Origin: a virus
IMG/VR virus record: IMGVR_UViG_3300036760_000042
Location: 1 to 59,943 of that record
Strand: one strand, 5' to 3'
Length of the DNA stretch: 59,943 nucleotides
The notes under the pieces: model-generated
Told to the model about the DNA's origin: nothing
Database searches by the model: none
What the model saw: only the letters and a program-made list of their open reading frames with translations
Translations under genes and position numbers: made by a program
In this document: one piece after another, positions 1 through 59,943 of the stretch
Position numbering within the stretch: the stretch's first letter is position 1
Layout: each line of letters opens with the position of its first letter

Positions 1-171
1 CATCGCGACGGTGTCCTCGTGCGACTGCGTGCCTCCCTCGTAGTCCATGATCGCGTCGATTGCGTCTGTCGTAGCTGGTGCCATTGTCTTCCTCCTGAGG
101 TATGCGGTGGACATGCCACCGTGGATGGTTTCGTTGTGGAACATCGCGGCGTACTTCGCCAGCGCCAGTCC
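1..171. repeat. Terminal direct repeat, left copy
   Basis: These 171 bases are repeated at 59773..59943 with a single C/T difference (position 45 against 59817). The repeat lies inside an open frame that reads through the joint, so the contig closes into a circle or has short terminal redundancy. The difference changes one Asp codon (left) to Asn (right) in that gene. Confidence 0.95.
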
Positions 172-276
172 CTTGGCTGGCTCGCTGCTCGCGCAGTGCG
201 AGCAGACAACTCGGTAGTCTGCGTACGTTACGCACTTGCGGCACGAGCCGTCTGCGCATGCGTGGCAGCGCTTCAT
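1..276 (-). CDS. Cys-rich small protein, 3' end cut by the window edge
   Basis: The frame starts at an ATG at 276 that overlaps the stop of the upstream gene (ATGA) and runs off the left edge. On the circle it continues at 59772 down to the stop at 59659, giving 129 residues. C4, C7, C12, C15, C25 and C28 form three CxxC-like pairs, suggesting a zinc-binding head. A second in-frame ATG at 84 (residue 65) has a strong Shine-Dalgarno, AGGAGGA, while the ATG at 276 has a weak one. A short product starting at residue 65 is therefore likely, with or without the long one. No family recognised. Confidence 0.6.
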   Translation of the reverse strand, partial: MKRCHACADGSCRKCVTYADYRVVCSHCASSEPAKGLALAKYAAMFHNETIHGGMSTAYLRRKTMAPATTDAIDAIMDYEGGTQSHEDTVAM

Positions 277-578
277 GCGTTCCACGACGCCGTAAGCCCA
301 TCAGCCTGAATGCCCAGAAGAATGTCAGTGATGTAGCGAGGCTCGACGACGATGGCGTTGCCCCAGTGTTGCGCGTCCTCGGAGATGTTGTCGGCAGCCC
401 ATTCCTTGGCGGCTGGCGTTGCCGGGTCCAGCAGGATGATTGAGCCGTGGCTCTGCACCACGAAGTCTTTCTGACGCGGGCAGAATGTCTGGCCGCAGTA
501 CCGTGCGCCCACCTGCGTCCGCTCGAAGAACACCTTGCAGTGTTTGCAGATACCCCTCTTCGCTTTGAGTATTCTCAT
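273..578 (-). CDS. Hypothetical protein with N-terminal zinc-ribbon-like Cys residues
   Basis: 101 residues. Start ATG at 578 is chosen for the GGGAGG six bases upstream and because it overlaps the stop of the preceding gene (575). An early CKHC pair and two later cysteines within the first 35 residues (YCGQTFCPR) suggest a small zinc ribbon. The rest is an alpha/beta mix with no recognised domain. It is part of the ATGA-coupled early string 2753->1. Function unknown. Confidence 0.75.
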   Translation of the reverse strand: MRILKAKRGICKHCKVFFERTQVGARYCGQTFCPRQKDFVVQSHGSIILLDPATPAAKEWAADNISEDAQHWGNAIVVEPRYITDILLGIQADGLTASWNA

Positions 579-784
579 GACTGCACCTCCCTCACGCCCT
601 TGTACTCGATGCCGTAGTGCGGAGTGAACGTGTAGCACCTGCCGTTGCGCTCATCGAGCAGGTCGTATGTGTCGGGCCGGAAGTCGCCCGGGGTGGCGGT
701 CGCGGCCAACACCAGCAGACCCTTCATGAACCCCACGTTGACCCGCTGGCCAACCACCCATTCCTGCGCGCTCTTCGTGATCAT
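575..784 (-). CDS. Hypothetical protein, 69 aa
   Basis: Starts at ATG 784 overlapping the stop of the upstream gene (781) and ends overlapping the start of the downstream gene (578), so it sits in a translationally coupled operon. The product looks like a small soluble beta-rich protein (VGFMKGLLVLAATATPGDF, then acidic and aromatic residues). No family recognised. Confidence 0.75.
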   Translation of the reverse strand: MITKSAQEWVVGQRVNVGFMKGLLVLAATATPGDFRPDTYDLLDERNGRCYTFTPHYGIEYKGVREVQS

Positions 785-1389
785 GACTTCACCGCCTTCG
801 CGACGACTTCGTTGCGCTCCAGTTCGCTGTAGTACACCGTGCAGGTGTCACTGTTCCAGCCGCGCTTCACGAGCGTGAGGGCCGGGGTGCCGAGGCCGTC
901 CTTGATGCTCCCGGCGACCGTGACCACGTCGGGCAGGCGCTTGAACTCGTCGAACGTGCCGCCGTTCTGGAGGATGCCGCTTGCCTTCAGCCCCTCGGGT
1001 GTCTGGTTCCAGATCAGGTTCAGAACGATGTTCTTGGACGCCTTCGCTTCTTGCTCCGTGCTTGCCATTGTCGTTCTCCTTGTTGGCTGTCTGGCCAGCA
1101 TCAGGCTGTATCCGATCTGGATGTCGTACTTGTCCAGAAGGGCTTGCTCGTTCTCCGCGAACCACTCCGCTGCCGGGGAACCCGGGGAGACCGCTTCCAT
1201 CGTCACCCAGCGACCGCTGTAGTCTTTGTAGATTGCGGTCTTCGGTGCGCCCTCGTTGTGCGCTTTCTGGACCTGCACGTTTCCGTAGTAGGGCAAGCCG
1301 CCCATGTAGCGGTTCCACGCCTCGACGAACGGGTAGTCCGGTTTGTCGTCCGCGATGTTCTTCGGGGCCGCGCTCTGCTTCTCGTTCAT
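781..1389 (-). CDS. Two-module early protein with an internal in-frame start
   Basis: 202 residues from ATG 1389, which has AAGGAG seven bases upstream. The frame carries on without a stop through a second copy of the same leader and SD into another ATG at 1068 (residue 108). Residues 1-95 and 108-202 thus look like two genes fused in frame: full length and a 95-residue C-terminal product could both be made. The linker encodes ARQPTRRTT, which is just the translated leader. Neither module has a recognised domain. A frame extension upstream of 1389 encodes the same ARQPTRRTT and is probably untranslated. Confidence 0.7.
   Translation of the reverse strand: MNEKQSAAPKNIADDKPDYPFVEAWNRYMGGLPYYGNVQVQKAHNEGAPKTAIYKDYSGRWVTMEAVSPGSPAAEWFAENEQALLDKYDIQIGYSLMLARQPTRRTTMASTEQEAKASKNIVLNLIWNQTPEGLKASGILQNGGTFDEFKRLPDVVTVAGSIKDGLGTPALTLVKRGWNSDTCTVYYSELERNEVVAKAVKS
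1066..1104 (-). repeat. 39-bp repeated translation-start leader, copy 1
   Basis: Read on the minus strand this holds GGCCAGACAGCC, then AACAAGGAGAACGAC and the ATG at 1068. It matches 1387..1425 at 37 of 39 bases. Here it lies inside an open frame and is translated as part of the 781..1389 protein. Confidence 0.85.
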
Positions 1390-1425
1390 GGTCGTTCTCC
1401 TTGTTGGCTGTCTGGCCATCATCAG
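1387..1425 (-). repeat. 39-bp repeated translation-start leader, copy 2
   Basis: Second copy of the leader, ending in ATG 1389. The outer 18 bases (SD plus ATG) also recur at the 2194 start. A duplication of this unit explains how two initiation regions came to lie in one frame. Confidence 0.85.
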
Positions 1426-1459
1426 CACCCGCGTCACGGGTGGACCGCCCGAAGGCGGT
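1426..1459 (-). promoter_or_regulatory. Two tandem stem-loops between early genes
   Basis: CACCCG/CGGGTG (1426..1431 with 1437..1442) is followed by ACCGCC/GGCGGT around a 4-base loop (1444..1449 with 1454..1459). The second reads CCGCC-TTCG-GGCGG on the minus strand, a stable UUCG-type loop. They lie between the stop at 1466 and the SD of the 1389 start. No U-tract follows, so processing or stabilisation of the operon mRNA is as likely as termination. Confidence 0.55.
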
Positions 1460-1465
1460 TTCGGC

Positions 1466-2194
1466 CTATCGTGCTTCCCCGAGTCCTGCATGCCGGGTGA
1501 TGTAGCGCCGCAGTACCTTCGCGGTGTCCTTGACCCAGCCATCCCGCATGGCGCACCAACTGTTGGGCTGGCCAGCCATCGTCGAGAAGACCGCGCTCTT
1601 GTGCGCCTCGCTGGTGGGAACTTCCATCATCGCGTTGCGTAGCAGCGACGGAACGAAGTAGCTCTCTGCGATGTGAGACATCAGGTGGTCGCCCCCGGGC
1701 ATCGGCTTGCCGGTGGCCACATCACGCATGAGGCAGAAGAAGCAATCGCCGTTGCTGACGGCCCCGACATTGCCTTCACTCCACGCCTTGGCAAACTGGT
1801 CGGCGAAGACCCTTACCCTCTTGCGCAGCAACTGCAGTTGGGCCTCGTTGTCCACGCACCCGCACACGGTGCCGTCGGGCTTGATGGTCAGGCCGTCAGT
1901 GAACAGCCGGGCTTCGGCGTTGTACCCGCAGCCACGGCTCCAGCGCATGAGACCCTTGGCCGAGAACGTGTGGATGACGCTCTGGTACTGGTTGATGCGC
2001 GAGCGCGTCGTGGGCGTGTTGTACTTGTCGGTGTTCAGGACGATGGTGCCGTCCGCGTAGTGAGTGACCACGTCGGTGTCGTGGTACTGCACTGCGATGC
2101 CGCCTTCGACCCTGCGGACCCTCGTTCCCCGCTGTCCGGTGAACCGTGACGTTTTCTTGCCGAGCCACGTGTCGAGCTTCGCGAATGTGTTCAT
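1466..2194 (-). CDS. Hypothetical early protein, 242 aa
   Basis: ATG 2194 with AAGGAG seven bases upstream. The first half is basic and beta-rich (WLGKKTSRFTGQRGTRVRR, then VVTHYADGTIVLNT). The middle holds CGCVDN and FFCLM, possibly a metal site with the earlier RGCGYN. The C-terminus ends in a basic helix. It is probably an early gene adjoining the control region. I do not recognise the family. Confidence 0.75.
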   Translation of the reverse strand: MNTFAKLDTWLGKKTSRFTGQRGTRVRRVEGGIAVQYHDTDVVTHYADGTIVLNTDKYNTPTTRSRINQYQSVIHTFSAKGLMRWSRGCGYNAEARLFTDGLTIKPDGTVCGCVDNEAQLQLLRKRVRVFADQFAKAWSEGNVGAVSNGDCFFCLMRDVATGKPMPGGDHLMSHIAESYFVPSLLRNAMMEVPTSEAHKSAVFSTMAGQPNSWCAMRDGWVKDTAKVLRRYITRHAGLGEAR

Positions 2195-2211
2195 GGTCGT
2201 TCTCCTTGTCG

Positions 2212-2227
2212 TCCCGGTGACTGCCGG
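2212..2227 (-). promoter_or_regulatory. Small hairpin upstream of the 2194 ribosome-binding site
   Basis: CCCGG/CCGGG with a 6-base loop, directly before the AAGGAGAACGACC leader of the 2194 gene. The same arrangement, hairpin followed by this SD type, recurs at 55.8, 57.8 and 59.1 kb. Confidence 0.45.
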
Positions 2228-2228
2228 G

Positions 2229-2753
2229 TCAGCGGGGCGGCTCCACCCCGAGTTTTAATCTGCAAAAGCGGAGCACGTCCGCATCAGTGAACCTGTTCTT
2301 GGCGTAGTTCTCGATCAGCCACACGATCTGCACGTTGTCTTTGGTGCATCCCTTGGCACTGTCAATACGGTCTACTGAAGGTTTGAACGGCGCTGCCGGG
2401 GCGGTCTCGTAGTAGTGGGCCTTGGTAAACGCACCCATGGCCGCTTCAAGCCATGCCCTCGTGATGTTGATGCGCTCACCCTTCCGGGTTGCCCTTCTCA
2501 GGAGGTTCTTGTGGGAGTCTGCGGCAAGACGCTCAATCTCGGTCAGCGGCTTAGGTCTCTTCGGCCCGCCACGCGCCGCTGTGTGCCGAGCACGAAGCGC
2601 CCTGAAGTACCCGGACGCCGCTTGACGCCTAGACCATTCCCGAGAGCATTCCTTGCACCACGATGTCCATTGCTGCCCCGTCCGGTAGAACTGCTTCACC
2701 GGCTTGTCCGTTCTACAATGCGCACACTTCTTTGTCTTGTCCATGTGGCGCAT
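2229..2753 (-). CDS. HNH-type endonuclease with N-terminal zinc ribbon
   Basis: 174 residues. The N-terminal CAHC and CKEC pairs around VKQFYR and W residues form a zinc ribbon seen in phage HNH proteins. The C-terminal part carries the family signature SVDRIDSAKGCTKDNVQIV followed by a late NYAKN, i.e. the DRID/N core of this HNH branch. It is probably a free-standing nicking or homing enzyme, possibly used in genome mobility or packaging. ATG 2753 overlaps the TAA of a small upstream frame (TAATG), which supports this start; an alternative ATG lies at 2744. Confidence 0.75.
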   Translation of the reverse strand: MRHMDKTKKCAHCRTDKPVKQFYRTGQQWTSWCKECSREWSRRQAASGYFRALRARHTAARGGPKRPKPLTEIERLAADSHKNLLRRATRKGERINITRAWLEAAMGAFTKAHYYETAPAAPFKPSVDRIDSAKGCTKDNVQIVWLIENYAKNRFTDADVLRFCRLKLGVEPPR

Positions 2754-2764
2754 TATGCCACATG
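2742..2764. promoter_or_regulatory. Inverted repeat over the HNH gene start
   Basis: CATGTGGC (2742..2749) and GCCACATG (2757..2764) are perfect 8-base arms around a 7-base loop containing the start codon at 2751..2753. It could be an operator or an mRNA hairpin that hides the start. A second stem, GCCCGG/CCGGGC (2767..2772, 2782..2787), follows. Confidence 0.5.
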
Positions 2765-2875
2765 AGGCCCGGGCTTAGGAACCGGGCACTCTGCCGCATT
2801 AGGGGCGATGCTCTGCCCCCCTTCTGCGATTTCGTTTACCTCCTCTATTCGTCGGCGCTGTGGTCCGCTGTCCAC
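2753..2875 (-). CDS. Putative small early protein, 40 aa
   Basis: A GTG at 2875 opens a 40-residue frame whose TAA overlaps the ATG of the HNH gene. The first half is charged (DSGPQRRRIEEVNEIAEGG), the tail Pro-rich. The SD is modest (GGGACGGAAA). It is supported by coupling to the next gene and its place in the leader of the leftward promoter; otherwise uncertain. Confidence 0.4.
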   Translation of the reverse strand: MDSGPQRRRIEEVNEIAEGGQSIAPNAAECPVPKPGPHVA

Positions 2876-2994
2876 TTTCCGTCCCGGCTGGCTCTGATGT
2901 GCTCTGCAGGTTCTACTGCATCCGGGCTTCGTGGCCGACTTGCTTTTCCCTCGGGGCCGCGCTTGGCTCCGGGGTCATCCACTGCCGTTCCCAC
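2845..2994 (-). CDS. Putative first gene of the leftward transcript, 49 aa
   Basis: GTG start at 2994 (alternative GTG at 2982), about 30 nt downstream of the expected transcript start of the 3032..3060 promoter. The product is hydrophilic and charged (EPAEHIRASRDGKWTADHS). It overlaps the next small frame by about 30 bases, as do other genes of this operon. No similarity recognised; it could be chance. Confidence 0.35.
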   Translation of the reverse strand: MGTAVDDPGAKRGPEGKASRPRSPDAVEPAEHIRASRDGKWTADHSADE

Positions 2995-3031
2995 TCCCTC
3001 CGTGTCGTCCGTTGTCGTGCGTTACGAGGAC

Positions 3032-3060
3032 ACAATAATCCGCCTTGTAACTTGTGTCAA
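3032..3060 (-). promoter_or_regulatory. Leftward sigma-70 promoter with UP element
   Basis: On the minus strand: TTGACA (-35, 3055..3060, perfect consensus), a 17-base spacer, then TATTGT (-10, 3032..3037). The bases just upstream (about 3062..3085, TTTTGAAAATATATTTG) are the most AT-rich stretch of the region and fit an UP element. It should be an early host-RNA-polymerase promoter for the whole minus-strand block, with a leader of about 270 nt before the HNH gene. Confidence 0.75.
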
Positions 3061-3115
3061 GAACTTTTGAAAATATATTTGTCATAGCCGGTTCCCCCTA
3101 TCAGGGGCAGGGCAC

Positions 3116-3145
3116 TTGACGCCCGGTAACGAGCGGCTGTAGAGT
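3116..3145 (+). promoter_or_regulatory. Putative rightward sigma-70 promoter
   Basis: TTGACG (3116..3121), an 18-base spacer, TAGAGT (3140..3145). It lies back to back with the leftward promoter and about 155 bases before the first plus-strand gene. It is weaker than the leftward promoter by match to consensus. Confidence 0.55.
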
Positions 3146-3186
3146 GACCGATGCCCGGGCGGCTTCCAGTCGCGTTGGGCATTATC

Positions 3187-3239
3187 GGGGCTGGGTGGAC
3201 GCCGGGCATGCAACCCGGGTGAGTCGTTCACCCAGCCCC
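3187..3239 (+). promoter_or_regulatory. Long stem-loop in the leader of the rightward transcript
   Basis: GGGGCTGGGTG (3187..3197) pairs perfectly with CACCCAGCCCC (3229..3239). Within the 31-base loop, CCGGG/CCCGG (3202..3206, 3214..3218) forms an inner hairpin. It sits between the rightward promoter and the initiator gene. No U-tract follows, so an attenuator, a protein-binding leader or a replication structure are all open. The rest of 2995..3299 shows only the promoters and smaller GC palindromes. Confidence 0.6.
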
Positions 3240-3299
3240 TAAGACTCACGTGGGTGGGGCGGGCGATGCCCCATTCCCTTCATACTCACTGGAGGTATT

Positions 3300-4262
3300 G
3301 TGAACACGGATATCAGGCTCAAGGTAGGATTCCTCGACCACCCCAAAATCCTCAAGCTCAAGAACCACCTCGGCGCGGACGCCGTGCTGGCGCTCCAACG
3401 GCTCTGGATGTTCACCGCCCAGTACCACCCGGAGGGCGCACTCACCGGGATGGACGTGCAGGACATCAGCCTTGCCGCTGGCTGGCCTCTCGAAGACGCG
3501 CTGGAGTTCTATGAGACGCTGGTCCAACTTCGGCTGCTCGACGTATGCGCCCCGCATGCGGAGGGCAGTGCGCCCCGCATCACGGTGCATGACTGGGTTG
3601 AACATCAGCCGTGGGGGGCCGAGGCGAAGGCACGGAGCGTCGCTGCGAGCGTGGCCGCGAAGGCTCGATGGGCGGCAAAAGTTAAGCCCATTAAGAAACA
3701 ACGAGTTGATGCGCCTCGCATAGAATCGCATATGCCGCCGCATGAAATCGCTTATGCCCCTCTCCTTTCCTTACCTCTCCTTACCAACCCTAAAGATCAA
3801 GATCCCCCCCTACCCCCCACGGGGGGTCGCGCAGAGCCTAACGAGAACCTAACGCGCAGAAAACGGTTAGATAACGCCGACCTTCGCCCACTAGATCCTG
3901 ATCCTGATCCTGATAAGAAGATCAAGACCCCCCCCTACCCCCCAAGGGGGGTCCGCCCGGAAACCGATGGTCTGACCGAGGCTCTGGAGATTGCAAGGCC
4001 AGCACCAAGGCACCCGGACGACGACGACTTCGAGAAGTTCATCACCGCCTATCCAGCACACCGAAGAAACCGCATGCGGGCAGAGCAGGCGTGGTTCTCG
4101 ATGAACGGCAAGAAGCCAGCCCTCGACGTGATTCTGAAATGCCTCGAAGACGACAAGGGCTGCGACGAGTGGGGCCGCAGTTCAGGCAGGCATATCCCGG
4201 GAGCGGATAAGTGGATAACTGACCGGCGCTGGGAGAGAGAGCCGGAAAAGGAGCCGTACTGA
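3300..4262 (+). CDS. Replication initiator-like protein (O/DnaD type)
   Basis: 320 residues, GTG start with GGAGG six bases upstream. Residues 1-105 resemble the helical N-terminal domain of phage replisome organisers (NTDIRLKVGFLDHPKILKLK, then a W-containing segment ending HDWVEHQPW). A long disordered Pro/Asp-rich linker follows (about 120-235), including DPDPDPDKK. The C-terminal 80 residues are a second helical domain (FEKFITAYPAHRRNRM, then PGADKWITDRRW). That two-domain plan with a linker is typical of initiators that bind repeats in their own gene and recruit a loader. It overlaps the next gene by one base. Confidence 0.65.
   Translation: MNTDIRLKVGFLDHPKILKLKNHLGADAVLALQRLWMFTAQYHPEGALTGMDVQDISLAAGWPLEDALEFYETLVQLRLLDVCAPHAEGSAPRITVHDWVEHQPWGAEAKARSVAASVAAKARWAAKVKPIKKQRVDAPRIESHMPPHEIAYAPLLSLPLLTNPKDQDPPLPPTGGRAEPNENLTRRKRLDNADLRPLDPDPDPDKKIKTPPYPPRGVRPETDGLTEALEIARPAPRHPDDDDFEKFITAYPAHRRNRMRAEQAWFSMNGKKPALDVILKCLEDDKGCDEWGRSSGRHIPGADKWITDRRWEREPEKEPY
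3793..3955. other. Candidate replication origin: repeats inside the initiator gene
   Basis: Two near-identical units of about 38 bp (3793..3831 and 3918..3955) each read AAGATCAAGA, then a run of C, TA, CCCCCC, and GGGGGGTC, so each contains a C6/G6 inverted repeat. Between them lie three tandem GATCCT units (3894..3911) and copies of CTAACG in both orientations. Iterons inside the linker-coding part of an initiator gene are the lambda-O type arrangement. The origin role is inference. Confidence 0.5.
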
Positions 4263-4852
4263 TGCAAAAGACCGAGTTCGTTTCACTCATCAAGCAGTTG
4301 CTGGCACCATGGACCAGCGACCCAACCAAAGAAACACTCCAAGGCTACGCCAACGCCCTCGACGTGGTAGACGACCCAACCCTCAGGCAGGCCATGGCAG
4401 AAGTCGGGCGCACAAGAAAGCGCGAAGCAGGACAGCCATCACCAGCCGACATCCTCCACGTCGCCTACCAACTCCGCAAACAGGCAGCAGGTCTGGACAA
4501 GTCAACACCTGACCCGCTACCACCGACCATGCTCGGCAAGCTCTCGCGAATCATCGCCGAGGTCGCCTTCGACGCAAAGCCTCGTGAGTTGACGCTGCTC
4601 GAACGAAGGGCATCAGAAGACTTCGGCAACCTACTGCACCAGAGCATGGGCCTCTTCGAGCACGGCATCAAGCGCTCGGTGAAGCTCCCAGTAATCACCC
4701 CTGCACACCTACGAGCACTGCTCGAAGTTGGAGGATTTGAGGGACTCAAAGACCTCGAATCACACGAGGTGATCGTCGCCCGTGATGCCTTCGTCAAAGC
4801 ATTCGTCACTGCACAGCCACGCCCACAGGAGGTGCATAATGCGCAAGCGTAG
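4262..4852 (+). CDS. Helicase-loader-like replication protein
   Basis: 196 residues; ATG 4262 shares a base with the initiator's stop. The N-terminus (KQLLAPWTSDPTKETLQGY ... ALDVVDDPTLRQAM ... PSPADILHVA) matches the pattern of phage loader or inhibitor proteins (G39P/P-like) that bring the host replicative helicase to the initiator. Position directly after the initiator supports this. The C-terminal half is helical with no ATPase motif. The family assignment is moderate. Confidence 0.55.
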   Translation: MQKTEFVSLIKQLLAPWTSDPTKETLQGYANALDVVDDPTLRQAMAEVGRTRKREAGQPSPADILHVAYQLRKQAAGLDKSTPDPLPPTMLGKLSRIIAEVAFDAKPRELTLLERRASEDFGNLLHQSMGLFEHGIKRSVKLPVITPAHLRALLEVGGFEGLKDLESHEVIVARDAFVKAFVTAQPRPQEVHNAQA

Positions 4853-5198
4853 AGCCACCGGCAGGTACTGTGGTTGGACCTGCCACCACCCACCCAACAA
4901 CAGAAAGTGCAAATGCTTCTGTGCGGGCCTGTTCCATGGGGACGAGGGGCTGAACAATCGCCTGCGATTCGCGGCAATGAAAGACTTCGTCCTGCGGGAG
5001 TCGGATGCCTCATCCCTCCCAGCGATTTCGGCTGCGGTTGCCAGTCGCGCCGAAAGCAATGCTCGGGCAGTGATTGAGAAACTAAATGCCCGTGTCCGGG
5101 CGAAGCGGGCGATAGCGGAAAGGCGCAAGGTGCGCGAAGCCCGGCGTCACACAAACAAGGCTCGCCGAGAGCAATCTCAAGAACAGGCAGGTGCTTGA
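4839..5198 (+). CDS. Small Cys/His-rich basic protein
   Basis: 119 residues from ATG 4839 (AGGAGG upstream), overlapping the loader gene by 14 bases in another frame. The N-terminal third holds C11, C15, C24, C26 plus histidines (YCGWTCHH, KCKCFCAG), probably a zinc knuckle. The C-terminal third is a strongly basic helix (RAKRAIAERRKVREARR). Likely a nucleic-acid-binding protein. No family recognised. Confidence 0.7.
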   Translation: MRKRRATGRYCGWTCHHPPNNRKCKCFCAGLFHGDEGLNNRLRFAAMKDFVLRESDASSLPAISAAVASRAESNARAVIEKLNARVRAKRAIAERRKVREARRHTNKARREQSQEQAGA

Positions 5199-5722
5199 TG
5201 TCGACCGGCGACCAGAAGTGCACGCATGGCATCTTCCTTCAGAACTGCACCACCTGCGAACCACGAGACTGCCCACCGCCAATACTCCGCGTCCCTCCCG
5301 GCTGGCAGAACTCTCGATGCCCTCGCTGCGCGTCAGCAGTCACGATGATTCTAGGTGGCAACCCCTACGGGGTGCTGCGATGTAACGACTGCGGCAACAG
5401 GTACTGGGTGGCTGATGGACTCAAGGGGTCAGACACTGTGGTCAACCCAGCGTTCTGCCCAGAACCGCACATCACCGAAGAGCGCGTCAGGGAAATTATT
5501 CGAGAAGAACTGCACCGCGACGCGGAGCGGCCATTACACCCACACCTAGACCCATTACAAGCGGGGAGAATAATGCGCGAGACCATTGCTCGGGAGGCAC
5601 TGAACAAAGCGGGGTGCCCGCACTCTGTCCTTGATGACCCGTGTGAAAACTGCGATGAGGCTGCAGAGATTGCTGAGGCAGACAACCTCGAAAGAGAGGA
5701 CCCACCGGCGGAGCGCCCATGA
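5198..5722 (+). CDS. Zinc-ribbon protein of the replication region
   Basis: 174 residues; ATG 5198 overlaps the preceding stop (TGATG). The central CPRCASAV ... CNDCGNRYW is a classic zinc ribbon. Other pairs lie at the N-terminus (CTHG ... NCTTC) and near the C-terminus (CPHS ... PCENC). The rest is acidic and helical. It probably binds DNA or protein; exact role unknown. Confidence 0.75.
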   Translation: MSTGDQKCTHGIFLQNCTTCEPRDCPPPILRVPPGWQNSRCPRCASAVTMILGGNPYGVLRCNDCGNRYWVADGLKGSDTVVNPAFCPEPHITEERVREIIREELHRDAERPLHPHLDPLQAGRIMRETIAREALNKAGCPHSVLDDPCENCDEAAEIAEADNLEREDPPAERP

Positions 5723-5744
5723 ATGGGGTTCGGGAGAAACCGTA

Positions 5745-6299
5745 ATGCACCAGACCATGTTCGATGCCGCCTTCGAGTTCCGGCTGATGTACGTAGAGCA
5801 GTGGTTCCCCAAGGGGCGGAAGCTACAACTGCTCGACATCGGGTCCCGCGACGTGGGGGATGGAGGGACATTCAGGTTCTTGTTTGACGACACTGAACGC
5901 TACGAGTATGTCGGTGTTGACATGGAGCCGGGAGACAATGTCGATGTAGTAGTGAGCGACCCATACCACTTTGATGAACTGGGTGAGCGCACGTTCGATA
6001 TAATTCTGTGCGGCTCGTGCATCGAGCACAGCGAGTTCTTCTGGCTGCTAGGCTCTGAAATCAAGCGGCGTCTACGCCCCGGTGGGGCCGTATTCATCTG
6101 TGCCCCGCACATCTGGCCAATTCACAGGCACCCGGTGGACTGCTATAGGTTCAACCCGGATGGAATGCTGGCCCTCGCGAAGTGGATAGGTCTTGAGGAA
6201 CCCTTCATCCGGTTCCGCAACAACACGCCTGCGGAGTCGTCATTAGTCTACTGTGACCTGACCCTGATTGGGCATGCCCCGGGAAAGCCCCATGACTGA
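5745..6299 (+). CDS. Class I SAM-dependent methyltransferase
   Basis: 184 residues from ATG 5745 (GGGAGA upstream). Motif I is LLDIGSRDVGDGG (about 29-41), motif II YVGVDMEPG, motif III FDIILCGSCIEH (about 84-95) and motif IV LRPGGAVFICAP. The later HRHPVDCYRFNPDG segment is typical of sugar or lipid methyltransferases in glycan clusters rather than DNA methylases. No DNA-target domain is present. With the nearby sugar reductase and the glycosyltransferase at 20.7 kb, a glycan-modifying role is inferred. Confidence 0.75.
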   Translation: MHQTMFDAAFEFRLMYVEQWFPKGRKLQLLDIGSRDVGDGGTFRFLFDDTERYEYVGVDMEPGDNVDVVVSDPYHFDELGERTFDIILCGSCIEHSEFFWLLGSEIKRRLRPGGAVFICAPHIWPIHRHPVDCYRFNPDGMLALAKWIGLEEPFIRFRNNTPAESSLVYCDLTLIGHAPGKPHD

Positions 6300-6822
6300 A
6301 CCCTACGGCACCCGCTGCAATGCGAAGACCCGGAGCGGGTCTCAATGTAAGCGCTGGCCTGTAGACAATTCAGTTCGATGCAGACTTCACAATGGCGAGG
6401 CAATGGCCCTCGACGTGATGGACCCGAAGCGGCACATCACGAATCCCACCACCGGCCTATACCAGCACTTCATCACCGACCCAGTCGAGCTACAGCGTTA
6501 CGCGGCGATGAACCCGGAAGATGAACTCGCAAACGCAGAGCACATGCTGCGCGTCACCTATTGCGTGATGGACCGCATCTACAACAAGTTCATCGAGGAC
6601 CCCGACGGCGGCATCGTTACAACCAAGAGCGACAGCGAGAAGGGAAGCTCGACCACAACCCTGCCCTACGCGCTGATACTGGTAGCGGCGACTGAGAACG
6701 CACGCAAGGCTCTTGAGACGAGGCGCGACGTGATCAAGTACTGCGGCAATGAGAAAGTGCTCGCGGCGCTACAGGAACTCGTGGGCAAGAGTGACAAGGC
6801 GCTGCTGCGGGAGGCGAAATGA
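6292..6822 (+). CDS. Candidate terminase small subunit / HGGxSTGP-like protein
   Basis: 176 residues; ATG 6292 overlaps the methyltransferase stop. The N-terminus (CNAKTRSGSQCKRWPV ... CRLHNG) is the short Cys motif of small phage proteins that accompany terminases. The remainder is helical with long charged helices (LANAEHMLRVTYCVMDRIYNKF; ATENARKALETRRD), reminiscent of small terminase oligomerisation cores. The large subunit lies 2.8 kb downstream. The assignment is tentative. Confidence 0.5.
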   Translation: MTEPYGTRCNAKTRSGSQCKRWPVDNSVRCRLHNGEAMALDVMDPKRHITNPTTGLYQHFITDPVELQRYAAMNPEDELANAEHMLRVTYCVMDRIYNKFIEDPDGGIVTTKSDSEKGSSTTTLPYALILVAATENARKALETRRDVIKYCGNEKVLAALQELVGKSDKALLREAK

Positions 6823-7655
6823 AGACTCTCCTGCTAGGTGCGAGTGGCCAGTTGGGCAGTGAAGTCGTCAAGCAGTGGTTCCCCGGGCACGGCACGCTGC
6901 TGGCACCCACCCGCAAGGAACTCGACCTGACCGACACGACAGCCGCTCGTGACTACATCCACACACACCACCCGGACTCCGTCATCAACTGCGCCGCATG
7001 GAGCGACGTAGACGGCTGCGAGCGCGACCCGGTCAAGGCGATGGACGTGAACTCCGAGGTCCCGAAGCTGCTTGCGCAGGCGTGCGCCGAGACTGACGCC
7101 ATGCTCGTGCACGTGTCGTCGGACTATTGCGCCTTCACAGAACTCAGCGTCTACGCCCAAAGCAAGCTCATGGGTGAGTTCCACGTCCGCAGCCTTCTGC
7201 CGAAGACTGGCGTTGTGGTGCGGGTCTCGTGTCTGCTATCGCCGCATCCGAACGGGTGGGTCGCTGGAGTGTTACGGATGGCCCGAGAGGGCCTCGTCCG
7301 GGTCGCTTCGCAGATCACCTACCCAACCACGGTTGCCACCGCAGCCAAGGCGCTGTTGTACTTCGCGACCGAAGCGACATCGCTCGAACTGGAGCGCACC
7401 CGCGGGTACGTCAACATCACAGACAAGCCTGCTGTCAGTCGGTACGCGCTGGCCAACCGCATTGCGGTGTTGGCCTACAGGGGCACCTGCCTGCCGTTCG
7501 ACATGCAAGAGGTGCCACCAGACATTCTCGGGGCATTCCGTCCAGTGGACTCACGCATGGCTGGGCCTGACGACCTGTTCGCCGAGGACTGGCGCGAGGC
7601 ACTGCCCGGGATTGTAAACGAGGCGCTCGTGAACGCGGGGGCCGTCCAGCAATGA
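6819..7655 (+). CDS. RmlD-like NAD(P)-dependent sugar reductase/epimerase
   Basis: 278 residues. A Rossmann start, MKTLLLGASGQLG (GxxGxxG at 7-13), is followed by ELDLTD, VINCAAWSDVDGCE, HVSSDY and the catalytic YAQSK (Y112, K116), all in RmlD (dTDP-4-dehydrorhamnose reductase) order. The loop between SSDY and YAQSK is shorter than usual, so the substrate may differ. It overlaps both neighbours by 4 bases. With two methyltransferases and a glycosyltransferase it suggests the phage makes or alters a deoxysugar. Confidence 0.8.
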   Translation: MKTLLLGASGQLGSEVVKQWFPGHGTLLAPTRKELDLTDTTAARDYIHTHHPDSVINCAAWSDVDGCERDPVKAMDVNSEVPKLLAQACAETDAMLVHVSSDYCAFTELSVYAQSKLMGEFHVRSLLPKTGVVVRVSCLLSPHPNGWVAGVLRMAREGLVRVASQITYPTTVATAAKALLYFATEATSLELERTRGYVNITDKPAVSRYALANRIAVLAYRGTCLPFDMQEVPPDILGAFRPVDSRMAGPDDLFAEDWREALPGIVNEALVNAGAVQQ

Positions 7656-8443
7656 GCCGACAGGGCAGTGAAATCCCTCAGGGCATCTGGGAGCACTGCC
7701 GGGACCATCCACCCCTACCGGAGGGGCAGACACTCTCCCTGCTGCACAAGATCCAGCACGACGGGGATGAGCAGGCACTGAATCGCATCGTCGAGCACAA
7801 CCTGCGGTTCGTGGTGATGCAGGCGATGAAGTACTGCCGACGCCTGAAAGATGCGGAAGCCTCCGACCTCATCGGTGTCGGCACGGTTGGCATCATCAAC
7901 GCCGCGAAGAAGTTCGACCTGAGCAGTCAGGTGCGGTTCTTGACGTACGCCAAGTTCCACTTGGTTCAGCAGGTGCAGCTATACATCCGAGAGAAGTACC
8001 AGATTGCCAAGGTCCCGGTGCGGGCCTACTACCACATGCGCAACGGCCACGGGGGTAAGGAGACCGCGCAGCAGTCGGAGCTTTCTCGCATGGCCGGTAA
8101 TGCGGTGAAGGCGGCGATTCCGTTACACGAGAAGGTGGACCTGTCGGGCAATACGTTTGGCGATGTAGGCGGCGACGGTCGCGGCTGTCTTGGCGGGTTC
8201 TCGGCAACGCCGATAGACGACGACCGCAGGAACCACATGCTGTCGGCGATAGAGAGCCTGCCACCACGGTGGCGAACGGTCATGGTCATGCGGGTGTACG
8301 ATGAATTGTCCGGGGAGGACGTAGCGAAGGAACTGGGCGTGTCGCGCCAAGCGGTGCTAAAGACCGAGCGCAGGGCGGCAGAGGCAGTCAAGATGCACCT
8401 ATACATCAAAGGCGTTCTGGACAGGAGTCCACTCGATGCCTAA
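7652..8443 (+). CDS. Phage-encoded sigma-70 family factor
   Basis: 263 residues. Region 2 spans about 45-115 (HNLRFVVMQAMKYCRR ... DLIGVGTVGIINAAKKFD ... FLTYAKFHLVQQVQLYIRE). Region 4 spans about 203-248 (LPPRWRTVMVMRVYDELS ... VAKELGVSRQAVLKTERRA), a helix-turn-helix for -35 recognition. A shortened region 3 lies between. It probably directs RNA polymerase to late promoters of the structural genes downstream. ATGA coupling to the sugar-reductase gene. Confidence 0.9.
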   Translation: MSRQGSEIPQGIWEHCRDHPPLPEGQTLSLLHKIQHDGDEQALNRIVEHNLRFVVMQAMKYCRRLKDAEASDLIGVGTVGIINAAKKFDLSSQVRFLTYAKFHLVQQVQLYIREKYQIAKVPVRAYYHMRNGHGGKETAQQSELSRMAGNAVKAAIPLHEKVDLSGNTFGDVGGDGRGCLGGFSATPIDDDRRNHMLSAIESLPPRWRTVMVMRVYDELSGEDVAKELGVSRQAVLKTERRAAEAVKMHLYIKGVLDRSPLDA

Positions 8444-8720
8444 CGAGTTCAAGAAAGCCTTGCAGGGGCTGATGCTGTCGGACCCGATGCAGTCCAAGCT
8501 GCGCCGGGCCATCGTCGAGCAAGAGAAGGTGCTCATCGAGGCGATAAAGATCGCAGCGTCGGATGACGTGGACGCTGTCGCCGCTCCAATCGTGGATGTG
8601 AAGATCGTGGCGTTCATCAACGCGATGACGCCAGAGGAACGCACGGCCTATGTGAAGACGGGAGAACTGCCACAGGCAGTGTTCACGAGGGTCAACGCAA
8701 AACTGGAGGACGGCAAGTGA
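8436..8720 (+). CDS. Hypothetical protein, 94 aa
   Basis: ATG 8436 overlaps the end of the sigma gene by 8 bases. The product is all-helical (LRRAIVEQEKVLIEAIKIAA; FINAMTPEERTAYVKTG). Its position just after the sigma factor allows a partner or anti-sigma role, but nothing in the sequence shows that. Confidence 0.7.
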   Translation: MPNEFKKALQGLMLSDPMQSKLRRAIVEQEKVLIEAIKIAASDDVDAVAAPIVDVKIVAFINAMTPEERTAYVKTGELPQAVFTRVNAKLEDGK

Positions 8721-8866
8721 CACTATGGCAGCAAGGCAAGGCCGACACGGCGGTCGCACTCCTCGGGTGCAGCGTCATCGGGGGGATCATCCTCCTGCAT
8801 CTGCTGTTCTGGGGAGGGATTCTGTACTGCCTGTGGAAGCTCATCTCGTGGGTGGTGACGAAATGA
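8717..8866 (+). CDS. Small membrane protein, 49 aa
   Basis: GTG at 8717 (GGAGGA eight bases upstream) overlaps the preceding stop, and the frame ends in a TGA sharing bases with the next ATG (8863). The product starts TLWQQGKADTAVALLG and contains one long hydrophobic segment, IIGGIILLHLLFWGGILYCLW by composition (about residues 19-40), then a short KLISWVVTK tail. A single-span or hairpin membrane protein; holin or membrane-tether roles are possible. Confidence 0.65.
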   Translation: MTLWQQGKADTAVALLGCSVIGGIILLHLLFWGGILYCLWKLISWVVTK

Positions 8867-9207
8867 GCATCCTCGACTATTTCGGCGGTCTGTTCGGGCG
8901 GCTCCCAATGAACTACAGCGGCGACGAAATCGCCAACATGCAGGCCGACAGCACCATGCAGCAGCTTAACCGGCAGATGTTCGAGTATCAGCGCCAGCAG
9001 GGACTCCAGATGCTCATGCGTGATGCGAAGCGAGCGGGCGAGGCGCACCCGAGGGCCGACATCATCGACTCTTCGGTGCATGTGTCGGCTATGTTCGACC
9101 GCGCTGCGGCTGGAAAGAATCCGTATCGGGACGGTGCTATCGACACCACCGCAGTCGATGTTGTCGAGCCGAAGGCGCTCATAGGGGGCGGCAGTGATAA
9201 TTCGTAA
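8863..9207 (+). CDS. Hypothetical protein, 114 aa
   Basis: ATG 8863 overlaps the stop of the small membrane protein gene. Begins MSILDYFGGLFGR, then a Gln/Met-rich helix (ADSTMQQLNRQMFEYQRQQ) and a polar tail ending in IGGGSDNS. Helical and Gln-rich like minor virion proteins. No family recognised. Confidence 0.7.
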   Translation: MSILDYFGGLFGRLPMNYSGDEIANMQADSTMQQLNRQMFEYQRQQGLQMLMRDAKRAGEAHPRADIIDSSVHVSAMFDRAAAGKNPYRDGAIDTTAVDVVEPKALIGGGSDNS

Positions 9208-9517
9208 CTGCTACGCCTACATGCCCCACCCGTGGGACAAGGCCATCAGCTTTGCCGTGATGGATATCGACCTCACCAAGCGCCCAGCGGAGAGTGTCGG
9301 CGCTCCGCTCACGATGGTCCCGCACGAGGAAGGCACGATATTCGGCGAACCGACGTTCTCGCTTAACACGGAGGCCGCGCAGAAGCTCATGGACAGCCTG
9401 TGGGCTGTCGGAATTCGACCGTCTGAGGGTACAAGCTCTACTGGCGCGATGCGTGCCACCCAGAAGCACCTCGAAGACATGCGCTGGTTGGCGATGAAAG
9501 GCAAGGGGCCGAAATGA
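9194..9517 (+). CDS. Hypothetical protein, 107 aa
   Basis: GTG 9194 with AGGGGG upstream; overlaps the previous gene by 14 bases. Compact alpha/beta composition (AISFAVMDIDLTKRP, LMDSLWAVGIRPSEG). Resembles small conserved phage proteins found before the large terminase but has no recognised function. Confidence 0.7.
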   Translation: MIIRNCYAYMPHPWDKAISFAVMDIDLTKRPAESVGAPLTMVPHEEGTIFGEPTFSLNTEAAQKLMDSLWAVGIRPSEGTSSTGAMRATQKHLEDMRWLAMKGKGPK

Positions 9518-9678
9518 GCGCATGGAGGGAGTGCGAGGAACACCCACAGCCTGAGTGTGCGTGCGGCGCAGACAGGACCGGCGTGTCGATGTACTGCCAG
9601 TGTTGCAACATGCTGACGACCCTCCCGCATAGCCACCCGGAGCTTTCGCCAATCAGATGCCCGAGCCTGAAGACATAG
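9514..9678 (+). CDS. Small Cys-rich protein, 54 aa
   Basis: ATG 9514 overlaps the preceding stop (ATGA). The product carries seven cysteines (C7, C15, C17, C28, C30, C31, C49), including CACG and CQCC, so a small zinc-binding module is likely. It overlaps the start of the terminase gene by 22 bases, suggesting translational coupling. Confidence 0.6.
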   Translation: MSAWRECEEHPQPECACGADRTGVSMYCQCCNMLTTLPHSHPELSPIRCPSLKT

Positions 9679-11285
9679 CCGCCCGCGCCCATGCTCAGAT
9701 GCTTGAGCATCAGGCGTTGTTCCGTGCCGACCCGTGGTACGCCATCGAGCGCGGCTGGGTCATCACGCAGGATGAGCACCCGCCAGAGGGGGTGCCAGCG
9801 GTGCGCCCATTCCCGGCGCTCGACAACCTGAGGGCGGCAATGGTCATGATGCTGACCGAGCAGCGAGGCATGATGGCCAAGACGCGCCAGTTGATGATCA
9901 CGTGGCTGGTGGCGTGGCTGTTGCTCTGGGACGCCATCACCGTGGAGGGGCGGCTCAACATCATCCAAGGCAAGCGGCTCGATGACGTGATGGCGAAGGG
10001 GCAGAAGAGCGTGCTCGGTCGCATCAGGTTCATGCGGAAACACCTGCCCGCGTTTCTCCAGCCCGAGGTTCTCGAAGAGAACATGACCTCGGAGTCCTAC
10101 GCGAACGGGTCCACCATCGAGGCATTGCCGGAAGGCGGTTCGGTGGTCAGGTCGCGCACGCCGTCGCGCATGCTGATGGACGAGGTCTGCTTCCACGAGA
10201 GCGGCGAGAGCAACTGGAACGCCGCCAACCCTGCGGCTGGATGGCTCTGGGCGGTGTCGACACCAAACGGTCACGAGTTCCTGTGGAGACAGGCAGACCG
10301 AGACAAGCCGTGGGACGACTGGCGTCACTGGCCGGAGATCCGCAAGGGCCTGCACGGCTACAAGAGCGCCAACGGCATCATGCTCGCGTTTCTGTCGTGG
10401 GAGTCGGACCCGTCCAGATGCACGCCAGAGGCGGCGTCAGCGCGGCGGAAGGGGTACACGTCGGAGCGCGACTTCATGCGCGAGCAGATGGGCAGCTTCT
10501 CGATCTACTCCGGTGTGGGTGTCTACTCCAACGAGTTTCGAGAAGACACGCACGTCATCGCGAAGTACGTGCCGAATCCGATGGGTCCAATCATCAGGGG
10601 CTGGGACTTCGGGTACAACGGGCAGGCGGTGGGGTTCTATCAGTTGAACTCGCTTGGCCAGCTTGTCTGGTTCGACCTGATCATCCTCAAGCATGTCGGT
10701 CTCCCGGTAGTGGCGCAGGAAGCGGTGCGCCGCATGGGCGTGTACCACTCGGTCACCAAGCAGCGCAAGTTCATCGGCGCGGACGGTCAAGGGACCATCA
10801 TCGGCCCGGTGGTGAACGACTACGGAGACCCCGCAGGCGAAGCGCACGATGCGCAGGGGGAAACGGTCGCGGCGGTACTGTCCCGGCACGACATCCACGT
10901 GCGCTCCAAGCCGACCACCGGGCGCAAGAGTCATCTGGTCGAGCAGGTGCGCATGTTGCTGATGCCACGGAGCGACGGCACCCCGGGTATATTATTGGCT
11001 CGGAACAGTCCCGAGATGGAACACGCCATTGCAGGCTTCAACGGCGGCTACCACTGGGGACCACCGAAGGACGGCAAAGCGGAAAAGACAGTCCCGCACA
11101 AGGATGGGTTCTACGACCACATCTTCGACCAACTGCAGTACGCTGTGGACCATGTTGCGCCGTTGCGCCCGGCGTGGAAAGAAGACAGTCCTCAGGGCAA
11201 TATCTGGTGGCGCGAGGAATCAATCGGCGTGGGCAATGAGGTTGACCTGCCATACGGCAGCGACCAGCGCACCACGCCATTCTAG
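9657..11285 (+). CDS. terL: Terminase large subunit
   Basis: 542 residues. ATPase half: adenine-side AKTRQ (74-78, replacing a classical Walker A), Walker B MLMDE (172-176) and coupling motif STPNG (201-205). Nuclease half: GWDFGYN with D317, a later IGADGQG segment, and a C-terminal HIFDQLQYAVDH helix typical of the RNaseH-fold nuclease end. It packages DNA into the prohead through the portal at 13,971. It starts within the upstream Cys-rich gene. Confidence 0.9.
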   Translation: MPEPEDIAARAHAQMLEHQALFRADPWYAIERGWVITQDEHPPEGVPAVRPFPALDNLRAAMVMMLTEQRGMMAKTRQLMITWLVAWLLLWDAITVEGRLNIIQGKRLDDVMAKGQKSVLGRIRFMRKHLPAFLQPEVLEENMTSESYANGSTIEALPEGGSVVRSRTPSRMLMDEVCFHESGESNWNAANPAAGWLWAVSTPNGHEFLWRQADRDKPWDDWRHWPEIRKGLHGYKSANGIMLAFLSWESDPSRCTPEAASARRKGYTSERDFMREQMGSFSIYSGVGVYSNEFREDTHVIAKYVPNPMGPIIRGWDFGYNGQAVGFYQLNSLGQLVWFDLIILKHVGLPVVAQEAVRRMGVYHSVTKQRKFIGADGQGTIIGPVVNDYGDPAGEAHDAQGETVAAVLSRHDIHVRSKPTTGRKSHLVEQVRMLLMPRSDGTPGILLARNSPEMEHAIAGFNGGYHWGPPKDGKAEKTVPHKDGFYDHIFDQLQYAVDHVAPLRPAWKEDSPQGNIWWREESIGVGNEVDLPYGSDQRTTPF

Positions 11286-11296
11286 GAGGCAGCACA

Positions 11297-11644
11297 ATGG
11301 CAACTCCGGGCGCGTACATGAATGCGAATCAGCAGGGCGACGGCGCAGCGGTAGAGTCTGAAGGCGCGGCAGGCGCTGGCGAGCCGACACCGGCCCGTGC
11401 AGGCGGTGGCATGAGCGACGAAGGTGAATACAACTCGGCGGCGCAGAACGCCAACGCATCTCAGCATGGCCGTCCAGCCATCTCCGAGAAGCCCGACAAC
11501 CTGACAGGCAGCATCGAGAGCAGCGGGCCGAGCAGGAGCGAAGGCGACATCGGCATCCAACAGTACCCCTACGTTGGCCCCCCGTCGCGGACGACTGCCC
11601 CGGGAGGTTCCGGCAACCCGTACGAGGGTGACGGCGGTCTGTGA
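11297..11644 (+). CDS. Disordered low-complexity protein, 115 aa
   Basis: ATG 11297 preceded by AGGAGG. Rich in Gly, Ala, Ser, Glu and Asn with almost no hydrophobic core (EGAAGAGEPTPARAGGG). Its place between terminase and portal suggests a head-assembly accessory or internal protein. No family recognised. Confidence 0.65.
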   Translation: MATPGAYMNANQQGDGAAVESEGAAGAGEPTPARAGGGMSDEGEYNSAAQNANASQHGRPAISEKPDNLTGSIESSGPSRSEGDIGIQQYPYVGPPSRTTAPGGSGNPYEGDGGL

Positions 11645-11784
11645 ACGAGCCGCTTGATCTGATCAAAGGCGAGCCGCCCGAGGCGTTCAGGACTCACGCC
11701 AAGGGCGGCTCCTATCCCCAGCAAGGAGCCAATCCAGATGCCAGCAAAAAAAACCCCAAAGAAGATTGCCAGCGCCTCGCCTAA
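11641..11784 (+). CDS. Putative small protein, 47 aa
   Basis: GTG 11641 overlaps the preceding stop (GTGA) and the frame runs 47 codons to TAA 11784, overlapping the start of the von Willebrand A gene. Hydrophilic and basic (ASKKNPKEDCQRLA at the end). The SD is poor. Coupling is the main support. Confidence 0.4.
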   Translation: MNEPLDLIKGEPPEAFRTHAKGGSYPQQGANPDASKKNPKEDCQRLA

Positions 11785-12430
11785 GAAGAAGCCGTTGCCT
11801 GTCCATGTCGCGGTAATCATTGACGAGAGCGGGAGCATGTCGTCATGCGAGCAGGCCACGCGGTCTTCGTTCAACGAGTTCATCGAAGTGCAGAAGCAGG
11901 ACAAGGCAGTCGCAAGCATCACCCTGACGGCGTTCAACACGGCGTGCAGGAAGGTGTTCTCGGGTGTCCAGACGAAGTCCGCACCGCTGCTGACTGAGAA
12001 GAACTACTGCCCGCACGGGCTGACCGCGCTGCACGATGCGGTGGGCGTAACAGTCAATGCGCTGATGAAGGCTGTCCCGAAGAAGCATCGGGTGCTGTGC
12101 TGCATCATGACCGATGGGCAGGAAAACGCCTCGAAGGAATATGACCTCAGCGACATCAAAGCGCTCATCGAGAAGATGCAGAAAACGAAGCTGTGGACGT
12201 TCGTGTTCATCGGGGCGAACCAGAATGCGTGGTACGAGGGGAGCAAGATGGGCATCCCCATAGGGAACGCGATCAACTACGCCGCTACACCCGCTGGCAC
12301 CATGGCGGCTGGGGCGGGACTTATCTGCAACACGTCGGCCTACACGCACAGCGCGGCTGGGAGCACGCAAACATTCTGGGGCGGGCAGCGCGTGGTAACG
12401 CCAGCCAAGACCCCTCGGGGGAAACACTGA
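11738..12430 (+). CDS. von Willebrand factor A domain protein
   Basis: 230 residues. After a Lys/Pro-rich start (1-20) a vWA fold follows: VHVAVIIDESGSM gives the metal-site motif DxSxS (D29, S31, S33). HGLTALHDAV supplies the conserved Thr and IMTDGQEN the conserved Asp. The C-terminal part is Gly/Ala/Thr-rich. vWA proteins bind partners through the metal site. Here, among head genes, it may act in assembly or host binding. It overlaps the next gene by one base. Confidence 0.85.
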   Translation: MPAKKTPKKIASASPKKKPLPVHVAVIIDESGSMSSCEQATRSSFNEFIEVQKQDKAVASITLTAFNTACRKVFSGVQTKSAPLLTEKNYCPHGLTALHDAVGVTVNALMKAVPKKHRVLCCIMTDGQENASKEYDLSDIKALIEKMQKTKLWTFVFIGANQNAWYEGSKMGIPIGNAINYAATPAGTMAAGAGLICNTSAYTHSAAGSTQTFWGGQRVVTPAKTPRGKH

Positions 12431-13086
12431 TGGCCGACAACTCGTTGTCGGCGGTGGAGAGGGCTTCTGGCGGCAAGCTCCCCGTGTGGGTCAACGACCC
12501 GGGAGAAGGCGTGCACCTGCACCTCGGGGCATGGAAAACCCCGAAGGCTGGTTACATCAACGTCGATAGAGTTCCGTTCGATGGCATCGACGCAGTGGCC
12601 GACCTCGAAAAGGACTGGCCGTGGGAGGACAGTTCGGTGGACAGCATCGTCGCTCTGGATGTCGCCGAGCACTTGCGCGGGTGGTACGAGTTCCCTGACC
12701 CGGTGTACCTGCGAATGGTCAGAGCGGCAACGGACCCCTTGGAGGCCGTGAAGATTCTGGCGCAGGCCATTGAGCACCCCGTCCGTCGATACGGGGCAAT
12801 CCACTTCATGAACGAGGCGTGGCGCGTGCTGCGCCCAAACGGACGGATGCTCTTGTCGGTGCCCAGCACTGTGGGTGTTGCAGCGTTTCAGGACCCGACT
12901 CATGTGAGCTTCTGGAACGCCCGGTCGTTCTCGTACTACCTGATCGACAACGAGACACACCAGCCCGGGACGTGGAACCCAGACATAACGGCCCGCTTCC
13001 TGATGTCGAGTGGGTGGTCCGTCGTCATGTCTGACCAGCAGTGGGACAGCGCCCATCTCCGGGCCTACAAGGGCGATGGCATATAA
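12430..13086 (+). CDS. Second class I SAM-dependent methyltransferase
   Basis: 218 residues from ATG 12430, sharing a base with the vWA stop. The start YINVDRVPFDGID plays the motif II role and WEDSSVDSIVALDVAEHL is motif III, with the EHL of small-molecule methyltransferases. EAWRVLRPNGRMLLSVPST and QDPTHVSFWNARSF follow. The classical glycine loop is reduced (HLHLGAWKTPKAG), as in the compact 'predicted methyltransferase' families of glycan clusters. Unrelated in detail to the 5745 enzyme. Confidence 0.75.
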   Translation: MADNSLSAVERASGGKLPVWVNDPGEGVHLHLGAWKTPKAGYINVDRVPFDGIDAVADLEKDWPWEDSSVDSIVALDVAEHLRGWYEFPDPVYLRMVRAATDPLEAVKILAQAIEHPVRRYGAIHFMNEAWRVLRPNGRMLLSVPSTVGVAAFQDPTHVSFWNARSFSYYLIDNETHQPGTWNPDITARFLMSSGWSVVMSDQQWDSAHLRAYKGDGI

Positions 13087-13124
13087 TTGACCCGGAGCAG
13101 TTCATGTCCTTCGGAGGATTCGCG

Positions 13125-13334
13125 ATGGCTCAAGGCAGAGTGGCAGACGCAGCGGCCAATAAGTATTCGGCTGGCGGCGGAGAGATGAACACGTTCAACG
13201 TGAAGGACTCGGACGACGGCGACGGCAATAACGTGTTCGTCGGCGACCTGTCCGTCCAGAATCTGGTGATGCTCGGGCTCGCGCTGCCGTGTGTCGGTGG
13301 CGAGGAGTACAACGAACCCGGCGAGAAGGAGTGA
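13125..13334 (+). CDS. Hypothetical protein, 69 aa
   Basis: ATG 13125 chosen for GGAGGA eight bases upstream; ATG 13104 with GGAG is also possible. Polar and acidic with DSDDGDGNN in the middle and a short hydrophobic stretch (LVMLGLALPCVGG). Member of a row of small head-region genes. Function unknown. Confidence 0.65.
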   Translation: MAQGRVADAAANKYSAGGGEMNTFNVKDSDDGDGNNVFVGDLSVQNLVMLGLALPCVGGEEYNEPGEKE

Positions 13335-13336
13335 CC

Positions 13337-13618
13337 ATGGCAGGAACCCTGATGGAAAAGGTCAACGGCTGGCTTGGCAAGCGGGGCAACAAGTCGGAAA
13401 TAAAGGGTCCGCGTGGTCGCGGCAGGATTGGCTACGGTGGCGGCGCTGGTGGCGGAACCTCCGTCCCCAGACCCAAGGCGATGTCCATCCAGTCCCCGGC
13501 GACATCCGTCCCCAGACCCAATGGGAATCTGTCGATACCGAGGCCGAAGACAGGAGGAACGTCAATCCCACGCCCGACTGGCGGAGCCGTCGTCAGGGGC
13601 ATCTTCGGGAAATTATGA
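13337..13618 (+). CDS. Basic protein with S-[IV]-P-R-P repeats, 93 aa
   Basis: ATG 13337 with AAGGAG upstream. After a basic Gly-rich stretch (RGRGRIGYGGGAGGG) it contains four copies of S-[VI]-P-R-P with spacing of 11 to 15 residues, ending GGAVVRGIFGKL. The repeat suggests a flexible binding tail, perhaps a minor head or internal protein. No family recognised. Confidence 0.7.
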   Translation: MAGTLMEKVNGWLGKRGNKSEIKGPRGRGRIGYGGGAGGGTSVPRPKAMSIQSPATSVPRPNGNLSIPRPKTGGTSIPRPTGGAVVRGIFGKL

Positions 13619-13935
13619 AGACTGTCGTCACAATCACGACGCCTCCGCTGGAGTGGAGCAAGCAAAAGCTGGTCGAGATGCGCCGCGACATACTCCTCTT
13701 CTTGGCCCAGCAGTGCGCGCCGAACTCGCAGTGGACTGAGACTCTGGTGGGCATGCCGCCCGAGAAGCCGAAAGCAGCGCCAATGTACGTGAAGCTGAAG
13801 TGCAAATCGTGCAAGCTGGCACCGTGGTACGCGGACAAGTTCACGTCGTGCCCGGTGTGCGGGCAAAGGCAAACCGTTGTGAAGGCCACCGTCAAGCGGG
13901 TTCCGCTTCCAGACGGAGTGCAGGCGGTCGAATGA
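13615..13935 (+). CDS. Zinc-ribbon protein, 106 aa
   Basis: ATG 13615 overlaps the preceding stop. The N-terminal half is helical (SKQKLVEMRRDILLFLAQQ). CKSC ... SCPVCG near residues 63-81 is a four-Cys zinc ribbon, and the tail is basic (ATVKRVP). Located directly before the portal gene. Function unknown. Confidence 0.7.
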   Translation: MKTVVTITTPPLEWSKQKLVEMRRDILLFLAQQCAPNSQWTETLVGMPPEKPKAAPMYVKLKCKSCKLAPWYADKFTSCPVCGQRQTVVKATVKRVPLPDGVQAVE

Positions 13936-13970
13936 CCGGGAAGCCAACGCCGCAGTAACTCGGAGACGCC

Positions 13971-16100
13971 GTGCCCATAGAGTCAGCCCAGACTGCTCGA
14001 TTCACCGGGAACCCGTTCAACTACCCGATCCTCTCCGGGGACGTACACCAGAGAGCCGTTCGGATGGTTTCAGAGCGGCTCAAGTACGGGGAGAACTTCC
14101 ACAAGTCGCAGTTCGAGCGGTTCTACCGTTACGAGCGGCTCTACAACATGGTCGCCAAGCGCAAGCAGGCTGACTGGAGAGCCAACGCATTCCTGCCCTA
14201 CGCCTTCTCAATCGTCGAGCAATCAGCGGCGATCAAGTGGCTCGCGCTGATGCTGACGAAGCCCTACGTCACAGTCACAGCCCGCATCGCGGAGCTAGAG
14301 GACGTTGCGGCCAGACGCGGCCAGATACTCGACTGGCGCTTCTCTGGTGACCTAGACCTGCCGACGCTGTCTGGCACCGCCTTCCGCCAGTGTGAGCGTT
14401 ACGGGAAGTCAATCATCGCGATTGCTCCGGACTGGTGCAGCAACACGATGGTCTACCGAGACTACACGGAACTCCCTACGGCACTCGGCCCGCAGGCCCG
14501 CATCGCATGGAAGAGCCGCGACGACAACACCTACAGGCTCAAGGCGCAGGTCGTGGACCTGACGGACTTCATCGGAGAGCCGGGCAAGCGCCGGATCAAT
14601 GGGCCGGACGGAATGCGTTGGACGATCCTGAAGCGCGTCAAGGATTACGACGAGCTTGAGGAGATGGAGGCGCGGCAGGAGATCGGCATTGCTGTCGGTG
14701 GGCAGCCTCTCAGTGCTTTGACATTCGGAATGCCAGCGGAGGCTTCCGAGAACTACAAGCTGCGCCGCTCGCTCATGGGCAGCGGCGGGGATCTGGAGCA
14801 AGACAAGGACCCCTACGCGAGGCCGGTCGAGCTTTCGGTGTTCCAAGGCTACGTCCCGCGCCACGGCTTTGTTGACCCGCAGATAGCCGAGATGGAAGCG
14901 CAAGACGGAAGAGACCCCTTCATGCGCCTCATCGTCATCGCGAACCGCCAGACATGCCTGATGAACATTGCCCTTCCGTGGGACCACCGGATGTGGGGAT
15001 ACGTGGAAATGGATACCGTCCCCGACCCCTACGAGTTCTGGGGGCGAGGGAAGATCCAGCCAGCCGAGCACCTGCTGTACGTCGCAAACGAAATCACGAA
15101 CATGCGACTCGACAACGTCAAGCAGGCGGTCCACGGCATGATCGGTGTCTGGGGCGACCGGATGCCAGCCGGATGGAAACGCCGAATGATGCTTCAACCG
15201 TGGGGGATCATAGAGACGGCAGGCCCAATCAACGAAGCCATTGGCCGCATCAACATGGGCGACGTCACCGCGAGTTCCTACGAGGAGCAGCAGCAACTCT
15301 GGACACTGATCCAAGAAACCAGCGCCATCAACGAGACCATGATGGGCGCTCCGGGGCCGTCCAGAACCTACGGGGAGCACGCATTGAAGGCAGAGAGCGC
15401 CAGCAAGCGGCTCCAGTTCGAGCTTGTCGGGCAGTCCCAGCAACTGCTCGCGTATCCGTTCGGCCTGTCCGGGTTCGTCACGAAGCTCGACCGCCAGTAT
15501 CTGCCCCTGCCGGTCTACGTTGGCGTTGTCAGGCCAGACTCACCAGACGATTTCATGACCATCAAGATGCGGCCATCGGATTTCTCGGCGGACGACCGGT
15601 ACTTCCAGTACCAGCCGACTGGCGCAACCGAGGGTATCAACCTTGCCGCAAAGCGTTCCGACCTCGAACAGATGATCGGGGCGCTCGCGCCACTGCTGCC
15701 GATGCTCCTTCCGATGGGCTTTAACGTCGCGGAACTCGCATCGACAATCATCAAGACCTTCGGGTCGGACCCGAAGCGGTTCTTCCCGCCACTGATTGGG
15801 GCAGACTCAGCGCTTCAACCGGGGATGGGTTCCCCGGGAGACCTGCCGCAGGGGATGGGGCAGGGTCCGGGCGGAGCGCCGATGGGGCCGGGAGGGCCGG
15901 GGGGGCTGGTGCCGCCAGACATGGGCCAGATGCCCGGGGGAATGGGTCAGATGCCGGGAGGCATGGGCATGGGCGCACCTATGGGCGGAGGGCTGCCGCC
16001 GCCTCCTCCGGTGATGGGGCGAGAGCCTACCGGCGGGATGATGGGAATGGGGCCGGGAATGAATCCAATTCTGTCGGCAATCATGTCGGGGAGGCGGTGA
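13971..16100 (+). CDS. Portal protein
   Basis: 709 residues; GTG start with GGAGA five bases upstream. Size, place between terminase and scaffold/capsid, and the pattern of podovirus portals support this (YRYERLYNMVAKRKQADWR; PYVTVTARIAE; the YEFWGRGKIQPAEHLL segment; then EEQQQLWTLIQETSAINE). About 610-705 is a Gly/Met/Pro-rich tail (GMGQGPGGAPMGPGGPGG type). The dodecameric ring is the DNA entry and exit channel. Confidence 0.85.
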   Translation: MPIESAQTARFTGNPFNYPILSGDVHQRAVRMVSERLKYGENFHKSQFERFYRYERLYNMVAKRKQADWRANAFLPYAFSIVEQSAAIKWLALMLTKPYVTVTARIAELEDVAARRGQILDWRFSGDLDLPTLSGTAFRQCERYGKSIIAIAPDWCSNTMVYRDYTELPTALGPQARIAWKSRDDNTYRLKAQVVDLTDFIGEPGKRRINGPDGMRWTILKRVKDYDELEEMEARQEIGIAVGGQPLSALTFGMPAEASENYKLRRSLMGSGGDLEQDKDPYARPVELSVFQGYVPRHGFVDPQIAEMEAQDGRDPFMRLIVIANRQTCLMNIALPWDHRMWGYVEMDTVPDPYEFWGRGKIQPAEHLLYVANEITNMRLDNVKQAVHGMIGVWGDRMPAGWKRRMMLQPWGIIETAGPINEAIGRINMGDVTASSYEEQQQLWTLIQETSAINETMMGAPGPSRTYGEHALKAESASKRLQFELVGQSQQLLAYPFGLSGFVTKLDRQYLPLPVYVGVVRPDSPDDFMTIKMRPSDFSADDRYFQYQPTGATEGINLAAKRSDLEQMIGALAPLLPMLLPMGFNVAELASTIIKTFGSDPKRFFPPLIGADSALQPGMGSPGDLPQGMGQGPGGAPMGPGGPGGLVPPDMGQMPGGMGQMPGGMGMGAPMGGGLPPPPPVMGREPTGGMMGMGPGMNPILSAIMSGRR

Positions 16101-16103
16101 GTG

Positions 16104-16472
16104 ATGGCAGATGACTTTGAGTACGACGAGAAGGAAGCTACCCTGATATGGTATCGGCTCGTGAACTCGGACGACTACAAAGCGTGCGTGCAGTTCGAGG
16201 CGACGATGCGGTTGTCGAAGGCCATCTCGGACGGGCTTGACCGCAGCATGTCTGGCAGCGACCGCGATGCGGCCTCCGGGCGCGCCGAGGCATGGACCGT
16301 GGTGTCGAACTGGGGGCCGTACTACACGAAGATGTACGAAGACCTCAAGCGCGAGCAGTCTGATGTGCGCGTCGGCGATGCCGAGGCCCCCCCTCGGTGG
16401 CCCGAAGAATCCAAGGCTGACGTGCCCGCAGAGGCTGACAGGCGGTGGCCGTACTCGGAGCCAGTCCTATGA
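16104..16472 (+). CDS. Hypothetical protein, 122 aa
   Basis: ATG 16104 is preferred (GAGG upstream); a GTG lies at 16101. Helical N-terminus (EYDEKEATLIWYRLVNSDD), then a polar, acidic tail ending RRWPYSEPVL. Part of the portal-scaffold interval. Function unknown. Confidence 0.7.
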   Translation: MADDFEYDEKEATLIWYRLVNSDDYKACVQFEATMRLSKAISDGLDRSMSGSDRDAASGRAEAWTVVSNWGPYYTKMYEDLKREQSDVRVGDAEAPPRWPEESKADVPAEADRRWPYSEPVL

Positions 16473-16660
16473 GCAACGACCCCTCCCCGTGGGCAGAGTG
16501 GTCCGAGCCCTTCCCTGAGCCTGAGCGAGCCTCTACGGCGGAACTCCTTCGCGAAGCAGTGCAGGACCGGCGCGAAGAGGAGGCGGAGTCGCAAAAGAAT
16601 GCGCTGCTCTACGAGAAATACGCCAACCGCATGACCCGAGACGGCAGGATCATCCTCTAG
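16469..16660 (+). CDS. Hypothetical protein, 63 aa
   Basis: ATG 16469 overlaps the preceding stop by 4 bases, with CGGAG upstream. Trp/Pro-rich start, then a charged helix (ELLREAVQDRREEEAESQKN). No family recognised. Confidence 0.65.
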   Translation: MSNDPSPWAEWSEPFPEPERASTAELLREAVQDRREEEAESQKNALLYEKYANRMTRDGRIIL

Positions 16661-16699
16661 CCGCACGACACCCTCCCCGCTGTGCCTATGTTTGCCACC

Positions 16700-16732
16700 G
16701 TAGTCCCCCTGCTATCGCAGGACGACGACTAC
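16700..16732 (+). promoter_or_regulatory. Two-part stem-loop before the scaffold gene
   Basis: Outer arms GTAGTC (16700..16705) and GACTAC (16727..16732) enclose a second stem CCTGC-TATC-GCAGG (16708..16721). It fills the only sizeable gap between portal-associated genes and the scaffold/capsid pair. It may separate or stabilise the highly expressed capsid message. Confidence 0.5.
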
Positions 16733-16744
16733 GTGAGGTGACAT

Positions 16745-17809
16745 ATGGACTTGCCACGATTCAACCCCGAAGGACAGGGCGCGCAGGGCACAGGGAATAT
16801 CCCCCCCGAAGCGTTCCGTCAGGGACTCTCACCAGCAGACCTAGACCTGCTCGGCGCGACTACGCGACCGGAAGATAACCCGGCAGTGCAGTCGACCATG
16901 AACCAGCAGGTGGACGCGATGCTGGCAGAGACTGGACTTGCCACGCCCTCGGAAGGCCCCGGGACTGCAGCCGTGGAGGCTGAAAGCCCGACGACGCCGA
17001 CCCCGCAAGGTCAAGCGCCAGAAGACAGCAGAGACGAGAAGCTCGAGCGCCTCAGAGGGAAGTACGGAGACAACTACGACGAGCTTGCCAAGGCGTACCT
17101 GAACATCAATCGCACGAGTCTTCAGACGAATCAGGAAAACGCAGACCTTCGCAGGGAGCTTTCCGAGATCAAGTCGATGCTCGGAGAGCGGCAATACTCC
17201 CCTGAGCAGGCAAGACTGCCGCAGGCCGAAGCGCCGCTCACCCCGGACGACTTCTACCGCGACCCGATTGCGACCACGAGCAAGATCATCTCCGAGCAGC
17301 TTGTCGGGTTTGCTCAGGCTCTGGAGTCGCAGAGGGTGAACGAACAGCGGGAAAATCAGTTCCGGCAAACGGTCGAGAAGCGCCAGACAGAGATCGAGCG
17401 CCTGTCCCCCATCATGGAGGACATCGCAGGCAGACGCCCAGAGCTATACCGCGCCCTGCCCCGCGAAACAGCGTTGGACCTTCTTCTGGAGCAGGCCAGA
17501 GACCGGGAGGCCGCAACCCGTGGTGTCGCTCTCCAGAGCGAACTGTACCAGACCATGGGCTGGCATCCAGCGACACCGACCAACACCGCCCCGCCTGTCG
17601 GCGCGGGTGGGTTCCCTGTTGGCGGCGTGGCATCGACGCGAGCGGTTGCTCCTCCGCAAGGCTCCGGGCCAACGCCGGGGCAAGGATGGGCCAACACGGG
17701 CGCGATGCAGCGGCTCATGCGTTCAACTCCTGACACGTCCAGCGAAGACCGTGCGCTAAACGAGGTGTTGAAGGAACGCCAGTTTGGCGAGCATATCCCC
17801 ATCTACTGA
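16745..17809 (+). CDS. Scaffolding protein
   Basis: 354 residues. Acidic, Pro/Gly/Gln-rich N-terminus; a coiled coil at about 95-150 (EKLERLRGKYGDNYDELAKA; ENADLRRELSEIKSML) and another at about 185-235; a disordered Gly/Pro tail ending in a short charged segment. This build and its position directly before the capsid gene are those of podovirus scaffolds, which template the prohead and leave before packaging. Confidence 0.75.
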   Translation: MDLPRFNPEGQGAQGTGNIPPEAFRQGLSPADLDLLGATTRPEDNPAVQSTMNQQVDAMLAETGLATPSEGPGTAAVEAESPTTPTPQGQAPEDSRDEKLERLRGKYGDNYDELAKAYLNINRTSLQTNQENADLRRELSEIKSMLGERQYSPEQARLPQAEAPLTPDDFYRDPIATTSKIISEQLVGFAQALESQRVNEQRENQFRQTVEKRQTEIERLSPIMEDIAGRRPELYRALPRETALDLLLEQARDREAATRGVALQSELYQTMGWHPATPTNTAPPVGAGGFPVGGVASTRAVAPPQGSGPTPGQGWANTGAMQRLMRSTPDTSSEDRALNEVLKERQFGEHIPIY

Positions 17810-17828
17810 TGGGTAAGGAGAAGCAGCC

Positions 17829-18800
17829 ATGCCCTTGAACAGTCTAAACCTAGCGACAGCTTTCACGGGAGGTCCGTACCGGGAAGACCTGATGGATGTG
17901 ATCAACATCATCAGCCCGACTGACACCCCGTGCTACACGATGTTCCGAAAGGTGGCGGTCTCGAACGTCCTCACCGAGTGGCTCACAGACAAGCTCGACG
18001 TCGCCGCGTCCAACGCGGTTGGCGAGGGTACGTCCGCTGTTGAGCAGGCGATGACGGCTCGCGTACGGCTCAGCAACGTCACTCAGATTTCCAGAGAATG
18101 CTACGACGTGTCAGACACCCTGCGTGCGATCAATGCCGCAGGCATCAGAGACGAGTTCCGGTACCAGATGGGCCGGGCGATGCGCCAGTGGAAGCGAGAT
18201 GTCGAGCACGACATCATCGCTGGCAGCGCACTGACGAGCACCTCGGCGACCGCGCTTCGCTGTGCGCGGGGCCTGTACCGAACGCTCGTTCTGTTCGACT
18301 CGCTCACGGCGACAGCAGCCGCGAGCACGCTGAACGTGCAGGAAGACGAGATCAACGCTCGCCTGATGGCCGTGTGGACCAACGGTGGTCTGTGCGACTA
18401 CATCCTGTGCACTCCGCTCCAGAAGCGGGCGATCTCCAGCGGGTTCGCTGGCTCGGTGAACACTCGGCGCAACTCGCAGGTGTCCGAGAACACGGTGGTC
18501 AACGTGGTGGACTTCTACCTGTCCGACTTCGGGCAGGTGAAGGTCCTTCCGCATCGCTGGTTCACGAGCGCCGCTCCGTCGAGCACGAATCTTCAGACGT
18601 GTACGTTCCTGATCCAGTCGGACAAGTGGGTGCTCGGATTCCTCAGGCCACCCAAGAACGTCCCGCTGGCGAAGGTCGGCTCGTCTGAGAAGGCGATGGT
18701 CGAAGGCGAGTGGACACTCATCGGGTTGCATCCGTCTGCGAACTCGTTCCTTAGCGGACACGCTTCTGGGACGTACAACGACAGCTTCCCGCTCAACTAA
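17829..18800 (+). CDS. Major capsid protein (HK97 fold, SU10-like)
   Basis: 323 residues. ISPTDTPCYTMFRK near the N-terminus, then a region ending ISRECYDVSDTLRAINAAG and a helix with QMGRAMRQWKRDVEHDIIAG match the pattern of the SU10-type capsid family (DUF5309). Good SD (AAGGAGAAGC). No protease or maturation cleavage gene was recognised nearby, so maturation may be non-proteolytic. The gene is bounded by stem-loops on both sides, consistent with very high expression. Confidence 0.85.
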   Translation: MPLNSLNLATAFTGGPYREDLMDVINIISPTDTPCYTMFRKVAVSNVLTEWLTDKLDVAASNAVGEGTSAVEQAMTARVRLSNVTQISRECYDVSDTLRAINAAGIRDEFRYQMGRAMRQWKRDVEHDIIAGSALTSTSATALRCARGLYRTLVLFDSLTATAAASTLNVQEDEINARLMAVWTNGGLCDYILCTPLQKRAISSGFAGSVNTRRNSQVSENTVVNVVDFYLSDFGQVKVLPHRWFTSAAPSSTNLQTCTFLIQSDKWVLGFLRPPKNVPLAKVGSSEKAMVEGEWTLIGLHPSANSFLSGHASGTYNDSFPLN

Positions 18801-18807
18801 CACCTAT

Positions 18808-18846
18808 GACAGTGCCTGCGGCCCGCTTGTGGTCGTGGGCACTGTC
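18808..18846 (+). promoter_or_regulatory. Stem-loop after the capsid gene
   Basis: GACAGTGCC (18808..18816) pairs perfectly with GGCACTGTC (18838..18846) across a 21-base loop. There is no U-run, only TTGAGG. A partial terminator or an mRNA-stabilising 3' end for the capsid message is likely. Confidence 0.6.
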
Positions 18847-18860
18847 TTGAGGGCCATTCT

Positions 18861-19169
18861 ATGGGAATGAGTTACACGACAACGGCGATAACGACGACGG
18901 GGACTCAGGCAATAGTCGCTGCTGCAGCAGGCCGCTCAGTCATTGTCCACGGGTACAGCATAAGCATCGCTACCGCTGGGACAGCCACATGGAAAGACAG
19001 CGCTGCCGTCGCGATATCGGGGGCCATGACGCTGGCTGTCGGGGTGGCGGCGGCAATGTCGACATCGTCAATCCCATGCCTAAGAACACCGGTTGGCACC
19101 GGGCTGAGTATTACTGCGACGGGTGGGGGGACGCTCGCCGGTCACGCTACATGGAGCTATGACGTCTGA
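18861..19169 (+). CDS. Small beta-rich head protein, 102 aa
   Basis: ATG 18861 (GAGGG upstream); a further ATG is two codons in. Dominated by Ala/Thr/Gly/Ser and beta strands (TTTGTQAIVAAAAGRSVIVH, SISIATAGTATWKD). Resembles head-decoration proteins in composition, and 20362..20685 is similar in style. The role is inferred from position after the capsid gene. Confidence 0.65.
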   Translation: MGMSYTTTAITTTGTQAIVAAAAGRSVIVHGYSISIATAGTATWKDSAAVAISGAMTLAVGVAAAMSTSSIPCLRTPVGTGLSITATGGGTLAGHATWSYDV

Positions 19170-19729
19170 TGGGATCTCTCCTGTTTGCTCCGATCTCCGC
19201 CGTGGCCGTCGGTGGTGCGGTAGAGATCGCGCCGCGCACTAGGCGCGGGACCACGGTAGCCACTGGATTCGCTGCCCAGCTATCACCGCAAGTCCCGACG
19301 GTAACTGGCCCAGATTTCGGAGACATCGTAGCCGGGGACATTGTGTATTACGACATCGCGGCGGTGGCCCCGTCGCTAGCCACCAAGTACACGGTGGTTT
19401 CTACCGTCGGGGAGAACCTGACGTTGTCGTGGTCCGACGCCCCAGCATCGCGCACCGTTGTGGCAGGGAAGATTTTCAGCCCGGGCAATCATTCTCTCGG
19501 CGTCCTCAAGGTGCTGGGATATCAGGTGTCGACGACGCTGGACACAGGGACGGTCGCGTTTGCATCCGGCGTAACCGCGCTCACCGGGGCAAAGACCCTG
19601 TTGGCAGGCCGACCGGACTCGGTCTCGGTCGGGACGGTCCCGGTCTGCACATCGCTGCCAAATCAGATGCTCTACGTGCTGACGACGACTGCCGGGACAT
19701 TGAGCGGGTTTGCGGTCACGTCATCCTAA
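19169..19729 (+). CDS. Beta-rich virion protein, 186 aa
   Basis: ATG 19169 shares a base with the preceding stop. Thr/Val/Gly/Ala-rich throughout, with strands such as AGDIVYYDIAAVAPSLATKY. Probably a head decoration or head-fibre component. No named family recognised. Confidence 0.65.
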   Translation: MGSLLFAPISAVAVGGAVEIAPRTRRGTTVATGFAAQLSPQVPTVTGPDFGDIVAGDIVYYDIAAVAPSLATKYTVVSTVGENLTLSWSDAPASRTVVAGKIFSPGNHSLGVLKVLGYQVSTTLDTGTVAFASGVTALTGAKTLLAGRPDSVSVGTVPVCTSLPNQMLYVLTTTAGTLSGFAVTSS

Positions 19730-19750
19730 CGGATTGAGGGGGAGGCAGTC

Positions 19751-20344
19751 ATGTCGGAAGACGGAAAGAACTACAGCCCATCGTACTTGGCCGAGATGAA
19801 CGTCGGTCGGAAGTGGCTACTCAATACTCCAGACGGGAGGATGGCCACGGATCACCTCAGGCGGTCGTTCGGGAAGATGGCCGATGACGCTCTGAGCGAC
19901 GGCAAGTGGGTCCCGTGGGATGACATCGTGAAAGAGTACCGGGGCGGGGTGATGCTCGCGGCCTCGAACAAAGAGGCCCGAGAAGCGTTTGAACTCGCCC
20001 GGCATTCGACAACAGCCCTTGGCTCGCCGTTGCCGGGCAAGAGCAGGCTGATGCGCTTCTTCAGCCCCCCGCAGGGCTACGTGTTCCGAAGGATCACGGA
20101 GTCAGGGGACGCCAAGTATTGGGAGACGCCCATCAACGTGATGCGCGAGGCGCTCAGGGAAGAAAACGCCGCGTACCTGTGCGTCCCTCGCTGGGTGATT
20201 GCCGCGCACCTCGAATCTCTCTTGCCACGTAATCCGAAGTCCACTCGTGACGAAGCTCAGGCGGCAGGGAACCTGCTCATCATGCCAGAGAACACATCGA
20301 CAGTCGTGTCGGACTTCGACACGGCGACACCCACCATTACCTAA
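19751..20344 (+). CDS. Hypothetical virion-region protein, 197 aa
   Basis: ATG 19751 with GGGGGAGG upstream. Mixed alpha/beta (RKWLLNTPDGRMATDHLRRS; DDIVKEYRGGVMLAASN). No motif recognised. Lies between head-decoration candidates. Confidence 0.7.
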   Translation: MSEDGKNYSPSYLAEMNVGRKWLLNTPDGRMATDHLRRSFGKMADDALSDGKWVPWDDIVKEYRGGVMLAASNKEAREAFELARHSTTALGSPLPGKSRLMRFFSPPQGYVFRRITESGDAKYWETPINVMREALREENAAYLCVPRWVIAAHLESLLPRNPKSTRDEAQAAGNLLIMPENTSTVVSDFDTATPTIT

Positions 20345-20361
20345 GAAACCAAGGAGAAACC

Positions 20362-20685
20362 ATGGATGTTCTAGGAGCACTGAAGGTCGGCGGTGGCGTA
20401 GCGTCAGAGGTCAAGAGCATCGTCTGGGCTAGCACGACGATTGACATCTCCGCTAGCATTGCCCCAACAGCACAGAGTTCGTACAGCGCAGTCGCCGTTG
20501 GGTTCAGGACGAATCACAACGTGATGGCTGAGTGGGGGTCAGCCACCACCTCCGCGAAGGGCGCTGTCTTCCACGGGGCCGCGTGTCTTACCGCCGACAC
20601 TGTCACCCTGACCTGCTACAACCCCGCCTCCTTCATTTGCAGTGGCTCCGCGGCGGAACCCGTCCTCGTCGTTGGGTGGCGGTAG
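20362..20685 (+). CDS. Small beta-rich virion protein, 107 aa
   Basis: ATG 20362 with AAGGAG upstream. Ser/Thr/Ala/Val-rich beta protein (IVWASTTIDISASIAPTAQS; DTVTLTCYNPASF), similar in style and size to the 18861 product. Head decoration is a reasonable guess. Confidence 0.65.
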   Translation: MDVLGALKVGGGVASEVKSIVWASTTIDISASIAPTAQSSYSAVAVGFRTNHNVMAEWGSATTSAKGAVFHGAACLTADTVTLTCYNPASFICSGSAAEPVLVVGWR

Positions 20686-20686
20686 T

Positions 20687-22762
20687 ATGCAGAGAACGCT
20701 TTCGGTCATCATCCCCACCCGAGGCAAGCTGGATCTGGTGCAGCGCGGACTTCGTGCACTCATCGCGCACGTTCCTGACGGCGTTGTGCTGGATACGGTG
20801 CTAGTTGAGCACGGAGGAACCCTCTGCCAGAACCTTGGCACCTCGGATGGGTTTGCAAGGGCGAACATCAAATGGATAGCTGCGCCCGAGACAGCCTCGT
20901 ACTCTGAGATGAATAATCTGGGCGTGGCGGCGGCAGAGGCCGGGACCCCACTGCTGTTCATGAACAACGATGTCGTCCCGCAGGCTGGATGTGTTGCCGC
21001 GATGCTCGCAGTGCTTGACGCGCACGCGGACGTTGGGGTCGCGGGGGCAAAGCTCCTGCACAATGACGGCACTATCCAGCATCTCGGCGTGGCGTTCGGG
21101 ATAGACGGGGTCCCTCATCACGTGGGCTGGGGGCGCGACCCCGAGACGTTCGCGCCAGCGACACGGAACGATTACTACGACTGCGTTACCTTCGCGCTCG
21201 CCTTGGTTCGCCGCGAGGTATGGGACGACGTCGGTGGCCTGTGTCCGGAGTACTTCTTCAACTACGAAGACATCGACTTCTGCCTCTCGGCGCGAGAGAA
21301 GGGGTGGCGGTGCTATGTCGATATGGCCGCGACTGCACTGCACGATGAGGGTGCCTCCGCGTCTGACAGAAACACCAAGGACCACGGCCAGCGCCGCAAC
21401 TGGGATGTCTTGGTGAAGCGCTGGGTGACCGGTGGTCGGATCAAGAAGGCTCTCGGGCTACCGTTATCGGGCAGGATGTTCTCGCATCAGGCGTCCGCGT
21501 CCTACAACGTGGCTTTCCTCCCATGGGTGCGTGGCGGTGGAGTAACCGAGTGGCGGCTTGAGGCCCCTGCCAGAAAAATCGCAAAGAAGAAGCTCATGAA
21601 TACAGTGCTGGTCTACGGAGACATGCCATCGGCTCAGGTCATCGAGACGCTGGCATCTGCGCATGTCGCCGTGATGCACGGGTTCACGGATGACTGGATT
21701 TCGGCTATCGCTAAGGACAAGTCGGGTCGCCCGTTCGCGATGGTGTACGACTACGATGACCACCCGCTCCACATCAGCCCGTATGCTCAGGCGTACGCCT
21801 CGTTCGGAACCAAAGAGATTTACATGGTGGACACGGTTACCGGGGATAGGGAGTGGCTGTGGCGCGACGGGCAGAACCGGCTCGACCTGCAAAGAAACCG
21901 GGTGCGGTTGGAAAAGCAGATGTCGATCTTGGCAAACGTGGACTGCGTTACAACGTCAACGGCCCCACTCGCCGGATTTTTCAAGACCCTGAACGCCAAC
22001 GTGAAGGTCCTGCCGAACGCCATAGACTTCGACCTCTATAGGGACTGGAACGTCCTGTGGGAGAGGAAGACGTCTGGCCGTATTCGCATTGGGTGGCATG
22101 GAGGGGACAACCATTGGCATGACATAAGCCAGATTGGCCCCGCACTGACGGCCTACGTCAACGCCCACGATGTCGAGTTGGTTCTGTTCGGAGCGTTCTA
22201 CCGGGGGCCTTTCAAGGGCATCGACGAGAGCAAGGTTGTCGAGGAGGACTGGGTTCACATTCAGGCGTTCCCGCACAAGCTCGCCGCCCTTGGGATCGAC
22301 ATCGCGGTGGTCCCTCTGGCCAATCCGGATGATCAGTTCATGGAGTTCAACCGGCACAAGAGCGGGATCAAGTACTTGGAGTACGCAGCGCTGCGGATTC
22401 CATCTCTGGTTGCAGGTGGCCGCGATGCGTACGATATGTGCGTGAATGGCTCCAATGCGCTCACCTACGACTCCGACGAAGAGTTCGAGGCCCAGCTAGA
22501 CCGGCTGGTCAGAGATTCAAAGCTCAGGAAGTCCATCGGGTCGGCGGCATTTGACTACGTCAAGGAGTTCCACGACCTCGACAAGAACATCTACGAGTGG
22601 TGCGACCTCTACTCGTCGCTTGCGGAGACATCTGCGGCCAGCCGCATCGAGCAGGAGGCGTTGCTGTCGGAGCCGAAGGACCTCGACCTGCGGGGCGCTT
22701 CCAGTAACGCCGCCGGAGAAGGCGCAATCGTGATCCCGTTCCCGTCGCAGGCAGCCGTCTGA
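20687..22762 (+). CDS. Two-domain glycosyltransferase, 691 aa
   Basis: Residues 1-250 are a GT-A family 2 enzyme: LSVIIPTRGKLDLVQRGLRA, then NNLGVAAAEAG, LLFMNNDVVP (nucleotide-sugar/metal motif NxDV) and a later YFFNYEDIDFCLSAREKGW (acceptor-site ED). Residues about 280-650 are GT-B-like: YDYDDHPLHISP, VDCVTTSTAPLAGFFK, then IRIGWHGGDNHWHDIS. Such fused enzymes decorate polysaccharides or glycoproteins. Set between head and tail genes, it may glycosylate virion proteins. Confidence 0.85.
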   Translation: MQRTLSVIIPTRGKLDLVQRGLRALIAHVPDGVVLDTVLVEHGGTLCQNLGTSDGFARANIKWIAAPETASYSEMNNLGVAAAEAGTPLLFMNNDVVPQAGCVAAMLAVLDAHADVGVAGAKLLHNDGTIQHLGVAFGIDGVPHHVGWGRDPETFAPATRNDYYDCVTFALALVRREVWDDVGGLCPEYFFNYEDIDFCLSAREKGWRCYVDMAATALHDEGASASDRNTKDHGQRRNWDVLVKRWVTGGRIKKALGLPLSGRMFSHQASASYNVAFLPWVRGGGVTEWRLEAPARKIAKKKLMNTVLVYGDMPSAQVIETLASAHVAVMHGFTDDWISAIAKDKSGRPFAMVYDYDDHPLHISPYAQAYASFGTKEIYMVDTVTGDREWLWRDGQNRLDLQRNRVRLEKQMSILANVDCVTTSTAPLAGFFKTLNANVKVLPNAIDFDLYRDWNVLWERKTSGRIRIGWHGGDNHWHDISQIGPALTAYVNAHDVELVLFGAFYRGPFKGIDESKVVEEDWVHIQAFPHKLAALGIDIAVVPLANPDDQFMEFNRHKSGIKYLEYAALRIPSLVAGGRDAYDMCVNGSNALTYDSDEEFEAQLDRLVRDSKLRKSIGSAAFDYVKEFHDLDKNIYEWCDLYSSLAETSAASRIEQEALLSEPKDLDLRGASSNAAGEGAIVIPFPSQAAV

Positions 22763-22771
22763 GGTGGACTG

Positions 22772-23527
22772 ATGGCGCTTATTATCACGACGACACCGAC
22801 TACCACCCCGGCTGGGAATCACGTCACCCTCGGCCAGATGGTTTCAGACGTGGCCGAATGGTATGGGTTCTCCGGAGACAACGAGCGAGAGGGTCTGTGC
22901 CGTCGTGCAATTCAGGGCGCAGTCCACGATCTGAACCGCAAGCGCCTCTGGCGTTTCAATCTGATAGAAGCGGCCAGCTTCAATACCGTGGTCGGTACGG
23001 CGACGTATTCGCTCACTACGATTGCGCCGCAACTCTGGCGCGTTTACAACCTGCGCAATTCATCGGCACCGGACTACACGCTGATGGGGACGCAGCAGGG
23101 CACATACGACATGATGTTCCAGAGCCAGTCGGGCGTCACGGGCGCGCCCTTTGCCAGAGTTGACTTCAACATCTACCGAGACAGCACGATAAAGATCCAG
23201 CCAGCGCCGGATGGCGTGTACTCGATGACGCTACGCTACTTCAAGGTCATCGACACGCCGACCGACGATACGGCGGGGCTTGACCTGCCTCAGCCCTATC
23301 AGACGATCCCGAAGTATCAGGCCCTTTACCACATGGGACTCTACGTCGGATCAAGGGAGGCCGACCGATGGAAGGGCGAGTACGAGCAGGGCGTCAAGGA
23401 CATGGAGATGATGGACGACGACACAGGTGACGAAATCCTCCGGTTCTACAACGTAGAAGAAGTGATGAGTAACGCCGCGCAATACGGGAATCTATCAAGC
23501 AGGCCAAGATACCTCGACTTCTACTAG
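22772..23527 (+). CDS. Head-tail adaptor-like protein
   Basis: 251 residues. A helical start (GQMVSDVAEWYGFSGDNERE, AIQGAVHDLNRKRLWRF), then a beta-rich middle (YSLTTIAPQLWRVYNLR) and a helical end (ALYHMGLYVGSREADRWK) follow the plan of podovirus adaptor proteins that sit under the portal (gp4-like). Position before spike and nozzle genes supports this. Tentative. Confidence 0.6.
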   Translation: MALIITTTPTTTPAGNHVTLGQMVSDVAEWYGFSGDNEREGLCRRAIQGAVHDLNRKRLWRFNLIEAASFNTVVGTATYSLTTIAPQLWRVYNLRNSSAPDYTLMGTQQGTYDMMFQSQSGVTGAPFARVDFNIYRDSTIKIQPAPDGVYSMTLRYFKVIDTPTDDTAGLDLPQPYQTIPKYQALYHMGLYVGSREADRWKGEYEQGVKDMEMMDDDTGDEILRFYNVEEVMSNAAQYGNLSSRPRYLDFY

Positions 23528-23536
23528 GAGCATCAA

Positions 23537-25465
23537 GTGGCAACGCCGACACCGAAGCTGGGCAGATTCCGTCAGGAGATTCTCGAACCAGACGGGGACA
23601 TAGTTGCGACAGCGACCGTCCGGCGTAATCCTGCTGGCGCGTACCTGCTTGACGATGCCGCACCAACGAACACCGTGAGCGTCTATGACATCGGAGCGAT
23701 CCGGGTCCCTACGGCTGTCGAGATCGCTGGCGGCACGCAGCAGATACTCAAGATCGTCGACATCACCGGGATAGAGCGCTCTGACACGTGGACGGTGTCT
23801 GCGGTCAACGTGACGGCGACTCCTCCGACCGTGACGCTTGGTGGCGTGGCCCCTGCTGCTATCACAGGTAGCGGGAACAAGCACCCACGGCTTGTCATTG
23901 TAAGCCCGATCCCGACTACCTATGGAGACCCGACCGGCATAGCTACCGGAAGCAATCCAGCCACCAGCGACGGGACGAGCGGCGGGACTTCTGGAATTGT
24001 TGCCGACTACCTGCGTGCCGGGGCGTATGACGTGAAGGTGCTCTCGACCGACGCCACGTACATCTACTACTACGACATCATCGTCCCTCTCGTAACAGGT
24101 GGCCTTGCGTTCGATGTCACGGACGTACGCTTCGGGGCCAAGGGCGACAACAGCGCCAATGACGGGCCTGCAATCAACAAGGCGCTTGTAGAAGCCGGAA
24201 GGACTGCGACAGCAACGAACACCGGGGCTGTGGTTTGGCTGCCACCTGGGCTCTATCTGACAACGGAATCAATCGAGGTCCCAGACAACGTCGACCTCGT
24301 AGGGCAGTCCATGCACTCTGCAATCATCAAGGCCCAGACCGGCGTGACCAGTTATCTCGTGCGAGTTGGCGGGGCTTCTGGTGTAGCCAGAGGGTGCAGG
24401 GTCCACGGGGTCTACCTTGACGCCACAGCCGTTTCTGGGATTATTGGCCTGACAGTGCCGTCGGCCCCGAACATCAACACCGTGATTCGTCACTGCGGCA
24501 TAAGCACAACCTCCAACCACGCGATCTCGATGGGCAGCACTACTGCCGGTGCTGACTGGACCATCTCCGACTGCCTCCTGACAGCGACCGGGGCCTTCTC
24601 TGCCGTCCTGACCAACGGAGATATGAACTTCACCGTCAGGGAGTGTCTGATGTCCAACGCCGGGTCAGCCGTGGCGGCGGGGATGGTTGCCGTTGTTGGT
24701 GGCAGCGGAACGTGCCTGAGTGTTGAGGGTTCAGGATGGGCAGACCTGTTCAAACTCACCAGTGCCGCTGTCGTGAATGTTATCGGGTGCCGTTACACCA
24801 CAGGCGGCACTTCCACAACCAACGTCGTCAACATCGCCACTGGGTGTTACGCCAATGTCATCGGGTGCCTCAAGGGCGCGGCCACCAACCTCGTCATGAA
24901 CAATGCAACCCCATCCACGGACGCCAACGGCTTTTACCTGATGGGTGTGAGCGGGGCCATCCTGTCGTCGCTGACATCTCTCGTTGCAACAACCCCGATC
25001 CCGCAGACGTTCTCTGGCGGGCTGACTTCGAGCGGGACAACAACGCTCGCTGTTGTCAACGCTTCCGGGCTGGTTACTCTCAGCGGGGGCGTAACCTCGG
25101 CTGCTCTGCAGCCAGCCATAGTTAATCGGCTGCTTTCCCCATCAGAGAGCGTAGTCGCCGCGGCGACCATCAGCGTAACAAAGAACACCGTGCTCTTGAC
25201 TGGGGCTGCGCCGATAACCATATCGACGATCCAGATTGACGCCGGAGCGCCGACCTCGGCCCATGACGGATACCAAGTGATGTTCGTGAACGCCGGGTCT
25301 GCCACGTTCAGTTTCGATCAGACTGGGAACATCCTTGTGTCTGGTGGGGCTGGCGACACCGACATTACATCCGGTGCCACAACGCCGCAGACTGCCACGT
25401 TCAGGTATCTGCACAACCTGACGGGGTCGAAGTGGCTGCAGGTCGCGCCGAAGGCCGCGCACTAG
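23537..25465 (+). CDS. Tail spike/fibre with pectate-lyase beta-helix
   Basis: 642 residues; GTG with TAGGAG upstream. An N-terminal beta domain (1-190) probably attaches to the virion. FDVTDVRFGAKGDNSANDG near residue 195 is the typical entry into a pectate-lyase-like right-handed beta-helix, followed by AVVWLPPGLYLTTESIEV and many short Thr/Gly/Asn turns to about 460. The C-terminal part is Thr/Ser-rich. Likely receptor-binding or polysaccharide-degrading. Confidence 0.75.
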   Translation: MATPTPKLGRFRQEILEPDGDIVATATVRRNPAGAYLLDDAAPTNTVSVYDIGAIRVPTAVEIAGGTQQILKIVDITGIERSDTWTVSAVNVTATPPTVTLGGVAPAAITGSGNKHPRLVIVSPIPTTYGDPTGIATGSNPATSDGTSGGTSGIVADYLRAGAYDVKVLSTDATYIYYYDIIVPLVTGGLAFDVTDVRFGAKGDNSANDGPAINKALVEAGRTATATNTGAVVWLPPGLYLTTESIEVPDNVDLVGQSMHSAIIKAQTGVTSYLVRVGGASGVARGCRVHGVYLDATAVSGIIGLTVPSAPNINTVIRHCGISTTSNHAISMGSTTAGADWTISDCLLTATGAFSAVLTNGDMNFTVRECLMSNAGSAVAAGMVAVVGGSGTCLSVEGSGWADLFKLTSAAVVNVIGCRYTTGGTSTTNVVNIATGCYANVIGCLKGAATNLVMNNATPSTDANGFYLMGVSGAILSSLTSLVATTPIPQTFSGGLTSSGTTTLAVVNASGLVTLSGGVTSAALQPAIVNRLLSPSESVVAAATISVTKNTVLLTGAAPITISTIQIDAGAPTSAHDGYQVMFVNAGSATFSFDQTGNILVSGGAGDTDITSGATTPQTATFRYLHNLTGSKWLQVAPKAAH

Positions 25466-25469
25466 CGTC

Positions 25470-27470
25470 ATGGCCACCCAAGCGCGGCCTCGTATCCCGC
25501 TGGACCAAGGACTCAACTTGGCCAGCCCCCATTCGGACATGAAGGCCGGGGAACTGAAGATCGCCCGCAACTACATGTACCTGCCGGGTACGACCTACCT
25601 CACGGCCCTGAGGGGGCGCAGAACCATCGCGACCATCGGCCTGCCTATCACAGGACTTGCGTGGGTTAAGTTCAGGTCTGGGACTGCCTACCTCGTGGCC
25701 TCTGCCGGGAGCGCATACTACGCGGCGACCGCTGACGGGGCCAGCGCGTTCTCGTCGGTCTCGACGCTCACGGCTGCCGCCGGAAAGATGCAGGGCTTCT
25801 ACTCGGACCACACCGACCGCGCCTACTTCATCGACGGCGCGAACCGCATGAGGGTGTGGACTGGTAGCGGCTCGATGCGGAACGCCGGACTGCAGACCCC
25901 TTCGTCGGGGACCGTCGCGTGGGCCGCTACAGGGACAAACTACCCGCAGGACAGCACGTTTTACTACGCGCACAGCGAGTACGACTCGACAAACGACATC
26001 GAAAGCCCACTGTGCACTCCTGCGCAGAGCGTTGCGACTGCGGACGACGGGTCGTTCCGGTACACGTTCCCTACGACCACCACGAACGGCTCCGACTTCG
26101 ACAAGTACCGCGTCTACAAGACCCAGCATGGCGGCAACGTCTTTTACCGCGTGGGGACAATCGCGAAGACGACGACTGTGTGGATTGACGGAACAGACGC
26201 TGCCGGTACCGGTACGCCGGTAGCTAACGCCGCCATCTTAGGCACAGGATTCACCACCATCGACGATGAGTTTCTCTCGACCAAGGAGTTCTCCCCTATG
26301 GTCGGGCAAGGCCTGAGGACGAATACGGTCACGGCCACAGGGCTTCCTCCGGTGGGGTCAATCGGAGGGTTTTTCCAAGGAGTGTTTTGGGTGTCTGGAG
26401 TTGCTGGGTATCCGCACCACGTCTACTGGAGCAATGAGTTCCAGCCAGAGACATTCAGTCCAGTGAACTTCATGCCCATCGGTAACGATTTCGGAGACCC
26501 GGTGACGGCGGGCGGTGTCTGCAACGACCGGCAGATTTTCTTCACGACCAACAGCATCTACCGGCTCAACGCATGGCCAAGCGTGGTTGACCCGGGGTTT
26601 GGCCTTGGCTCGGTGAGGCGCGAAGAGGTCACCAAAGACCACGGCTGCATCGCGAAGCGGTCGGTGACCAACTTCGGCGTCGGCCAGCCAAACAACCGAC
26701 TGTTCTACCTGTCAACTCGCGGCCCTATGGTTACGGATGGTTATGGGACGTGGCCTCTGCATGCAGACCTCGACTGGTCAAACCGCATCATCAACCCGGC
26801 CTATGCGAAGAATGCCGTCGCGGTAAACTACCCGAAGTACCAGCAGGTGTGGCTGTTCTGCCCGAGCAGGACCTCGACGACCAACGACATCGCGTTCATC
26901 TACCACTACGACTCCTCCCACATCAAGCACTCGGAGACAGTCGCGGTGGGCAAATGGATGGGACCGGCGCACGTCAGGTGCTCTGCCGCAGTGCTCGGCC
27001 TGGAAGAGAATACCGAAGGCGTGATGTACGTCGCCGACGCAGACGGGAGCGGGAAGATATATCAGGAAGACGACGGCGGGAGCGATGACCAACTGTACGA
27101 CGATGCTTCCGGTGGAATCTGGGCCGAGTGGGAGACTGGAGACTGGCCCCTTGGCGCAGAGAGCACCGAGAAGCGGGCGCGGCGTGTGTTCCTCAGCATC
27201 GTCGGGTCGGACGCATACAAGCCACGACTCTCATTTGCGAAGTCCAAAGCGACCAAGGAAGACCATGTTGCCCTGACGCTCATAACCGAGTCCGGGTCAG
27301 AAGAGATGGCTATTGGCAGGTCGAACTCAAAGCAGATGAAGACGCGCACGTACCGTGGCGGCATCTGGCGTACTGGGTCTCACATGCGATTCCACAGCAA
27401 CTATGTCGGCACCGGGGAGCACTCCGTGGCGACCATCGAGATCGAAGTCGAAGAGATGGGCGAGGCGTGA
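25470..27470 (+). CDS. Beta-propeller tail nozzle-like protein
   Basis: 666 residues. RIPLDQGLNLASPHSDMKAG and ARNYMYLPGTTYLTALRGRR near the start, then repeated beta blades: GLAWVKFRSGTAYLVASAGS, DRAYFIDGANRMRVWTG, DRQIFFTTNSIYRLNAW, NNRLFYLSTRGPMVTDG. This is the pattern of podovirus nozzle or stabilisation proteins that plug the tail tip. It overlaps the next gene by 4 bases. Confidence 0.65.
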   Translation: MATQARPRIPLDQGLNLASPHSDMKAGELKIARNYMYLPGTTYLTALRGRRTIATIGLPITGLAWVKFRSGTAYLVASAGSAYYAATADGASAFSSVSTLTAAAGKMQGFYSDHTDRAYFIDGANRMRVWTGSGSMRNAGLQTPSSGTVAWAATGTNYPQDSTFYYAHSEYDSTNDIESPLCTPAQSVATADDGSFRYTFPTTTTNGSDFDKYRVYKTQHGGNVFYRVGTIAKTTTVWIDGTDAAGTGTPVANAAILGTGFTTIDDEFLSTKEFSPMVGQGLRTNTVTATGLPPVGSIGGFFQGVFWVSGVAGYPHHVYWSNEFQPETFSPVNFMPIGNDFGDPVTAGGVCNDRQIFFTTNSIYRLNAWPSVVDPGFGLGSVRREEVTKDHGCIAKRSVTNFGVGQPNNRLFYLSTRGPMVTDGYGTWPLHADLDWSNRIINPAYAKNAVAVNYPKYQQVWLFCPSRTSTTNDIAFIYHYDSSHIKHSETVAVGKWMGPAHVRCSAAVLGLEENTEGVMYVADADGSGKIYQEDDGGSDDQLYDDASGGIWAEWETGDWPLGAESTEKRARRVFLSIVGSDAYKPRLSFAKSKATKEDHVALTLITESGSEEMAIGRSNSKQMKTRTYRGGIWRTGSHMRFHSNYVGTGEHSVATIEIEVEEMGEA

Positions 27471-30001
27471 CCACTATCCCGCTGCCAAGACTGCCTCGGC
27501 GGCAGGGGAAGGGCCTCTCTAGCTGGGACGAGATGTCGGCCTACGGGTCTGAGGTCGACAAGACGCTCAAGGACATCGTCAACTCGCTCTCCGCTGCCGG
27601 GAGGCTGCTCCAGAGGCTTACCGCAAACACTACGCCGCTCCTCGGCCACGGGCTGACGTTTGATGCCACCCTGCCTTCGGACTTGGCGGCGAGCAAGGCG
27701 GCGGGGACATCTGAGTTTGCCTCCCACGTCGACCACGTCCACCGGTTCCCGACCTCGCTGATGGAGTACACGCACAGCGACCGTCTCACTCTCACTTCAG
27801 ATGGAGCGGACCTAACCCTAACGCCGTCTCGCGCACTCAGCGATGTAATCTTTAACACTCAGGCTGGCCTCCCGATGCTGCGGCTGCATTCGGAATGGGT
27901 CGAGGGGTTCACCACCGCAGGCGCGGTGGTGACTGGCCATGCTTTGATTGGGCGCGGCGCTCCATTCCCATACGACCCTGACCCGCTACCGACATCCATT
28001 CTGAGGTTGTACGACAGTTGCTCTCTGCAAATCCTTGAGTCGGCAGATCCAGTCTATGGGCTTGCGATAGGCACTGGGCTGGACATTGTAATAAATGTTG
28101 ATGCACCAATGGGTGGTCAAACGTGTACTGCCGTAAGTGCTGTCCTTAACTACTTCACCCCGTTTGACCCTGACCACTTCGGAGGGGATGGCTGGGCCAG
28201 CACCGTAGGGCTGTTCAGGGCGCACGGGTCAGTCGGCGTCACCCTTGGTGGCTACGGCGAGTTTTCCGCAATCACAGCAGAACTCGATATACTGCTCACA
28301 GCACCCTCGCCTGCATGGGCGAACGTCACAGGCCTTGATATCGGGGGGCCGTTCCCAGATCGTGGCAGCGGTCTGGATATTTCTGGGCAAGTACCTCTCC
28401 GCAGCTATGGCATCCTCGTTAGAACCCCTGGTAATGGGACAACGAATTGGGCCGGGGTGTTCAACGGAGATGTTCAGGTTACTGATACCAACAAGTTAAT
28501 CTTCGGGGGAACCTACACAGCGCCGGGGTTCGCTGACGGGAGTGTAGCCAAGGGCATCAATTCGATTGCCCGTGGAGCAACGACAACCAACTTGATTGTC
28601 CAGCTAAACTCGGCCAACGAGTACGACATCCGTGCCAATTCGCTTGCTCCAGTTGCATCGGCAACAGCCAAGTCGCTGGGCCTGATAACGACTCAGGGTT
28701 GGGCCAGCATGTTCTTGGCAGACGCCGGGACGAAAACGCTGAAGCTGCTGGCGGCGAACTCTGGATCAGCGGGTGATTGGACGCTCACCCTCGACGTAGC
28801 GGGTGGCAATCGGACGCTGAGTTTCGGCGCTGGGGGAGCACTCCTCACCGACCGCCTCACGAGCGCGGGGGCGACGGTTGGGACGACGCTCGCCCTGACA
28901 TCGACCGCAACCATTGCCACCCTGACATGCAGCGTGGCAACGCTTCGGTTAGCCACTGTAACAGCGTTTGAACCAACAACAACGAATGTCCAAACGTGGG
29001 GCTCTAATATCAGACGCCCACTGAAGATATTCGCCGGGTCTGGCGGGATAGATTCAACAGGCGTCATTACATTGGGAGCGGCGGCAACAATTACAGGAAG
29101 TGTAATCCCAACGCTTGATAACACATCTTACTGTGGGGATGCCACGCACCGCTGGTTCGGCCTGTTCTCCACACAAATATTTCTTGCTGATGTAACAGCC
29201 CCGGCTTACAATGTGTCGCTTGTTTCGGTATCAGCAGGTGCCGGATTCACCGCTGACCGCGAACTCTCATTGATTCTTGACGACTCTAACCGCACTTTAA
29301 CGCTCACCGGCAACGCCACCCTGAACCAGGATGTCTCAACCGCCGGGAGCCCCGAGTTTGTCGATCTCAACCTGAACGACACGGCTTCAGCCTTCCGCAC
29401 AACACTTCGCAGCACGAGTTCTACCGCCCTTACCGCCGACCGCGTGCTGACGCTCGACGTGGTGAACGCGGCGCGGACGCTGAAGCTCTCCGGCAACGCC
29501 ACCCTGGACCAGGATGTCTCAACTATCGCAGACGCCTCATTCAACACCCTGAAGCTCGCAGACTCCTTGAAGCTCCTCGACATCGGCACGGCGAAATACC
29601 TCGTCCTGAAGTCGAACTCCACCGCCGACATGACGGCAGATCGCACCCTGACTGTAGACATGGCAAATCAGTCATGGACAGTAACCTTCAACGGGAGTCC
29701 GACTCTTGGAGACTGGTTCAACCAGGACGAGAAGACGACGGCCTCGCCAACCCACGTCGGCATGACGCTAACGGGGGATCTGTCGGTTCAGGGCAACACG
29801 ACCATCGGGAACGCTTCTTCAGACACACTCCGAATCAACGCCGGGAGTGCGGCAGGTGCGCCTTCCACTACGGCGGGTACGGCAATCGCGAATTATTATG
29901 GGAGCAGCGCCACGAACTTCCTTGGCGATCCATCCAAGTGGCTAATCATTACGGCAAGCGATGGCGTCCAATATACGATTCCGCTGTACCCTGCGGCATA
30001 G
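27467..30001 (+). CDS. Repeat-containing tail fibre protein
   Basis: 844 residues; GTG 27467 overlaps the preceding stop (GTGA). A helical start (WDEMSAYGSEVDKTLKDIVN), a long beta region, then from about residue 420 degenerate copies of a fibre repeat. These have the form ADR-x-L-(T/S)-L-(D/I) then NRTL-x-L-x-G-NATL-x-QDVST, common in phage trimeric fibres. The end is a polar LIITASDGVQYTIPLYPAA cap. Probably the receptor-binding fibre. Confidence 0.75.
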   Translation: MTTIPLPRLPRRQGKGLSSWDEMSAYGSEVDKTLKDIVNSLSAAGRLLQRLTANTTPLLGHGLTFDATLPSDLAASKAAGTSEFASHVDHVHRFPTSLMEYTHSDRLTLTSDGADLTLTPSRALSDVIFNTQAGLPMLRLHSEWVEGFTTAGAVVTGHALIGRGAPFPYDPDPLPTSILRLYDSCSLQILESADPVYGLAIGTGLDIVINVDAPMGGQTCTAVSAVLNYFTPFDPDHFGGDGWASTVGLFRAHGSVGVTLGGYGEFSAITAELDILLTAPSPAWANVTGLDIGGPFPDRGSGLDISGQVPLRSYGILVRTPGNGTTNWAGVFNGDVQVTDTNKLIFGGTYTAPGFADGSVAKGINSIARGATTTNLIVQLNSANEYDIRANSLAPVASATAKSLGLITTQGWASMFLADAGTKTLKLLAANSGSAGDWTLTLDVAGGNRTLSFGAGGALLTDRLTSAGATVGTTLALTSTATIATLTCSVATLRLATVTAFEPTTTNVQTWGSNIRRPLKIFAGSGGIDSTGVITLGAAATITGSVIPTLDNTSYCGDATHRWFGLFSTQIFLADVTAPAYNVSLVSVSAGAGFTADRELSLILDDSNRTLTLTGNATLNQDVSTAGSPEFVDLNLNDTASAFRTTLRSTSSTALTADRVLTLDVVNAARTLKLSGNATLDQDVSTIADASFNTLKLADSLKLLDIGTAKYLVLKSNSTADMTADRTLTVDMANQSWTVTFNGSPTLGDWFNQDEKTTASPTHVGMTLTGDLSVQGNTTIGNASSDTLRINAGSAAGAPSTTAGTAIANYYGSSATNFLGDPSKWLIITASDGVQYTIPLYPAA
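29245..29731 (+). repeat. Degenerate fibre repeat, about three units
   Basis: Three units of roughly 50-60 codons are recognisable from their ADRxLT...TL core, at about 29245..29380, 29430..29540 and 29620..29731. GNATLNQDVST and GNATLDQDVST mark the ends of the first two. A weaker relative lies near 28770. Confidence 0.6.
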
Positions 30002-30010
30002 GAGTCAAAC

Positions 30011-30076
30011 ATGACCCTCACCGATCTCGAAGACATCATCAGAACGCTGGCCAAACTTTCTGGGAGAATCGCATGA
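30011..30076 (+). CDS. Putative 21-residue leader peptide
   Basis: ATG 30011 has AGGAG eight bases upstream, and the 21-codon frame ends in a TGA overlapping the next ATG (ATGA). The product is MTLTDLEDIIRTLAKLSGRI plus a final Ala. It begins like the downstream protein (MTL...), so it may be a duplicated start serving as a translational leader. Confidence 0.45.
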   Translation: MTLTDLEDIIRTLAKLSGRIA

Positions 30077-30333
30077 CACTCGACCTCAAACTCGAACCCA
30101 TCGAACTTTCCCTCCTCGTGGCCCACCTGAGCCGCCAAGACGTGATGATCCCTCAACTCTGGTCTGCGCCGATGGTGCGGCTCCAGACGAAGGTTGCCGC
30201 ACTAGCCCAGCGGGCGGCAGAAGAGGCCCAGAGCACAGGGCGGGCGCAGGGGCCGACTCCCGATGTCTCCCCATCGGTGAGCGCCCCTGCGCCTATATTT
30301 GAGGCAGGAGAGGCTCTGGATGGGGCTGACTGA
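30073..30333 (+). CDS. Hypothetical protein, 86 aa
   Basis: ATG 30073 with GGGAG upstream, coupled to the tiny frame before it. First half helical (LKLEPIELSLLVAHLSRQDV), a second helix (LQTKVAALAQRAAEEAQS), then a Pro/Ala-rich tail. No family recognised. Confidence 0.65.
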   Translation: MTLDLKLEPIELSLLVAHLSRQDVMIPQLWSAPMVRLQTKVAALAQRAAEEAQSTGRAQGPTPDVSPSVSAPAPIFEAGEALDGAD

Positions 30334-31429
30334 GTACTTAGGGGCGCACCGCAACGAGAATGCCGAAGACAGGTACCGCAACCGCCTGTCCGGCATCGCT
30401 GGGCCGAAGGAGTATCTCAAGCGGGCAGACCGCAACGAGGCCATCCTTAACGCTCTGCAGGAGCCGTTCTTTGCCGCCCAGCAGCGGGCCTCCCAGTCGG
30501 GGGCCGACACGCTCCGCAGGGTCCTTGGCGGTGACATCGGCCAGATGGGCGGTGCCCCTGAGCTTGCCGCCTCCCTTGGCCTCGATGAGGTCGGTAACCG
30601 GGACCCCAGACCACCGGTTCTGGACAAGAACTACCGGGACAACGCAGTTCTGCTGGACAAGGGTAGGGTGCGCAGCGGGGATAACGACAGGCCGTCAGCC
30701 AAAAAGCAAATGCTTCGGCATATGTTGAGCGACTCCAGCTTGGTGTTGCCACTAGGCCCCAACAACCTCCAAGGGCCGAAGGAGTTTCTTGGTGGCCTCT
30801 TCCACAACGACCCACGGGTTGACCGGCAGGACGAGGGCTGGAGGGCGCGGAAGCCACCGGCCACGTGGCGGGACGACTCTCAGATGTCGCCAGAGGGCGT
30901 CGGATTCGACCCCTACGGACAGCCTGGCAAGCGCATCACGAGCCGCTCGATGACAAACCTCGGCGACTTCAGGCTGACGCCGGATGCCATTGATGGCCCC
31001 GGGGCCATTGCCAATGCGCAGAAGCAACTGAACTCTGACGCATGGCGGAGCTTCTACCAGCAGGCCATCCAGAGCGGGATGGAGGAGGCCGGACTGAGCC
31101 AAGAGGCGCAACTGGCGGGGATGGCTGGCCAGCCGTGGGTCCAGAAGCCGATAGGCATGAGTGTCTGGGGGCCGTTCATCCATGACCTGCTGATGAAGGC
31201 GGCGCAGTACGGTATGGGCGGCATCGGAGGCGGGGCCGGGGCAGCCGCAGGCGCGGCAGGAGGCGCAGCAGGAGGCGCGGCAGGCGCGGGTGGCGGCTTC
31301 AACCTGTCCAGCATGATGAATGGCGCTGGTGGCGGCTTCGATTATTCGTCGCTCATGAACATGGCCCAACAGCAGCAGCCCCGGCAGCAAAACCAAGACA
31401 TGAGGCCAAGGTACGGCCCGTATCAGTAG
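30320..31429 (+). CDS. Putative ejection/internal virion protein, 369 aa
   Basis: ATG 30320 (GGAGAGG upstream). The N-terminus contains RNRLSGIAGPKEYLKRADRN, closely matched in the next gene. The middle is polar; the end is a Gly/Ala-rich hydrophobic stretch (GGIGGGAGAAAGAAGGAAGG) followed by Met/Gln repeats. Small, Gly/Ala-rich proteins between fibre and giant ejection protein are typical pilot or inner-core proteins. The role is inferred. Confidence 0.6.
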   Translation: MGLTEYLGAHRNENAEDRYRNRLSGIAGPKEYLKRADRNEAILNALQEPFFAAQQRASQSGADTLRRVLGGDIGQMGGAPELAASLGLDEVGNRDPRPPVLDKNYRDNAVLLDKGRVRSGDNDRPSAKKQMLRHMLSDSSLVLPLGPNNLQGPKEFLGGLFHNDPRVDRQDEGWRARKPPATWRDDSQMSPEGVGFDPYGQPGKRITSRSMTNLGDFRLTPDAIDGPGAIANAQKQLNSDAWRSFYQQAIQSGMEEAGLSQEAQLAGMAGQPWVQKPIGMSVWGPFIHDLLMKAAQYGMGGIGGGAGAAAGAAGGAAGGAAGAGGGFNLSSMMNGAGGGFDYSSLMNMAQQQQPRQQNQDMRPRYGPYQ

Positions 31430-31438
31430 GGGTGGACT

Positions 31439-32011
31439 ATGGGTGCAGCAGGGACATCGGCGGGCGGCGGACTCGGTAGCATCTTCACCAACTGGGGCAG
31501 CTACCTCTCGGGTCGACGTGCGGCTGGGGACGCAAGCCGGATGCGCGGTCGGCTGTCTGGAATGACCGGCCCGAAGGAGTTCTGGAAGCGCACTGACCAG
31601 TTCCTCCCGAAGAACATCAGGGCGCAAGAGATGGGCCGGGCCAGCGCAGCAGATGCGCTTGCAGGTCAGGAAGCCAATCAGCTTGCCAGCATCAACACCG
31701 CCGCTGGGCGCTCTGGGCTTGGCGGGAGCGGTGCGTATCTAATGGCTCGGGCGGGCGCGATGCAGGGCCGTCAAAGCGGGCTGAATCAGGCGCTCATGCA
31801 GAAGTATCAGCAGGCGATGGCAGAGGCCCAGAAGCAGGCGCGGATTTCGCAGATGGGTCAGGCAAAGGCTCTCGCATCGGTGCCCTCCACCGACGGCGGG
31901 TCGTTCTGGGAGGCACCGCTCGGGTTCGTGGGCGACCTCCTGAACAGCTATCAGGGTCCGTCGGGGGGTGGTGGCGGGGGCGGAATGATGAAGGGCATGG
32001 GCGGCGGCTAG
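31439..32011 (+). CDS. Putative ejection protein, 190 aa, paralogue of its neighbour
   Basis: ATG 31439. The segment GRLSGMTGPKEFWKRTDQFL parallels the preceding protein, indicating tandem duplication. A helical core (AADALAGQEANQLASINTAA; LMQKYQQAMAEAQKQARISQ) resembles P22 gp7-like pilot proteins. The tail is Gly/Met-rich. Inference from composition and position. Confidence 0.6.
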   Translation: MGAAGTSAGGGLGSIFTNWGSYLSGRRAAGDASRMRGRLSGMTGPKEFWKRTDQFLPKNIRAQEMGRASAADALAGQEANQLASINTAAGRSGLGGSGAYLMARAGAMQGRQSGLNQALMQKYQQAMAEAQKQARISQMGQAKALASVPSTDGGSFWEAPLGFVGDLLNSYQGPSGGGGGGGMMKGMGGG

Positions 32012-32020
32012 GGGGTAGCG

Positions 32021-33208
32021 ATGGGGTTCATGGACCAGATGCAGCGACCCGTTCGGTTTGGGCCGCAGTTCGACTACGGTGGAGAACCACAGCAGGACGA
32101 TGGCGCGAGCGTACTGCGAGACCTCGGCGTGGGCCAGCCGTCAGCCCCGCAAGAGGACCCCGAGTATGCCGCTCGCATGCAGAGGAATCAGGATACCCGC
32201 CAGCACCGTGGCGACATCATGGCCCAGTTGGACCAGATGCTGAGTCAGCCGCGCCCCCAACAGCCGAACATGAAGCCGTCGTTCATGCAGACGATGGGTA
32301 TGGCGGCCCTGCCGGGCCTCGGGCAGGTATTCGCGAGCAACCGCATGCGCCCGTACCAGCAGGCCATGGAGCAGCGCCAAGGCGGCATAGAGGACCTCAC
32401 GGCACGGCTGGGGCTGTATCCAGACCCCGGGGAGAACAACTACCGCGCTGGTGGGCAGGGAGCTATCTTCGGTGAATACGGGAACACCAAGCTGCTTCCG
32501 CAACAGCCAGGACTGCCGCCGAACCCATGGGATACATTGAACACCCCCGGAGGATTCCGTAAGCGCAACGCGGACAACACCGACTGGGAGTTTGTGGAAA
32601 CCGACCCCGACCGCAGCAGAGACTACGCCTCAGAAGGAACGAGCTTCGGGTACCGGATGCGCGGGATCAACCGCTACGAGCCGGGCGACCCGAGGTACGC
32701 TCAAGAAGAGAAGGTGGTGGGGCGGTTCAGGCAGTTCAATCAAACAGAAGACGAGAGCGCAGAAGAGCGGCGAGTCGGCGATGGGGCAGCAAAGGCCGAA
32801 AGAGAGAAGATCGAGTCCAAAAACTACGGGGGCGCGACGTTGACCCCGGAGCAAGAGCAGCAAATCAGCCGGGCGAGGTTCGCTGCGATAGACTCGCTCC
32901 GGGCCATCATGGAGCAGCGCCGGGCGGCAGCAGCAAACCCCCATGCCCTGAACCCCGGAGGGGCGGTGTCCACCGGCAACCCGGACATGGACGCCTACCT
33001 GCAAGAGCACCCAGAGATGTTGAACATCCCCCCGGACCAGCGCAACGCCGCCATCAAGGCCCGGCTGCTCGCGGAAGAGGGAGCCGGTGGCGGGGGCCAG
33101 CGGAATAACCCTCCGTCACCGTGGCTGCAGAATCCGGGCGAGCCACAGTTCGACCCCAACGACTTCTCCTCGTACATGCGTCGTCGAGGCGGTAGCCCCA
33201 CCCCATAG
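32021..33208 (+). CDS. Hypothetical virion protein, 395 aa
   Basis: ATG 32021. Gln/Met/Pro-rich N-terminal half (DIMAQLDQMLSQPRPQQPNM; MRPYQQAMEQRQGGIEDL), a charged coiled coil near 245-300 (EESAEERR-type, KAEREKIESKN), and a Gly/Pro/Asn tail. It lies directly before the giant protein and is probably packaged with it. No family recognised. Confidence 0.6.
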   Translation: MGFMDQMQRPVRFGPQFDYGGEPQQDDGASVLRDLGVGQPSAPQEDPEYAARMQRNQDTRQHRGDIMAQLDQMLSQPRPQQPNMKPSFMQTMGMAALPGLGQVFASNRMRPYQQAMEQRQGGIEDLTARLGLYPDPGENNYRAGGQGAIFGEYGNTKLLPQQPGLPPNPWDTLNTPGGFRKRNADNTDWEFVETDPDRSRDYASEGTSFGYRMRGINRYEPGDPRYAQEEKVVGRFRQFNQTEDESAEERRVGDGAAKAEREKIESKNYGGATLTPEQEQQISRARFAAIDSLRAIMEQRRAAAANPHALNPGGAVSTGNPDMDAYLQEHPEMLNIPPDQRNAAIKARLLAEEGAGGGGQRNNPPSPWLQNPGEPQFDPNDFSSYMRRRGGSPTP

Positions 33209-33223
33209 AAGGAGGGGCCGCAG

Positions 33224-36200
33224 GTGTCCTCAGACCCGCAACTCGACGCACTCCTTAGGCGCAGGGCGGAGCGCCGCCAAGCGGCGTCGCAGGCGCAAGC
33301 ATCCATCCAGCCGCAACTGTCGTTCCGCTCCGACCCGGCTGGACCGGCACCGCTCGGGCCTCCCTACTATCCCGAGGCCGGGGACGCGGGGGCTTCGGCA
33401 GTCGCCCGGCTGCAGGCAGCCACGCCAAAGTTCGTTGCGCCAGCGCCGCCAGCGCGCTTGGACTTCCCGACGCTTTACGACCTTGAGGAGCGATTCAAGT
33501 CAATCCCGAGCGCGGTGTCGGGCCTCGTGCGAGACCCGGGACAACTCCTGAGGCCTGAGACTTGGCAGGGACCGGAAGCCAAGGCCATGGACTACCGGAA
33601 CATGCCCATGCCATCGAGTGGGTCTACCTACGCGATGGACCGGGTCCGCGAAGACCTGAAAACCGGCTCCGGTGTCGGAGTGCAGGCTGGACGGGTCATG
33701 CGAGACCTGCTCGGGGCAGACATGAGCGATGTGCTGCCGGGAATGGCGCGGGATCAAATCTCGATGATTCGGAATGCGCCGCGAATTAGCTCAAACCTCG
33801 GGAAGGAACTCGCCTATGGAGCGATGGGAGGCATCGGCAGCGCCGTCGAATCCGTTGCTGACGCGGAACCCGGGGAATCCGCCCTGTCTCAGTTGGCTCA
33901 AGCCGGGCACGAAGCGGTGCAAAATAAATACCGGCGCACGCCAGAGTGGCTCCAAGAGCAGGCCCACCCAAGGCAGTTCCCTCGCTTGCCGGGGGGGCCG
34001 ATAACGCAGACCAAGATCCCTGAGGACCCCTACGGTCCTTCGTACATTCACGGGGCAGGGCGAAGAGCCACACGCGGCGAAGAAATCCTGATGGACACGG
34101 CTCATGGCATCGGTGGGTTTAGCGTTATGCCCGCCACGATCCCGTCAGGAGTGCTGGGGTCCGCGTACTACGACGTAAAGCAGGCGGGGATGATGGGCGC
34201 GGACCTGCCCGCAACTGCCGCGACGATAGCCATGGCCATCTCCAAGCTGGGCAGCGCCGAGCAGGGCAAGCTCTGGCCGATGTTCAAAGAGACCATGTCG
34301 AAGATGCCGGGGCATCGGACCCTTGAAGAGTTCAAGGGCATCCTCGCGGGGTTGATCCCGTCGGCGGTAGACATTGCCAGTGCAGGAGCGAAGCCTGAGC
34401 GCCTGTCCAACGAGAGCGAGACTCAATTCCAGAATCGGCAAGAGGTGATGGCTCACGACAGTCTGGCACAGTCGGTCGCCAACGTGGCGCTGACTGGCGG
34501 TGTTGTCGGTTCAATGGTCAGGCCAGCCATCGGGAGAAATCTCGCCGAGCGCCGAGCCACCGGCCTTGAGCAGCGCATGGCTGACGACATCTCAGGCAAG
34601 AAGCCCTTTCCTGCCGACCAGCGAGAGGCCACGCACGAGCGGCTCAGGCAGGAACTGGACGAGTCCCTTTACAAGACGCAGAAGCCTCAGGGGAAGGCGG
34701 AATCTAACGAGGAGTACGTTGCGAGGATTCAAGAGGCCATCGGCTCGCGGCTGGACCGTGCTGCGGGCGTTCCGCCCAACATGCCGGACTTCATTCGCGA
34801 CATCGCCACGCTGCGCCTTGAGAGCAAGCACCCGATGACAGATGCCGACCTTCTGGAGACCGAGCGGCTCGCAGAGCCTGACGTGCTGACTCCGTCGCAA
34901 GTGAAGGGCGTGGCAGAGCGCGAGCGCGAGGCGCTGCCAGTGACGACGCCGTCAATGCTCAAGGGCGGGGACGTCATCGAATCCAACCGCAAGCGGGTCG
35001 AAGTGCTGCGCCAGAAGGCGGAGGCCGCAGGGATGCCGGTGCCATCCGAGGGAGTTCTGCCGACGCCCACCGGAACGGTCGGGGAAGTGAAAGCCGGGTC
35101 CGGCATCGGAGGCTTGGTTCCTAGGCGCGAGGTTGACGAGCAGGGATTCTTCAGCCCGATCATCGAGGGAATAAAAACAGGGCTTGCGAAGGGCCACCCG
35201 CAGTACTGGATGAACCACCTTGCGAAGTTCGGTGGCGCGAAGGAAGAGGCCAAGTGGGCCGGGCTTGATGACTTCCTGAAAACCAAGGATTCCTTCACGA
35301 GAGAAGAACTCGACACGTTCATGCTCGCTAACAAGATCGAGGTCGAGGAGAAGTGGCACTCCAATGCGTCGGACGACAATCCCGAGCTAGACGCTCTGCA
35401 TGGCGACGTAAGCAACGCAGAAGAAGGCGTCGTCATTGCTCGCGAGGGCTACCGCGATGAAGTCCTTGACCGCTTCGACGTCGACATTGAAGGCTTTACC
35501 GACCGAGATCGAGGCGATCTCATCGCCGACGCGGAGGCTGCCCTTGCCGATGCGCGCACTGAACTGGAGGATTATCAGCGGGAGCAGCCCAGAGACACGA
35601 AGTGGACTCAGTATACCGAGCAGACGCCGTCTTCGAGGCCCCCGGACGAGCAATTTGAATTGGTGCTGAGGTTGCCGGAGGGCGTGAAGGGCGAGCCAGA
35701 CCTGTCTGGGGGGACCAACCACTACCCCTACAAGAACCAAATCCTCCATGTCAGATTTAATGTCAGGCAGCGGCCTGACGGAAAGTCCGGCATCTTCTTG
35801 GACGAGGCGCAGAGCGACCAAGGGCAGCGTGGCAGGGACAAGGGGTTCCGCAAGATTGGGGCCGACGCCGGGCCTGAGCTTGGAAAGCTAAGGGAGCGAC
35901 TGAAGGCTGTCGAGGTCGAGCGCGAACGGCTGGTGATGGAGCGCGACGATCTTGGAGATAAGCGGTCTGAGCGGTTTAGGCAGTTAGACGAGGAGATTGT
36001 CAGGGATCTTGGCTACCGCTCAGCTAAAGACCTTCAGGATAAACACAATGCGGCCCGCGCAGCGGCCATGAGGTATGAAGCGGGGTCCGGCCTCCCATGG
36101 GAGAAGCTCTCAGACGACAAGGCCGAGGCACTGCGGCGGCACAATAAGGCCCTTCTTGAAGACCCGACCGTCGTGGAGTTGGACCGCAGGCGCGAGGAGC

Positions 36201-39200
36201 TAGACTCGCTTTATGACGAAGCCACTGCGGAGGCGGGGAGGGCAACCAAGGCCCTGAGCGATTTCACGACTCGGCCAGCGGAGGCTCCATTCATTACAGA
36301 CACCCAGCAGTGGACTGCGCGTGCCCTGAAGAGGATGCTGCGTTACGCGGCAGAGAATGGCCATTCTTATATCGCGTGGACCAACGGCGAGCAGCAAACG
36401 CGGCGCTGGGCCGAGGCACTGCGCGCCAAAGTAGACACGCTGTGGTGGGAGAAAGTTGAGGGCGGGATCGCGCTGGCCGGGACCAAGAACGGCCAAGATG
36501 TCAAGCTGCCTGAGACCGCAAAGATCATCAAAGGCGCAGACTCACTTCGGGAGTCTATCGGGGCGGCAATGTCCCGGCAGATTCTGGACAGCCCGAACCA
36601 GTCGGGGACCATCACCGGGAAGGACCTTACCATCGACAGCGCTGGGATGAAGCACTACTACGATGTCGTCATGCCGAGCGTTATGGACAAGATCGCGAAG
36701 AAGTGGGGCGGCAAGGTCGTGTGGCGCGACATGGAGTTCGGCACAGAATACTCACCAAGGCTGCTGACCGGCCCGGAACTCTCTGCCAGAGAAATAGATG
36801 CCATCCGTGCTGTGTGGCCTGGCTCGGGGGGCGCTACACAAATGCTGCGACAGCACGAGGTTGAGGCGCGCAGGCGCACTTTGGATACCTTGGAAGTGCT
36901 GGCCAATGAAGTCGCGCAGGGGAAGTCTCTGCGGGAGGCGCTGGAGTCTCGGCTAACGAACATCGGCCCATACGGCTCCCCGGTAATCGGTCGAGACGTT
37001 CTGGGGGCCATCGGATGGAAGCTAGAGCGTCCCAATGAGACACAGCGAGTACCAATGATAGACATCACGCCCCAGATGCGCGAGGGGGCGATGGCGGGGT
37101 TCTCGCAGTTCTCTGGGGCTGACCCGAAGCTGATGATGCGTGCGCTTGATCACGGAATCCGGCTCCTGAAGGATGTCCCCGAGTTCGGAGCATGGGCATC
37201 TCGCATGATCCGAGAGATCGGCCCGGCCATTGGCCCGCACGTCAGGAAGCTCTACGAGCAGGCCAAGGGTGCAAAGCCAATAACGCTGGGCGCGAGCATG
37301 TCTCGCTCGGAGCGGTACGCTCAGGACATCCGAGACGGTGCCAAGATCGGCGAAGGCGATCACAAGTTCGTCGACTTCCAAGGAATATTCTCGAAAGGGA
37401 CATCAGAAGAGATCGCTGGCAAACCATGGGTCCAGAAGCTGACCGGCGTTCTGAGTGACGCCTACTCCGAGTACCGAAGGGAGGCCGAACGGCACGAGCC
37501 GTCCTTCGCGGAGGGTTCCGGCGGGCCGCGCTTCGCTGGCATTACTCCAGCGCCAGCATGGAAGGGCGTGAGCTTCTGGAAAGGCGACCTCGAAGGCACG
37601 CCAGGCGAGCGCGGCAACCTGTTCTCCTACGTCAATCCCTTCAGGGTAGTGTCCGACGTGGCGGAGGGGGTCGCGGGCGGCACCATCGCGGAGTCGCGCT
37701 CACGCGAGACCGCTGCCGACATGATGGCCAGCGTAACATTGCACGAGATGTTGCACCATCTTGACGACGCCCACACGCAGGTCCACGACTACGCGATGAC
37801 GGAGTACCCAGCATGGATACCCAGAGAGGTGCGCGCACGCATTACCACTTCCCTTGACGAGGTGTTACAATCAGAAGATACATGGAGAGAACTCAATGAC
37901 TATGCCAAACGAGCGACTCCGCACAGTTACAGAGGATCGGGAGTCGAGGTGGGCCATGGCGGGGCTGGCGGCGAACCTCGGGTCGGAGAAGCCATGCCTG
38001 CACTGCGCCCAGAGCATCCTCAGGCAGGCGAAGGCGGACGGGCTGGACTGGGAGGCGATCTACGAGGTGGCGGCGTCAATGAACAAGGACCGCCCGGTGC
38101 CGAGGCTCGGGGAAATCTCACCGGACAACGAGCCGCAGGCGCACTAGACCGCAACCCCCTCGATCTGTCCTCTGACCCCGAGATCCGGCGCTCTCAGATG
38201 CGAGAGGCCGAGGCCGCTATTCGCGCATGGCTGAACCCTCCCGCCAAGGCCGGGTCCGGCATAGGCGGTGTGGACTTCGAGAACCCACCGCTTGAGGCCT
38301 TCCTCAAGTGGGCGAAGGCGCTGAAAGAAGAAGGCGTCGACACGCTCGGCAAGCTCATGCCCATCGCCGTTGCGCGCTTCGGGCCGACTATCGCGGGCCG
38401 GATGCCGGAACTATACAAGCGCCTCCAAGGCGTTGAGTTCCTTCGCGGCCAAGAGCGACCCGGATTTCCGGGCGGACTCCTGTTCAGCAAGGGCGGTAAG
38501 CCATACGGGCTCCCTGAGGGAATAAGCACGCCAGCCAAGGTCCGTGGGCTTCAGGCACGGTTGAGCAACTTGGCCGAAGAGGGCCTCGCTGGCAAGGACT
38601 GGTACAGGCGCAGCGCTGATGCCATTTACGCATTCGTAGGCGGGGATCTGGCGCAGGCAAAGAAACTGGCGGGACTCATCGCGATCTTCTCGGCGAACCG
38701 CTCGCCCGTAGGAGAGATGCCGTCAGTGGCCGACGCATGGGCGATGCACGAGTCTGGACTCAAGCTAACGCAGGAGTCGGTCCACGTTACGGGGGACCAA
38801 CTCGCCAAGGCGCAGCGCTGGCTCGATAATGGAACGACGTGGGTGAATGACGAGCGCATCGACGCCGGGCAGGGTAAGAAGACATGGAGCTTCTACCAGA
38901 ACTTCCTTGAGCATCTTGACCCAGCAGACCCGATGGGACATCGCGGCGCAGGCAAGCGGGCCGTAACTGTAGATGTCTGGATCGCAAGGGCCATCGGATG
39001 GATGGGGACAGCCACAGAAATCGATCTGTCTGCCGGGCAGTATCGCGCTGCTCAGGCTCTGGTCCAAGCCGTGGCCGACAAGCTCGGACTCACTCCAAGC
39101 CAAGCGCAGGCGGCGATCTGGGCAGCGCAACAGGTCCGAGAAGGCGCAGACCTGAAGTCCATGGCCGAGGGCGACTTCAAGTCCTTGATGGAGCGTGGAT

Positions 39201-42200
39201 TTGCTCAACTCAATGTCGAAGCCTCCCCGGGCAAGCACACGGGACTGTGGCCAGAATACGAGACTGCCCCGATAAAGCAGAAGCTCGATGTCCATCGCCG
39301 CATCCAGAAGATATTTGAAGACGAGCGCGGCAATGACCTGATTGCGAAGGCGGTTGACCTCAGGCTCCCAGTATCGCATGACGGCGTTGGCGTCTTCTTG
39401 AATGTGCAATCGCCCGGCACCGCCAAGCAGTTCTGGGTGATGAAGGGCTGGCTCAGTAAGAAAAAGGGGGACGCCGGGCGTATTAGCGAGGAGTACAGGA
39501 AGAAGCTCGACGCATACGCCGGGACCTATGCCTACTTCTCCAACCAGAATGCCATCGGATGGACTCGCCCCTTGGAGTCGAAGTCTCCCAAGACCACCTA
39601 CATGTACGATCTGGACATGGGCGTTACGGCGACCCCGGCACAAATGAAAGAGCTTGGCGCTCTGCTCGGCTCCACGTTCGCCCCGAAGAATCTCTACTTC
39701 GCTACAATTTTTACACCCAACGGGGTAAGGATTCTGAACGTCAATGATGTCAGGGTTCCTGAGGCTGTCTGGGGCGCTGACATGAAGACAGGGGTGCTCG
39801 ATCAGTTCAGCCACCCAAAGTTCGGTGTGCTAGAGTACGACCACGATGGTAACTACATCGAGCACGCAACCGGAGCGAAGGAGGGGCAGCATGGGGATAA
39901 TTACCTACAAGCGATATGGGACGCAGGAGGATCTGAACTCCTCGACAAGGTTTTCGTTCTTTTCGGACCGACAAGTTCACGGGAAACCGAAGCCATCTCC
40001 AAAGAGTACGGATGGACCGACGGACGGAAGTACTCCATCGGAGCAAAGCCTCCCGAGTACCACATCGGAGCCGACGGAAAGTTCAAGCTAGGCCCCGCCC
40101 CGACCGCCGTGCCTGAGCCGCCACCCGAGGCGGTGGCAGGCAGCGGCATCGGGGGCTTGTTCAGAAGGCCCCCTCCCCCTCCCACCGCAGGCGCGGCGCT
40201 GACCCCCAGCCAGATGCGTGGAGAGGTCGCGCTCCACGACCTCTGGGAGCGCAGCAAGGACTTTGTCGCTGGGGAAGCGCCAGACCCATACAAGGGCAAG
40301 AACCCGCTCGCCATCGCCCGCCAGTTCTATCGGGGCCATGTCGCCGAGTACTCCCCGTTGCGCAAGGCGGAGCTTGTGTACTACAAAGCGATCCATGGAG
40401 TTGCTCCGCGTTTCGGCGTAGACAAGGATTTCGAGCTTCGGGCTGGAGATGCCGCCAAGGCCGACCACGTCCTCGGTCAATTTGCGAGCGAGATTGTTCA
40501 GCCGCTCAAGAACATCTCGAAGGAATCCCTCTTCAAGTACATGGCCGCTCGGCGCATCGAGGACCGAGTCGTCACGAGCAGCCGAAACTCTGCGGAAGAA
40601 GCAGAGCGCAAGCGCGTTGCTGGCTTCGATGAGGAGACGGCCAAGGGCGCTGCCGCCTCTGTGCGCAAGACCGACCCCAACTACATCCTGATGGAGTCCA
40701 TCCTTGCAAAGGGTGGTCCGTACCGACGCATCATGGGGGAGATGCTCGACATGATGGTGTCGTCAGGCAGGATGTCGCCAGAGTTGCGCAGGAACATCGA
40801 CCAGAGCAGCGACTTCTATGCACCGTTCCGAGTGCTCACGGCCATCAGCAACATGGAGGCCGATGCTGCTTCTGGCGGTGGCAGGCCTGTCCCGGGCATT
40901 GCTCAGTTGACCAAGGCCATCACAGGGATCTCGGACGCGGACTTCGCGCTGGACAAAGACTTCCTGAAAGAGAGCGCGGCGCAGATTGTCAGGGCGCACA
41001 TTCTCGCCGGGAAAAACGAGAAGATGCTCCTGCTCGATGCGATGGCTCGGCGTCAGGGAACGGATCACATGCGCCTGCTCGGGCCAGAAGAGCGCCCGCG
41101 TCAGGGCTGGGCTGTCACGACGTATCTCTACAACGGCGTGCCCCAACGGATGGAAGTCGCGCCGTATGTCGAGCGTGCCCTCAGGGGACTCAACAGCGGA
41201 GAGACGCAGATGGCCTTGGAGACACTGCGCCTATTTCAGGGGACCCTGCGAGGCGGCACCACCACTTTCAACGCGGCCTTCCAGATCTCCAACCTGCTGG
41301 CGTCCGATGTCCCTCGCGTAGCATTGATGAGCCGCGCCGGGTTGCGTGGGCCGATAGACTGGGCGCACTTCGGTGTCGATGTCCTCAATGCCCTCTTCAT
41401 GCAGAGCATTCCAACCAACGTCTTTGGGAAGCCGACGCCGCTGTTCCAGCGCATGATGAAGAACGGCGTCCTGAATGCGTCCGTCAGTAGTTGGGTCAGG
41501 GAGGAGTCCGGGTACAAGCGGAAACTCGCCAGCCACGAGGGCACCATGCGTCAGCGTGGGTACTGGAGGACGCTGGACACCATCAACTCATTCTCTCAGG
41601 CAGTAGAGGAGACAGGCAAGGCGCTCGCGTGGATGCGCATGGAGCGCTTCAACAAGAAGAAGCTCTCGCAGTTGCCGCCCGATCAGCAGGCAAAATACAT
41701 GAGAGAGATGGCCAGCGAGGTCCGCAACTACGGTGGGTCCCCAGACTTCTGGCGGCACGGCGAGGCTCGCCAGATGAACCTGATCTTCATGTTCTACAAC
41801 GCCGCCATGCAGGGCATCGAGCGCGATGTCGCTCGGCTCTCCGGAAAGACTGGGGCGAAGGATGCCGGTGCCGCATGGGCGCGGCTGACCCCGCTGGTGC
41901 TCGCGAGCGTTTACTACGCTGCGCTCCAAGCATCGCCAGAGTACAAGAAAGACTACGACGCGCTGCAGCAGTGGGAGCGGGACAACTACTTCCACATCTG
42001 GCGCAACAGGTACTTCGTCAACGCTGACGGACAGCGGGTGAGAGACTCGTTCCGCATCCCGAAGAAGAACTTCGTTAAGCTGCTCGCGAACGTCACCGAG
42101 GAAGGCGTCCGCTACGCCATGTCCGAAGATCCTGATGCCGCCTACCGGATGCTCTCGTCAGTGATGGAGAACGCCAGCCCCATCAACATCGAAGGCGACA

Positions 42201-42955
42201 CGATGCAAGAGCGCGGCTACTCAGTGCTGGGGTCGATGAACCCGGCCATCAAGGTGCCAGCGGAGTACATCACCGGGAAGTCGTTCTTCATGAAGACCGA
42301 CACCGTTCCGCCGCGCCTTGAGGGAGAGCCTGCCGAGTTTGAGGCCGACGCCCAGACGCCGCAGATATTCAAGACCCTCGGGGCATTGCCAACGAAGATT
42401 GGCTTGCCCGGAATGTCACCGAAGAAACTCGAAGCTGCTGTCTATGGTCTGGGCGGCGGGGCAGTGAACCAGTTGTTCCCGAGAGAGGCGGCTGAGGGCC
42501 GGGAGGCGTACACAGAGATCGCGCCCATGAAGCGGTTCGTCCGTGGGACCGGCGTCAACTACGACGACCTGTACGCCAAGGACCGCCCACTCGCAGAAGT
42601 CGTCCACCACATGGAGCGGTTGAAGAAGGAAGCTCCGGAAGAGGCGGCAGCTTACGCTCAAGAACACCATCTGGAGTTCGCAGCGCATGAGCGGTTGCAG
42701 GATGTCATGAAGCTGATGTCGATACACCGGAAGGAGGTTCGCGGAAGGCGACTGGTCGGTGGCAAGATGACCGCCGAGGAGTCGCCGCAATTCAGGGGCC
42801 TGATCGAGGAGGCACTCGCGGACGTAGACCAGATCCTGTCGAGCGAGTCGGGCCAACCGTCCGCCAAACCCGCGCCCGCAACTGGCGGTTCCGGGGACCC
42901 AGAGTTGCAGGAACTCCTCCGCCGCCGCGCACTCAGAAAGCAGGGACAGAGATAA
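33224..42955 (+). CDS. Giant polyvalent ejection protein, 3243 aa
   Basis: GTG 33224 after GGAGGGG. At least four modules are separated by an AGSGIGG linker at about 624, 1676 and 2305. One contains LDEAQSDQGQRGRDKGF (about 859) and, from about 1022, ALKRMLRYAAENGHSYIAW, as in a 'large polyvalent protein-associated' domain (LPD23-like). One has a zincin-like HEMLH (1507-1511). The last 900 residues are helical (FNAAFQISNLLASD; FYNAAMQGIERDVARL), resembling LPD38. Polyvalent proteins enter the cell with phage DNA to shield it or act on the host. The N-terminus DPQLDALLRRRAERRQ is echoed at the C-terminus. Confidence 0.8.
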   Translation: MSSDPQLDALLRRRAERRQAASQAQASIQPQLSFRSDPAGPAPLGPPYYPEAGDAGASAVARLQAATPKFVAPAPPARLDFPTLYDLEERFKSIPSAVSGLVRDPGQLLRPETWQGPEAKAMDYRNMPMPSSGSTYAMDRVREDLKTGSGVGVQAGRVMRDLLGADMSDVLPGMARDQISMIRNAPRISSNLGKELAYGAMGGIGSAVESVADAEPGESALSQLAQAGHEAVQNKYRRTPEWLQEQAHPRQFPRLPGGPITQTKIPEDPYGPSYIHGAGRRATRGEEILMDTAHGIGGFSVMPATIPSGVLGSAYYDVKQAGMMGADLPATAATIAMAISKLGSAEQGKLWPMFKETMSKMPGHRTLEEFKGILAGLIPSAVDIASAGAKPERLSNESETQFQNRQEVMAHDSLAQSVANVALTGGVVGSMVRPAIGRNLAERRATGLEQRMADDISGKKPFPADQREATHERLRQELDESLYKTQKPQGKAESNEEYVARIQEAIGSRLDRAAGVPPNMPDFIRDIATLRLESKHPMTDADLLETERLAEPDVLTPSQVKGVAEREREALPVTTPSMLKGGDVIESNRKRVEVLRQKAEAAGMPVPSEGVLPTPTGTVGEVKAGSGIGGLVPRREVDEQGFFSPIIEGIKTGLAKGHPQYWMNHLAKFGGAKEEAKWAGLDDFLKTKDSFTREELDTFMLANKIEVEEKWHSNASDDNPELDALHGDVSNAEEGVVIAREGYRDEVLDRFDVDIEGFTDRDRGDLIADAEAALADARTELEDYQREQPRDTKWTQYTEQTPSSRPPDEQFELVLRLPEGVKGEPDLSGGTNHYPYKNQILHVRFNVRQRPDGKSGIFLDEAQSDQGQRGRDKGFRKIGADAGPELGKLRERLKAVEVERERLVMERDDLGDKRSERFRQLDEEIVRDLGYRSAKDLQDKHNAARAAAMRYEAGSGLPWEKLSDDKAEALRRHNKALLEDPTVVELDRRREELDSLYDEATAEAGRATKALSDFTTRPAEAPFITDTQQWTARALKRMLRYAAENGHSYIAWTNGEQQTRRWAEALRAKVDTLWWEKVEGGIALAGTKNGQDVKLPETAKIIKGADSLRESIGAAMSRQILDSPNQSGTITGKDLTIDSAGMKHYYDVVMPSVMDKIAKKWGGKVVWRDMEFGTEYSPRLLTGPELSAREIDAIRAVWPGSGGATQMLRQHEVEARRRTLDTLEVLANEVAQGKSLREALESRLTNIGPYGSPVIGRDVLGAIGWKLERPNETQRVPMIDITPQMREGAMAGFSQFSGADPKLMMRALDHGIRLLKDVPEFGAWASRMIREIGPAIGPHVRKLYEQAKGAKPITLGASMSRSERYAQDIRDGAKIGEGDHKFVDFQGIFSKGTSEEIAGKPWVQKLTGVLSDAYSEYRREAERHEPSFAEGSGGPRFAGITPAPAWKGVSFWKGDLEGTPGERGNLFSYVNPFRVVSDVAEGVAGGTIAESRSRETAADMMASVTLHEMLHHLDDAHTQVHDYAMTEYPAWIPREVRARITTSLDEVLQSEDTWRELNDYAKRATPHSYRGSGVEVGHGGAGGEPRVGEAMPALRPEHPQAGEGGRAGLGGDLRGGGVNEQGPPGAEARGNLTGQRAAGALDRNPLDLSSDPEIRRSQMREAEAAIRAWLNPPAKAGSGIGGVDFENPPLEAFLKWAKALKEEGVDTLGKLMPIAVARFGPTIAGRMPELYKRLQGVEFLRGQERPGFPGGLLFSKGGKPYGLPEGISTPAKVRGLQARLSNLAEEGLAGKDWYRRSADAIYAFVGGDLAQAKKLAGLIAIFSANRSPVGEMPSVADAWAMHESGLKLTQESVHVTGDQLAKAQRWLDNGTTWVNDERIDAGQGKKTWSFYQNFLEHLDPADPMGHRGAGKRAVTVDVWIARAIGWMGTATEIDLSAGQYRAAQALVQAVADKLGLTPSQAQAAIWAAQQVREGADLKSMAEGDFKSLMERGFAQLNVEASPGKHTGLWPEYETAPIKQKLDVHRRIQKIFEDERGNDLIAKAVDLRLPVSHDGVGVFLNVQSPGTAKQFWVMKGWLSKKKGDAGRISEEYRKKLDAYAGTYAYFSNQNAIGWTRPLESKSPKTTYMYDLDMGVTATPAQMKELGALLGSTFAPKNLYFATIFTPNGVRILNVNDVRVPEAVWGADMKTGVLDQFSHPKFGVLEYDHDGNYIEHATGAKEGQHGDNYLQAIWDAGGSELLDKVFVLFGPTSSRETEAISKEYGWTDGRKYSIGAKPPEYHIGADGKFKLGPAPTAVPEPPPEAVAGSGIGGLFRRPPPPPTAGAALTPSQMRGEVALHDLWERSKDFVAGEAPDPYKGKNPLAIARQFYRGHVAEYSPLRKAELVYYKAIHGVAPRFGVDKDFELRAGDAAKADHVLGQFASEIVQPLKNISKESLFKYMAARRIEDRVVTSSRNSAEEAERKRVAGFDEETAKGAAASVRKTDPNYILMESILAKGGPYRRIMGEMLDMMVSSGRMSPELRRNIDQSSDFYAPFRVLTAISNMEADAASGGGRPVPGIAQLTKAITGISDADFALDKDFLKESAAQIVRAHILAGKNEKMLLLDAMARRQGTDHMRLLGPEERPRQGWAVTTYLYNGVPQRMEVAPYVERALRGLNSGETQMALETLRLFQGTLRGGTTTFNAAFQISNLLASDVPRVALMSRAGLRGPIDWAHFGVDVLNALFMQSIPTNVFGKPTPLFQRMMKNGVLNASVSSWVREESGYKRKLASHEGTMRQRGYWRTLDTINSFSQAVEETGKALAWMRMERFNKKKLSQLPPDQQAKYMREMASEVRNYGGSPDFWRHGEARQMNLIFMFYNAAMQGIERDVARLSGKTGAKDAGAAWARLTPLVLASVYYAALQASPEYKKDYDALQQWERDNYFHIWRNRYFVNADGQRVRDSFRIPKKNFVKLLANVTEEGVRYAMSEDPDAAYRMLSSVMENASPINIEGDTMQERGYSVLGSMNPAIKVPAEYITGKSFFMKTDTVPPRLEGEPAEFEADAQTPQIFKTLGALPTKIGLPGMSPKKLEAAVYGLGGGAVNQLFPREAAEGREAYTEIAPMKRFVRGTGVNYDDLYAKDRPLAEVVHHMERLKKEAPEEAAAYAQEHHLEFAAHERLQDVMKLMSIHRKEVRGRRLVGGKMTAEESPQFRGLIEEALADVDQILSSESGQPSAKPAPATGGSGDPELQELLRRRALRKQGQR
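37896..38147 (+). CDS. Gene nested in the giant gene in another frame, 83 aa
   Basis: ATG 37896 has GGAGAG six bases upstream and opens an 83-codon frame fully inside the giant gene. The product looks like a real protein: TVTEDRESRWAMAGLAANLG, then CLHCAQSILRQAKADGLDWE and YEVAASMNKDRP. The giant frame over the same bases is Gly-rich filler between modules. Promoter-like hexamers TTACCA (37842) and TACAAT (37866), 18 apart, lie upstream. Overprinting or insertion of a small gene into a linker is inferred. Confidence 0.55.
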   Translation: MTMPNERLRTVTEDRESRWAMAGLAANLGSEKPCLHCAQSILRQAKADGLDWEAIYEVAASMNKDRPVPRLGEISPDNEPQAH

Positions 42956-43068
42956 TGCCGAGGTTCGCCCACGCACTCCACTGCATCACACTCAACGCCT
43001 TTGCGCACTTCTGCAAGGCAACCCAGATGATTCGCCGCAATCTCGCGGACCTCGGCATCATTGTCTGA
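42955..43068 (+). CDS. Putative small protein, 37 aa
   Basis: ATG 42955 overlaps the giant gene's TAA (TAATG). The product is short and mildly hydrophobic with three His and two Cys in the first half (FAHALHC, HFCKA), ending RRNLADLGIIV. Coupling is the only support; the SD is weak. Confidence 0.35.
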   Translation: MPRFAHALHCITLNAFAHFCKATQMIRRNLADLGIIV

Positions 43069-43078
43069 CGGAGACGGC

Positions 43079-43120
43079 ATGCTAACGGACCCGATCATCT
43101 CAGTCAAGAGGGCTGCCTGA
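43079..43120 (+). CDS. Possible 13-residue leader of the endolysin gene
   Basis: ATG 43079 with GGAG seven bases upstream; the frame MLTDPIISVKRAA ends in a TGA overlapping the endolysin ATG (TGATG). It may only serve to couple translation. Low confidence. Confidence 0.25.
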   Translation: MLTDPIISVKRAA

Positions 43121-43695
43121 TGGCCGACTTCGACGTGGCGCTCCCGAAGATCCTGCGACACGAGGGAGTCGTGTTCGACCCAGACGGCGACCCAATCGTA
43201 GGGCGCACCGGCTACGTGAACAACCCAGACGATCCCGGCGGCGAAACGAACTACGGGATCACCCGCAACGTCGCGCTCGAAAATGGGTACGTGGCTGACA
43301 TGGTGGACATCCCGTTTTTCGTCGTGAAGAAGGTTTACCGGACGCGCTACTGGGATGCGCTGCACGGTGACGACATCGCTGATCAGGAGATCGCGGAGGA
43401 GTTGTTCGATACTGCCGTAAACATGGGAGTCGGTACGGTCGCCATGTTTCTCCAGCGGACGCTCAACGTCCTGAACCTGCGCGGCGTCAGGTACGCAGAT
43501 ATTCAGGTGGATGGCAAGATTGGACCCGGGACGATCAGCGCACTGAGCGCGGCATTGTCTGTCGAGCCGTGGTATCGGCTGGCGATCCTTCGGGCGCTCG
43601 ACTCGCTCCAAGCCGTGAGGTACATCACGATTGCTGAGAACAATCCCCGGCTCGAATCGTTCCTGCCGGGATGGTTGAGGAATCGAATCACATGA
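43120..43695 (+). CDS. Endolysin, GH108-type muramidase with peptidoglycan-binding end
   Basis: 191 residues. ILRHEGVVF gives the catalytic Glu (E15), followed by NNPDDPGGETNYGITRNVA, the DPGGxTxxGIT signature of glycoside hydrolase family 108. The second half (FDTAVNMGVGTVAMFLQRTL ... VDGKIGPGTISALSAA) is the paired peptidoglycan-binding domain. There is no signal peptide, so release depends on a holin. It opens the lysis cassette. Confidence 0.88.
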   Translation: MADFDVALPKILRHEGVVFDPDGDPIVGRTGYVNNPDDPGGETNYGITRNVALENGYVADMVDIPFFVVKKVYRTRYWDALHGDDIADQEIAEELFDTAVNMGVGTVAMFLQRTLNVLNLRGVRYADIQVDGKIGPGTISALSAALSVEPWYRLAILRALDSLQAVRYITIAENNPRLESFLPGWLRNRIT

Positions 43696-43703
43696 GGAGT
43701 CAA

Positions 43704-45029
43704 ATGAAACTCGCTCCCGTCCTGCTCATACTCGCCGTCACCCCCGCGCTTGCCGATGTCTGCCCCGTGGCGGAATCGGTCCCGCACCAGATGATCGTCA
43801 AGATGCGCGACGGGCCGGTCTCCACGCATGACCGCGTTGTGCTGCACCGCTTCGCGTCGGGCGCGGAACTCTGGCGCACCGATGCCGACCTCGTGTCTCT
43901 GCAACTGGACCCCGCGATTGAATACGCGGAGCCGGACTATGTTGTGTACGCGGACGTGGTGCCGAACGACCCGCGCTGGGGGACTGGCGGGAGTTACGGC
44001 CTGACCATCATCGACGCCCCTCATGCATGGGATGTAACGACCGGAGACCCGTCCGTGGTGGTCGGCATCGTGGACACCGGCTCCGGGCCACACGCGGACC
44101 TCAGCCTCGTCCCCGGCTACGACTACCTGAACAACGACGCCGACGCATCGGACGACCACCGGCACGGCACGTTCACCGCCTCGCAGGTCGGGGGCGTTGG
44201 CAACAACGGGATCGGGTTCGTGGGCGTCGCGTGGCATGTCAGTCTCAAGCCGTACAAGTTCTTGAGCGGGTGCGGGAGCGGCACCACGTCAAACGCCATC
44301 CTCGCCATTGACGACGCGACGGCATCCGGCGTACCCATCCTCAACAACTCGTGGGGAGGCAGCGGGTTCTCGCAGGCGCTACTCGACTCCATCAACGCCT
44401 ACTGTGCGGCGGGTGGGTTGTTTGTCGCGTCTGCGGGCAACAACGCCTCGGACACCGACCTCACGCCGCAGTACCCGGCAGACTACGACTCCCCGTGTAT
44501 CATCAGCGTGGCCGCAACCGACAGCCTCGACGGGCTCGCATCGTTCTCGAACTTCGGCGCGTTGACCGTGGACCTCGGGGCACCCGGCGTCAGCATCCTC
44601 GGCGGCATCCCGTACCCGTACACCTGCTCCGGCACCACGTCATCGGACTACGGTTTCCTCTCGGGCACGTCGATGGCCGCGCCCTTTGTCTCTGGTGTCG
44701 CCGCGCTTGTGAAATCCCTCTGCCCAACATGCACGGGCGCGGACATCAAAGCGCGCATCCTCGCAGCGGTCGATCCCGTCGCCTCACTCGCGGGCCGGAC
44801 TGTTACCGGAGGGCGGCTCAACGCGGCCCGAGCCGTCGGATATGGTGGACCACCGCCTCCGCCTCCGGCGGCATTTTGCAACGATGGAACATGCGACCCA
44901 GCGGAGAGTTGTAAGGATTGCCCTTCGGACTGCGGCTTATTCATCCACAAACCACGTTCGGCGGCTTCCTGTTGCGGCGACAACAAGCTCCAGCCGGGCG
45001 ACCTGACGCGGTGCTTCGGAAACTATTAA
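43704..45029 (+). CDS. Exported subtilisin-like serine protease (S8)
   Basis: 441 residues from ATG 43704 (GAGGAG five bases upstream). A Sec signal, MKLAPVLLILAVTPALA, is followed by a short pro-region, then the S8 triad: D124 (VGIVDTGSG), H154 (DHRHGTFTAS) and S323 (GTSMAAPFVSG), with oxyanion N246 (ASAGNN). The C-terminus after a Pro-rich linker is a Cys-rich repeat (CNDGTCDPAESCKDCPSDCG) of the kind on secreted bacterial proteins. An exported protease in a phage lysis cassette is unusual. Probably acquired from a host. Confidence 0.85.
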   Translation: MKLAPVLLILAVTPALADVCPVAESVPHQMIVKMRDGPVSTHDRVVLHRFASGAELWRTDADLVSLQLDPAIEYAEPDYVVYADVVPNDPRWGTGGSYGLTIIDAPHAWDVTTGDPSVVVGIVDTGSGPHADLSLVPGYDYLNNDADASDDHRHGTFTASQVGGVGNNGIGFVGVAWHVSLKPYKFLSGCGSGTTSNAILAIDDATASGVPILNNSWGGSGFSQALLDSINAYCAAGGLFVASAGNNASDTDLTPQYPADYDSPCIISVAATDSLDGLASFSNFGALTVDLGAPGVSILGGIPYPYTCSGTTSSDYGFLSGTSMAAPFVSGVAALVKSLCPTCTGADIKARILAAVDPVASLAGRTVTGGRLNAARAVGYGGPPPPPPAAFCNDGTCDPAESCKDCPSDCGLFIHKPRSAASCCGDNKLQPGDLTRCFGNY

Positions 45030-45056
45030 CGCGGCTTTCTCCCAGCGGGGGACATA

Positions 45057-45275
45057 GTGACAGTTGACGAGTTGAAAGAAGTGCTGGCCGATCAATTCCA
45101 TCAACACGAGAGACACGAAGACGGGCAACACGCGGAAATCGTCCGGCACTTCGACAAGATCAATGGCTCGATCTCCGACCATGCGAACGACATCACTAAT
45201 CTAAAAGTCCGCGACGGTCTCTGGGCCGGTGGGCTGATTGCTGGATGGGCGGTAATCAAGGCGCTGTTCAAATAG
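45057..45275 (+). CDS. XhlA-like membrane protein, holin candidate
   Basis: 72 residues, GTG start with GGGGG upstream. A charged amphipathic coil (TVDELKEVLADQFHQHERHE) precedes one C-terminal membrane span (GLWAGGLIAGWAVIKALF). That build is seen in hemolysin XhlA-type phage lysis proteins. Confidence 0.6.
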   Translation: MTVDELKEVLADQFHQHERHEDGQHAEIVRHFDKINGSISDHANDITNLKVRDGLWAGGLIAGWAVIKALFK

Positions 45276-45283
45276 GAGACTCG

Positions 45284-45802
45284 ATGAAACGGTTACTGAT
45301 CGCTCTGACGCTGATGCCATCACTGACTATGGCAGCGACTTCATTGGCTCCGGGCGACTACCACGTCAGGCCCTGCCCAAAGGCGGCGACACTGGAGAAC
45401 TGCGAGCGGTTCTTCCCTCCGAAGTGTGTCGAGCTGAACGCGACAGCCTGCAAACCATTCTTCCCGGTCGTGGAGCAGAAGACCTGCCCTGCGGCGACGG
45501 TGCTACCTCAACCAGACCTGCTGCCAGTTGACGATCCTCCTGTTGTCGTTGCTGGTGGGTCTGATGGTCCGCGTCTTGTGGCTCCTGCGGCTGAAACGCA
45601 AAAGCTGAAGACGTGGCACAAGTGGGCCATTGCGACCGGCATCCTCGTTCTGGGTGGCGTGATCGAGCATCAGTTCGACAACGATGACGGTGGTGACGAC
45701 AACCACAAGAAGCCCGACGACTACCTGCCGCCGCCACCGCCTCCCTGCGACCCGCCGGGACACGGCCACGGTCACGGCCATGACGACGGGGGCGACGACT
45801 GA
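45284..45802 (+). CDS. Exported/anchored protein with His/Asp tail, 172 aa
   Basis: ATG 45284 with TAGGAG upstream. Signal peptide MKRLLIALTLMPSLTMAA; a Cys-containing middle (RPCPKAATLENCERFFPPKC); a membrane span near 120-138 (WAIATGILVLGGVIE); then an extreme tail of Asp, Pro and HGHGHGHDD, a probable metal-binding patch. Expected in the periplasm or envelope. Role in lysis is inferred from its position. Confidence 0.65.
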   Translation: MKRLLIALTLMPSLTMAATSLAPGDYHVRPCPKAATLENCERFFPPKCVELNATACKPFFPVVEQKTCPAATVLPQPDLLPVDDPPVVVAGGSDGPRLVAPAAETQKLKTWHKWAIATGILVLGGVIEHQFDNDDGGDDNHKKPDDYLPPPPPPCDPPGHGHGHGHDDGGDD

Positions 45803-45803
45803 C

Positions 45804-45944
45804 ATGGACGGACTCAAAGAGGCGATGGGCTGGCTCGACCGCGTTGCCGGGGAACTCCCGTTCCCGCTCTGGTGGGTAGTGGTCGGCACCATCGTCGTCC
45901 TGTGGCTGGGATATCTGATCGGAAAGTGGAGGGGGAAGTCATGA
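45804..45944 (+). CDS. Small membrane protein, 46 aa (holin-like)
   Basis: ATG 45804, just after the preceding stop. MDGLKEAMGWLDRVAGELPF, then one strong span (LWWVVVGTIVVLWLGYLIG) and a basic KWRGKS end. Size and topology fit a pinholin or antiholin. Confidence 0.6.
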   Translation: MDGLKEAMGWLDRVAGELPFPLWWVVVGTIVVLWLGYLIGKWRGKS

Positions 45945-46138
45945 GCAAAGCACTGACGCTTGGAAGCCTCGGGACCGAGAGCCGGAAGATCATGGTATTC
46001 GTCCCCGTGTTCATCGTCGCCACGGTCCTCCTATGGTTTGGCCGGGTCGAGCAGGACAACTGGGTCGACCTGACAAAGTGGCTGTTCGGCTTTCTTGCTG
46101 CTGGTCTGACGGCAGAGCGCTTCGCTGTGCAAAAGTGA
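45941..46138 (+). CDS. Holin-like two-span membrane protein, 65 aa
   Basis: ATG 45941 overlaps the preceding stop (ATGA) with GGAGGGGG upstream. Two hydrophobic segments, VFVPVFIVATVLLWFG (about 19-34) and LTKWLFGFLAAGLTAE (about 43-58), suit a small class II-type holin. The best holin candidate of the cassette. Confidence 0.65.
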   Translation: MSKALTLGSLGTESRKIMVFVPVFIVATVLLWFGRVEQDNWVDLTKWLFGFLAAGLTAERFAVQK

Positions 46139-46161
46139 CCGTAGACGGAAAGGGGCAACTC

Positions 46162-46500
46162 GTGCCGCTGACGTGGTGGGCAAAGATACTGGCGTGGCTC
46201 AAAGCGAACCCCCTGTGGGGTCTGATTGGCGCTCTGATAGCCGCTGTTGGCGTCAGCGGTCTGCGAATAGGACACCTCACGGCGAAGCAGGCCAAGGCCC
46301 AGAAAAAGGCCGACATCGCGGCGCTTGAGCGCCGGAAACTCGAAGCGACCGCTCGGGACCGCGCTGCCGAGAATCGCCTCCTCGCGGCTGACGCCAAGCT
46401 GAAGAAGGCTGAGAAGGACGACGCGAAGGCGAAGGCCACGTTTGATGCGGCCCAGAAGGACATCGAGACGGTCGCGGCGAGATGGAAGAAGAAGAAATGA
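46162..46500 (+). CDS. Inner-membrane spanin-like (Rz-type) protein
   Basis: 112 residues. GTG 46162 is chosen for AAAGGGG upstream; GTG 46135 would overlap the preceding stop. One N-terminal span (LWGLIGALIAAVGVSGL), then a long charged coiled coil (KQAKAQKKADIAALERRKLE ... AKLKKAEKDDAKAKATFDAA). This is the i-spanin plan. The outer partner may be the exported protein at 46607. Confidence 0.65.
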   Translation: MPLTWWAKILAWLKANPLWGLIGALIAAVGVSGLRIGHLTAKQAKAQKKADIAALERRKLEATARDRAAENRLLAADAKLKKAEKDDAKAKATFDAAQKDIETVAARWKKKK

Positions 46501-46510
46501 TGCAGTACTG

Positions 46511-46586
46511 TGCGGGGACACGCCGTGGTGGCGAACTCGGTTCATACCCGAGAAAAACTGCGAGGTTCAAATCCTCGCCCCCGCAA
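46511..46586 (+). tRNA. tRNA-like element, anticodon CAU (Met/Ile2)
   Basis: Acceptor TGCGGGG pairs with CCCCGCA, discriminator A, then CC. Anticodon arm CTCGG-TTCATAC-CCGAG gives CAU. T arm CGAGG-TTCAAAT-CCTCG, with one extra G-C pair that makes six. The D arm is weak (three pairs, CGC/GCG) and U8 is missing. It resembles initiator tRNA at its 3' end (CCCCGCAACC). A real phage tRNA or a degenerate remnant. Confidence 0.55.
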
Positions 46587-46606
46587 CCCTTTCGAGTGAG
46601 GCCCTG

Positions 46607-47152
46607 ATGGGGCATACACCAGCAACGAGGGCTACAGACTTGGCCAAGCGCATGGCTCTCCGGGCGGTCGTGCTGGCGTGCCTGCTCACAGTAGGGCGGG
46701 CTTCCGGTGCGACCGCACCAATTACTGATTCTGCATCAGTTGGTAGTTCAGTAGTACTTCCGGCCTGCCCCGAATACCCAGACGTGTCCGGGCTTATCGA
46801 GTACCTCGAAGGGATGCAGGCGCAAGCCTCAGGACTGGACCTAGAAGCCCTCAAGGACGCCGTCACCCTGCTCTCGGCCACCATGGCGCAGAGAGACGCC
46901 ATGTGCGCACGGCTGGAGGCCTCTGGGGCGAAACTAGGGGCATGCCGGGAGTCGCTAGCCGCCTCGACAGAACTGCTGGGCGGATGCCGGGTGGACCGCG
47001 AGGAGGCGTGGAAAGAACTCCGGGCCAGAATCCTCAAGCCGACCTGCTCCACCGTGGGCCGCTTCGGCTGGACAGCCGGGGCCGGGGCTTGCGTGGACGC
47101 GGACGGGACTCTATCGGTCTGCGGGGCTGGTGTTTTTGGTTTCCGCTTCTGA
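46607..47152 (+). CDS. Exported protein, 181 aa (possible outer spanin or lipoprotein)
   Basis: ATG 46607 with GAGG upstream; a second ATG at 46652 starts the signal proper (MALRAVVLACLLTVGRASGA). VLAC could be a lipobox. The mature part has a helical middle (DLEALKDAVTLLSATMAQRD) and paired Cys (GACRESLAAS, LGGCR, CSTVG, GACVD, VCGAG). Last gene of the plus block. Spanin partner of 46162 is a guess. Confidence 0.55.
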   Translation: MGHTPATRATDLAKRMALRAVVLACLLTVGRASGATAPITDSASVGSSVVLPACPEYPDVSGLIEYLEGMQAQASGLDLEALKDAVTLLSATMAQRDAMCARLEASGAKLGACRESLAASTELLGGCRVDREEAWKELRARILKPTCSTVGRFGWTAGAGACVDADGTLSVCGAGVFGFRF

Positions 47153-47163
47153 GCACCACCAGC

Positions 47164-47178
47164 AACGCTCCGCGTTGT
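47164..47178. terminator. Small hairpin between converging blocks
   Basis: CAACGC-TCC-GCGTTG (47164..47169 with 47173..47178), 12 bases after the last plus-strand stop and before the minus-strand HNH stop at 47244. No clear U-tract, so its strength as a terminator is uncertain. Confidence 0.4.
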
Positions 47179-47243
47179 CCATGGCAGGACGGGTGAACTC
47201 CGCAGCCGCGCAGATAGGCCCGGTGCACGGGCGCGAGGCGGTC

Positions 47244-47768
47244 TCACTCACCCCGCACCTCCTTGCCAGCGCCGAGGGAGAGTGTCGCGTTTTTGTCGGC
47301 ATGGTATTTGTCGAATACCCGCTTGCGACAGCATTCTCGGCAGCGCCTATGGCCGCTTGAGTTTATACGCAGGTTGCGCCCAGAATACGCATGACCAGCG
47401 GGGCAATGAGTCCGTTCCCTGCACAGCTTGGCGCCCTTCTCCATGTTTTCTGAACACCTAGCACCGTTCCCACTCGCATAGGCACCGCGCTTCTTCAGAT
47501 CACGATCCCGCACATTGTCACCGTTTGTGCCGAGGAATAGATGGTCTGGCCTGACGCATCTAGGATTGTCGCAGTGGTGGCAAACGGAGAGGCCGTCTGG
47601 TATAGGGCCGTTCGCAATCTCCCAAGAGAGTCTATGTGCCTTGCGATTCTTGCTCCCGTCCCACGACATACCGTAGCTATCTCCAACTGGGCCGCCGCGC
47701 CATAGCCAGCATCCGTCGGTCTTGGTGACGTGACTCCAGAAACTATCGGGATACCTTATTTGCGCCAT
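47244..47768 (-). CDS. HNH homing-type endonuclease
   Basis: 174 residues; ATG 47768 with GGAAGGG upstream. FWSHVTKTDGCWLWRGG, then KAHRLSWEIANGPIPDGLSV, CHHCDNPRCVRPDHLFLGT (the HNH core with its zinc Cys) and DNVRDRDLKKRG are the classic phage HNH pattern. The C-terminal Cys-containing part (CPAGHAYSGRNL, RRCRECCRK) is a DNA-binding zinc module. A free-standing selfish gene at the end of the early block. Confidence 0.88.
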   Translation of the reverse strand: MAQIRYPDSFWSHVTKTDGCWLWRGGPVGDSYGMSWDGSKNRKAHRLSWEIANGPIPDGLSVCHHCDNPRCVRPDHLFLGTNGDNVRDRDLKKRGAYASGNGARCSENMEKGAKLCRERTHCPAGHAYSGRNLRINSSGHRRCRECCRKRVFDKYHADKNATLSLGAGKEVRGE

Positions 47769-47770
47769 TG

Positions 47771-48058
47771 TCAGCCCTTCCCAAGAGAGTAGAGGGGGAT
47801 CATGCCGGTGTGCGGGTGCGATATCATCCCGTCACCGGAGCAGTCGAAATCCCGTATTCCATGCGACCCGCATTTAGCGCAGACGTGTTCAACCGGCTCC
47901 GCATTCTCCCGGAGTATCGCGACGGCGGCGCGGAGTCGTGGCTTCAGTGTGCAGTCTAAACATTCGCATGGACTGGGCGGAATCACTCCGTCAAGGCCGA
48001 TATGATCTAACAGGTTCGCTGTTGCCTCCAGCAGCGCGGCCAGTGATTCGGGGGTCAT
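47771..48058 (-). CDS. Hypothetical protein, 95 aa
   Basis: ATG 48058 has GGAGGCG upstream. The frame stays open to a GTG at 48145 and reads plausibly even beyond it, so this may be the live end of an older, longer gene (see 48170..48297). Helical start (PESLAALLEATANLLDHIG), then CECLDC and CAKC ... DFDC pairs of a likely zinc fold. No family recognised. Confidence 0.65.
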   Translation of the reverse strand: MTPESLAALLEATANLLDHIGLDGVIPPSPCECLDCTLKPRLRAAVAILRENAEPVEHVCAKCGSHGIRDFDCSGDGMISHPHTGMIPLYSLGKG

Positions 48059-48169
48059 CGGATGCGCCTCCAGAAATCTGCCGTCCTCTGAGTCGAGCAG
48101 ACGGTACAAATCTGCATAGCAGCATTCCACTGGAACGTTACCCACCGATGCCGCCAGAACCAGCAGCGC

Positions 48170-48297
48170 CTACCGCTTGGCATTCCTCACCTCCCTCTCG
48201 TTAACCCGCGCCCGCCGTTCCCACTCCCACCATGCCGACGCCTCCTCTTGGTTTGCAGGCAGGATCGAGGAACCTGCCGTAAGTTATCGCCGGTCAT
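48170..48297 (-). pseudogene. Remnant of a gene broken by a frameshift and an amber stop
   Basis: From ATG 48297 the frame begins MTGDNLRQVP. A one-base shift in the next codons would join it to SSILPANQEEASAWWEWE and a charged helix (RRARVNEREVRNAKR) ending in TAG at 48170. Directly after that TAG, in the same frame, a plausible sequence (ALLVLAASVGNVPVECC) runs into the 47771..48058 gene. It looks like one decayed gene. The alternative 42-codon frame 48055..48183 with its own SD is possible but Trp/Arg-rich. Confidence 0.4.
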
Positions 48298-48569
48298 CTC
48301 GGCAGCATGCCCACCCGCGCGGGGTTACTGTTGCGCCCTCACGTTGTTGGGACAGATGGTTAAATTACATCGGCCCAAATCGTCGTGATAGTGGCTCAGA
48401 CGCCTCACCTCCCTCTTCGGTTGTTGCGGGACGGCATCCCCGTTTCAGGCTCTACCGATAACCCGATGGTCATCAGCGCCATTCCCGGTTTGTCCGCCTC
48501 TGCGCTGGTCACGGCGGGAGGAGCAGCACCAAGCCTTGCTTCGTCGGTAGACCGCCGCCCCGCAATCCT
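48298..48569 (-). other. Degenerate stretch with gene fragments
   Basis: No firm gene. A 27-codon frame (GTG 48408 to TAA 48325, RRLSHYHDDLGRCNLTICPN) follows GGGAG. The part 48488..48552 closely matches 51430..51494 within the 507-residue Cys-rich gene; in frame it would read TDEARLGAAPPAVTSAEAD. It is therefore a copied, decayed module. Confidence 0.4.
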
Positions 48570-48791
48570 TCACTTCTTCACCTTCCGCTTCTCCTTGCGT
48601 GTGTTCAATCGAATCTGCCGGAGCGACGCCGGGATCCCTGTGAAGTTCGGGCATCTCAGCAATCCGTTGAGCGCCTGAAGCTCATCTCGAATGTCCAACA
48701 GGATCGCCGTGTTGACTCGCTCCCATGTAGGCGCGTTGCCTTGGTCATTTCCTGGTGCCCAGTCGAAATTCTTCAATCGTTTGTCAACCAC
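48570..48791 (-). CDS. Small conserved-type phage protein, 73 aa
   Basis: GTG 48791 overlaps the upstream stop. VNTAILLDIRDELQALNGLL, then CPNFTGIPASLRQIR and a basic tail form a pattern met in many phage early regions, though without assigned function. Confidence 0.7.
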   Translation of the reverse strand: MVDKRLKNFDWAPGNDQGNAPTWERVNTAILLDIRDELQALNGLLRCPNFTGIPASLRQIRLNTRKEKRKVKK

Positions 48792-48978
48792 GCTTCACCA
48801 CCTTCCGCTTCACGCGCAGGTCATAGGCGTCGAACAGTTTGATGGACGCCTTCGGGACCGGCTGATAGGATGACCGAGTACAAAACAGAACATGGTGCAC
48901 GTACCCGTAATCGTCCGACTTGCCGCCGCACTCCCGACACCTCCACAGAGTCTTCGGCACCTTCGGCTTCTCGCTCAT
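48784..48978 (-). CDS. Zinc-finger small protein, 64 aa
   Basis: ATG 48978 overlaps the stop of the membrane protein before it (ATGA) and has GAGGG upstream. WRCRECGGKSDDYGYVHHVL and the following FC give a CxxC...H...C zinc motif. The basic tail (RVKRKVVKRG) resembles the end of the neighbouring 48570 product (EKRKVKK). Confidence 0.7.
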   Translation of the reverse strand: MSEKPKVPKTLWRCRECGGKSDDYGYVHHVLFCTRSSYQPVPKASIKLFDAYDLRVKRKVVKRG

Positions 48979-49073
48979 CTCCCATCCCTCGTTACGGTCC
49001 AGAGTGCAAACGCGCAGAATGCGAGGAGCGCGATGAATGCTATCGCTGACGGCCAACCCATAGGCCCGCTCAC
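48975..49073 (-). CDS. Single-span membrane protein, 32 aa
   Basis: GTG 49073 with GGAAGGAG upstream overlaps the preceding stop (GTGA) and the frame ends in ATGA overlap with the next. Almost the whole protein is one span (AIAFIALLAFCAFALW) with a short charged end (TVTRDGR). The upstream open extension is not needed. Confidence 0.6.
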   Translation of the reverse strand: MSGPMGWPSAIAFIALLAFCAFALWTVTRDGR

Positions 49074-49258
49074 GGCTGTCTCCTTCCTGTCCCACCACAT
49101 CGCTCGCAAGGTCGCCCCATCCATACACGGCCAGCTAGGTGCATTGCTGATGGGCCGATACCATCGCCCAAGCAATCACCGCATGGATTCTTCTTCACGC
49201 GCTTGAGACTGCCGATGTAGATGAAGCCCTTCAGCGCGGCGGGCTTGTCATTTCCCAT
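49070..49258 (-). CDS. DnaJ-type Cys-motif protein, 62 aa
   Basis: ATG 49258 with GGAGGGG upstream. N-terminus MGNDKPAALKGF belongs to a set of similar starts in this region. CGDCLGDGIG and CERCGGTGR are two CxxCxGxG zinc half-sites as in DnaJ. Overlaps neighbours on both sides. Confidence 0.7.
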   Translation of the reverse strand: MGNDKPAALKGFIYIGSLKRVKKNPCGDCLGDGIGPSAMHLAGRVWMGRPCERCGGTGRRQP

Positions 49259-49895
49259 TGTCCCCTCCATCCAGATACCACCTCAGGCGCTCGGCCTGCC
49301 ATGCACGTTCAGCAGCCCGCGCAGCATCCCCCGCAGCAGCCCGCGCAGCCCACGCAGCATCCCCCGCAGCAGCCCACGCAGCAACCCACGCAGCCCACGC
49401 AGCATCCCCCACAGCATCCCCCGCAGCCCACGCAGCATCCCCCACAGCCCGCGCCAATCTCAACTCATCCGCGCTGGCCAGTCCATTGGCGTATCTGCGG
49501 GCCACAGCTATCGTCTGTGCCGCCGTGCCCGATTTATCCAGGTGCGTTACGCGCTCCGCGCAGTCGCATGCAAACAAGCGGGCCGTCCGTTCATTCCATG
49601 TGCTTACGCGCTTGATGAGCCGCGCCTCGTGGTAGATGCCGACGTGCCGCGACTTCTCCACCCGCTCTCCGCGCACCTCGACTTCGTACAATTCCGGGGC
49701 GATCCATTCGTGCAATTCGGCGTCAGACTCGATCACGTGGTAGCCGGAACGACACGGCGTCAGCCTCTCAACTCTCGGCATCCACTTGCCGGGACGTTTG
49801 CCGCTCGGCAGATGCCACGAGCCGGTGCCGTGGACGCATTTGCCGTTGGCGTCGAGGAACTTGTAGAACGCGGCGGGCTTGTCAGTCTTTGGCAT
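49248..49895 (-). CDS. DUF7666-like protein with Ala-rich tandem repeats, 215 aa
   Basis: ATG 49895 with AAGGAG upstream; start MPKTDKPAAFYKF. The first 100 residues (YKFLDANGKCVHGTGSW, then LTPCRSGYHVIESDAELHEW and ELYEVEVRGERVEKSRHVG) follow a phage family of unknown function. Residues about 145-205 are Ala/Trp/Gly/Asp repeats (GDAAWAAGDAVGDAAWAA and similar), probably a long helix. Repeat number is likely variable. Confidence 0.75.
   Translation of the reverse strand: MPKTDKPAAFYKFLDANGKCVHGTGSWHLPSGKRPGKWMPRVERLTPCRSGYHVIESDAELHEWIAPELYEVEVRGERVEKSRHVGIYHEARLIKRVSTWNERTARLFACDCAERVTHLDKSGTAAQTIAVARRYANGLASADELRLARAVGDAAWAAGDAVGDAAWAAWVAAWAAAGDAAWAARAAAGDAARAAERAWQAERLRWYLDGGDNGK
49320..49462 (-). 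repeat. Tandem Ala-coding repeat
   Basis: Variants of a 15- to 24-base unit (plus strand: GCAGCCCACGCAGCATCCCC and similar) recur about eight times, encoding AAWAA/GDAAWAA turns of the 49248..49895 protein. The phase is kept, so copy-number change by slippage would not break the frame. Confidence 0.8.
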
Positions 49896-50049
49896 GAGCA
49901 GACTCCTTCAGCGGTAATCCCGCAGCCCCTCGCTCTAGTTGCTCTCCGATCCTATCCATGCACTTCCGGCAGATGACCAGCGACGGCGGGCATGGCGGGA
50001 CTCCGCAACCATTGGCGCACAGCGCGAGCGGCAGGCTAGTCTTTGGCAT
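49882..50049 (-). CDS. Cys-rich small protein, 55 aa
   Basis: ATG 50049 overlaps the preceding stop (TGATG); AGGGG upstream. Begins MPKTSLPLALCANGCGVPPC, then CRKCMDRIGEQLERG: a CxxxC...C...CxxC zinc module. Its first codons repeat the MPKT start of the next gene. Confidence 0.65.
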   Translation of the reverse strand: MPKTSLPLALCANGCGVPPCPPSLVICRKCMDRIGEQLERGAAGLPLKESAHAKD

Positions 50050-50342
50050 CAGTCCCCTGGGTCCCTTCCGCCGTTGCAGGCGAAGCAAATGCCGTCAGCG
50101 AATTGATTCGGCTTTCCGCACTTGCCGCAATGTCCGCGCTTGTCAGGCCACGGCTCGGTGAACCAGTGCGCATCTTTTGGCTGTGGGCAATACGGACACT
50201 GTGCGGCAACCGCCTGCGCAGCCGACGCGATTAACTCTCGAATCAGATAGCCACAGTTGGAACACAGTGGCAGTTTGTATGTTTGATCCACGATGTGATG
50301 CAGCAACCTTTCCGCGCCTACGGCGGGCTTGTCAGTTGGCAT
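50049..50342 (-). CDS. Zinc-ribbon protein, 97 aa
   Basis: ATG 50342 with GAGGAGGAG upstream; start MPTDKPAVGAERLL. Three CxxC pairs (LCSNCG, QCPYCP, HCGKCG) and a final CFACN form double zinc ribbons. Probably nucleic-acid or protein binding. Shares its 5' tag with 49895 and 49258 starts. Confidence 0.7.
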   Translation of the reverse strand: MPTDKPAVGAERLLHHIVDQTYKLPLCSNCGYLIRELIASAAQAVAAQCPYCPQPKDAHWFTEPWPDKRGHCGKCGKPNQFADGICFACNGGRDPGD

Positions 50343-50475
50343 CGGGCGGCTCCTCCTCAAGGTCGGTCCAGCAATCGCCAGAAATCAGGTCCATGTGATA
50401 CCCACGGTGATCGACTGCTCTAGTGCATGTATGGCCCGCGTGGACCGACGCGCATGACTCCTCAAACGCTGCCAT
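50332..50475 (-). CDS. Small acidic protein, 47 aa
   Basis: ATG 50475 with GGGAGG upstream lies inside the end of the preceding gene, and the frame ends inside the start of the next. MAAFEESCASVHAGHTCTRA, then DHRGYHMDLIS and an acidic tail. Cys/His spacing hints at metal binding. The overlap pattern fits the operon. Confidence 0.55.
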   Translation of the reverse strand: MAAFEESCASVHAGHTCTRAVDHRGYHMDLISGDCWTDLEEEPPDAN

Positions 50476-50719
50476 CCCCACCTCCCCTCTTCACTTCGTC
50501 GTAATGCTGCCTGAGCCTTAACACCCGGCATCCGAGATGCGGGCAGTCCGTGTGCCAGTGCTGCGTAAATGCCTTCGTCCTGCCGACGATGCCAACGTCC
50601 TTGTCTGTTTGCTCCTTGAACTCCCGCAAGTCGGCAGCCTCTTGAGCAAGATCGACAATTTGCTTAACCGCGCATTCGTGATGGAGCGCCCAACACGCTG
50701 GGCCGTGGGTAACAGTCAT
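50462..50719 (-). CDS. Hypothetical Cys/His-containing protein, 85 aa
   Basis: ATG 50719 overlaps the stop of the large Cys-rich gene (ATGA). ACWALHHECAVKQIVDLAQE, an acidic helix, then HWHTDCPHLGCRVLRLRQH. A possible metal-binding helical protein. No family recognised. Confidence 0.65.
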   Translation of the reverse strand: MTVTHGPACWALHHECAVKQIVDLAQEAADLREFKEQTDKDVGIVGRTKAFTQHWHTDCPHLGCRVLRLRQHYDEVKRGGGDGSV

Positions 50720-52239
50720 GCGCCGCCTCCCTTCGGCCCGAATTCCTCGCGGTAGGCGGCGGCAGCTTTTCGGAGCGCACTGCCCCCATAGGACAGTTCA
50801 CAGTTAGCCGCCCTCTCCTCCAGCCACCCCGCGACATCGACCCCATGCCCCTCGGCATCGCACCTGACAAGCTGGGCCGTCACCCGGTCGATCTCGCACA
50901 GGACGCAGAGGTCGGCGGCGGACCATTTGTGCGGGCGGTCGCAGGGAGGATCGACGGGCGGGGCGGGGTAGAGGGGCCGCGCCCTACCCTCGCATTGCCC
51001 CCAGTCCTGCTTACCGTGGCTGTAGTGCCATTCCGGTGGACCACCTGGGCCGCGATGTTCCGCCGCCTGAGACGACAGATACCAGATACAGTCCTCGCAA
51101 TCCCACGCCACCGGCTCGACGGGCGGGGCGGGGTAGAGGGGCTCCATCGGCTTGCAGCACACGATACAGTTGGGCTGAGATTTATAGGGCAGCACGTAAC
51201 TCGTATGCTCCTTGCACCGCCACGCCACCGGCTCGCCCGAAGTAGGGCGAAGTACGCCCCCCTGCTTGCTGGCCTTTGGAATCGGCGCGTGCCTCTTCCC
51301 ATACCCCGGACAATCGCTCAGGTCGCACAGCGGGTAGTCTCCGATTATGATCGGTGCTCTCCCCTGCTTGCTGGCGAACAATCTGACAGGCCCGTCGACG
51401 CCCGTTTCCGGCCCTAACGCCTTCCCCGGTTCGTCCGCCTCTGCGCTGGTCATGGCGGGAGGATCAACGCCAAGCCTTGCTTCGTCGGCAGACACGGGCC
51501 TGTCAGAACTTTGCTTGCTGGCGGACGGGCGTGGGAATACCCCCCCGCAGTCCTCACACGTCACGTCATCCGTCGCCGCTGGTTGCATATGGCGGCGGGT
51601 GCGTTTGTGCTGGCAGTGGGTGGACGGGATGGCGATGCCGGGGCAGGGCATGCCCTCCCAATCGGTATCATCGCAACACTTACAATGCCCCGCCTCCACC
51701 ACCGGCTCGCTTCCTTGCTTGCTGGCGGACGGGATGCCGGAGAGTTTCTCCGCGTATGCCTCGGTCATCACCGGGTTCCTGCACGCTTTCGAGAGGTTCG
51801 CACACGTCAGCCACCCGCCGTCACCGATGAACAGCATCGCTTCGCCGCACGATGGGCACGGGTCTTTGATGCGCTCGCCGTCTCGTGGTGCCTCGCCTCG
51901 CCAACCGTGCGGGCAATGCTGCCCCGCCTCCACCACCGGAGAGGACGCGGCGCGTTCACGTCGAAGCGCGGCCAGAACCTTGTCAATGGGGCCACCACCA
52001 CGCCTATCCCTTGAACGACCGTGCGGGAGCGTAGTGATCGCATAATCAATCACCTTCTTTAGCCGCTCGTTTTCGCCAGCGAATGCAGCGAGGTCGGACA
52101 TCAGCGTGCTGTCTGCAATAGGCACCGGAGAGGACGCGACTGCGCTAATCTCTCTCGACAGGAGCGTATGGAGATTCCTCAGACGATGCGCCCAATCCTC
52201 CAGCAACCCCACCTCGACCAGCACGCTAGGGTTAGTCAT
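50716..52239 (-). CDS. Modular Cys-rich mosaic protein, 507 aa
   Basis: ATG 52239. Start MTNPSVLVEVGLLEDW. Short zinc-type modules (CPSCGEAMLF; CKCCDD; CEDCGGVF; CIVCC; CEDCIW; CVLCE) are divided by an ASKQ linker at 172, 240, 289 and 323. SSPVVEAG (99) recurs as SEPVVEAG (177), and PLYPAPPV occurs at 368 and 422. The end is a helical domain (GWLEERAANCELSYGGSAL). It looks built from copied pieces, some shared with neighbouring genes. Function unknown, perhaps multivalent binding. Confidence 0.7.
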   Translation of the reverse strand: MTNPSVLVEVGLLEDWAHRLRNLHTLLSREISAVASSPVPIADSTLMSDLAAFAGENERLKKVIDYAITTLPHGRSRDRRGGGPIDKVLAALRRERAASSPVVEAGQHCPHGWRGEAPRDGERIKDPCPSCGEAMLFIGDGGWLTCANLSKACRNPVMTEAYAEKLSGIPSASKQGSEPVVEAGHCKCCDDTDWEGMPCPGIAIPSTHCQHKRTRRHMQPAATDDVTCEDCGGVFPRPSASKQSSDRPVSADEARLGVDPPAMTSAEADEPGKALGPETGVDGPVRLFASKQGRAPIIIGDYPLCDLSDCPGYGKRHAPIPKASKQGGVLRPTSGEPVAWRCKEHTSYVLPYKSQPNCIVCCKPMEPLYPAPPVEPVAWDCEDCIWYLSSQAAEHRGPGGPPEWHYSHGKQDWGQCEGRARPLYPAPPVDPPCDRPHKWSAADLCVLCEIDRVTAQLVRCDAEGHGVDVAGWLEERAANCELSYGGSALRKAAAAYREEFGPKGGGA

Positions 52240-52241
52240 GG
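52204..52241 (-). repeat. 38-bp shared gene start, copy 1
   Basis: Identical to 52744..52781. Encodes MTNPSVLVEVGL at the start of the 507-residue protein. The identical bases stop soon after the start codon. Confidence 0.9.
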
Positions 52242-52387
52242 TCTGCCCCGAGCAGCTTCAGCGCCTCAGCGAGTTGCATCTTGACGATTTCGACGAACGG
52301 CAACCCCACCTTCTTGATATTGTCGCAGTTGATTTCAGCACAGCGGATCGTTTCGATTGTTTCTTCAATCTTGCTGTATTCGATCAT
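52232..52387 (-). CDS. Small helical protein, 51 aa
   Basis: ATG 52387 with GGGGGAGGA upstream overlaps the preceding stop (ATGA). IEYSKIEETIETIRCAEINC, then IVKMQLAEALKLLG: two amphipathic helices. No family recognised. Confidence 0.65.
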   Translation of the reverse strand: MIEYSKIEETIETIRCAEINCDNIKKVGLPFVEIVKMQLAEALKLLGADHD

Positions 52388-52779
52388 TCCTCCCCCTCTC
52401 CTTTCTCCCCCGCTGGAAGGACGGCGCGGGCCTTCCTTGCCGCGCACCTATGTCCGTCCGCTACACCCATACCGTACGGGCCTGTGCCAACTTCAGGATG
52501 GTCGTATTGCTGATGCGGGTCATCACGGATTGTGACAAGCGCCCCCTCGATTGCCTCCAGCTTCGCCCGCAGGGTGTCGCGCTCGGCCATCAGTTTCCGC
52601 ACGCTGGCGCTTTCCTCCACCACCGGAGAGGACGCGGCGGCGCGGAGCCGTCTCGCTATCAAGTCCGCAATCGCATCGGGCGAACCCGACATTAATTCGT
52701 CTCGCATACTCTTCTCATACAAGCGAGACACCGCCTCCTCCACCAACCCCACCTCGACCAGCACGCTAGGGTTAGTCAT
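52384..52779 (-). CDS. Hypothetical protein sharing ends with its neighbours, 131 aa
   Basis: ATG 52779 with GGAGG upstream. Start MTNPSVLVEVGLVEEAVSRL copies the 507-residue protein, AASSPVVEE echoes its linker, ERDTLRAKLEAIEGA matches 52938..53417, and the end PAGEKGEGEE also matches that gene's end. It appears to be a recombinant of the two. Confidence 0.65.
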   Translation of the reverse strand: MTNPSVLVEVGLVEEAVSRLYEKSMRDELMSGSPDAIADLIARRLRAAASSPVVEESASVRKLMAERDTLRAKLEAIEGALVTIRDDPHQQYDHPEVGTGPYGMGVADGHRCAARKARAVLPAGEKGEGEE

Positions 52780-52781
52780 GG
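52744..52781 (-). repeat. 38-bp shared gene start, copy 2
   Basis: Identical to 52204..52241, covering the start of the 131-residue gene. Confidence 0.9.
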
Positions 52782-52951
52782 CGGGCCTCCTGCGCTGGCA
52801 GTGTCGGCGTAAACCAGTCATGCTCTGCACCGCCGGTACAGGCCATAGGTCCGGGGCTGCATTTCGCTCCCGCATCCTCCAGCATTGCTAGTAGCATCGC
52901 TCGCTTAAGCGTAATGCCGCAAGCGGAACACTTATCATCAAGCATCGACAT
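52772..52951 (-). CDS. Zinc-finger-like small protein, 59 aa
   Basis: ATG 52951 with GGAGAGGGGGA upstream; overlaps neighbours both sides. DDKCSACGITLKRAMLLAML, then AKCSPGPMACTGGAEHDWF: CxxC plus later Cys/His. Probably zinc-binding. Confidence 0.6.
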   Translation of the reverse strand: MSMLDDKCSACGITLKRAMLLAMLEDAGAKCSPGPMACTGGAEHDWFTPTLPAQEARHD

Positions 52952-53417
52952 TCTCCCCCTCTCCTCTCTCCCCCGCTGCGAGCGCGGCGCGTAGGGCGTT
53001 AACATCCTCTCGGCGTGGTGGCGTCCGCAGCCCTTCGTTGTCTGCCGAGTCCTCGTCCTGGTGCGTGAGCATCACTAGCGCCGCACCCTCGACCGCCTCC
53101 AGCCTCTCCTTCAGTGCGATCCCCTGCCGCACGAGGATCACGTTCAGGTTCGTACACCGCTGCGCCCCCCGGTTCGCGGCCACCAGTTCCCGGTGAGCGG
53201 CCTCCAACTGAGCCCGCAGGGTGTCGCGCTCTGCCAGAGCATCGGGCAGCGATTCGATGGCCGTGACTATCTGCTCCAACTCGGCAGCCTTGCGCTTCAG
53301 CCGCGCAATCTCCGCCCCATGCCCGCACTCAACACCTGGGCAGCCGTCCATCGTAGCGTCCTCTCCGCAGTGTCTCGATAGGTTCAGGCACCCGCAATGC
53401 CGTGGCTCGGCGGTCAT
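52938..53417 (-). CDS. Coiled-coil protein with Cys-rich head, 159 aa
   Basis: ATG 53417 with AAGGAG upstream. Head HCGCLNLSRHCGEDATMDGC plus CPGVECGHG, then a long coiled coil (AEIARLKRKAAELEQIVTAI; ALAERDTLRAQLEAAHRELV) and an end, AALAAGERGEGE, like that of the 52384 gene. Likely oligomeric. Function unknown. Confidence 0.65.
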   Translation of the reverse strand: MTAEPRHCGCLNLSRHCGEDATMDGCPGVECGHGAEIARLKRKAAELEQIVTAIESLPDALAERDTLRAQLEAAHRELVAANRGAQRCTNLNVILVRQGIALKERLEAVEGAALVMLTHQDEDSADNEGLRTPPRREDVNALRAALAAGERGEGENVDA

Positions 53418-53491
53418 GGGCGGGGCTCCTTCCGCGACTTCAGCTTCATCGGCTTCCTCCGATACAACGGCCTCGCCATGTGTCCGCTCAT
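53414..53491 (-). CDS. Putative small basic peptide, 25 aa
   Basis: ATG 53491 overlaps the preceding stop (ATGA), and its TGA overlaps the next ATG. Strongly basic (RPLYRRKPMKLKSRKE). Coupling supports it; size makes it uncertain. Confidence 0.4.
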   Translation of the reverse strand: MSGHMARPLYRRKPMKLKSRKEPRP

Positions 53492-53661
53492 AGCCCCCCC
53501 AGCCAGACTGAGAGCAGTATGCCGACGATGCCGCCAGCCGTGATGATGGCGGTCCATCCCTTGACGGCATCCCAGTCGATGCGTCGGCGGTGCAGAAAGG
53601 GGTCGCGGTGACCTGATGCTACGCGCCACATGCCGTGGGCGCTGACGGTCCTGATTCGCAT
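53488..53661 (-). CDS. Single-span membrane protein, 57 aa
   Basis: ATG 53661 with GGAGACGAC upstream. Basic N-terminus (MRIRTVSAHGMWRVASGHRD), then one span (AIITAGGIVGILLSVWLGG) at the C-terminus. Stop overlaps the next ATG. Confidence 0.6.
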   Translation of the reverse strand: MRIRTVSAHGMWRVASGHRDPFLHRRRIDWDAVKGWTAIITAGGIVGILLSVWLGGL

Positions 53662-53673
53662 GTCGTCTCCAGT

Positions 53674-53730
53674 GCGGTATTGCCGGGCCGGTTTTCCCCG
53701 TAACCCCAGCCCGGCGCTGCTGTCTACCGC
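53674..53730 (-). promoter_or_regulatory. Stem-loop between early genes
   Basis: Outer arms GCGGTA (53674..53679) and TACCGC (53725..53730); inner arms GCCGGGC (53682..53688) and GCCCGGC (53709..53715). It lies upstream of the SD of the 53661 gene and after the 53769 stop. Operon punctuation. Confidence 0.5.
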
Positions 53731-53768
53731 ATATCCTGACGTCCTCCTCCCGGGAAGCGCCGGGCCGC

Positions 53769-54017
53769 TTACTCCTCAGTCCACTTGGCAACCCAAGTGT
53801 CCACGTCATCTCGGCGCGGCCCCTTCTCAACCAGCCCTTCCTTGCGTAGGATGCCAAGGCAGCGCGCAACGCGCAGCCGGAAGGAGTCCTCAGGAAGGGG
53901 GTCGGCCAGATAGAACTGCGCCTTGGTGGCAATCTCAGGAACGGTAAGCTGTCCGCACGTACGCACGACTCCGAGTACCAGCGCGTGGTGATGGCCCAGA
54001 TGCGAGTGGCTTTTCAT
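53769..54017 (-). CDS. Winged-helix-like small protein, 82 aa
   Basis: ATG 54017 overlaps the resolvase stop. VVRTCGQLTVPEIATKAQFY, then FRLRVARCLGILRKEGLVEK fits a helix-turn-helix with wing, so it could be an early regulator. No direct proof. Confidence 0.6.
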   Translation of the reverse strand: MKSHSHLGHHHALVLGVVRTCGQLTVPEIATKAQFYLADPLPEDSFRLRVARCLGILRKEGLVEKGPRRDDVDTWVAKWTEE

Positions 54018-54466
54018 TCGACTTCCGTCACGCGCACGACAAGGCCGACCTTGTGTTTGTCGTAAACGTGGGTGACGGTGCCGAGCGTGACGTGCTTGGG
54101 CGAGTCGTCCGGGGTCATGGCGTTATTGAAGAGGCCGTCCCCCACGGCCTTGAATGCCGCCCACATGTTGTCCTCGTCGAGCGCCTTCTTGCGCATCGAA
54201 ATGAGGTCCACGCGCACGCGCCCCTTCGCGGTGGGCTTGCCCTGCGACACCCAGACAGTGTGTGCAGCGGTCTTGACGGTCTGGCGCAGGCGGTGCTTGG
54301 CCATGTAGTGCATGGGCTTGTTGGGATTGAGTAGACCGAGGTTGACCGGAAGGAGGAAGGCCCACGTGCGGAGGGCGGAAGTCCGAGGGCCAGCAGGACC
54401 GGAGCCACTGCCGGCCCTCGACTCGGAGAACGACATGATGGAATTCCACCCATGCGTTGGTTTCAT
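54014..54466 (-). CDS. rusA: RusA-like Holliday junction resolvase
   Basis: 150 residues; ATG 54466 with GGAGG upstream. The conserved core is LDEDNMWAAFKAVGDGLF (D97, D99, K106, D110), followed by TPDDSPKHV (D120, D121), the acidic cluster that binds metal in RusA. The N-terminal LLNPNKPMHYMAKHR strand also fits. Resolves branched DNA before packaging. Forms a recombination cluster with the next genes. Confidence 0.8.
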   Translation of the reverse strand: MKPTHGWNSIMSFSESRAGSGSGPAGPRTSALRTWAFLLPVNLGLLNPNKPMHYMAKHRLRQTVKTAAHTVWVSQGKPTAKGRVRVDLISMRKKALDEDNMWAAFKAVGDGLFNNAMTPDDSPKHVTLGTVTHVYDKHKVGLVVRVTEVE

Positions 54467-55467
54467 GCTACCACCTCCTCTTTCCGCCGCGCAAGCGGCT
54501 TGATGTCGATCTTCCAGCCCTTCAGTACCCGCGCCTCAGCCGCGCCCAGCTTGCGTACGACTTCCTTGCCGGTGATGATGTAGTCTCCGACCACGGCCCT
54601 CTCGATGTCCCTGAAGCGCTCCTTGTTGCGGTCGTGCACGCGCTCGTACTCTAGGTGAGCGCCATGTAGTTCGATGTCTCTGGCAACGTCGGCGATGACT
54701 GCCGGGTCGAGGCTGACGTCAGCGCCCTGCTCGAACAGGCCCATCGGGAAACATCCACGAGCGAAGAACGGACAGTCCCGGCATTCGTCCGGGTCGCCGA
54801 AGAACGGCGGCATCTCCCCGGTCTTGCGTGCCCCCAGCGCCTGTTCTGCCAGTGACAGGTACTTCTCCATCGAGTCGTACCGCTCCTCCAGCACGATGTC
54901 GATGGCCCTGAGTTCACCGGGCAGGTCGAGTAGCAGCAGGCCGCGTGGCAGGTCCTTGCCGTACAGGTACGTGAGGATCTGCATCTCGGCACCACGGGTG
55001 AAGCGCGACTGGTTCAGGTCCTCAACACACGTGATGCGCTGGCCCATCATCGGCCAACTCTTGATCTCGATGGGAACGTCGGGGGTCCCGGCGTACTCGC
55101 CCTTGAACCGGAGCATGACGTCCACGATGCCGGTGACGGCGGGGGCGATGGAGTTGCGCCCGTGGACCGACACGCGCTCGGCCACGCGCACGACTTCCCA
55201 CGGCGACGACGCACGCTTGCCGATCTGGATCAGGTTGGCGATGATGTCGGCCTCTCGCTGACGGCCCCTCTCCAGCCGGTACTGGACCTCCACCGGCATC
55301 GGTGCCATCGCTTCGGGCTGAGTGAGCTTGAGGGTCAGGTTGCGGGCGCACGGGTGGTAGTCCGTGGCCCACAGGTGGTCGCCAGGCTGACGCGGTGGTC
55401 TCTGGGATGCGAGCATCTCGGAGTGCTCGCGCAGTCCTGCCTGAAGCAGTGACGCTGGGCTAAACAT
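54463..55467 (-). CDS. Cas4/RecB-like exonuclease with Fe-S cysteines
   Basis: 334 residues; GAGGGAG upstream. PD-(D/E)xK core: GIVDVMLRF (D116), PIEIKSWPM (E134, K136), then EMQILTYLYG (Q and Y of motif IV). One early Cys (C40, DYHPCARNL) and three late (C229, C232, C239: ECRDCPFFARGC) form the 1+3 arrangement of a 4Fe-4S cluster, as in Cas4 and AddB. Probably the phage recombination exonuclease. No Cas genes are present. Confidence 0.8.
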   Translation of the reverse strand: MFSPASLLQAGLREHSEMLASQRPPRQPGDHLWATDYHPCARNLTLKLTQPEAMAPMPVEVQYRLERGRQREADIIANLIQIGKRASSPWEVVRVAERVSVHGRNSIAPAVTGIVDVMLRFKGEYAGTPDVPIEIKSWPMMGQRITCVEDLNQSRFTRGAEMQILTYLYGKDLPRGLLLLDLPGELRAIDIVLEERYDSMEKYLSLAEQALGARKTGEMPPFFGDPDECRDCPFFARGCFPMGLFEQGADVSLDPAVIADVARDIELHGAHLEYERVHDRNKERFRDIERAVVGDYIITGKEVVRKLGAAEARVLKGWKIDIKPLARRKEEVVA

Positions 55468-55813
55468 CGTCTCCCTCTTCCGTCTGGCGTTCGAGGTAGT
55501 TCTGCAAAGCCATCAACAGCAATCCAGCATTGACGCTGTGCTCGATGGCCATCCCGTTCTTGTTCCAGTCGGTCACCGCAATGCCCATGAGTGCGTTGAG
55601 CTTGGCAGTTGTGGACGCTGAGACCATCTGCTCGACGATCAGGGACTCGATCATGTTACGAGGAAGGACGAGCGTCACCATCTGCATCGGGTTGCCCTTT
55701 TCGTCGTAGCTGCTCTGCATCTTGGTAAGTGCCGCGATTGCGAACCCCTTCAGTTCATCCTGCAAGGCTGTCGGTACCAGTTCGTCCAGCGTTACGGGCC
55801 TCTTGTCGGTCAT
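55460..55813 (-). CDS. Hypothetical early protein, 117 aa
   Basis: ATG 55813 behind TGGAGAACGAC, the recurring SD type. Helical (LQDELKGFAIAALTKMQSSY; NMIESLIVEQMVSASTTAKL). Adjacent to the nuclease and overlapping its start, so a partner role is possible. No family recognised. Confidence 0.7.
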   Translation of the reverse strand: MTDKRPVTLDELVPTALQDELKGFAIAALTKMQSSYDEKGNPMQMVTLVLPRNMIESLIVEQMVSASTTAKLNALMGIAVTDWNKNGMAIEHSVNAGLLLMALQNYLERQTEEGDDV

Positions 55814-55835
55814 GTCGTTCTCCAGTTAGTGGTTA

Positions 55836-55872
55836 CCCGGCGGGCTGTCCCTTTTCGTTCCAGCCCGCCGGG
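55836..55872 (-). promoter_or_regulatory. Strong 12-bp stem-loop upstream of the 55813 gene
   Basis: CCCGGCGGGCTG (55836..55847) pairs perfectly with CAGCCCGCCGGG (55861..55872) across a 13-base loop. Directly upstream of the 55813 SD; no U-tract. Probably mRNA processing or partial termination. Confidence 0.6.
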
Positions 55873-55911
55873 GCCTCGCGTTGCCGGTATCCGACCGGTG
55901 GCGGTCTTAGC

Positions 55912-56124
55912 CTACAGGTCGTGGCACTTGCACAGGCACTTCGTGTTCCGCACCGTTGCAGGGCAGTCTCCGTGCTGACTGTCGATGCAGGCCATGTAGA
56001 CCCGGTCACCGGCAGGGTCGCAGGGCACCACGGAGAGCCAGTTGGGCGGTGGCCCCAGTTCCTTCTCGATCCACCGGTTGCGCAACTCGGACGTGATGGC
56101 GTAATCCGGAGCAGGCTGCGTCAT
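55912..56124 (-). CDS. Cys-containing small protein, 70 aa
   Basis: ATG 56124 overlaps the stop of the gene before it. SELRNRWIEKELGPPPNWLS, then a Cys-rich end (ACIDSQHGDCP ... KCLCKCHDL) likely binding zinc. No family recognised. Confidence 0.65.
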   Translation of the reverse strand: MTQPAPDYAITSELRNRWIEKELGPPPNWLSVVPCDPAGDRVYMACIDSQHGDCPATVRNTKCLCKCHDL

Positions 56125-57065
56125 CGTCCCTCATCCGCAGCAAGCTGCGCCTCGAACTTCGCGACGACTTTCTTGATGGCCCACTCGGGTGACCCGAGGA
56201 AGTGCGCCCACGTCTTGGACTCGTAGACCTGCCCGCCCTTCTCGTTGCGAGTCAGCTTCGCGAGTTCCGCGAGCGCCTCCTTCTCGTCGCCGCCGCAGTA
56301 CCCGATGAGCCGGGTCTTGAAGGTGTCGACGGTGACCTTGGTGTCGTCTGACGCGGCAGCCCCCGTCCGGCGCTCGTTGCCGGAACCAAACCCGGACCCC
56401 TTCGTGCATCGGCTGGTGTCCAGCCCATGCTCCTTCAGCAGCGCTTCGCTGACCTTGGTGATGCCGCTCAGGGCCATCGCTGCCTTCTTGCGTGCCGCCG
56501 TGTAGGTGGACGACAGCAGGTCGGCCCGGCGCACGGCCTCCGGGGTGGATTCGAGATTGCGACCGCTGAAGTCTTCGTGGTCGTTGCGCTCCCCGCGCAC
56601 GCCCTCGATGCGCTGGCCCGTCATGACGCTGTAGGCGTCCAGAACGAGCACCGCCGAGTGCGAGCCGTCAGTGTTGGTGGTGACCACGGGGATGTCGATC
56701 TTGTTGCCCTCCGCGTCGCGCATGTTCTCGAAGTTCACCCCGTACAACTGGATGAACCATTCGGCAGCGCCGCGACCGGGCGATGCCATGACGCGACCCT
56801 CCTTGTCCTTCTTCATGTCCCAGTCTTCCGGCTGGGTGCCAGCGATGGCGGCTTTGCGCAGCGCCTTGAGCAGGTCGGTGCGGGCCTCGATGACCGCCAT
56901 CGCGTTCTTCGCCTTGGCGGCGATGCTGGCAACGCTGACCACCTGCGGGATGAGGCTGTCGGCATCCGCAACGTCGCGGTCGTCAGCCAGCATCGGCAGC
57001 AGCGCTTGGTCTACGGTGCTGGTCTGTATGCTCATTGCGGCTCGCTTCCGGACTTCTGTTTCCAT
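56121..57065 (-). CDS. Putative ssDNA-annealing or -binding protein, 314 aa
   Basis: ATG 57065 with GAGGAGGACGAC. Middle part (AIEARTDLLKALRKAAIAGT-like helix; PEDWDMKKDKEGRVMASPGR; AAEWFIQLYGVNFENMRDAE; TPEAVRRADLLSSTYTAARK) has the look of phage recombination mediators, and the gene is three upstream of the Cas4-like nuclease. I do not see a clear RecT or ERF signature, so the role is inferred. Confidence 0.5.
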   Translation of the reverse strand: METEVRKRAAMSIQTSTVDQALLPMLADDRDVADADSLIPQVVSVASIAAKAKNAMAVIEARTDLLKALRKAAIAGTQPEDWDMKKDKEGRVMASPGRGAAEWFIQLYGVNFENMRDAEGNKIDIPVVTTNTDGSHSAVLVLDAYSVMTGQRIEGVRGERNDHEDFSGRNLESTPEAVRRADLLSSTYTAARKKAAMALSGITKVSEALLKEHGLDTSRCTKGSGFGSGNERRTGAAASDDTKVTVDTFKTRLIGYCGGDEKEALAELAKLTRNEKGGQVYESKTWAHFLGSPEWAIKKVVAKFEAQLAADEGR

Positions 57066-57091
57066 GTCGTCCTCCTCGAATGTGTAGCGGT

Positions 57092-57283
57092 TCATTTATA
57101 CAAGCTCGTGCTGACGGTCTTGCCTTTCCTCCGTGCGATGTAGTAGTTGGAGACTGCACGCACGCACTTCGCGCAGTGAACTGTCCGGGTGTTGGACGGG
57201 CGCAGCGTTTTGCTGGCGCACCGTGGGCACAGCCCGGCCTTCTTCCTGTTGCTGTACGTCTGGTCCTTCGCCTTCGTTGCCAT
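57092..57283 (-). CDS. Zinc-ribbon basic protein, 63 aa
   Basis: ATG 57283 with GAGGAGG upstream. KAGLCPRCASKTLRPSNTRT, then VHCAKCVRAVSNYYIARRKG: CxxC...CxxC ribbon with basic ends. Probably a DNA-binding small protein. Confidence 0.7.
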   Translation of the reverse strand: MATKAKDQTYSNRKKAGLCPRCASKTLRPSNTRTVHCAKCVRAVSNYYIARRKGKTVSTSLYK

Positions 57284-57323
57284 TCGTGTAGCACCTCCTC
57301 GCTGGCTACGTTACCATGCTTCG

Positions 57324-57830
57324 TTACAACGAGTCCACTGGAGCGACAAGCACGAGCGAGGACGTGTCGCTCGCAAGCCCGCGCCTGCTCATGTAGCGCG
57401 GGAGCTTCTCGGGTGTGGTGTAGGTGCAGGTCGGCCCGACACACAAGGCGAACCGCTCACCAAGGTGCGACGAGTCCATCATGTGGCACTCGTACAGTGC
57501 GACGTGCGTGGCCCCGGTGCTGACGATGGCCCGCTTGATGCCGGGGTGGACCTCCGGGTCCATCTTGTCGAGGATGTTCTGGAAGGTAGCGTCGAGGTTC
57601 TGGTTGGTCGGGTAGTCGTAGTTGCGGTCAACCTTGATGGTGACGGAGGCCTCTGCTGCGGCTTGGTCGGCGGTGACCGAGTACTTGATGTTCAGCACGT
57701 CGCCGTCCCCCTTGCAGGCTTTGCAGTCCTCAAGGGCTTCGATGTTCGTGTCCCCGTCGTAGTTGGCTGTCGACTTCCCGATGCCGTCGCACTCCGGGCA
57801 TGGCACGTACTTGGGTGCTCTCGTGGTCAT
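57324..57830 (-). CDS. Protein with DnaJ-like zinc motif, 168 aa
   Basis: ATG 57830 with AAGGAGAACGAC. CPECDGIGKSTANYDGDTNI, then DCKACKGDGDVLNIKY: a CxxCxGxG pair near the N-terminus. The remainder is beta-rich (VTIKVDRNYDYPTNQNLDAT; GATHVALYECHMMDSSHLG). Function unknown. Confidence 0.7.
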   Translation of the reverse strand: MTTRAPKYVPCPECDGIGKSTANYDGDTNIEALEDCKACKGDGDVLNIKYSVTADQAAAEASVTIKVDRNYDYPTNQNLDATFQNILDKMDPEVHPGIKRAIVSTGATHVALYECHMMDSSHLGERFALCVGPTCTYTTPEKLPRYMSRRGLASDTSSLVLVAPVDSL

Positions 57831-57853
57831 GTCGTTCTCCTTGAGTTGATGAA

Positions 57854-57919
57854 TGGCCGGTGGTGCTTGTGATGTTCGGGCGGGTTTGCTGGCCTGCCTA
57901 ACCGTCCCACCACCGGCCA
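57854..57919 (-). promoter_or_regulatory. Long-range 12-bp stem upstream of the 57830 gene
   Basis: TGGCCGGTGGTG (57854..57865) pairs perfectly with CACCACCGGCCA (57908..57919) across 42 bases. Lies just after the 57925 stop and before the 57830 SD, as with the other early-operon stems. Confidence 0.6.
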
Positions 57920-57924
57920 AGTTT

Positions 57925-59097
57925 TCAGAATGCAATTCGTTTGAGCAGCATGCCAGCAGCGCGGTCCACGGTGGTCCGGTTGTCAGCGTTGCCGTTGTCC
58001 TGCGAGCGCCGGGTCATGCCGTAGGCGATGCCCCACGCCGTGTTCGGGTCCTCGCCATCACGCGCCGCGCTGAGGTAGGCCGAGTCGAGCGTCTTCCTGC
58101 TGACGCCCAGCTTGCCGACCAGCTTGTAGGCGGCATCGACCGAGTCTTCCTGCTTCGGGCCGAGCACCTTCACCTTGCTGGCCGCAACCACCCGGGCGAA
58201 CTCGGACGGGTCAGAGTTCCTGATGCCGTCCACGAACTTCCGGGTCAGGTCGTACGCCTTGTTGTGCGCGTTGCGCCCCGCGTGCACCACGTCCACCTCG
58301 ACCACGTTCTCCATGCCCCACACGATGTGGTTGCCGCAGATCGAGTCGTACCAGAACGTGGTCAGGGAGTACTTGCGCTCCCGCACTTCGCTGTTCTCCA
58401 TGAAGAACCCCGGAGACAGGAAGCGCCCACCGCCCATGTCGATGCGGCCCTCGTGTACCATGAAGGCGAACATGTTGCGGTCGCCAGCATAGAGGCCTGC
58501 CGGGGCAATCGCGTCTCCGACCTTGATGCCGAGACTGGCGTGCGCCGTGGCAATCACGTCACCCTCGGTGGCCAGCCTTGTGCCTGCCTGCCCGTGACGC
58601 GCCGGGCGTGCCGGTGGAACCCGGAACCCGCCATCACGCGCCGCGAACAGCATGCGAGAACACCAGTCACCCCAGAACCGAGCGTAGACCTCGGAACTGA
58701 TGGCGCGCAGTGTCGGCAGTCCGTTGGCGTTGGGCCGCTGGTCGATGAGCAGCACCGACTCCTTGCCGTCGTCGGCCTTCTTCTGGACCCCGTAGGTGAG
58801 CAGGTCCGCCGCCTTGTCCACCGGCAGCTTCATGAGGTACTGCGCCGGGGCTTCGGCTCTCCAGCACAACGTCTGGAACGACCAGTTGTTCACCGCGACC
58901 GGGGTGTTGGCCGGGCCGATGACCACGAGGTCATTGCCCAGTGGTTCGACGCGGGTCTGGTTCATGCGGGTTGATGCCTCGACACTGCTGTTGTGCATGG
59001 TTGCCAGCGCGTTGTCGAGCGACTCCAGAGTCTCGAACCTCTCGTCGTCCGGGCGCGTGCTCCACTGGTCCATCGCCTTCGTGCTTACGTCTTGCAT
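57925..59097 (-). CDS. DUF932-like early protein, 390 aa
   Basis: ATG 59097 with AAGGAGAACGAG. The order of segments (SFQTLCWRAEAPAQYLMKLP; LTYGVQKK; VLLIDQRPNANGLPTLRAIS; SSEVYARFWGDWCSRMLFAA; then FMENSEVRERKYSLTTFWYD and NHIVWGM) resembles the phage/plasmid DUF932 family of unknown function. An abundant early protein is likely from its strong SD. Confidence 0.6.
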   Translation of the reverse strand: MQDVSTKAMDQWSTRPDDERFETLESLDNALATMHNSSVEASTRMNQTRVEPLGNDLVVIGPANTPVAVNNWSFQTLCWRAEAPAQYLMKLPVDKAADLLTYGVQKKADDGKESVLLIDQRPNANGLPTLRAISSEVYARFWGDWCSRMLFAARDGGFRVPPARPARHGQAGTRLATEGDVIATAHASLGIKVGDAIAPAGLYAGDRNMFAFMVHEGRIDMGGGRFLSPGFFMENSEVRERKYSLTTFWYDSICGNHIVWGMENVVEVDVVHAGRNAHNKAYDLTRKFVDGIRNSDPSEFARVVAASKVKVLGPKQEDSVDAAYKLVGKLGVSRKTLDSAYLSAARDGEDPNTAWGIAYGMTRRSQDNGNADNRTTVDRAAGMLLKRIAF

Positions 59098-59133
59098 CTC
59101 GTTCTCCTTTGTGGAGACTACTGGTCTCTTCAG

Positions 59134-59169
59134 CAGCCGCGTAACGGCTGTACGGGGTCGCTGCCCCGT
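59134..59169 (-). promoter_or_regulatory. Tandem hairpins upstream of the 59097 gene
   Basis: CAGCCG-CGTAA-CGGCTG (59134..59150) and ACGGGG-TCGCTG-CCCCGT (59152..59169), one base apart, between the 59177 stop and the SD of the 59097 gene. Confidence 0.55.
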
Positions 59170-59176
59170 TTCGACC

Positions 59177-59350
59177 TTACGTGACCGGAACGATGCTGAC
59201 CGGCCTGAGCACCACCACTTCGCCACGCTCGGTAGTGATCGTGACGGTGTTCTCGTCCGTGTCGCACTGGACGCTCTCGTGCCCAATCTCGGCACGCAGC
59301 ACGTCCCTGATCCTCATGCACCTCAGGACAGTCAACTCACCCTTCGCCAT
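59177..59350 (-). CDS. Small beta-rich protein, 57 aa
   Basis: ATG 59350 with GGAGGAA upstream. AKGELTVLRCMRIRDVLRAE, then CDTDENTVTITTERGEVVVL, ending VVLRPVSIVPVT: a compact beta protein. No family recognised. The 102 bases before it (59351..59452) hold only its SD and a small GC palindrome. Confidence 0.65.
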   Translation of the reverse strand: MAKGELTVLRCMRIRDVLRAEIGHESVQCDTDENTVTITTERGEVVVLRPVSIVPVT

Positions 59351-59452
59351 GATGTTCCTCCATTGAAATGCTGGCGCATCCTTCCCACTTACTCCACGCC
59401 GAGGTTCTGTCCCCCATCGGTCGTCTGGATGCCACGCCCACCCGCCAGCGGG

Positions 59453-59662
59453 TTACTCATTTCCCCGCGTGCCGTAGTACTCCTTGAGCGGATCAAGGTC
59501 CTGCATCAGGGTCACGTCTTCACCGGAGCCGCGCCCGAAGTTGAGCTTGCTGGCCTTCTTGTAAGCGGTGAACGTCGCGACCGCCTCGCGCTTGTTGTGC
59601 CCGGAGTGGACCATGCCGATGTTGCCGCAGTAGACCCTGTAGCGATGCAGGACGCGCTTCAT
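59453..59662 (-). CDS. Hypothetical protein, 69 aa
   Basis: ATG 59662 overlaps the preceding stop (ATGA). RVLHRYRVYCGNIGMVHSGH, then AVATFTAYKKASKLNFGRGS and an acidic end. Short alpha/beta protein of unknown function. Confidence 0.65.
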   Translation of the reverse strand: MKRVLHRYRVYCGNIGMVHSGHNKREAVATFTAYKKASKLNFGRGSGEDVTLMQDLDPLKEYYGTRGNE

Positions 59663-59856
59663 GACTTCCCCTCTGGCCGGGTCACGAGACCTGCCTCAAT
59701 CATGCGCATCGCCGTGCGCCCGTAGTGCCCCTGCAGTTGCCACGCAAGGCCAGAGTCCACGAGCGACTGGAACATCGCGACGGTGTCCTCGTGCGACTGC
59801 GTGCCTCCCTCGTAGTTCATGATCGCGTCGATTGCGTCTGTCGTAGCTGGTGCCAT
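59659..59856 (-). CDS. Hypothetical protein, 65 aa (complete short form of the joint-spanning gene)
   Basis: ATG 59856 with AGGAGGA upstream. APATTDAIDAIMNYEGGTQS, then MFQSLVDSGLAWQLQGHYGR: a small helical domain. The frame stays open upstream to the window edge (59943) and, on the circle, to the ATG at 276, which would add a 64-residue Cys-rich head. The first part duplicates 1..84. Confidence 0.7.
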   Translation of the reverse strand: MAPATTDAIDAIMNYEGGTQSHEDTVAMFQSLVDSGLAWQLQGHYGRTAMRMIEAGLVTRPEGKS

Positions 59857-59943
59857 TGTCTTCCTCCTGAGGTATGCGGTGGACATGCCACCGTGGATGG
59901 TTTCGTTGTGGAACATCGCGGCGTACTTCGCCAGCGCCAGTCC
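59773..59943. repeat. Terminal direct repeat, right copy
   Basis: Matches 1..171 with one difference (T at 59817 against C at 45). See the left copy. Confidence 0.95.

Follow-up and report, generated by a model that had tools for sequence, protein, structure and literature searches.

Organization of the early block

The window, which is the whole 59,943-nt stretch of viral DNA analysed here, has an early block on the minus strand (48.4-53.3 kb) in which neighbouring genes are linked by shared starts, ends and linkers, and the sequence between these tags is unrelated (Table 1). Of the ten significant interspersed repeats detected by self-BLAST of the whole genome, six are inside the block. The block is about a tenth of the genome and the clustering of 6/10 repeats in it has a binomial p of ~1e-4. 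A preliminary description made from the sequence alone had suggested that conserved gene ends allow small cores to be swapped by recombination and proposed self-alignment at the DNA level as a check; the clustered repeats, with unrelated sequence between them, agree with it.

Table 1. Tags, modules and genes of the early block and the adjoining recombination genes
Feature	Position	Strand	Detail
TGACAAGCCCGCCG start-stop junction tag, gene 49070-49258 (MGNDKPAA)	49237..49250	-	
TGACAAGCCCGCCG junction tag, gene 49248-49895 (MPKTDKPAA)	49871..49884	-	
TGACAAGCCCGCCG junction tag, gene 50049-50342 (MPTDKPAV)	50321..50334	-	
Weaker start tag, gene 49882-50049 (MPKTSLPLA)	50023..50052	-	73% to 49869-49898
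507-aa gene start tag, includes stop of upstream gene	52196..52241	-	46 nt, 98% to 52736-52781, 38 nt exact
131-aa gene start tag	52736..52781	-	pairs with 52196-52241
ASSPVVE linker copy	51927..51952	-	26 nt, 100% to 52614-52639
ASSPVVE linker copy	52614..52639	-	pairs with 51927-51952
AGEKGEGE end tag, also Shine-Dalgarno of next gene	52390..52428	-	39 nt, 87% to 52953-52991
AGERGEGE end tag	52953..52991	-	pairs with 52390-52428
AERDTLRA copy	52553..52589	-	37 nt, 89% to 53200-53236
AERDTLRA copy	53200..53236	-	pairs with 52553-52589
DEARLG module within 507-aa gene	51418..51493	-	76 nt, 89% to 48477-48552, E=4e-20
DEARLG module copy in gene-free 424-nt gap (48146-48569)	48477..48552	-	likely remnant
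507-aa modular gene	50716..52239	-	N-terminal tag MTNPSVLVEVGL, then ASSPV linkers
EPVAW-core-PLYPA module 1	51125..51234	-	core RCKEHTSYVLPYKSQPNCIVCCKPME, zinc-ribbon-like CxxH/CxxC
EPVAW-core-PLYPA module 2	50960..51117	-	different core, DCEDCIWYLSS...GQCEGRAR
PLYPAPPV bracket copy	50948..50977	-	30 nt, 97% to 51113-51142, E=6e-5
PLYPAPPV bracket copy, continuing into EPV of next module	51113..51142	-	pairs with 50948-50977
EPVAW bracket copy	51209..51235	-	27 nt, 85% to 51092-51118
EPVAW bracket copy	51092..51118	-	pairs with 51209-51235
131-aa chimeric gene	52384..52779	-	start tag and ASSPVVE linker in common with 507-aa gene
159-aa coiled gene, ATG at 53417	52938..53417	-	ERDTLRA, LEAVEGA, AGERGEGE in common with 52384 gene
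RusA-like Holliday junction resolvase	54014..54466	-	PHROG 1682, E=5e-5
Exonuclease candidate	54463..55467	-	pairwise match to similar gene in L087 module-bearing phage locus, E=6e-8

The start tags begin at the ATG or 2 bp before it and then extend into the gene. Four start pairs match in at least 14/15 nt; random in-frame sets reach a mean best value of 12.2. The 52239 and 52779 genes do have the identical 38-bp start that was first noticed, and it lies within a 46-nt repeat at 98% (E=2e-12). Third codon positions in this tag are identical in 14/15 cases. Past the exact run there is no likeness until the next tag. The short tags named for the genes at 49258, 49895 and 50342 are also present; their starts have TGACAAGCCCGCCG in common, whose first bases are in each case the stop codon of the gene that overlaps from upstream. 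The MPKTSLPLA tag (50049) and the RKVKK/KRKVVKRG ends (19 nt) are present but are weak taken alone.

The remaining shared pieces that had been listed are likewise repeats at the DNA level, comprising the AGE[KR]GEGE ends (87% over 39 nt, E=2e-5), ERDTLRA (89% over 37 nt, E=2e-5) and ASSPVVE (100% over 26 nt, E=5e-4). The purine-rich gene ends can also be read as a Shine-Dalgarno sequence for the overlapping gene that follows; therefore, part of the end-tag likeness may be translational. DEARLG had been taken as shared between genes. Its two copies match well, but one sits in a stretch without a gene and thus looks like a remnant. Ala-rich tandem repeats occur at 49.3-49.5 kb. The block is also strongly rich in Cys and CxxC (17 CxxC per 1,834 residues vs 8 per 13,841, p=6e-11).

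The 507-aa gene and its neighbours

The 507-aa gene consists of small modules, most of them Cys-rich, strung together by repeated linkers, with a Cys module at the C-terminus. It contains two arrangements that the preliminary description overlooked. Four GCCAGCAAGCA (ASKQ) linkers join Cys-rich modules, and two EPVAW-core-PLYPAPPV modules stand in tandem. The cores of these two modules (78 and 126 nt) differ in sequence, while their brackets match at the DNA level. We defined a bracket family by the pattern EPVAW, a core of 26-42 aa and PLYxAP in a single frame. The 507-aa protein contains the pattern twice, and 0/20,000 shuffles of the protein do. Pfam and PHROG searches with the protein gave no match, and the quality of a single-sequence structure model of its tandem modules was insufficient for interpretation.

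Gene 52384-52779 is a chimera. In addition to the pieces it has in common with the 507-aa gene, it shares the ERDTLRA coil, EGAL and the AGEKGEGE end with the 52938 gene. Its C-terminal GVADGHRCAA domain recurs in four IMG/VR contigs, there attached to different N-termini. A profile search with the GVADGHRC domain returned nothing beyond these four loci, and a search of genome contigs with the domain-bearing protein gave no match.

The RusA-like gene and the exonuclease candidate are upstream of the array on the same strand, within ~2 kb. The preliminary description had credited the phage with an exonuclease, an annealing candidate and a resolvase. The resolvase is supported by its PHROG match. 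The exonuclease candidate has the pairwise match in Table 1 but no match in Pfam or PHROG, and the annealing-protein label for 56121-57095 was dropped, since searches gave it no support.

The bracket family in other phages

Near relatives of the early region or its proteins were found neither in INPHARED nor in IMG/VR, and swapping is therefore not seen in this lineage. The sole whole-phage relative (G001, MCP 65%) has only structural genes and an HNH family in common with this phage, and a search of it for bracket modules found none. The EPVAW/PLY bracket is the only link from the window to a wider family; the other window tags were found nowhere else. The bracket itself occurs in at least 120 IMG/VR stretches, in phi80 and HK140, and in Ea22 and EaA proteins. 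A tblastn search with a single module protein (L087) gave no match, unlike one with a mixed set of module segments, which did.

The compared bracket loci are mostly metagenomic, with the isolates Dewey, Louie, phi80, HK140, HK639 and Bas106 added. The bracket is in frame in 79/80 loci, and the cores fall into 47 groups with a median pair identity of 16%. In 23 locus pairs, identity reaches 80% or more in each of the two 30-nt flanks lying beyond the searched pattern, and in 8/23 of these the core is at the random level. The middle core is the same and the C-core different in 7/8 pairs; the C-core is the same and the middle core different in 5/6 pairs. Homology blocks of 130-145 nt at 88-97% begin at a tag adjoining an unrelated core, and in the metagenomic pairs L024/L065, L067/L032 and L067/L026 homology sets in at base 1 of the PLY tag. 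In the isolate coliphages Dewey and Louie the N part is 98% identical, the core 52% (random 49%) and the C part 95%. The N-core of phi80 and HK140 is 52% identical, followed by 96% starting ~20 nt before EPVAW, and the isolate genomes of HK639 and Bas106 have the same tag-bounded pattern. Loci L014 and L083 have adjacent genes with tags in common, and the L083 module array adjoins ERF and PD-(D/E)XK genes.

These comparisons demonstrate, at the level of sequence, that cores in the bracket family reassort between phages with breakpoints at the tags, isolates included. In a modelled relative of moderate quality (pLDDT 75, pTM 0.40), EPVAW and PLY are predicted strands flanking the core. Fold searches with a bracket protein returned unnamed phage proteins only and no solved fold. 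Zinc is not the principle, as most relatives have cores without zinc binding; the earlier suggestion of zinc-binding cores agrees with the Cys/CxxC richness of the block itself. A purely zinc-finger swap system was dropped, since most relatives' cores have no Cys pairs.

We consider it probable (roughly 0.7) that the block consists of overlapping early genes whose cores are interchangeable and lie between short DNA tags that the genes share. The cassette idea of the preliminary description is supported for the bracket gene family, where conserved ends enclose unrelated, reshuffled cores in phages with the same bracket. It does not extend to observed exchange in this phage, as the searches found no relative of its early region; core swapping in this phage itself is something we infer.

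Alternative explanations

The tags could be kept for function and not for recombination, serving as scaffold strands, linkers, start/stop overlaps and Shine-Dalgarno sequences between cores that evolve fast. The predicted strands of EPVAW and PLY are in line with this, as are the stop/start overlaps covered by TGACAAGCCCGCCG and the ribosome-binding-like GEGE ends. However, the match of third codon positions in the start tag and the homology blocks that begin at a tag beside an unrelated core are not. Function may account for the persistence of the tags but not for reassortment, and we regard it as an unlikely full explanation, though one with a serious claim.

A somewhat weaker alternative is that early genes of this phage were duplicated locally, in tandem or as segments, and that their cores then diverged fast, which would leave the tags as leftovers without exchange between phages. 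Neighbouring genes do share pieces, the DEARLG copy persists as a gene-free remnant, the Ala-rich tandem repeats show that repeats expand here, and the intragenomic repeats alone fit duplication and decay as well. The absence of any likeness between the exact 38-bp tag and the next tag speaks against it. Decay also cannot yield the same core with different partner cores and breakpoints at tags, as seen in other phages. It is therefore improbable.

That the reassortment in IMG/VR is an assembly artefact, with short-read contigs joined at shared tags, is very improbable. In its favour, the tag length (26-60 nt) approaches the word sizes used in assembly, and metagenomes supply most of the loci compared. 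However, the isolates Dewey/Louie and phi80/HK140/HK639/Bas106 show the same pattern, so that metagenome chimerism was dropped, and annotated Ea22 and EaA proteins from different phages have a core in common.

Comparison with known systems

The closest known system is Ea22/EaA of the exo-xis region of lambdoid phages. PMC10834534 describes Ea22 genes as mosaics of an N part, a linker and a variable C part; their early operon lies next to recombination genes, and the array here has the same kind of neighbours. The PhiR47_1 (Ea22) and CRES7 (EaA) records share an EPVAW/PLY-type module with the window. However, a Pfam scan found no Ead_Ea22 domain in the 507-aa and 131-aa proteins; the window proteins have no Pfam match at all, their cores are mostly Cys-rich and their start and end tags differ. 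Tag-bounded reassortment at the DNA level is not reported in the available text of PMC10834534.

In the boundary-sequence model (Susskind and Botstein 1978; Clark et al. 2001 for HK620; both as cited in PMC3029335), unrelated modules become joined when homologous recombination takes place at short conserved sequences. The start/stop overlap tags and linkers of the window are such sequences at module junctions. The model concerns boundaries between genes, whereas the window tags are inside genes, several per gene, and enclose sub-gene cores. PMC3029335 also states that at most mosaic boundaries no such sequence can be found.

Short repeats also stand at the starts of many non-structural genes in Cluster K mycobacteriophages (SAS/ESAS, PMC3203893). 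SAS overlie the ribosome-binding site, 3-7 bp ahead of the start codon, whereas the window tags are mostly within coding sequence and also at linkers and ends; a reading as SAS-like regulatory repeats was dropped for this difference in position. Smug et al. 2023 (PMC10684548) found that otherwise unrelated phage proteins share fragments, some of them recently. Their screen used fragments of at least 50 aa, so the tags (8-20 aa) and cores (~30 aa) described here fall below it.

Proposed mechanism and significance

In the proposed mechanism, the tags at start/stop overlaps, linkers and EPVAW and PLYxAP brackets would be fixed sites offering 15-50 bp of nearly identical DNA. Homologous or homeologous recombination at these sites could then bring in a core from another gene or phage without breaking the reading frame, either during infection or between prophages. 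Because the modelled relative has a predicted strand at each bracket, flanking the core, a swapped core may be presented on a constant scaffold. The exchange is presumably carried out by phage recombinases, which would fit published data on lambda Red, known to recombine DNA that is 22% diverged (PMC2327257). Rad52-like phage recombinases have relaxed fidelity (PMC3945230). The products might be, as a guess, host-takeover or counter-defence proteins with selected diversity.

The whole looks like a natural mix-and-match system that was earlier noticed only piecemeal. A broader reading, which we offer tentatively and with more doubt than confidence, is that it is an unnamed and widespread combinatorial system, in which a pool of early-protein cores lies between serial tags and N-, middle and C-cores are assorted by phage recombinases. 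If so, each lineage would obtain rapidly renewable host-takeover or counter-defence proteins on constant scaffolds, and each phage group would have its own tag dialect.

It has long been asked whether phage mosaics result from illegitimate joining or from homologous exchange at boundaries with short conserved sequences. In the bracket family, intragenic breakpoints are mapped to the base in phage pairs, and phi80, HK140, Dewey and Louie are lab-tractable coliphages; therefore, the question could be tested by simple crosses. Small early-protein cores might also be catalogued and screened by collecting the sequence between tags.

Repeats and gene structure of the early array

In the early region (47.8-53.7 kb), genes follow one another on the minus strand, most of them overlapping by 1-14 bases. 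Apart from the terminal repeat, whole-genome self-BLAST gives ten interspersed repeats that are significant, and six of the ten lie within 48.4-53.3 kb. These six comprise the PLYPAPPV piece and tags listed in the preliminary description, which had proposed that cores are swapped between shared gene ends. The start tag of the 507-aa and 131-aa genes agrees at 14/15 third codon positions, which shows that copying was at the DNA level; 3' of it the two genes have no likeness until the next tag, ASSPV. The three DKPAA starts have TGACAAGCCCGCCG in common, and the stop codon of the upstream overlapping gene opens it in all three. CxxC motifs number 17 in 1,834 residues of the early block against 8 in 13,841 elsewhere (p=6e-11). 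The 62-aa protein resembles the DnaJ zinc domain, and the Ea22 protein of PhiR47_1 likewise contains a stretch CxxC...CDTCDGSG.

The 131-aa gene is, by its sequence, a chimera; its start and linker match the 507-aa gene, and its coil and end match the 159-aa gene. Its C-terminal domain (GVADGHRCAA) also follows other N-termini in four IMG/VR contigs. The 507-aa gene is a series of small, mostly Cys-rich modules with four ASKQ linkers between them, which have a common 11-nt core. Its end part contains two EPVAW-core-PLYPAPPV modules with differing cores, plus another Cys-rich stretch. One DEARLG copy is located in the gene-free gap, as expected of a remnant; this decayed copy aligns with a module of the 507-aa gene over 114 columns with a 21-nt in-frame gap.

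Repeats and other features of the window
Feature	Position	Strand	Details
Terminal direct repeat	1-171 = 59773-59943		171 bp, 99.4%, self-BLAST
Repeat within gene 781-1542 (-)	1066-1104, 1387-1425		39 nt, 95%; unrelated to early tags
RmlD-like dTDP-sugar reductase, then sigma-70-type sigma factor gene	6819-8443		
Glycosyltransferase-like protein	20642-22762		706 aa
S8 (subtilisin-family) peptidase	43671-45029		downstream of gene for 3,243-aa protein
tRNA-Met (CAT)	46511-46588	+	between late and early blocks
Gene-free gap	48146-48569		only large one of array; one DEARLG copy
62-aa protein	49070-49258		like DnaJ CxxCxGxG zinc domain, E=2e-4, under Pfam cut-off
Gene ending in tandem GDAAWAA-type repeats	49248-49895		repeats at 49290-49480; PHROG 18326
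507-aa gene	50716-52239	-	EPVAW modules at 51125-51234, 50960-51117
131-aa gene	52384-52779	-	
159-aa gene	52938-53417	-	
Start tag, 507-aa + 131-aa genes			46 nt, 98%, E=2e-12, 38 nt exact, self-BLAST
ASSPVVE linker, 507-aa + 131-aa genes			26 nt, 100%, self-BLAST
AERDTLRA coil, 131-aa + 159-aa genes			37 nt, 89%, self-BLAST
AGE[KR]GEGE end, 131-aa + 159-aa genes			39 nt, 87%, self-BLAST
DEARLG piece			76 nt, 89%, E=4e-20, self-BLAST
PLYPAPPV piece			30 nt, 97%, self-BLAST

Given the direct repeat at both ends, this IMG/VR virus record probably represents a complete genome that closes into a circle. PHROG matches were obtained for TerL, a head-tail adaptor and the major head protein. The sole relative of the window detected in IMG/VR, a whole-phage genome (major head protein 65%; G001), shares the structural module and an HNH family, and nothing else of the early block.

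The bracket family in other phages

The window's own tag dialect had no match in the other phages compared, but the EPVAW...PLYxAP bracket did, and this one bracket links the window to the family. In IMG/VR, a degenerate pattern scan matched at least 120 stretches. Inspection of 80 showed 79 to be in frame, and the cores form 47 groups with a median pair identity of 16%. Because the pattern fixes some codons, the true breadth of the family is larger, and the relatives found are biased towards GC-rich DNA. Species-representative genomes gave eight matches (Burkholderiales, Enterobacteriaceae and others). Module-bearing INPHARED records are annotated as EaA, Ea22, DUF551 or Lar-like, and the Ea22 gene of PhiR47_1 adjoins exodeoxyribonuclease VIII and EaE. 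An IMG/VR phage (L036) and a Pusillimonas minor genome (L139) seemingly carry the same prophage genes, in which a WDGH-domain protein (PF25311) is fused to tandem EPVAW modules.

The module gene has its own short DNA repeats, internal or with neighbours, in 32 of 75 module loci. Repeats cover 8.4% of module genes, 2.9% of the sequence within 1.5 kb and 1.2% of that farther off. Loci L014 and L083 both contain a pair of neighbouring, overlapping genes whose start, linker, PLY tag and end agree but whose cores differ; this is the arrangement of the preliminary description, in unrelated phages. About 3 kb upstream of its two-gene array, L083 also has third and fourth tag-bearing genes (737-1524; MINLTREEAQQVLDAL start, EWQGLTDEE tag), just before PD-(D/E)XK and ERF genes.

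Reassortment of cores at the tags

Locus pairs were required to be at least 80% identical in both 30-nt flanks, not counting the bases on which the search itself relied. In the 23 pairs that passed, the core is nearly identical or close in 13 and at random level in 8; shuffled flanks never reached 80%. Loci L030 and L050 have 135 nt in common within 12-13 kb, all inside three tags. Where the middle core is the same, the C-cores are unrelated in 7/8 gene pairs; where the C-core is the same, the middle cores are unrelated in 5/6. Judged from these sequences, cores reassort independently in other module-bearing phages, and may do so in the window's lineage.

A chain of loci (L065, L024, L067, L032/L026, L084, L082) has one core in common per step. 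In L024/L065 (130 nt, 97%), L067/L032 (141 nt, 91%) and L067/L026 (145 nt, 88%), the first base of the PLY tag is where homology begins, and most remaining joins also lie within or adjoining tags. The relatives are mostly metagenomic, so assembly artefacts might be suspected; swaps of this kind in isolate genomes rule this out. Between Dewey and Louie, identity is 98% up to the core, 52% within it (random identity 49%, 95th percentile 54%) and 95% beyond it. In phi80 and HK140 the N-core is 52% identical, and identity is 96% from about 20 nt before EPVAW.

Possible mechanism and function

The preliminary description had also invoked the phage's own recombination enzymes. RusA is supported and the exonuclease candidate weakly so, but no support was found for the annealing protein. 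The L083 array adjoins ERF and PD-(D/E)XK genes, and further module loci have YqaJ, AAA_24 or VRR-NUC genes. Lambda Red efficiently recombines DNA diverged by 22% (PMC2327257), and Rad52-like recombinases, whose fidelity is relaxed, drive mosaicism (PMC3945230). In the model of a typical bracket protein, that of L050 (pLDDT 75, pTM 0.40), an N-terminal helical hairpin is present, strands at EPVAW and PLYTAP flank the core, and C-terminal helices fall on LTDEE and the end tags. The tags would therefore be scaffold as well as recombination handle.

Mosaicism of Ea22 is already described (PMC10834534), and a model in which recombination takes place at boundary sequences has long existed, with the remark that such boundaries usually cannot be found (PMC3029335). 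SAS repeats differ from the window tags in their placement relative to the gene start (PMC3203893). In a screen for protein mosaicism, the fragments had a minimum length of 50 aa (PMC10684548), which is too long to catch tags of this type. In a partial coverage of the literature, no description was found of either the bracket family or core swapping bounded by tags. The early position, the small size and diversity of the cores and one record annotated as Lar-like suggest that the module products may serve in host takeover or counter-defence.
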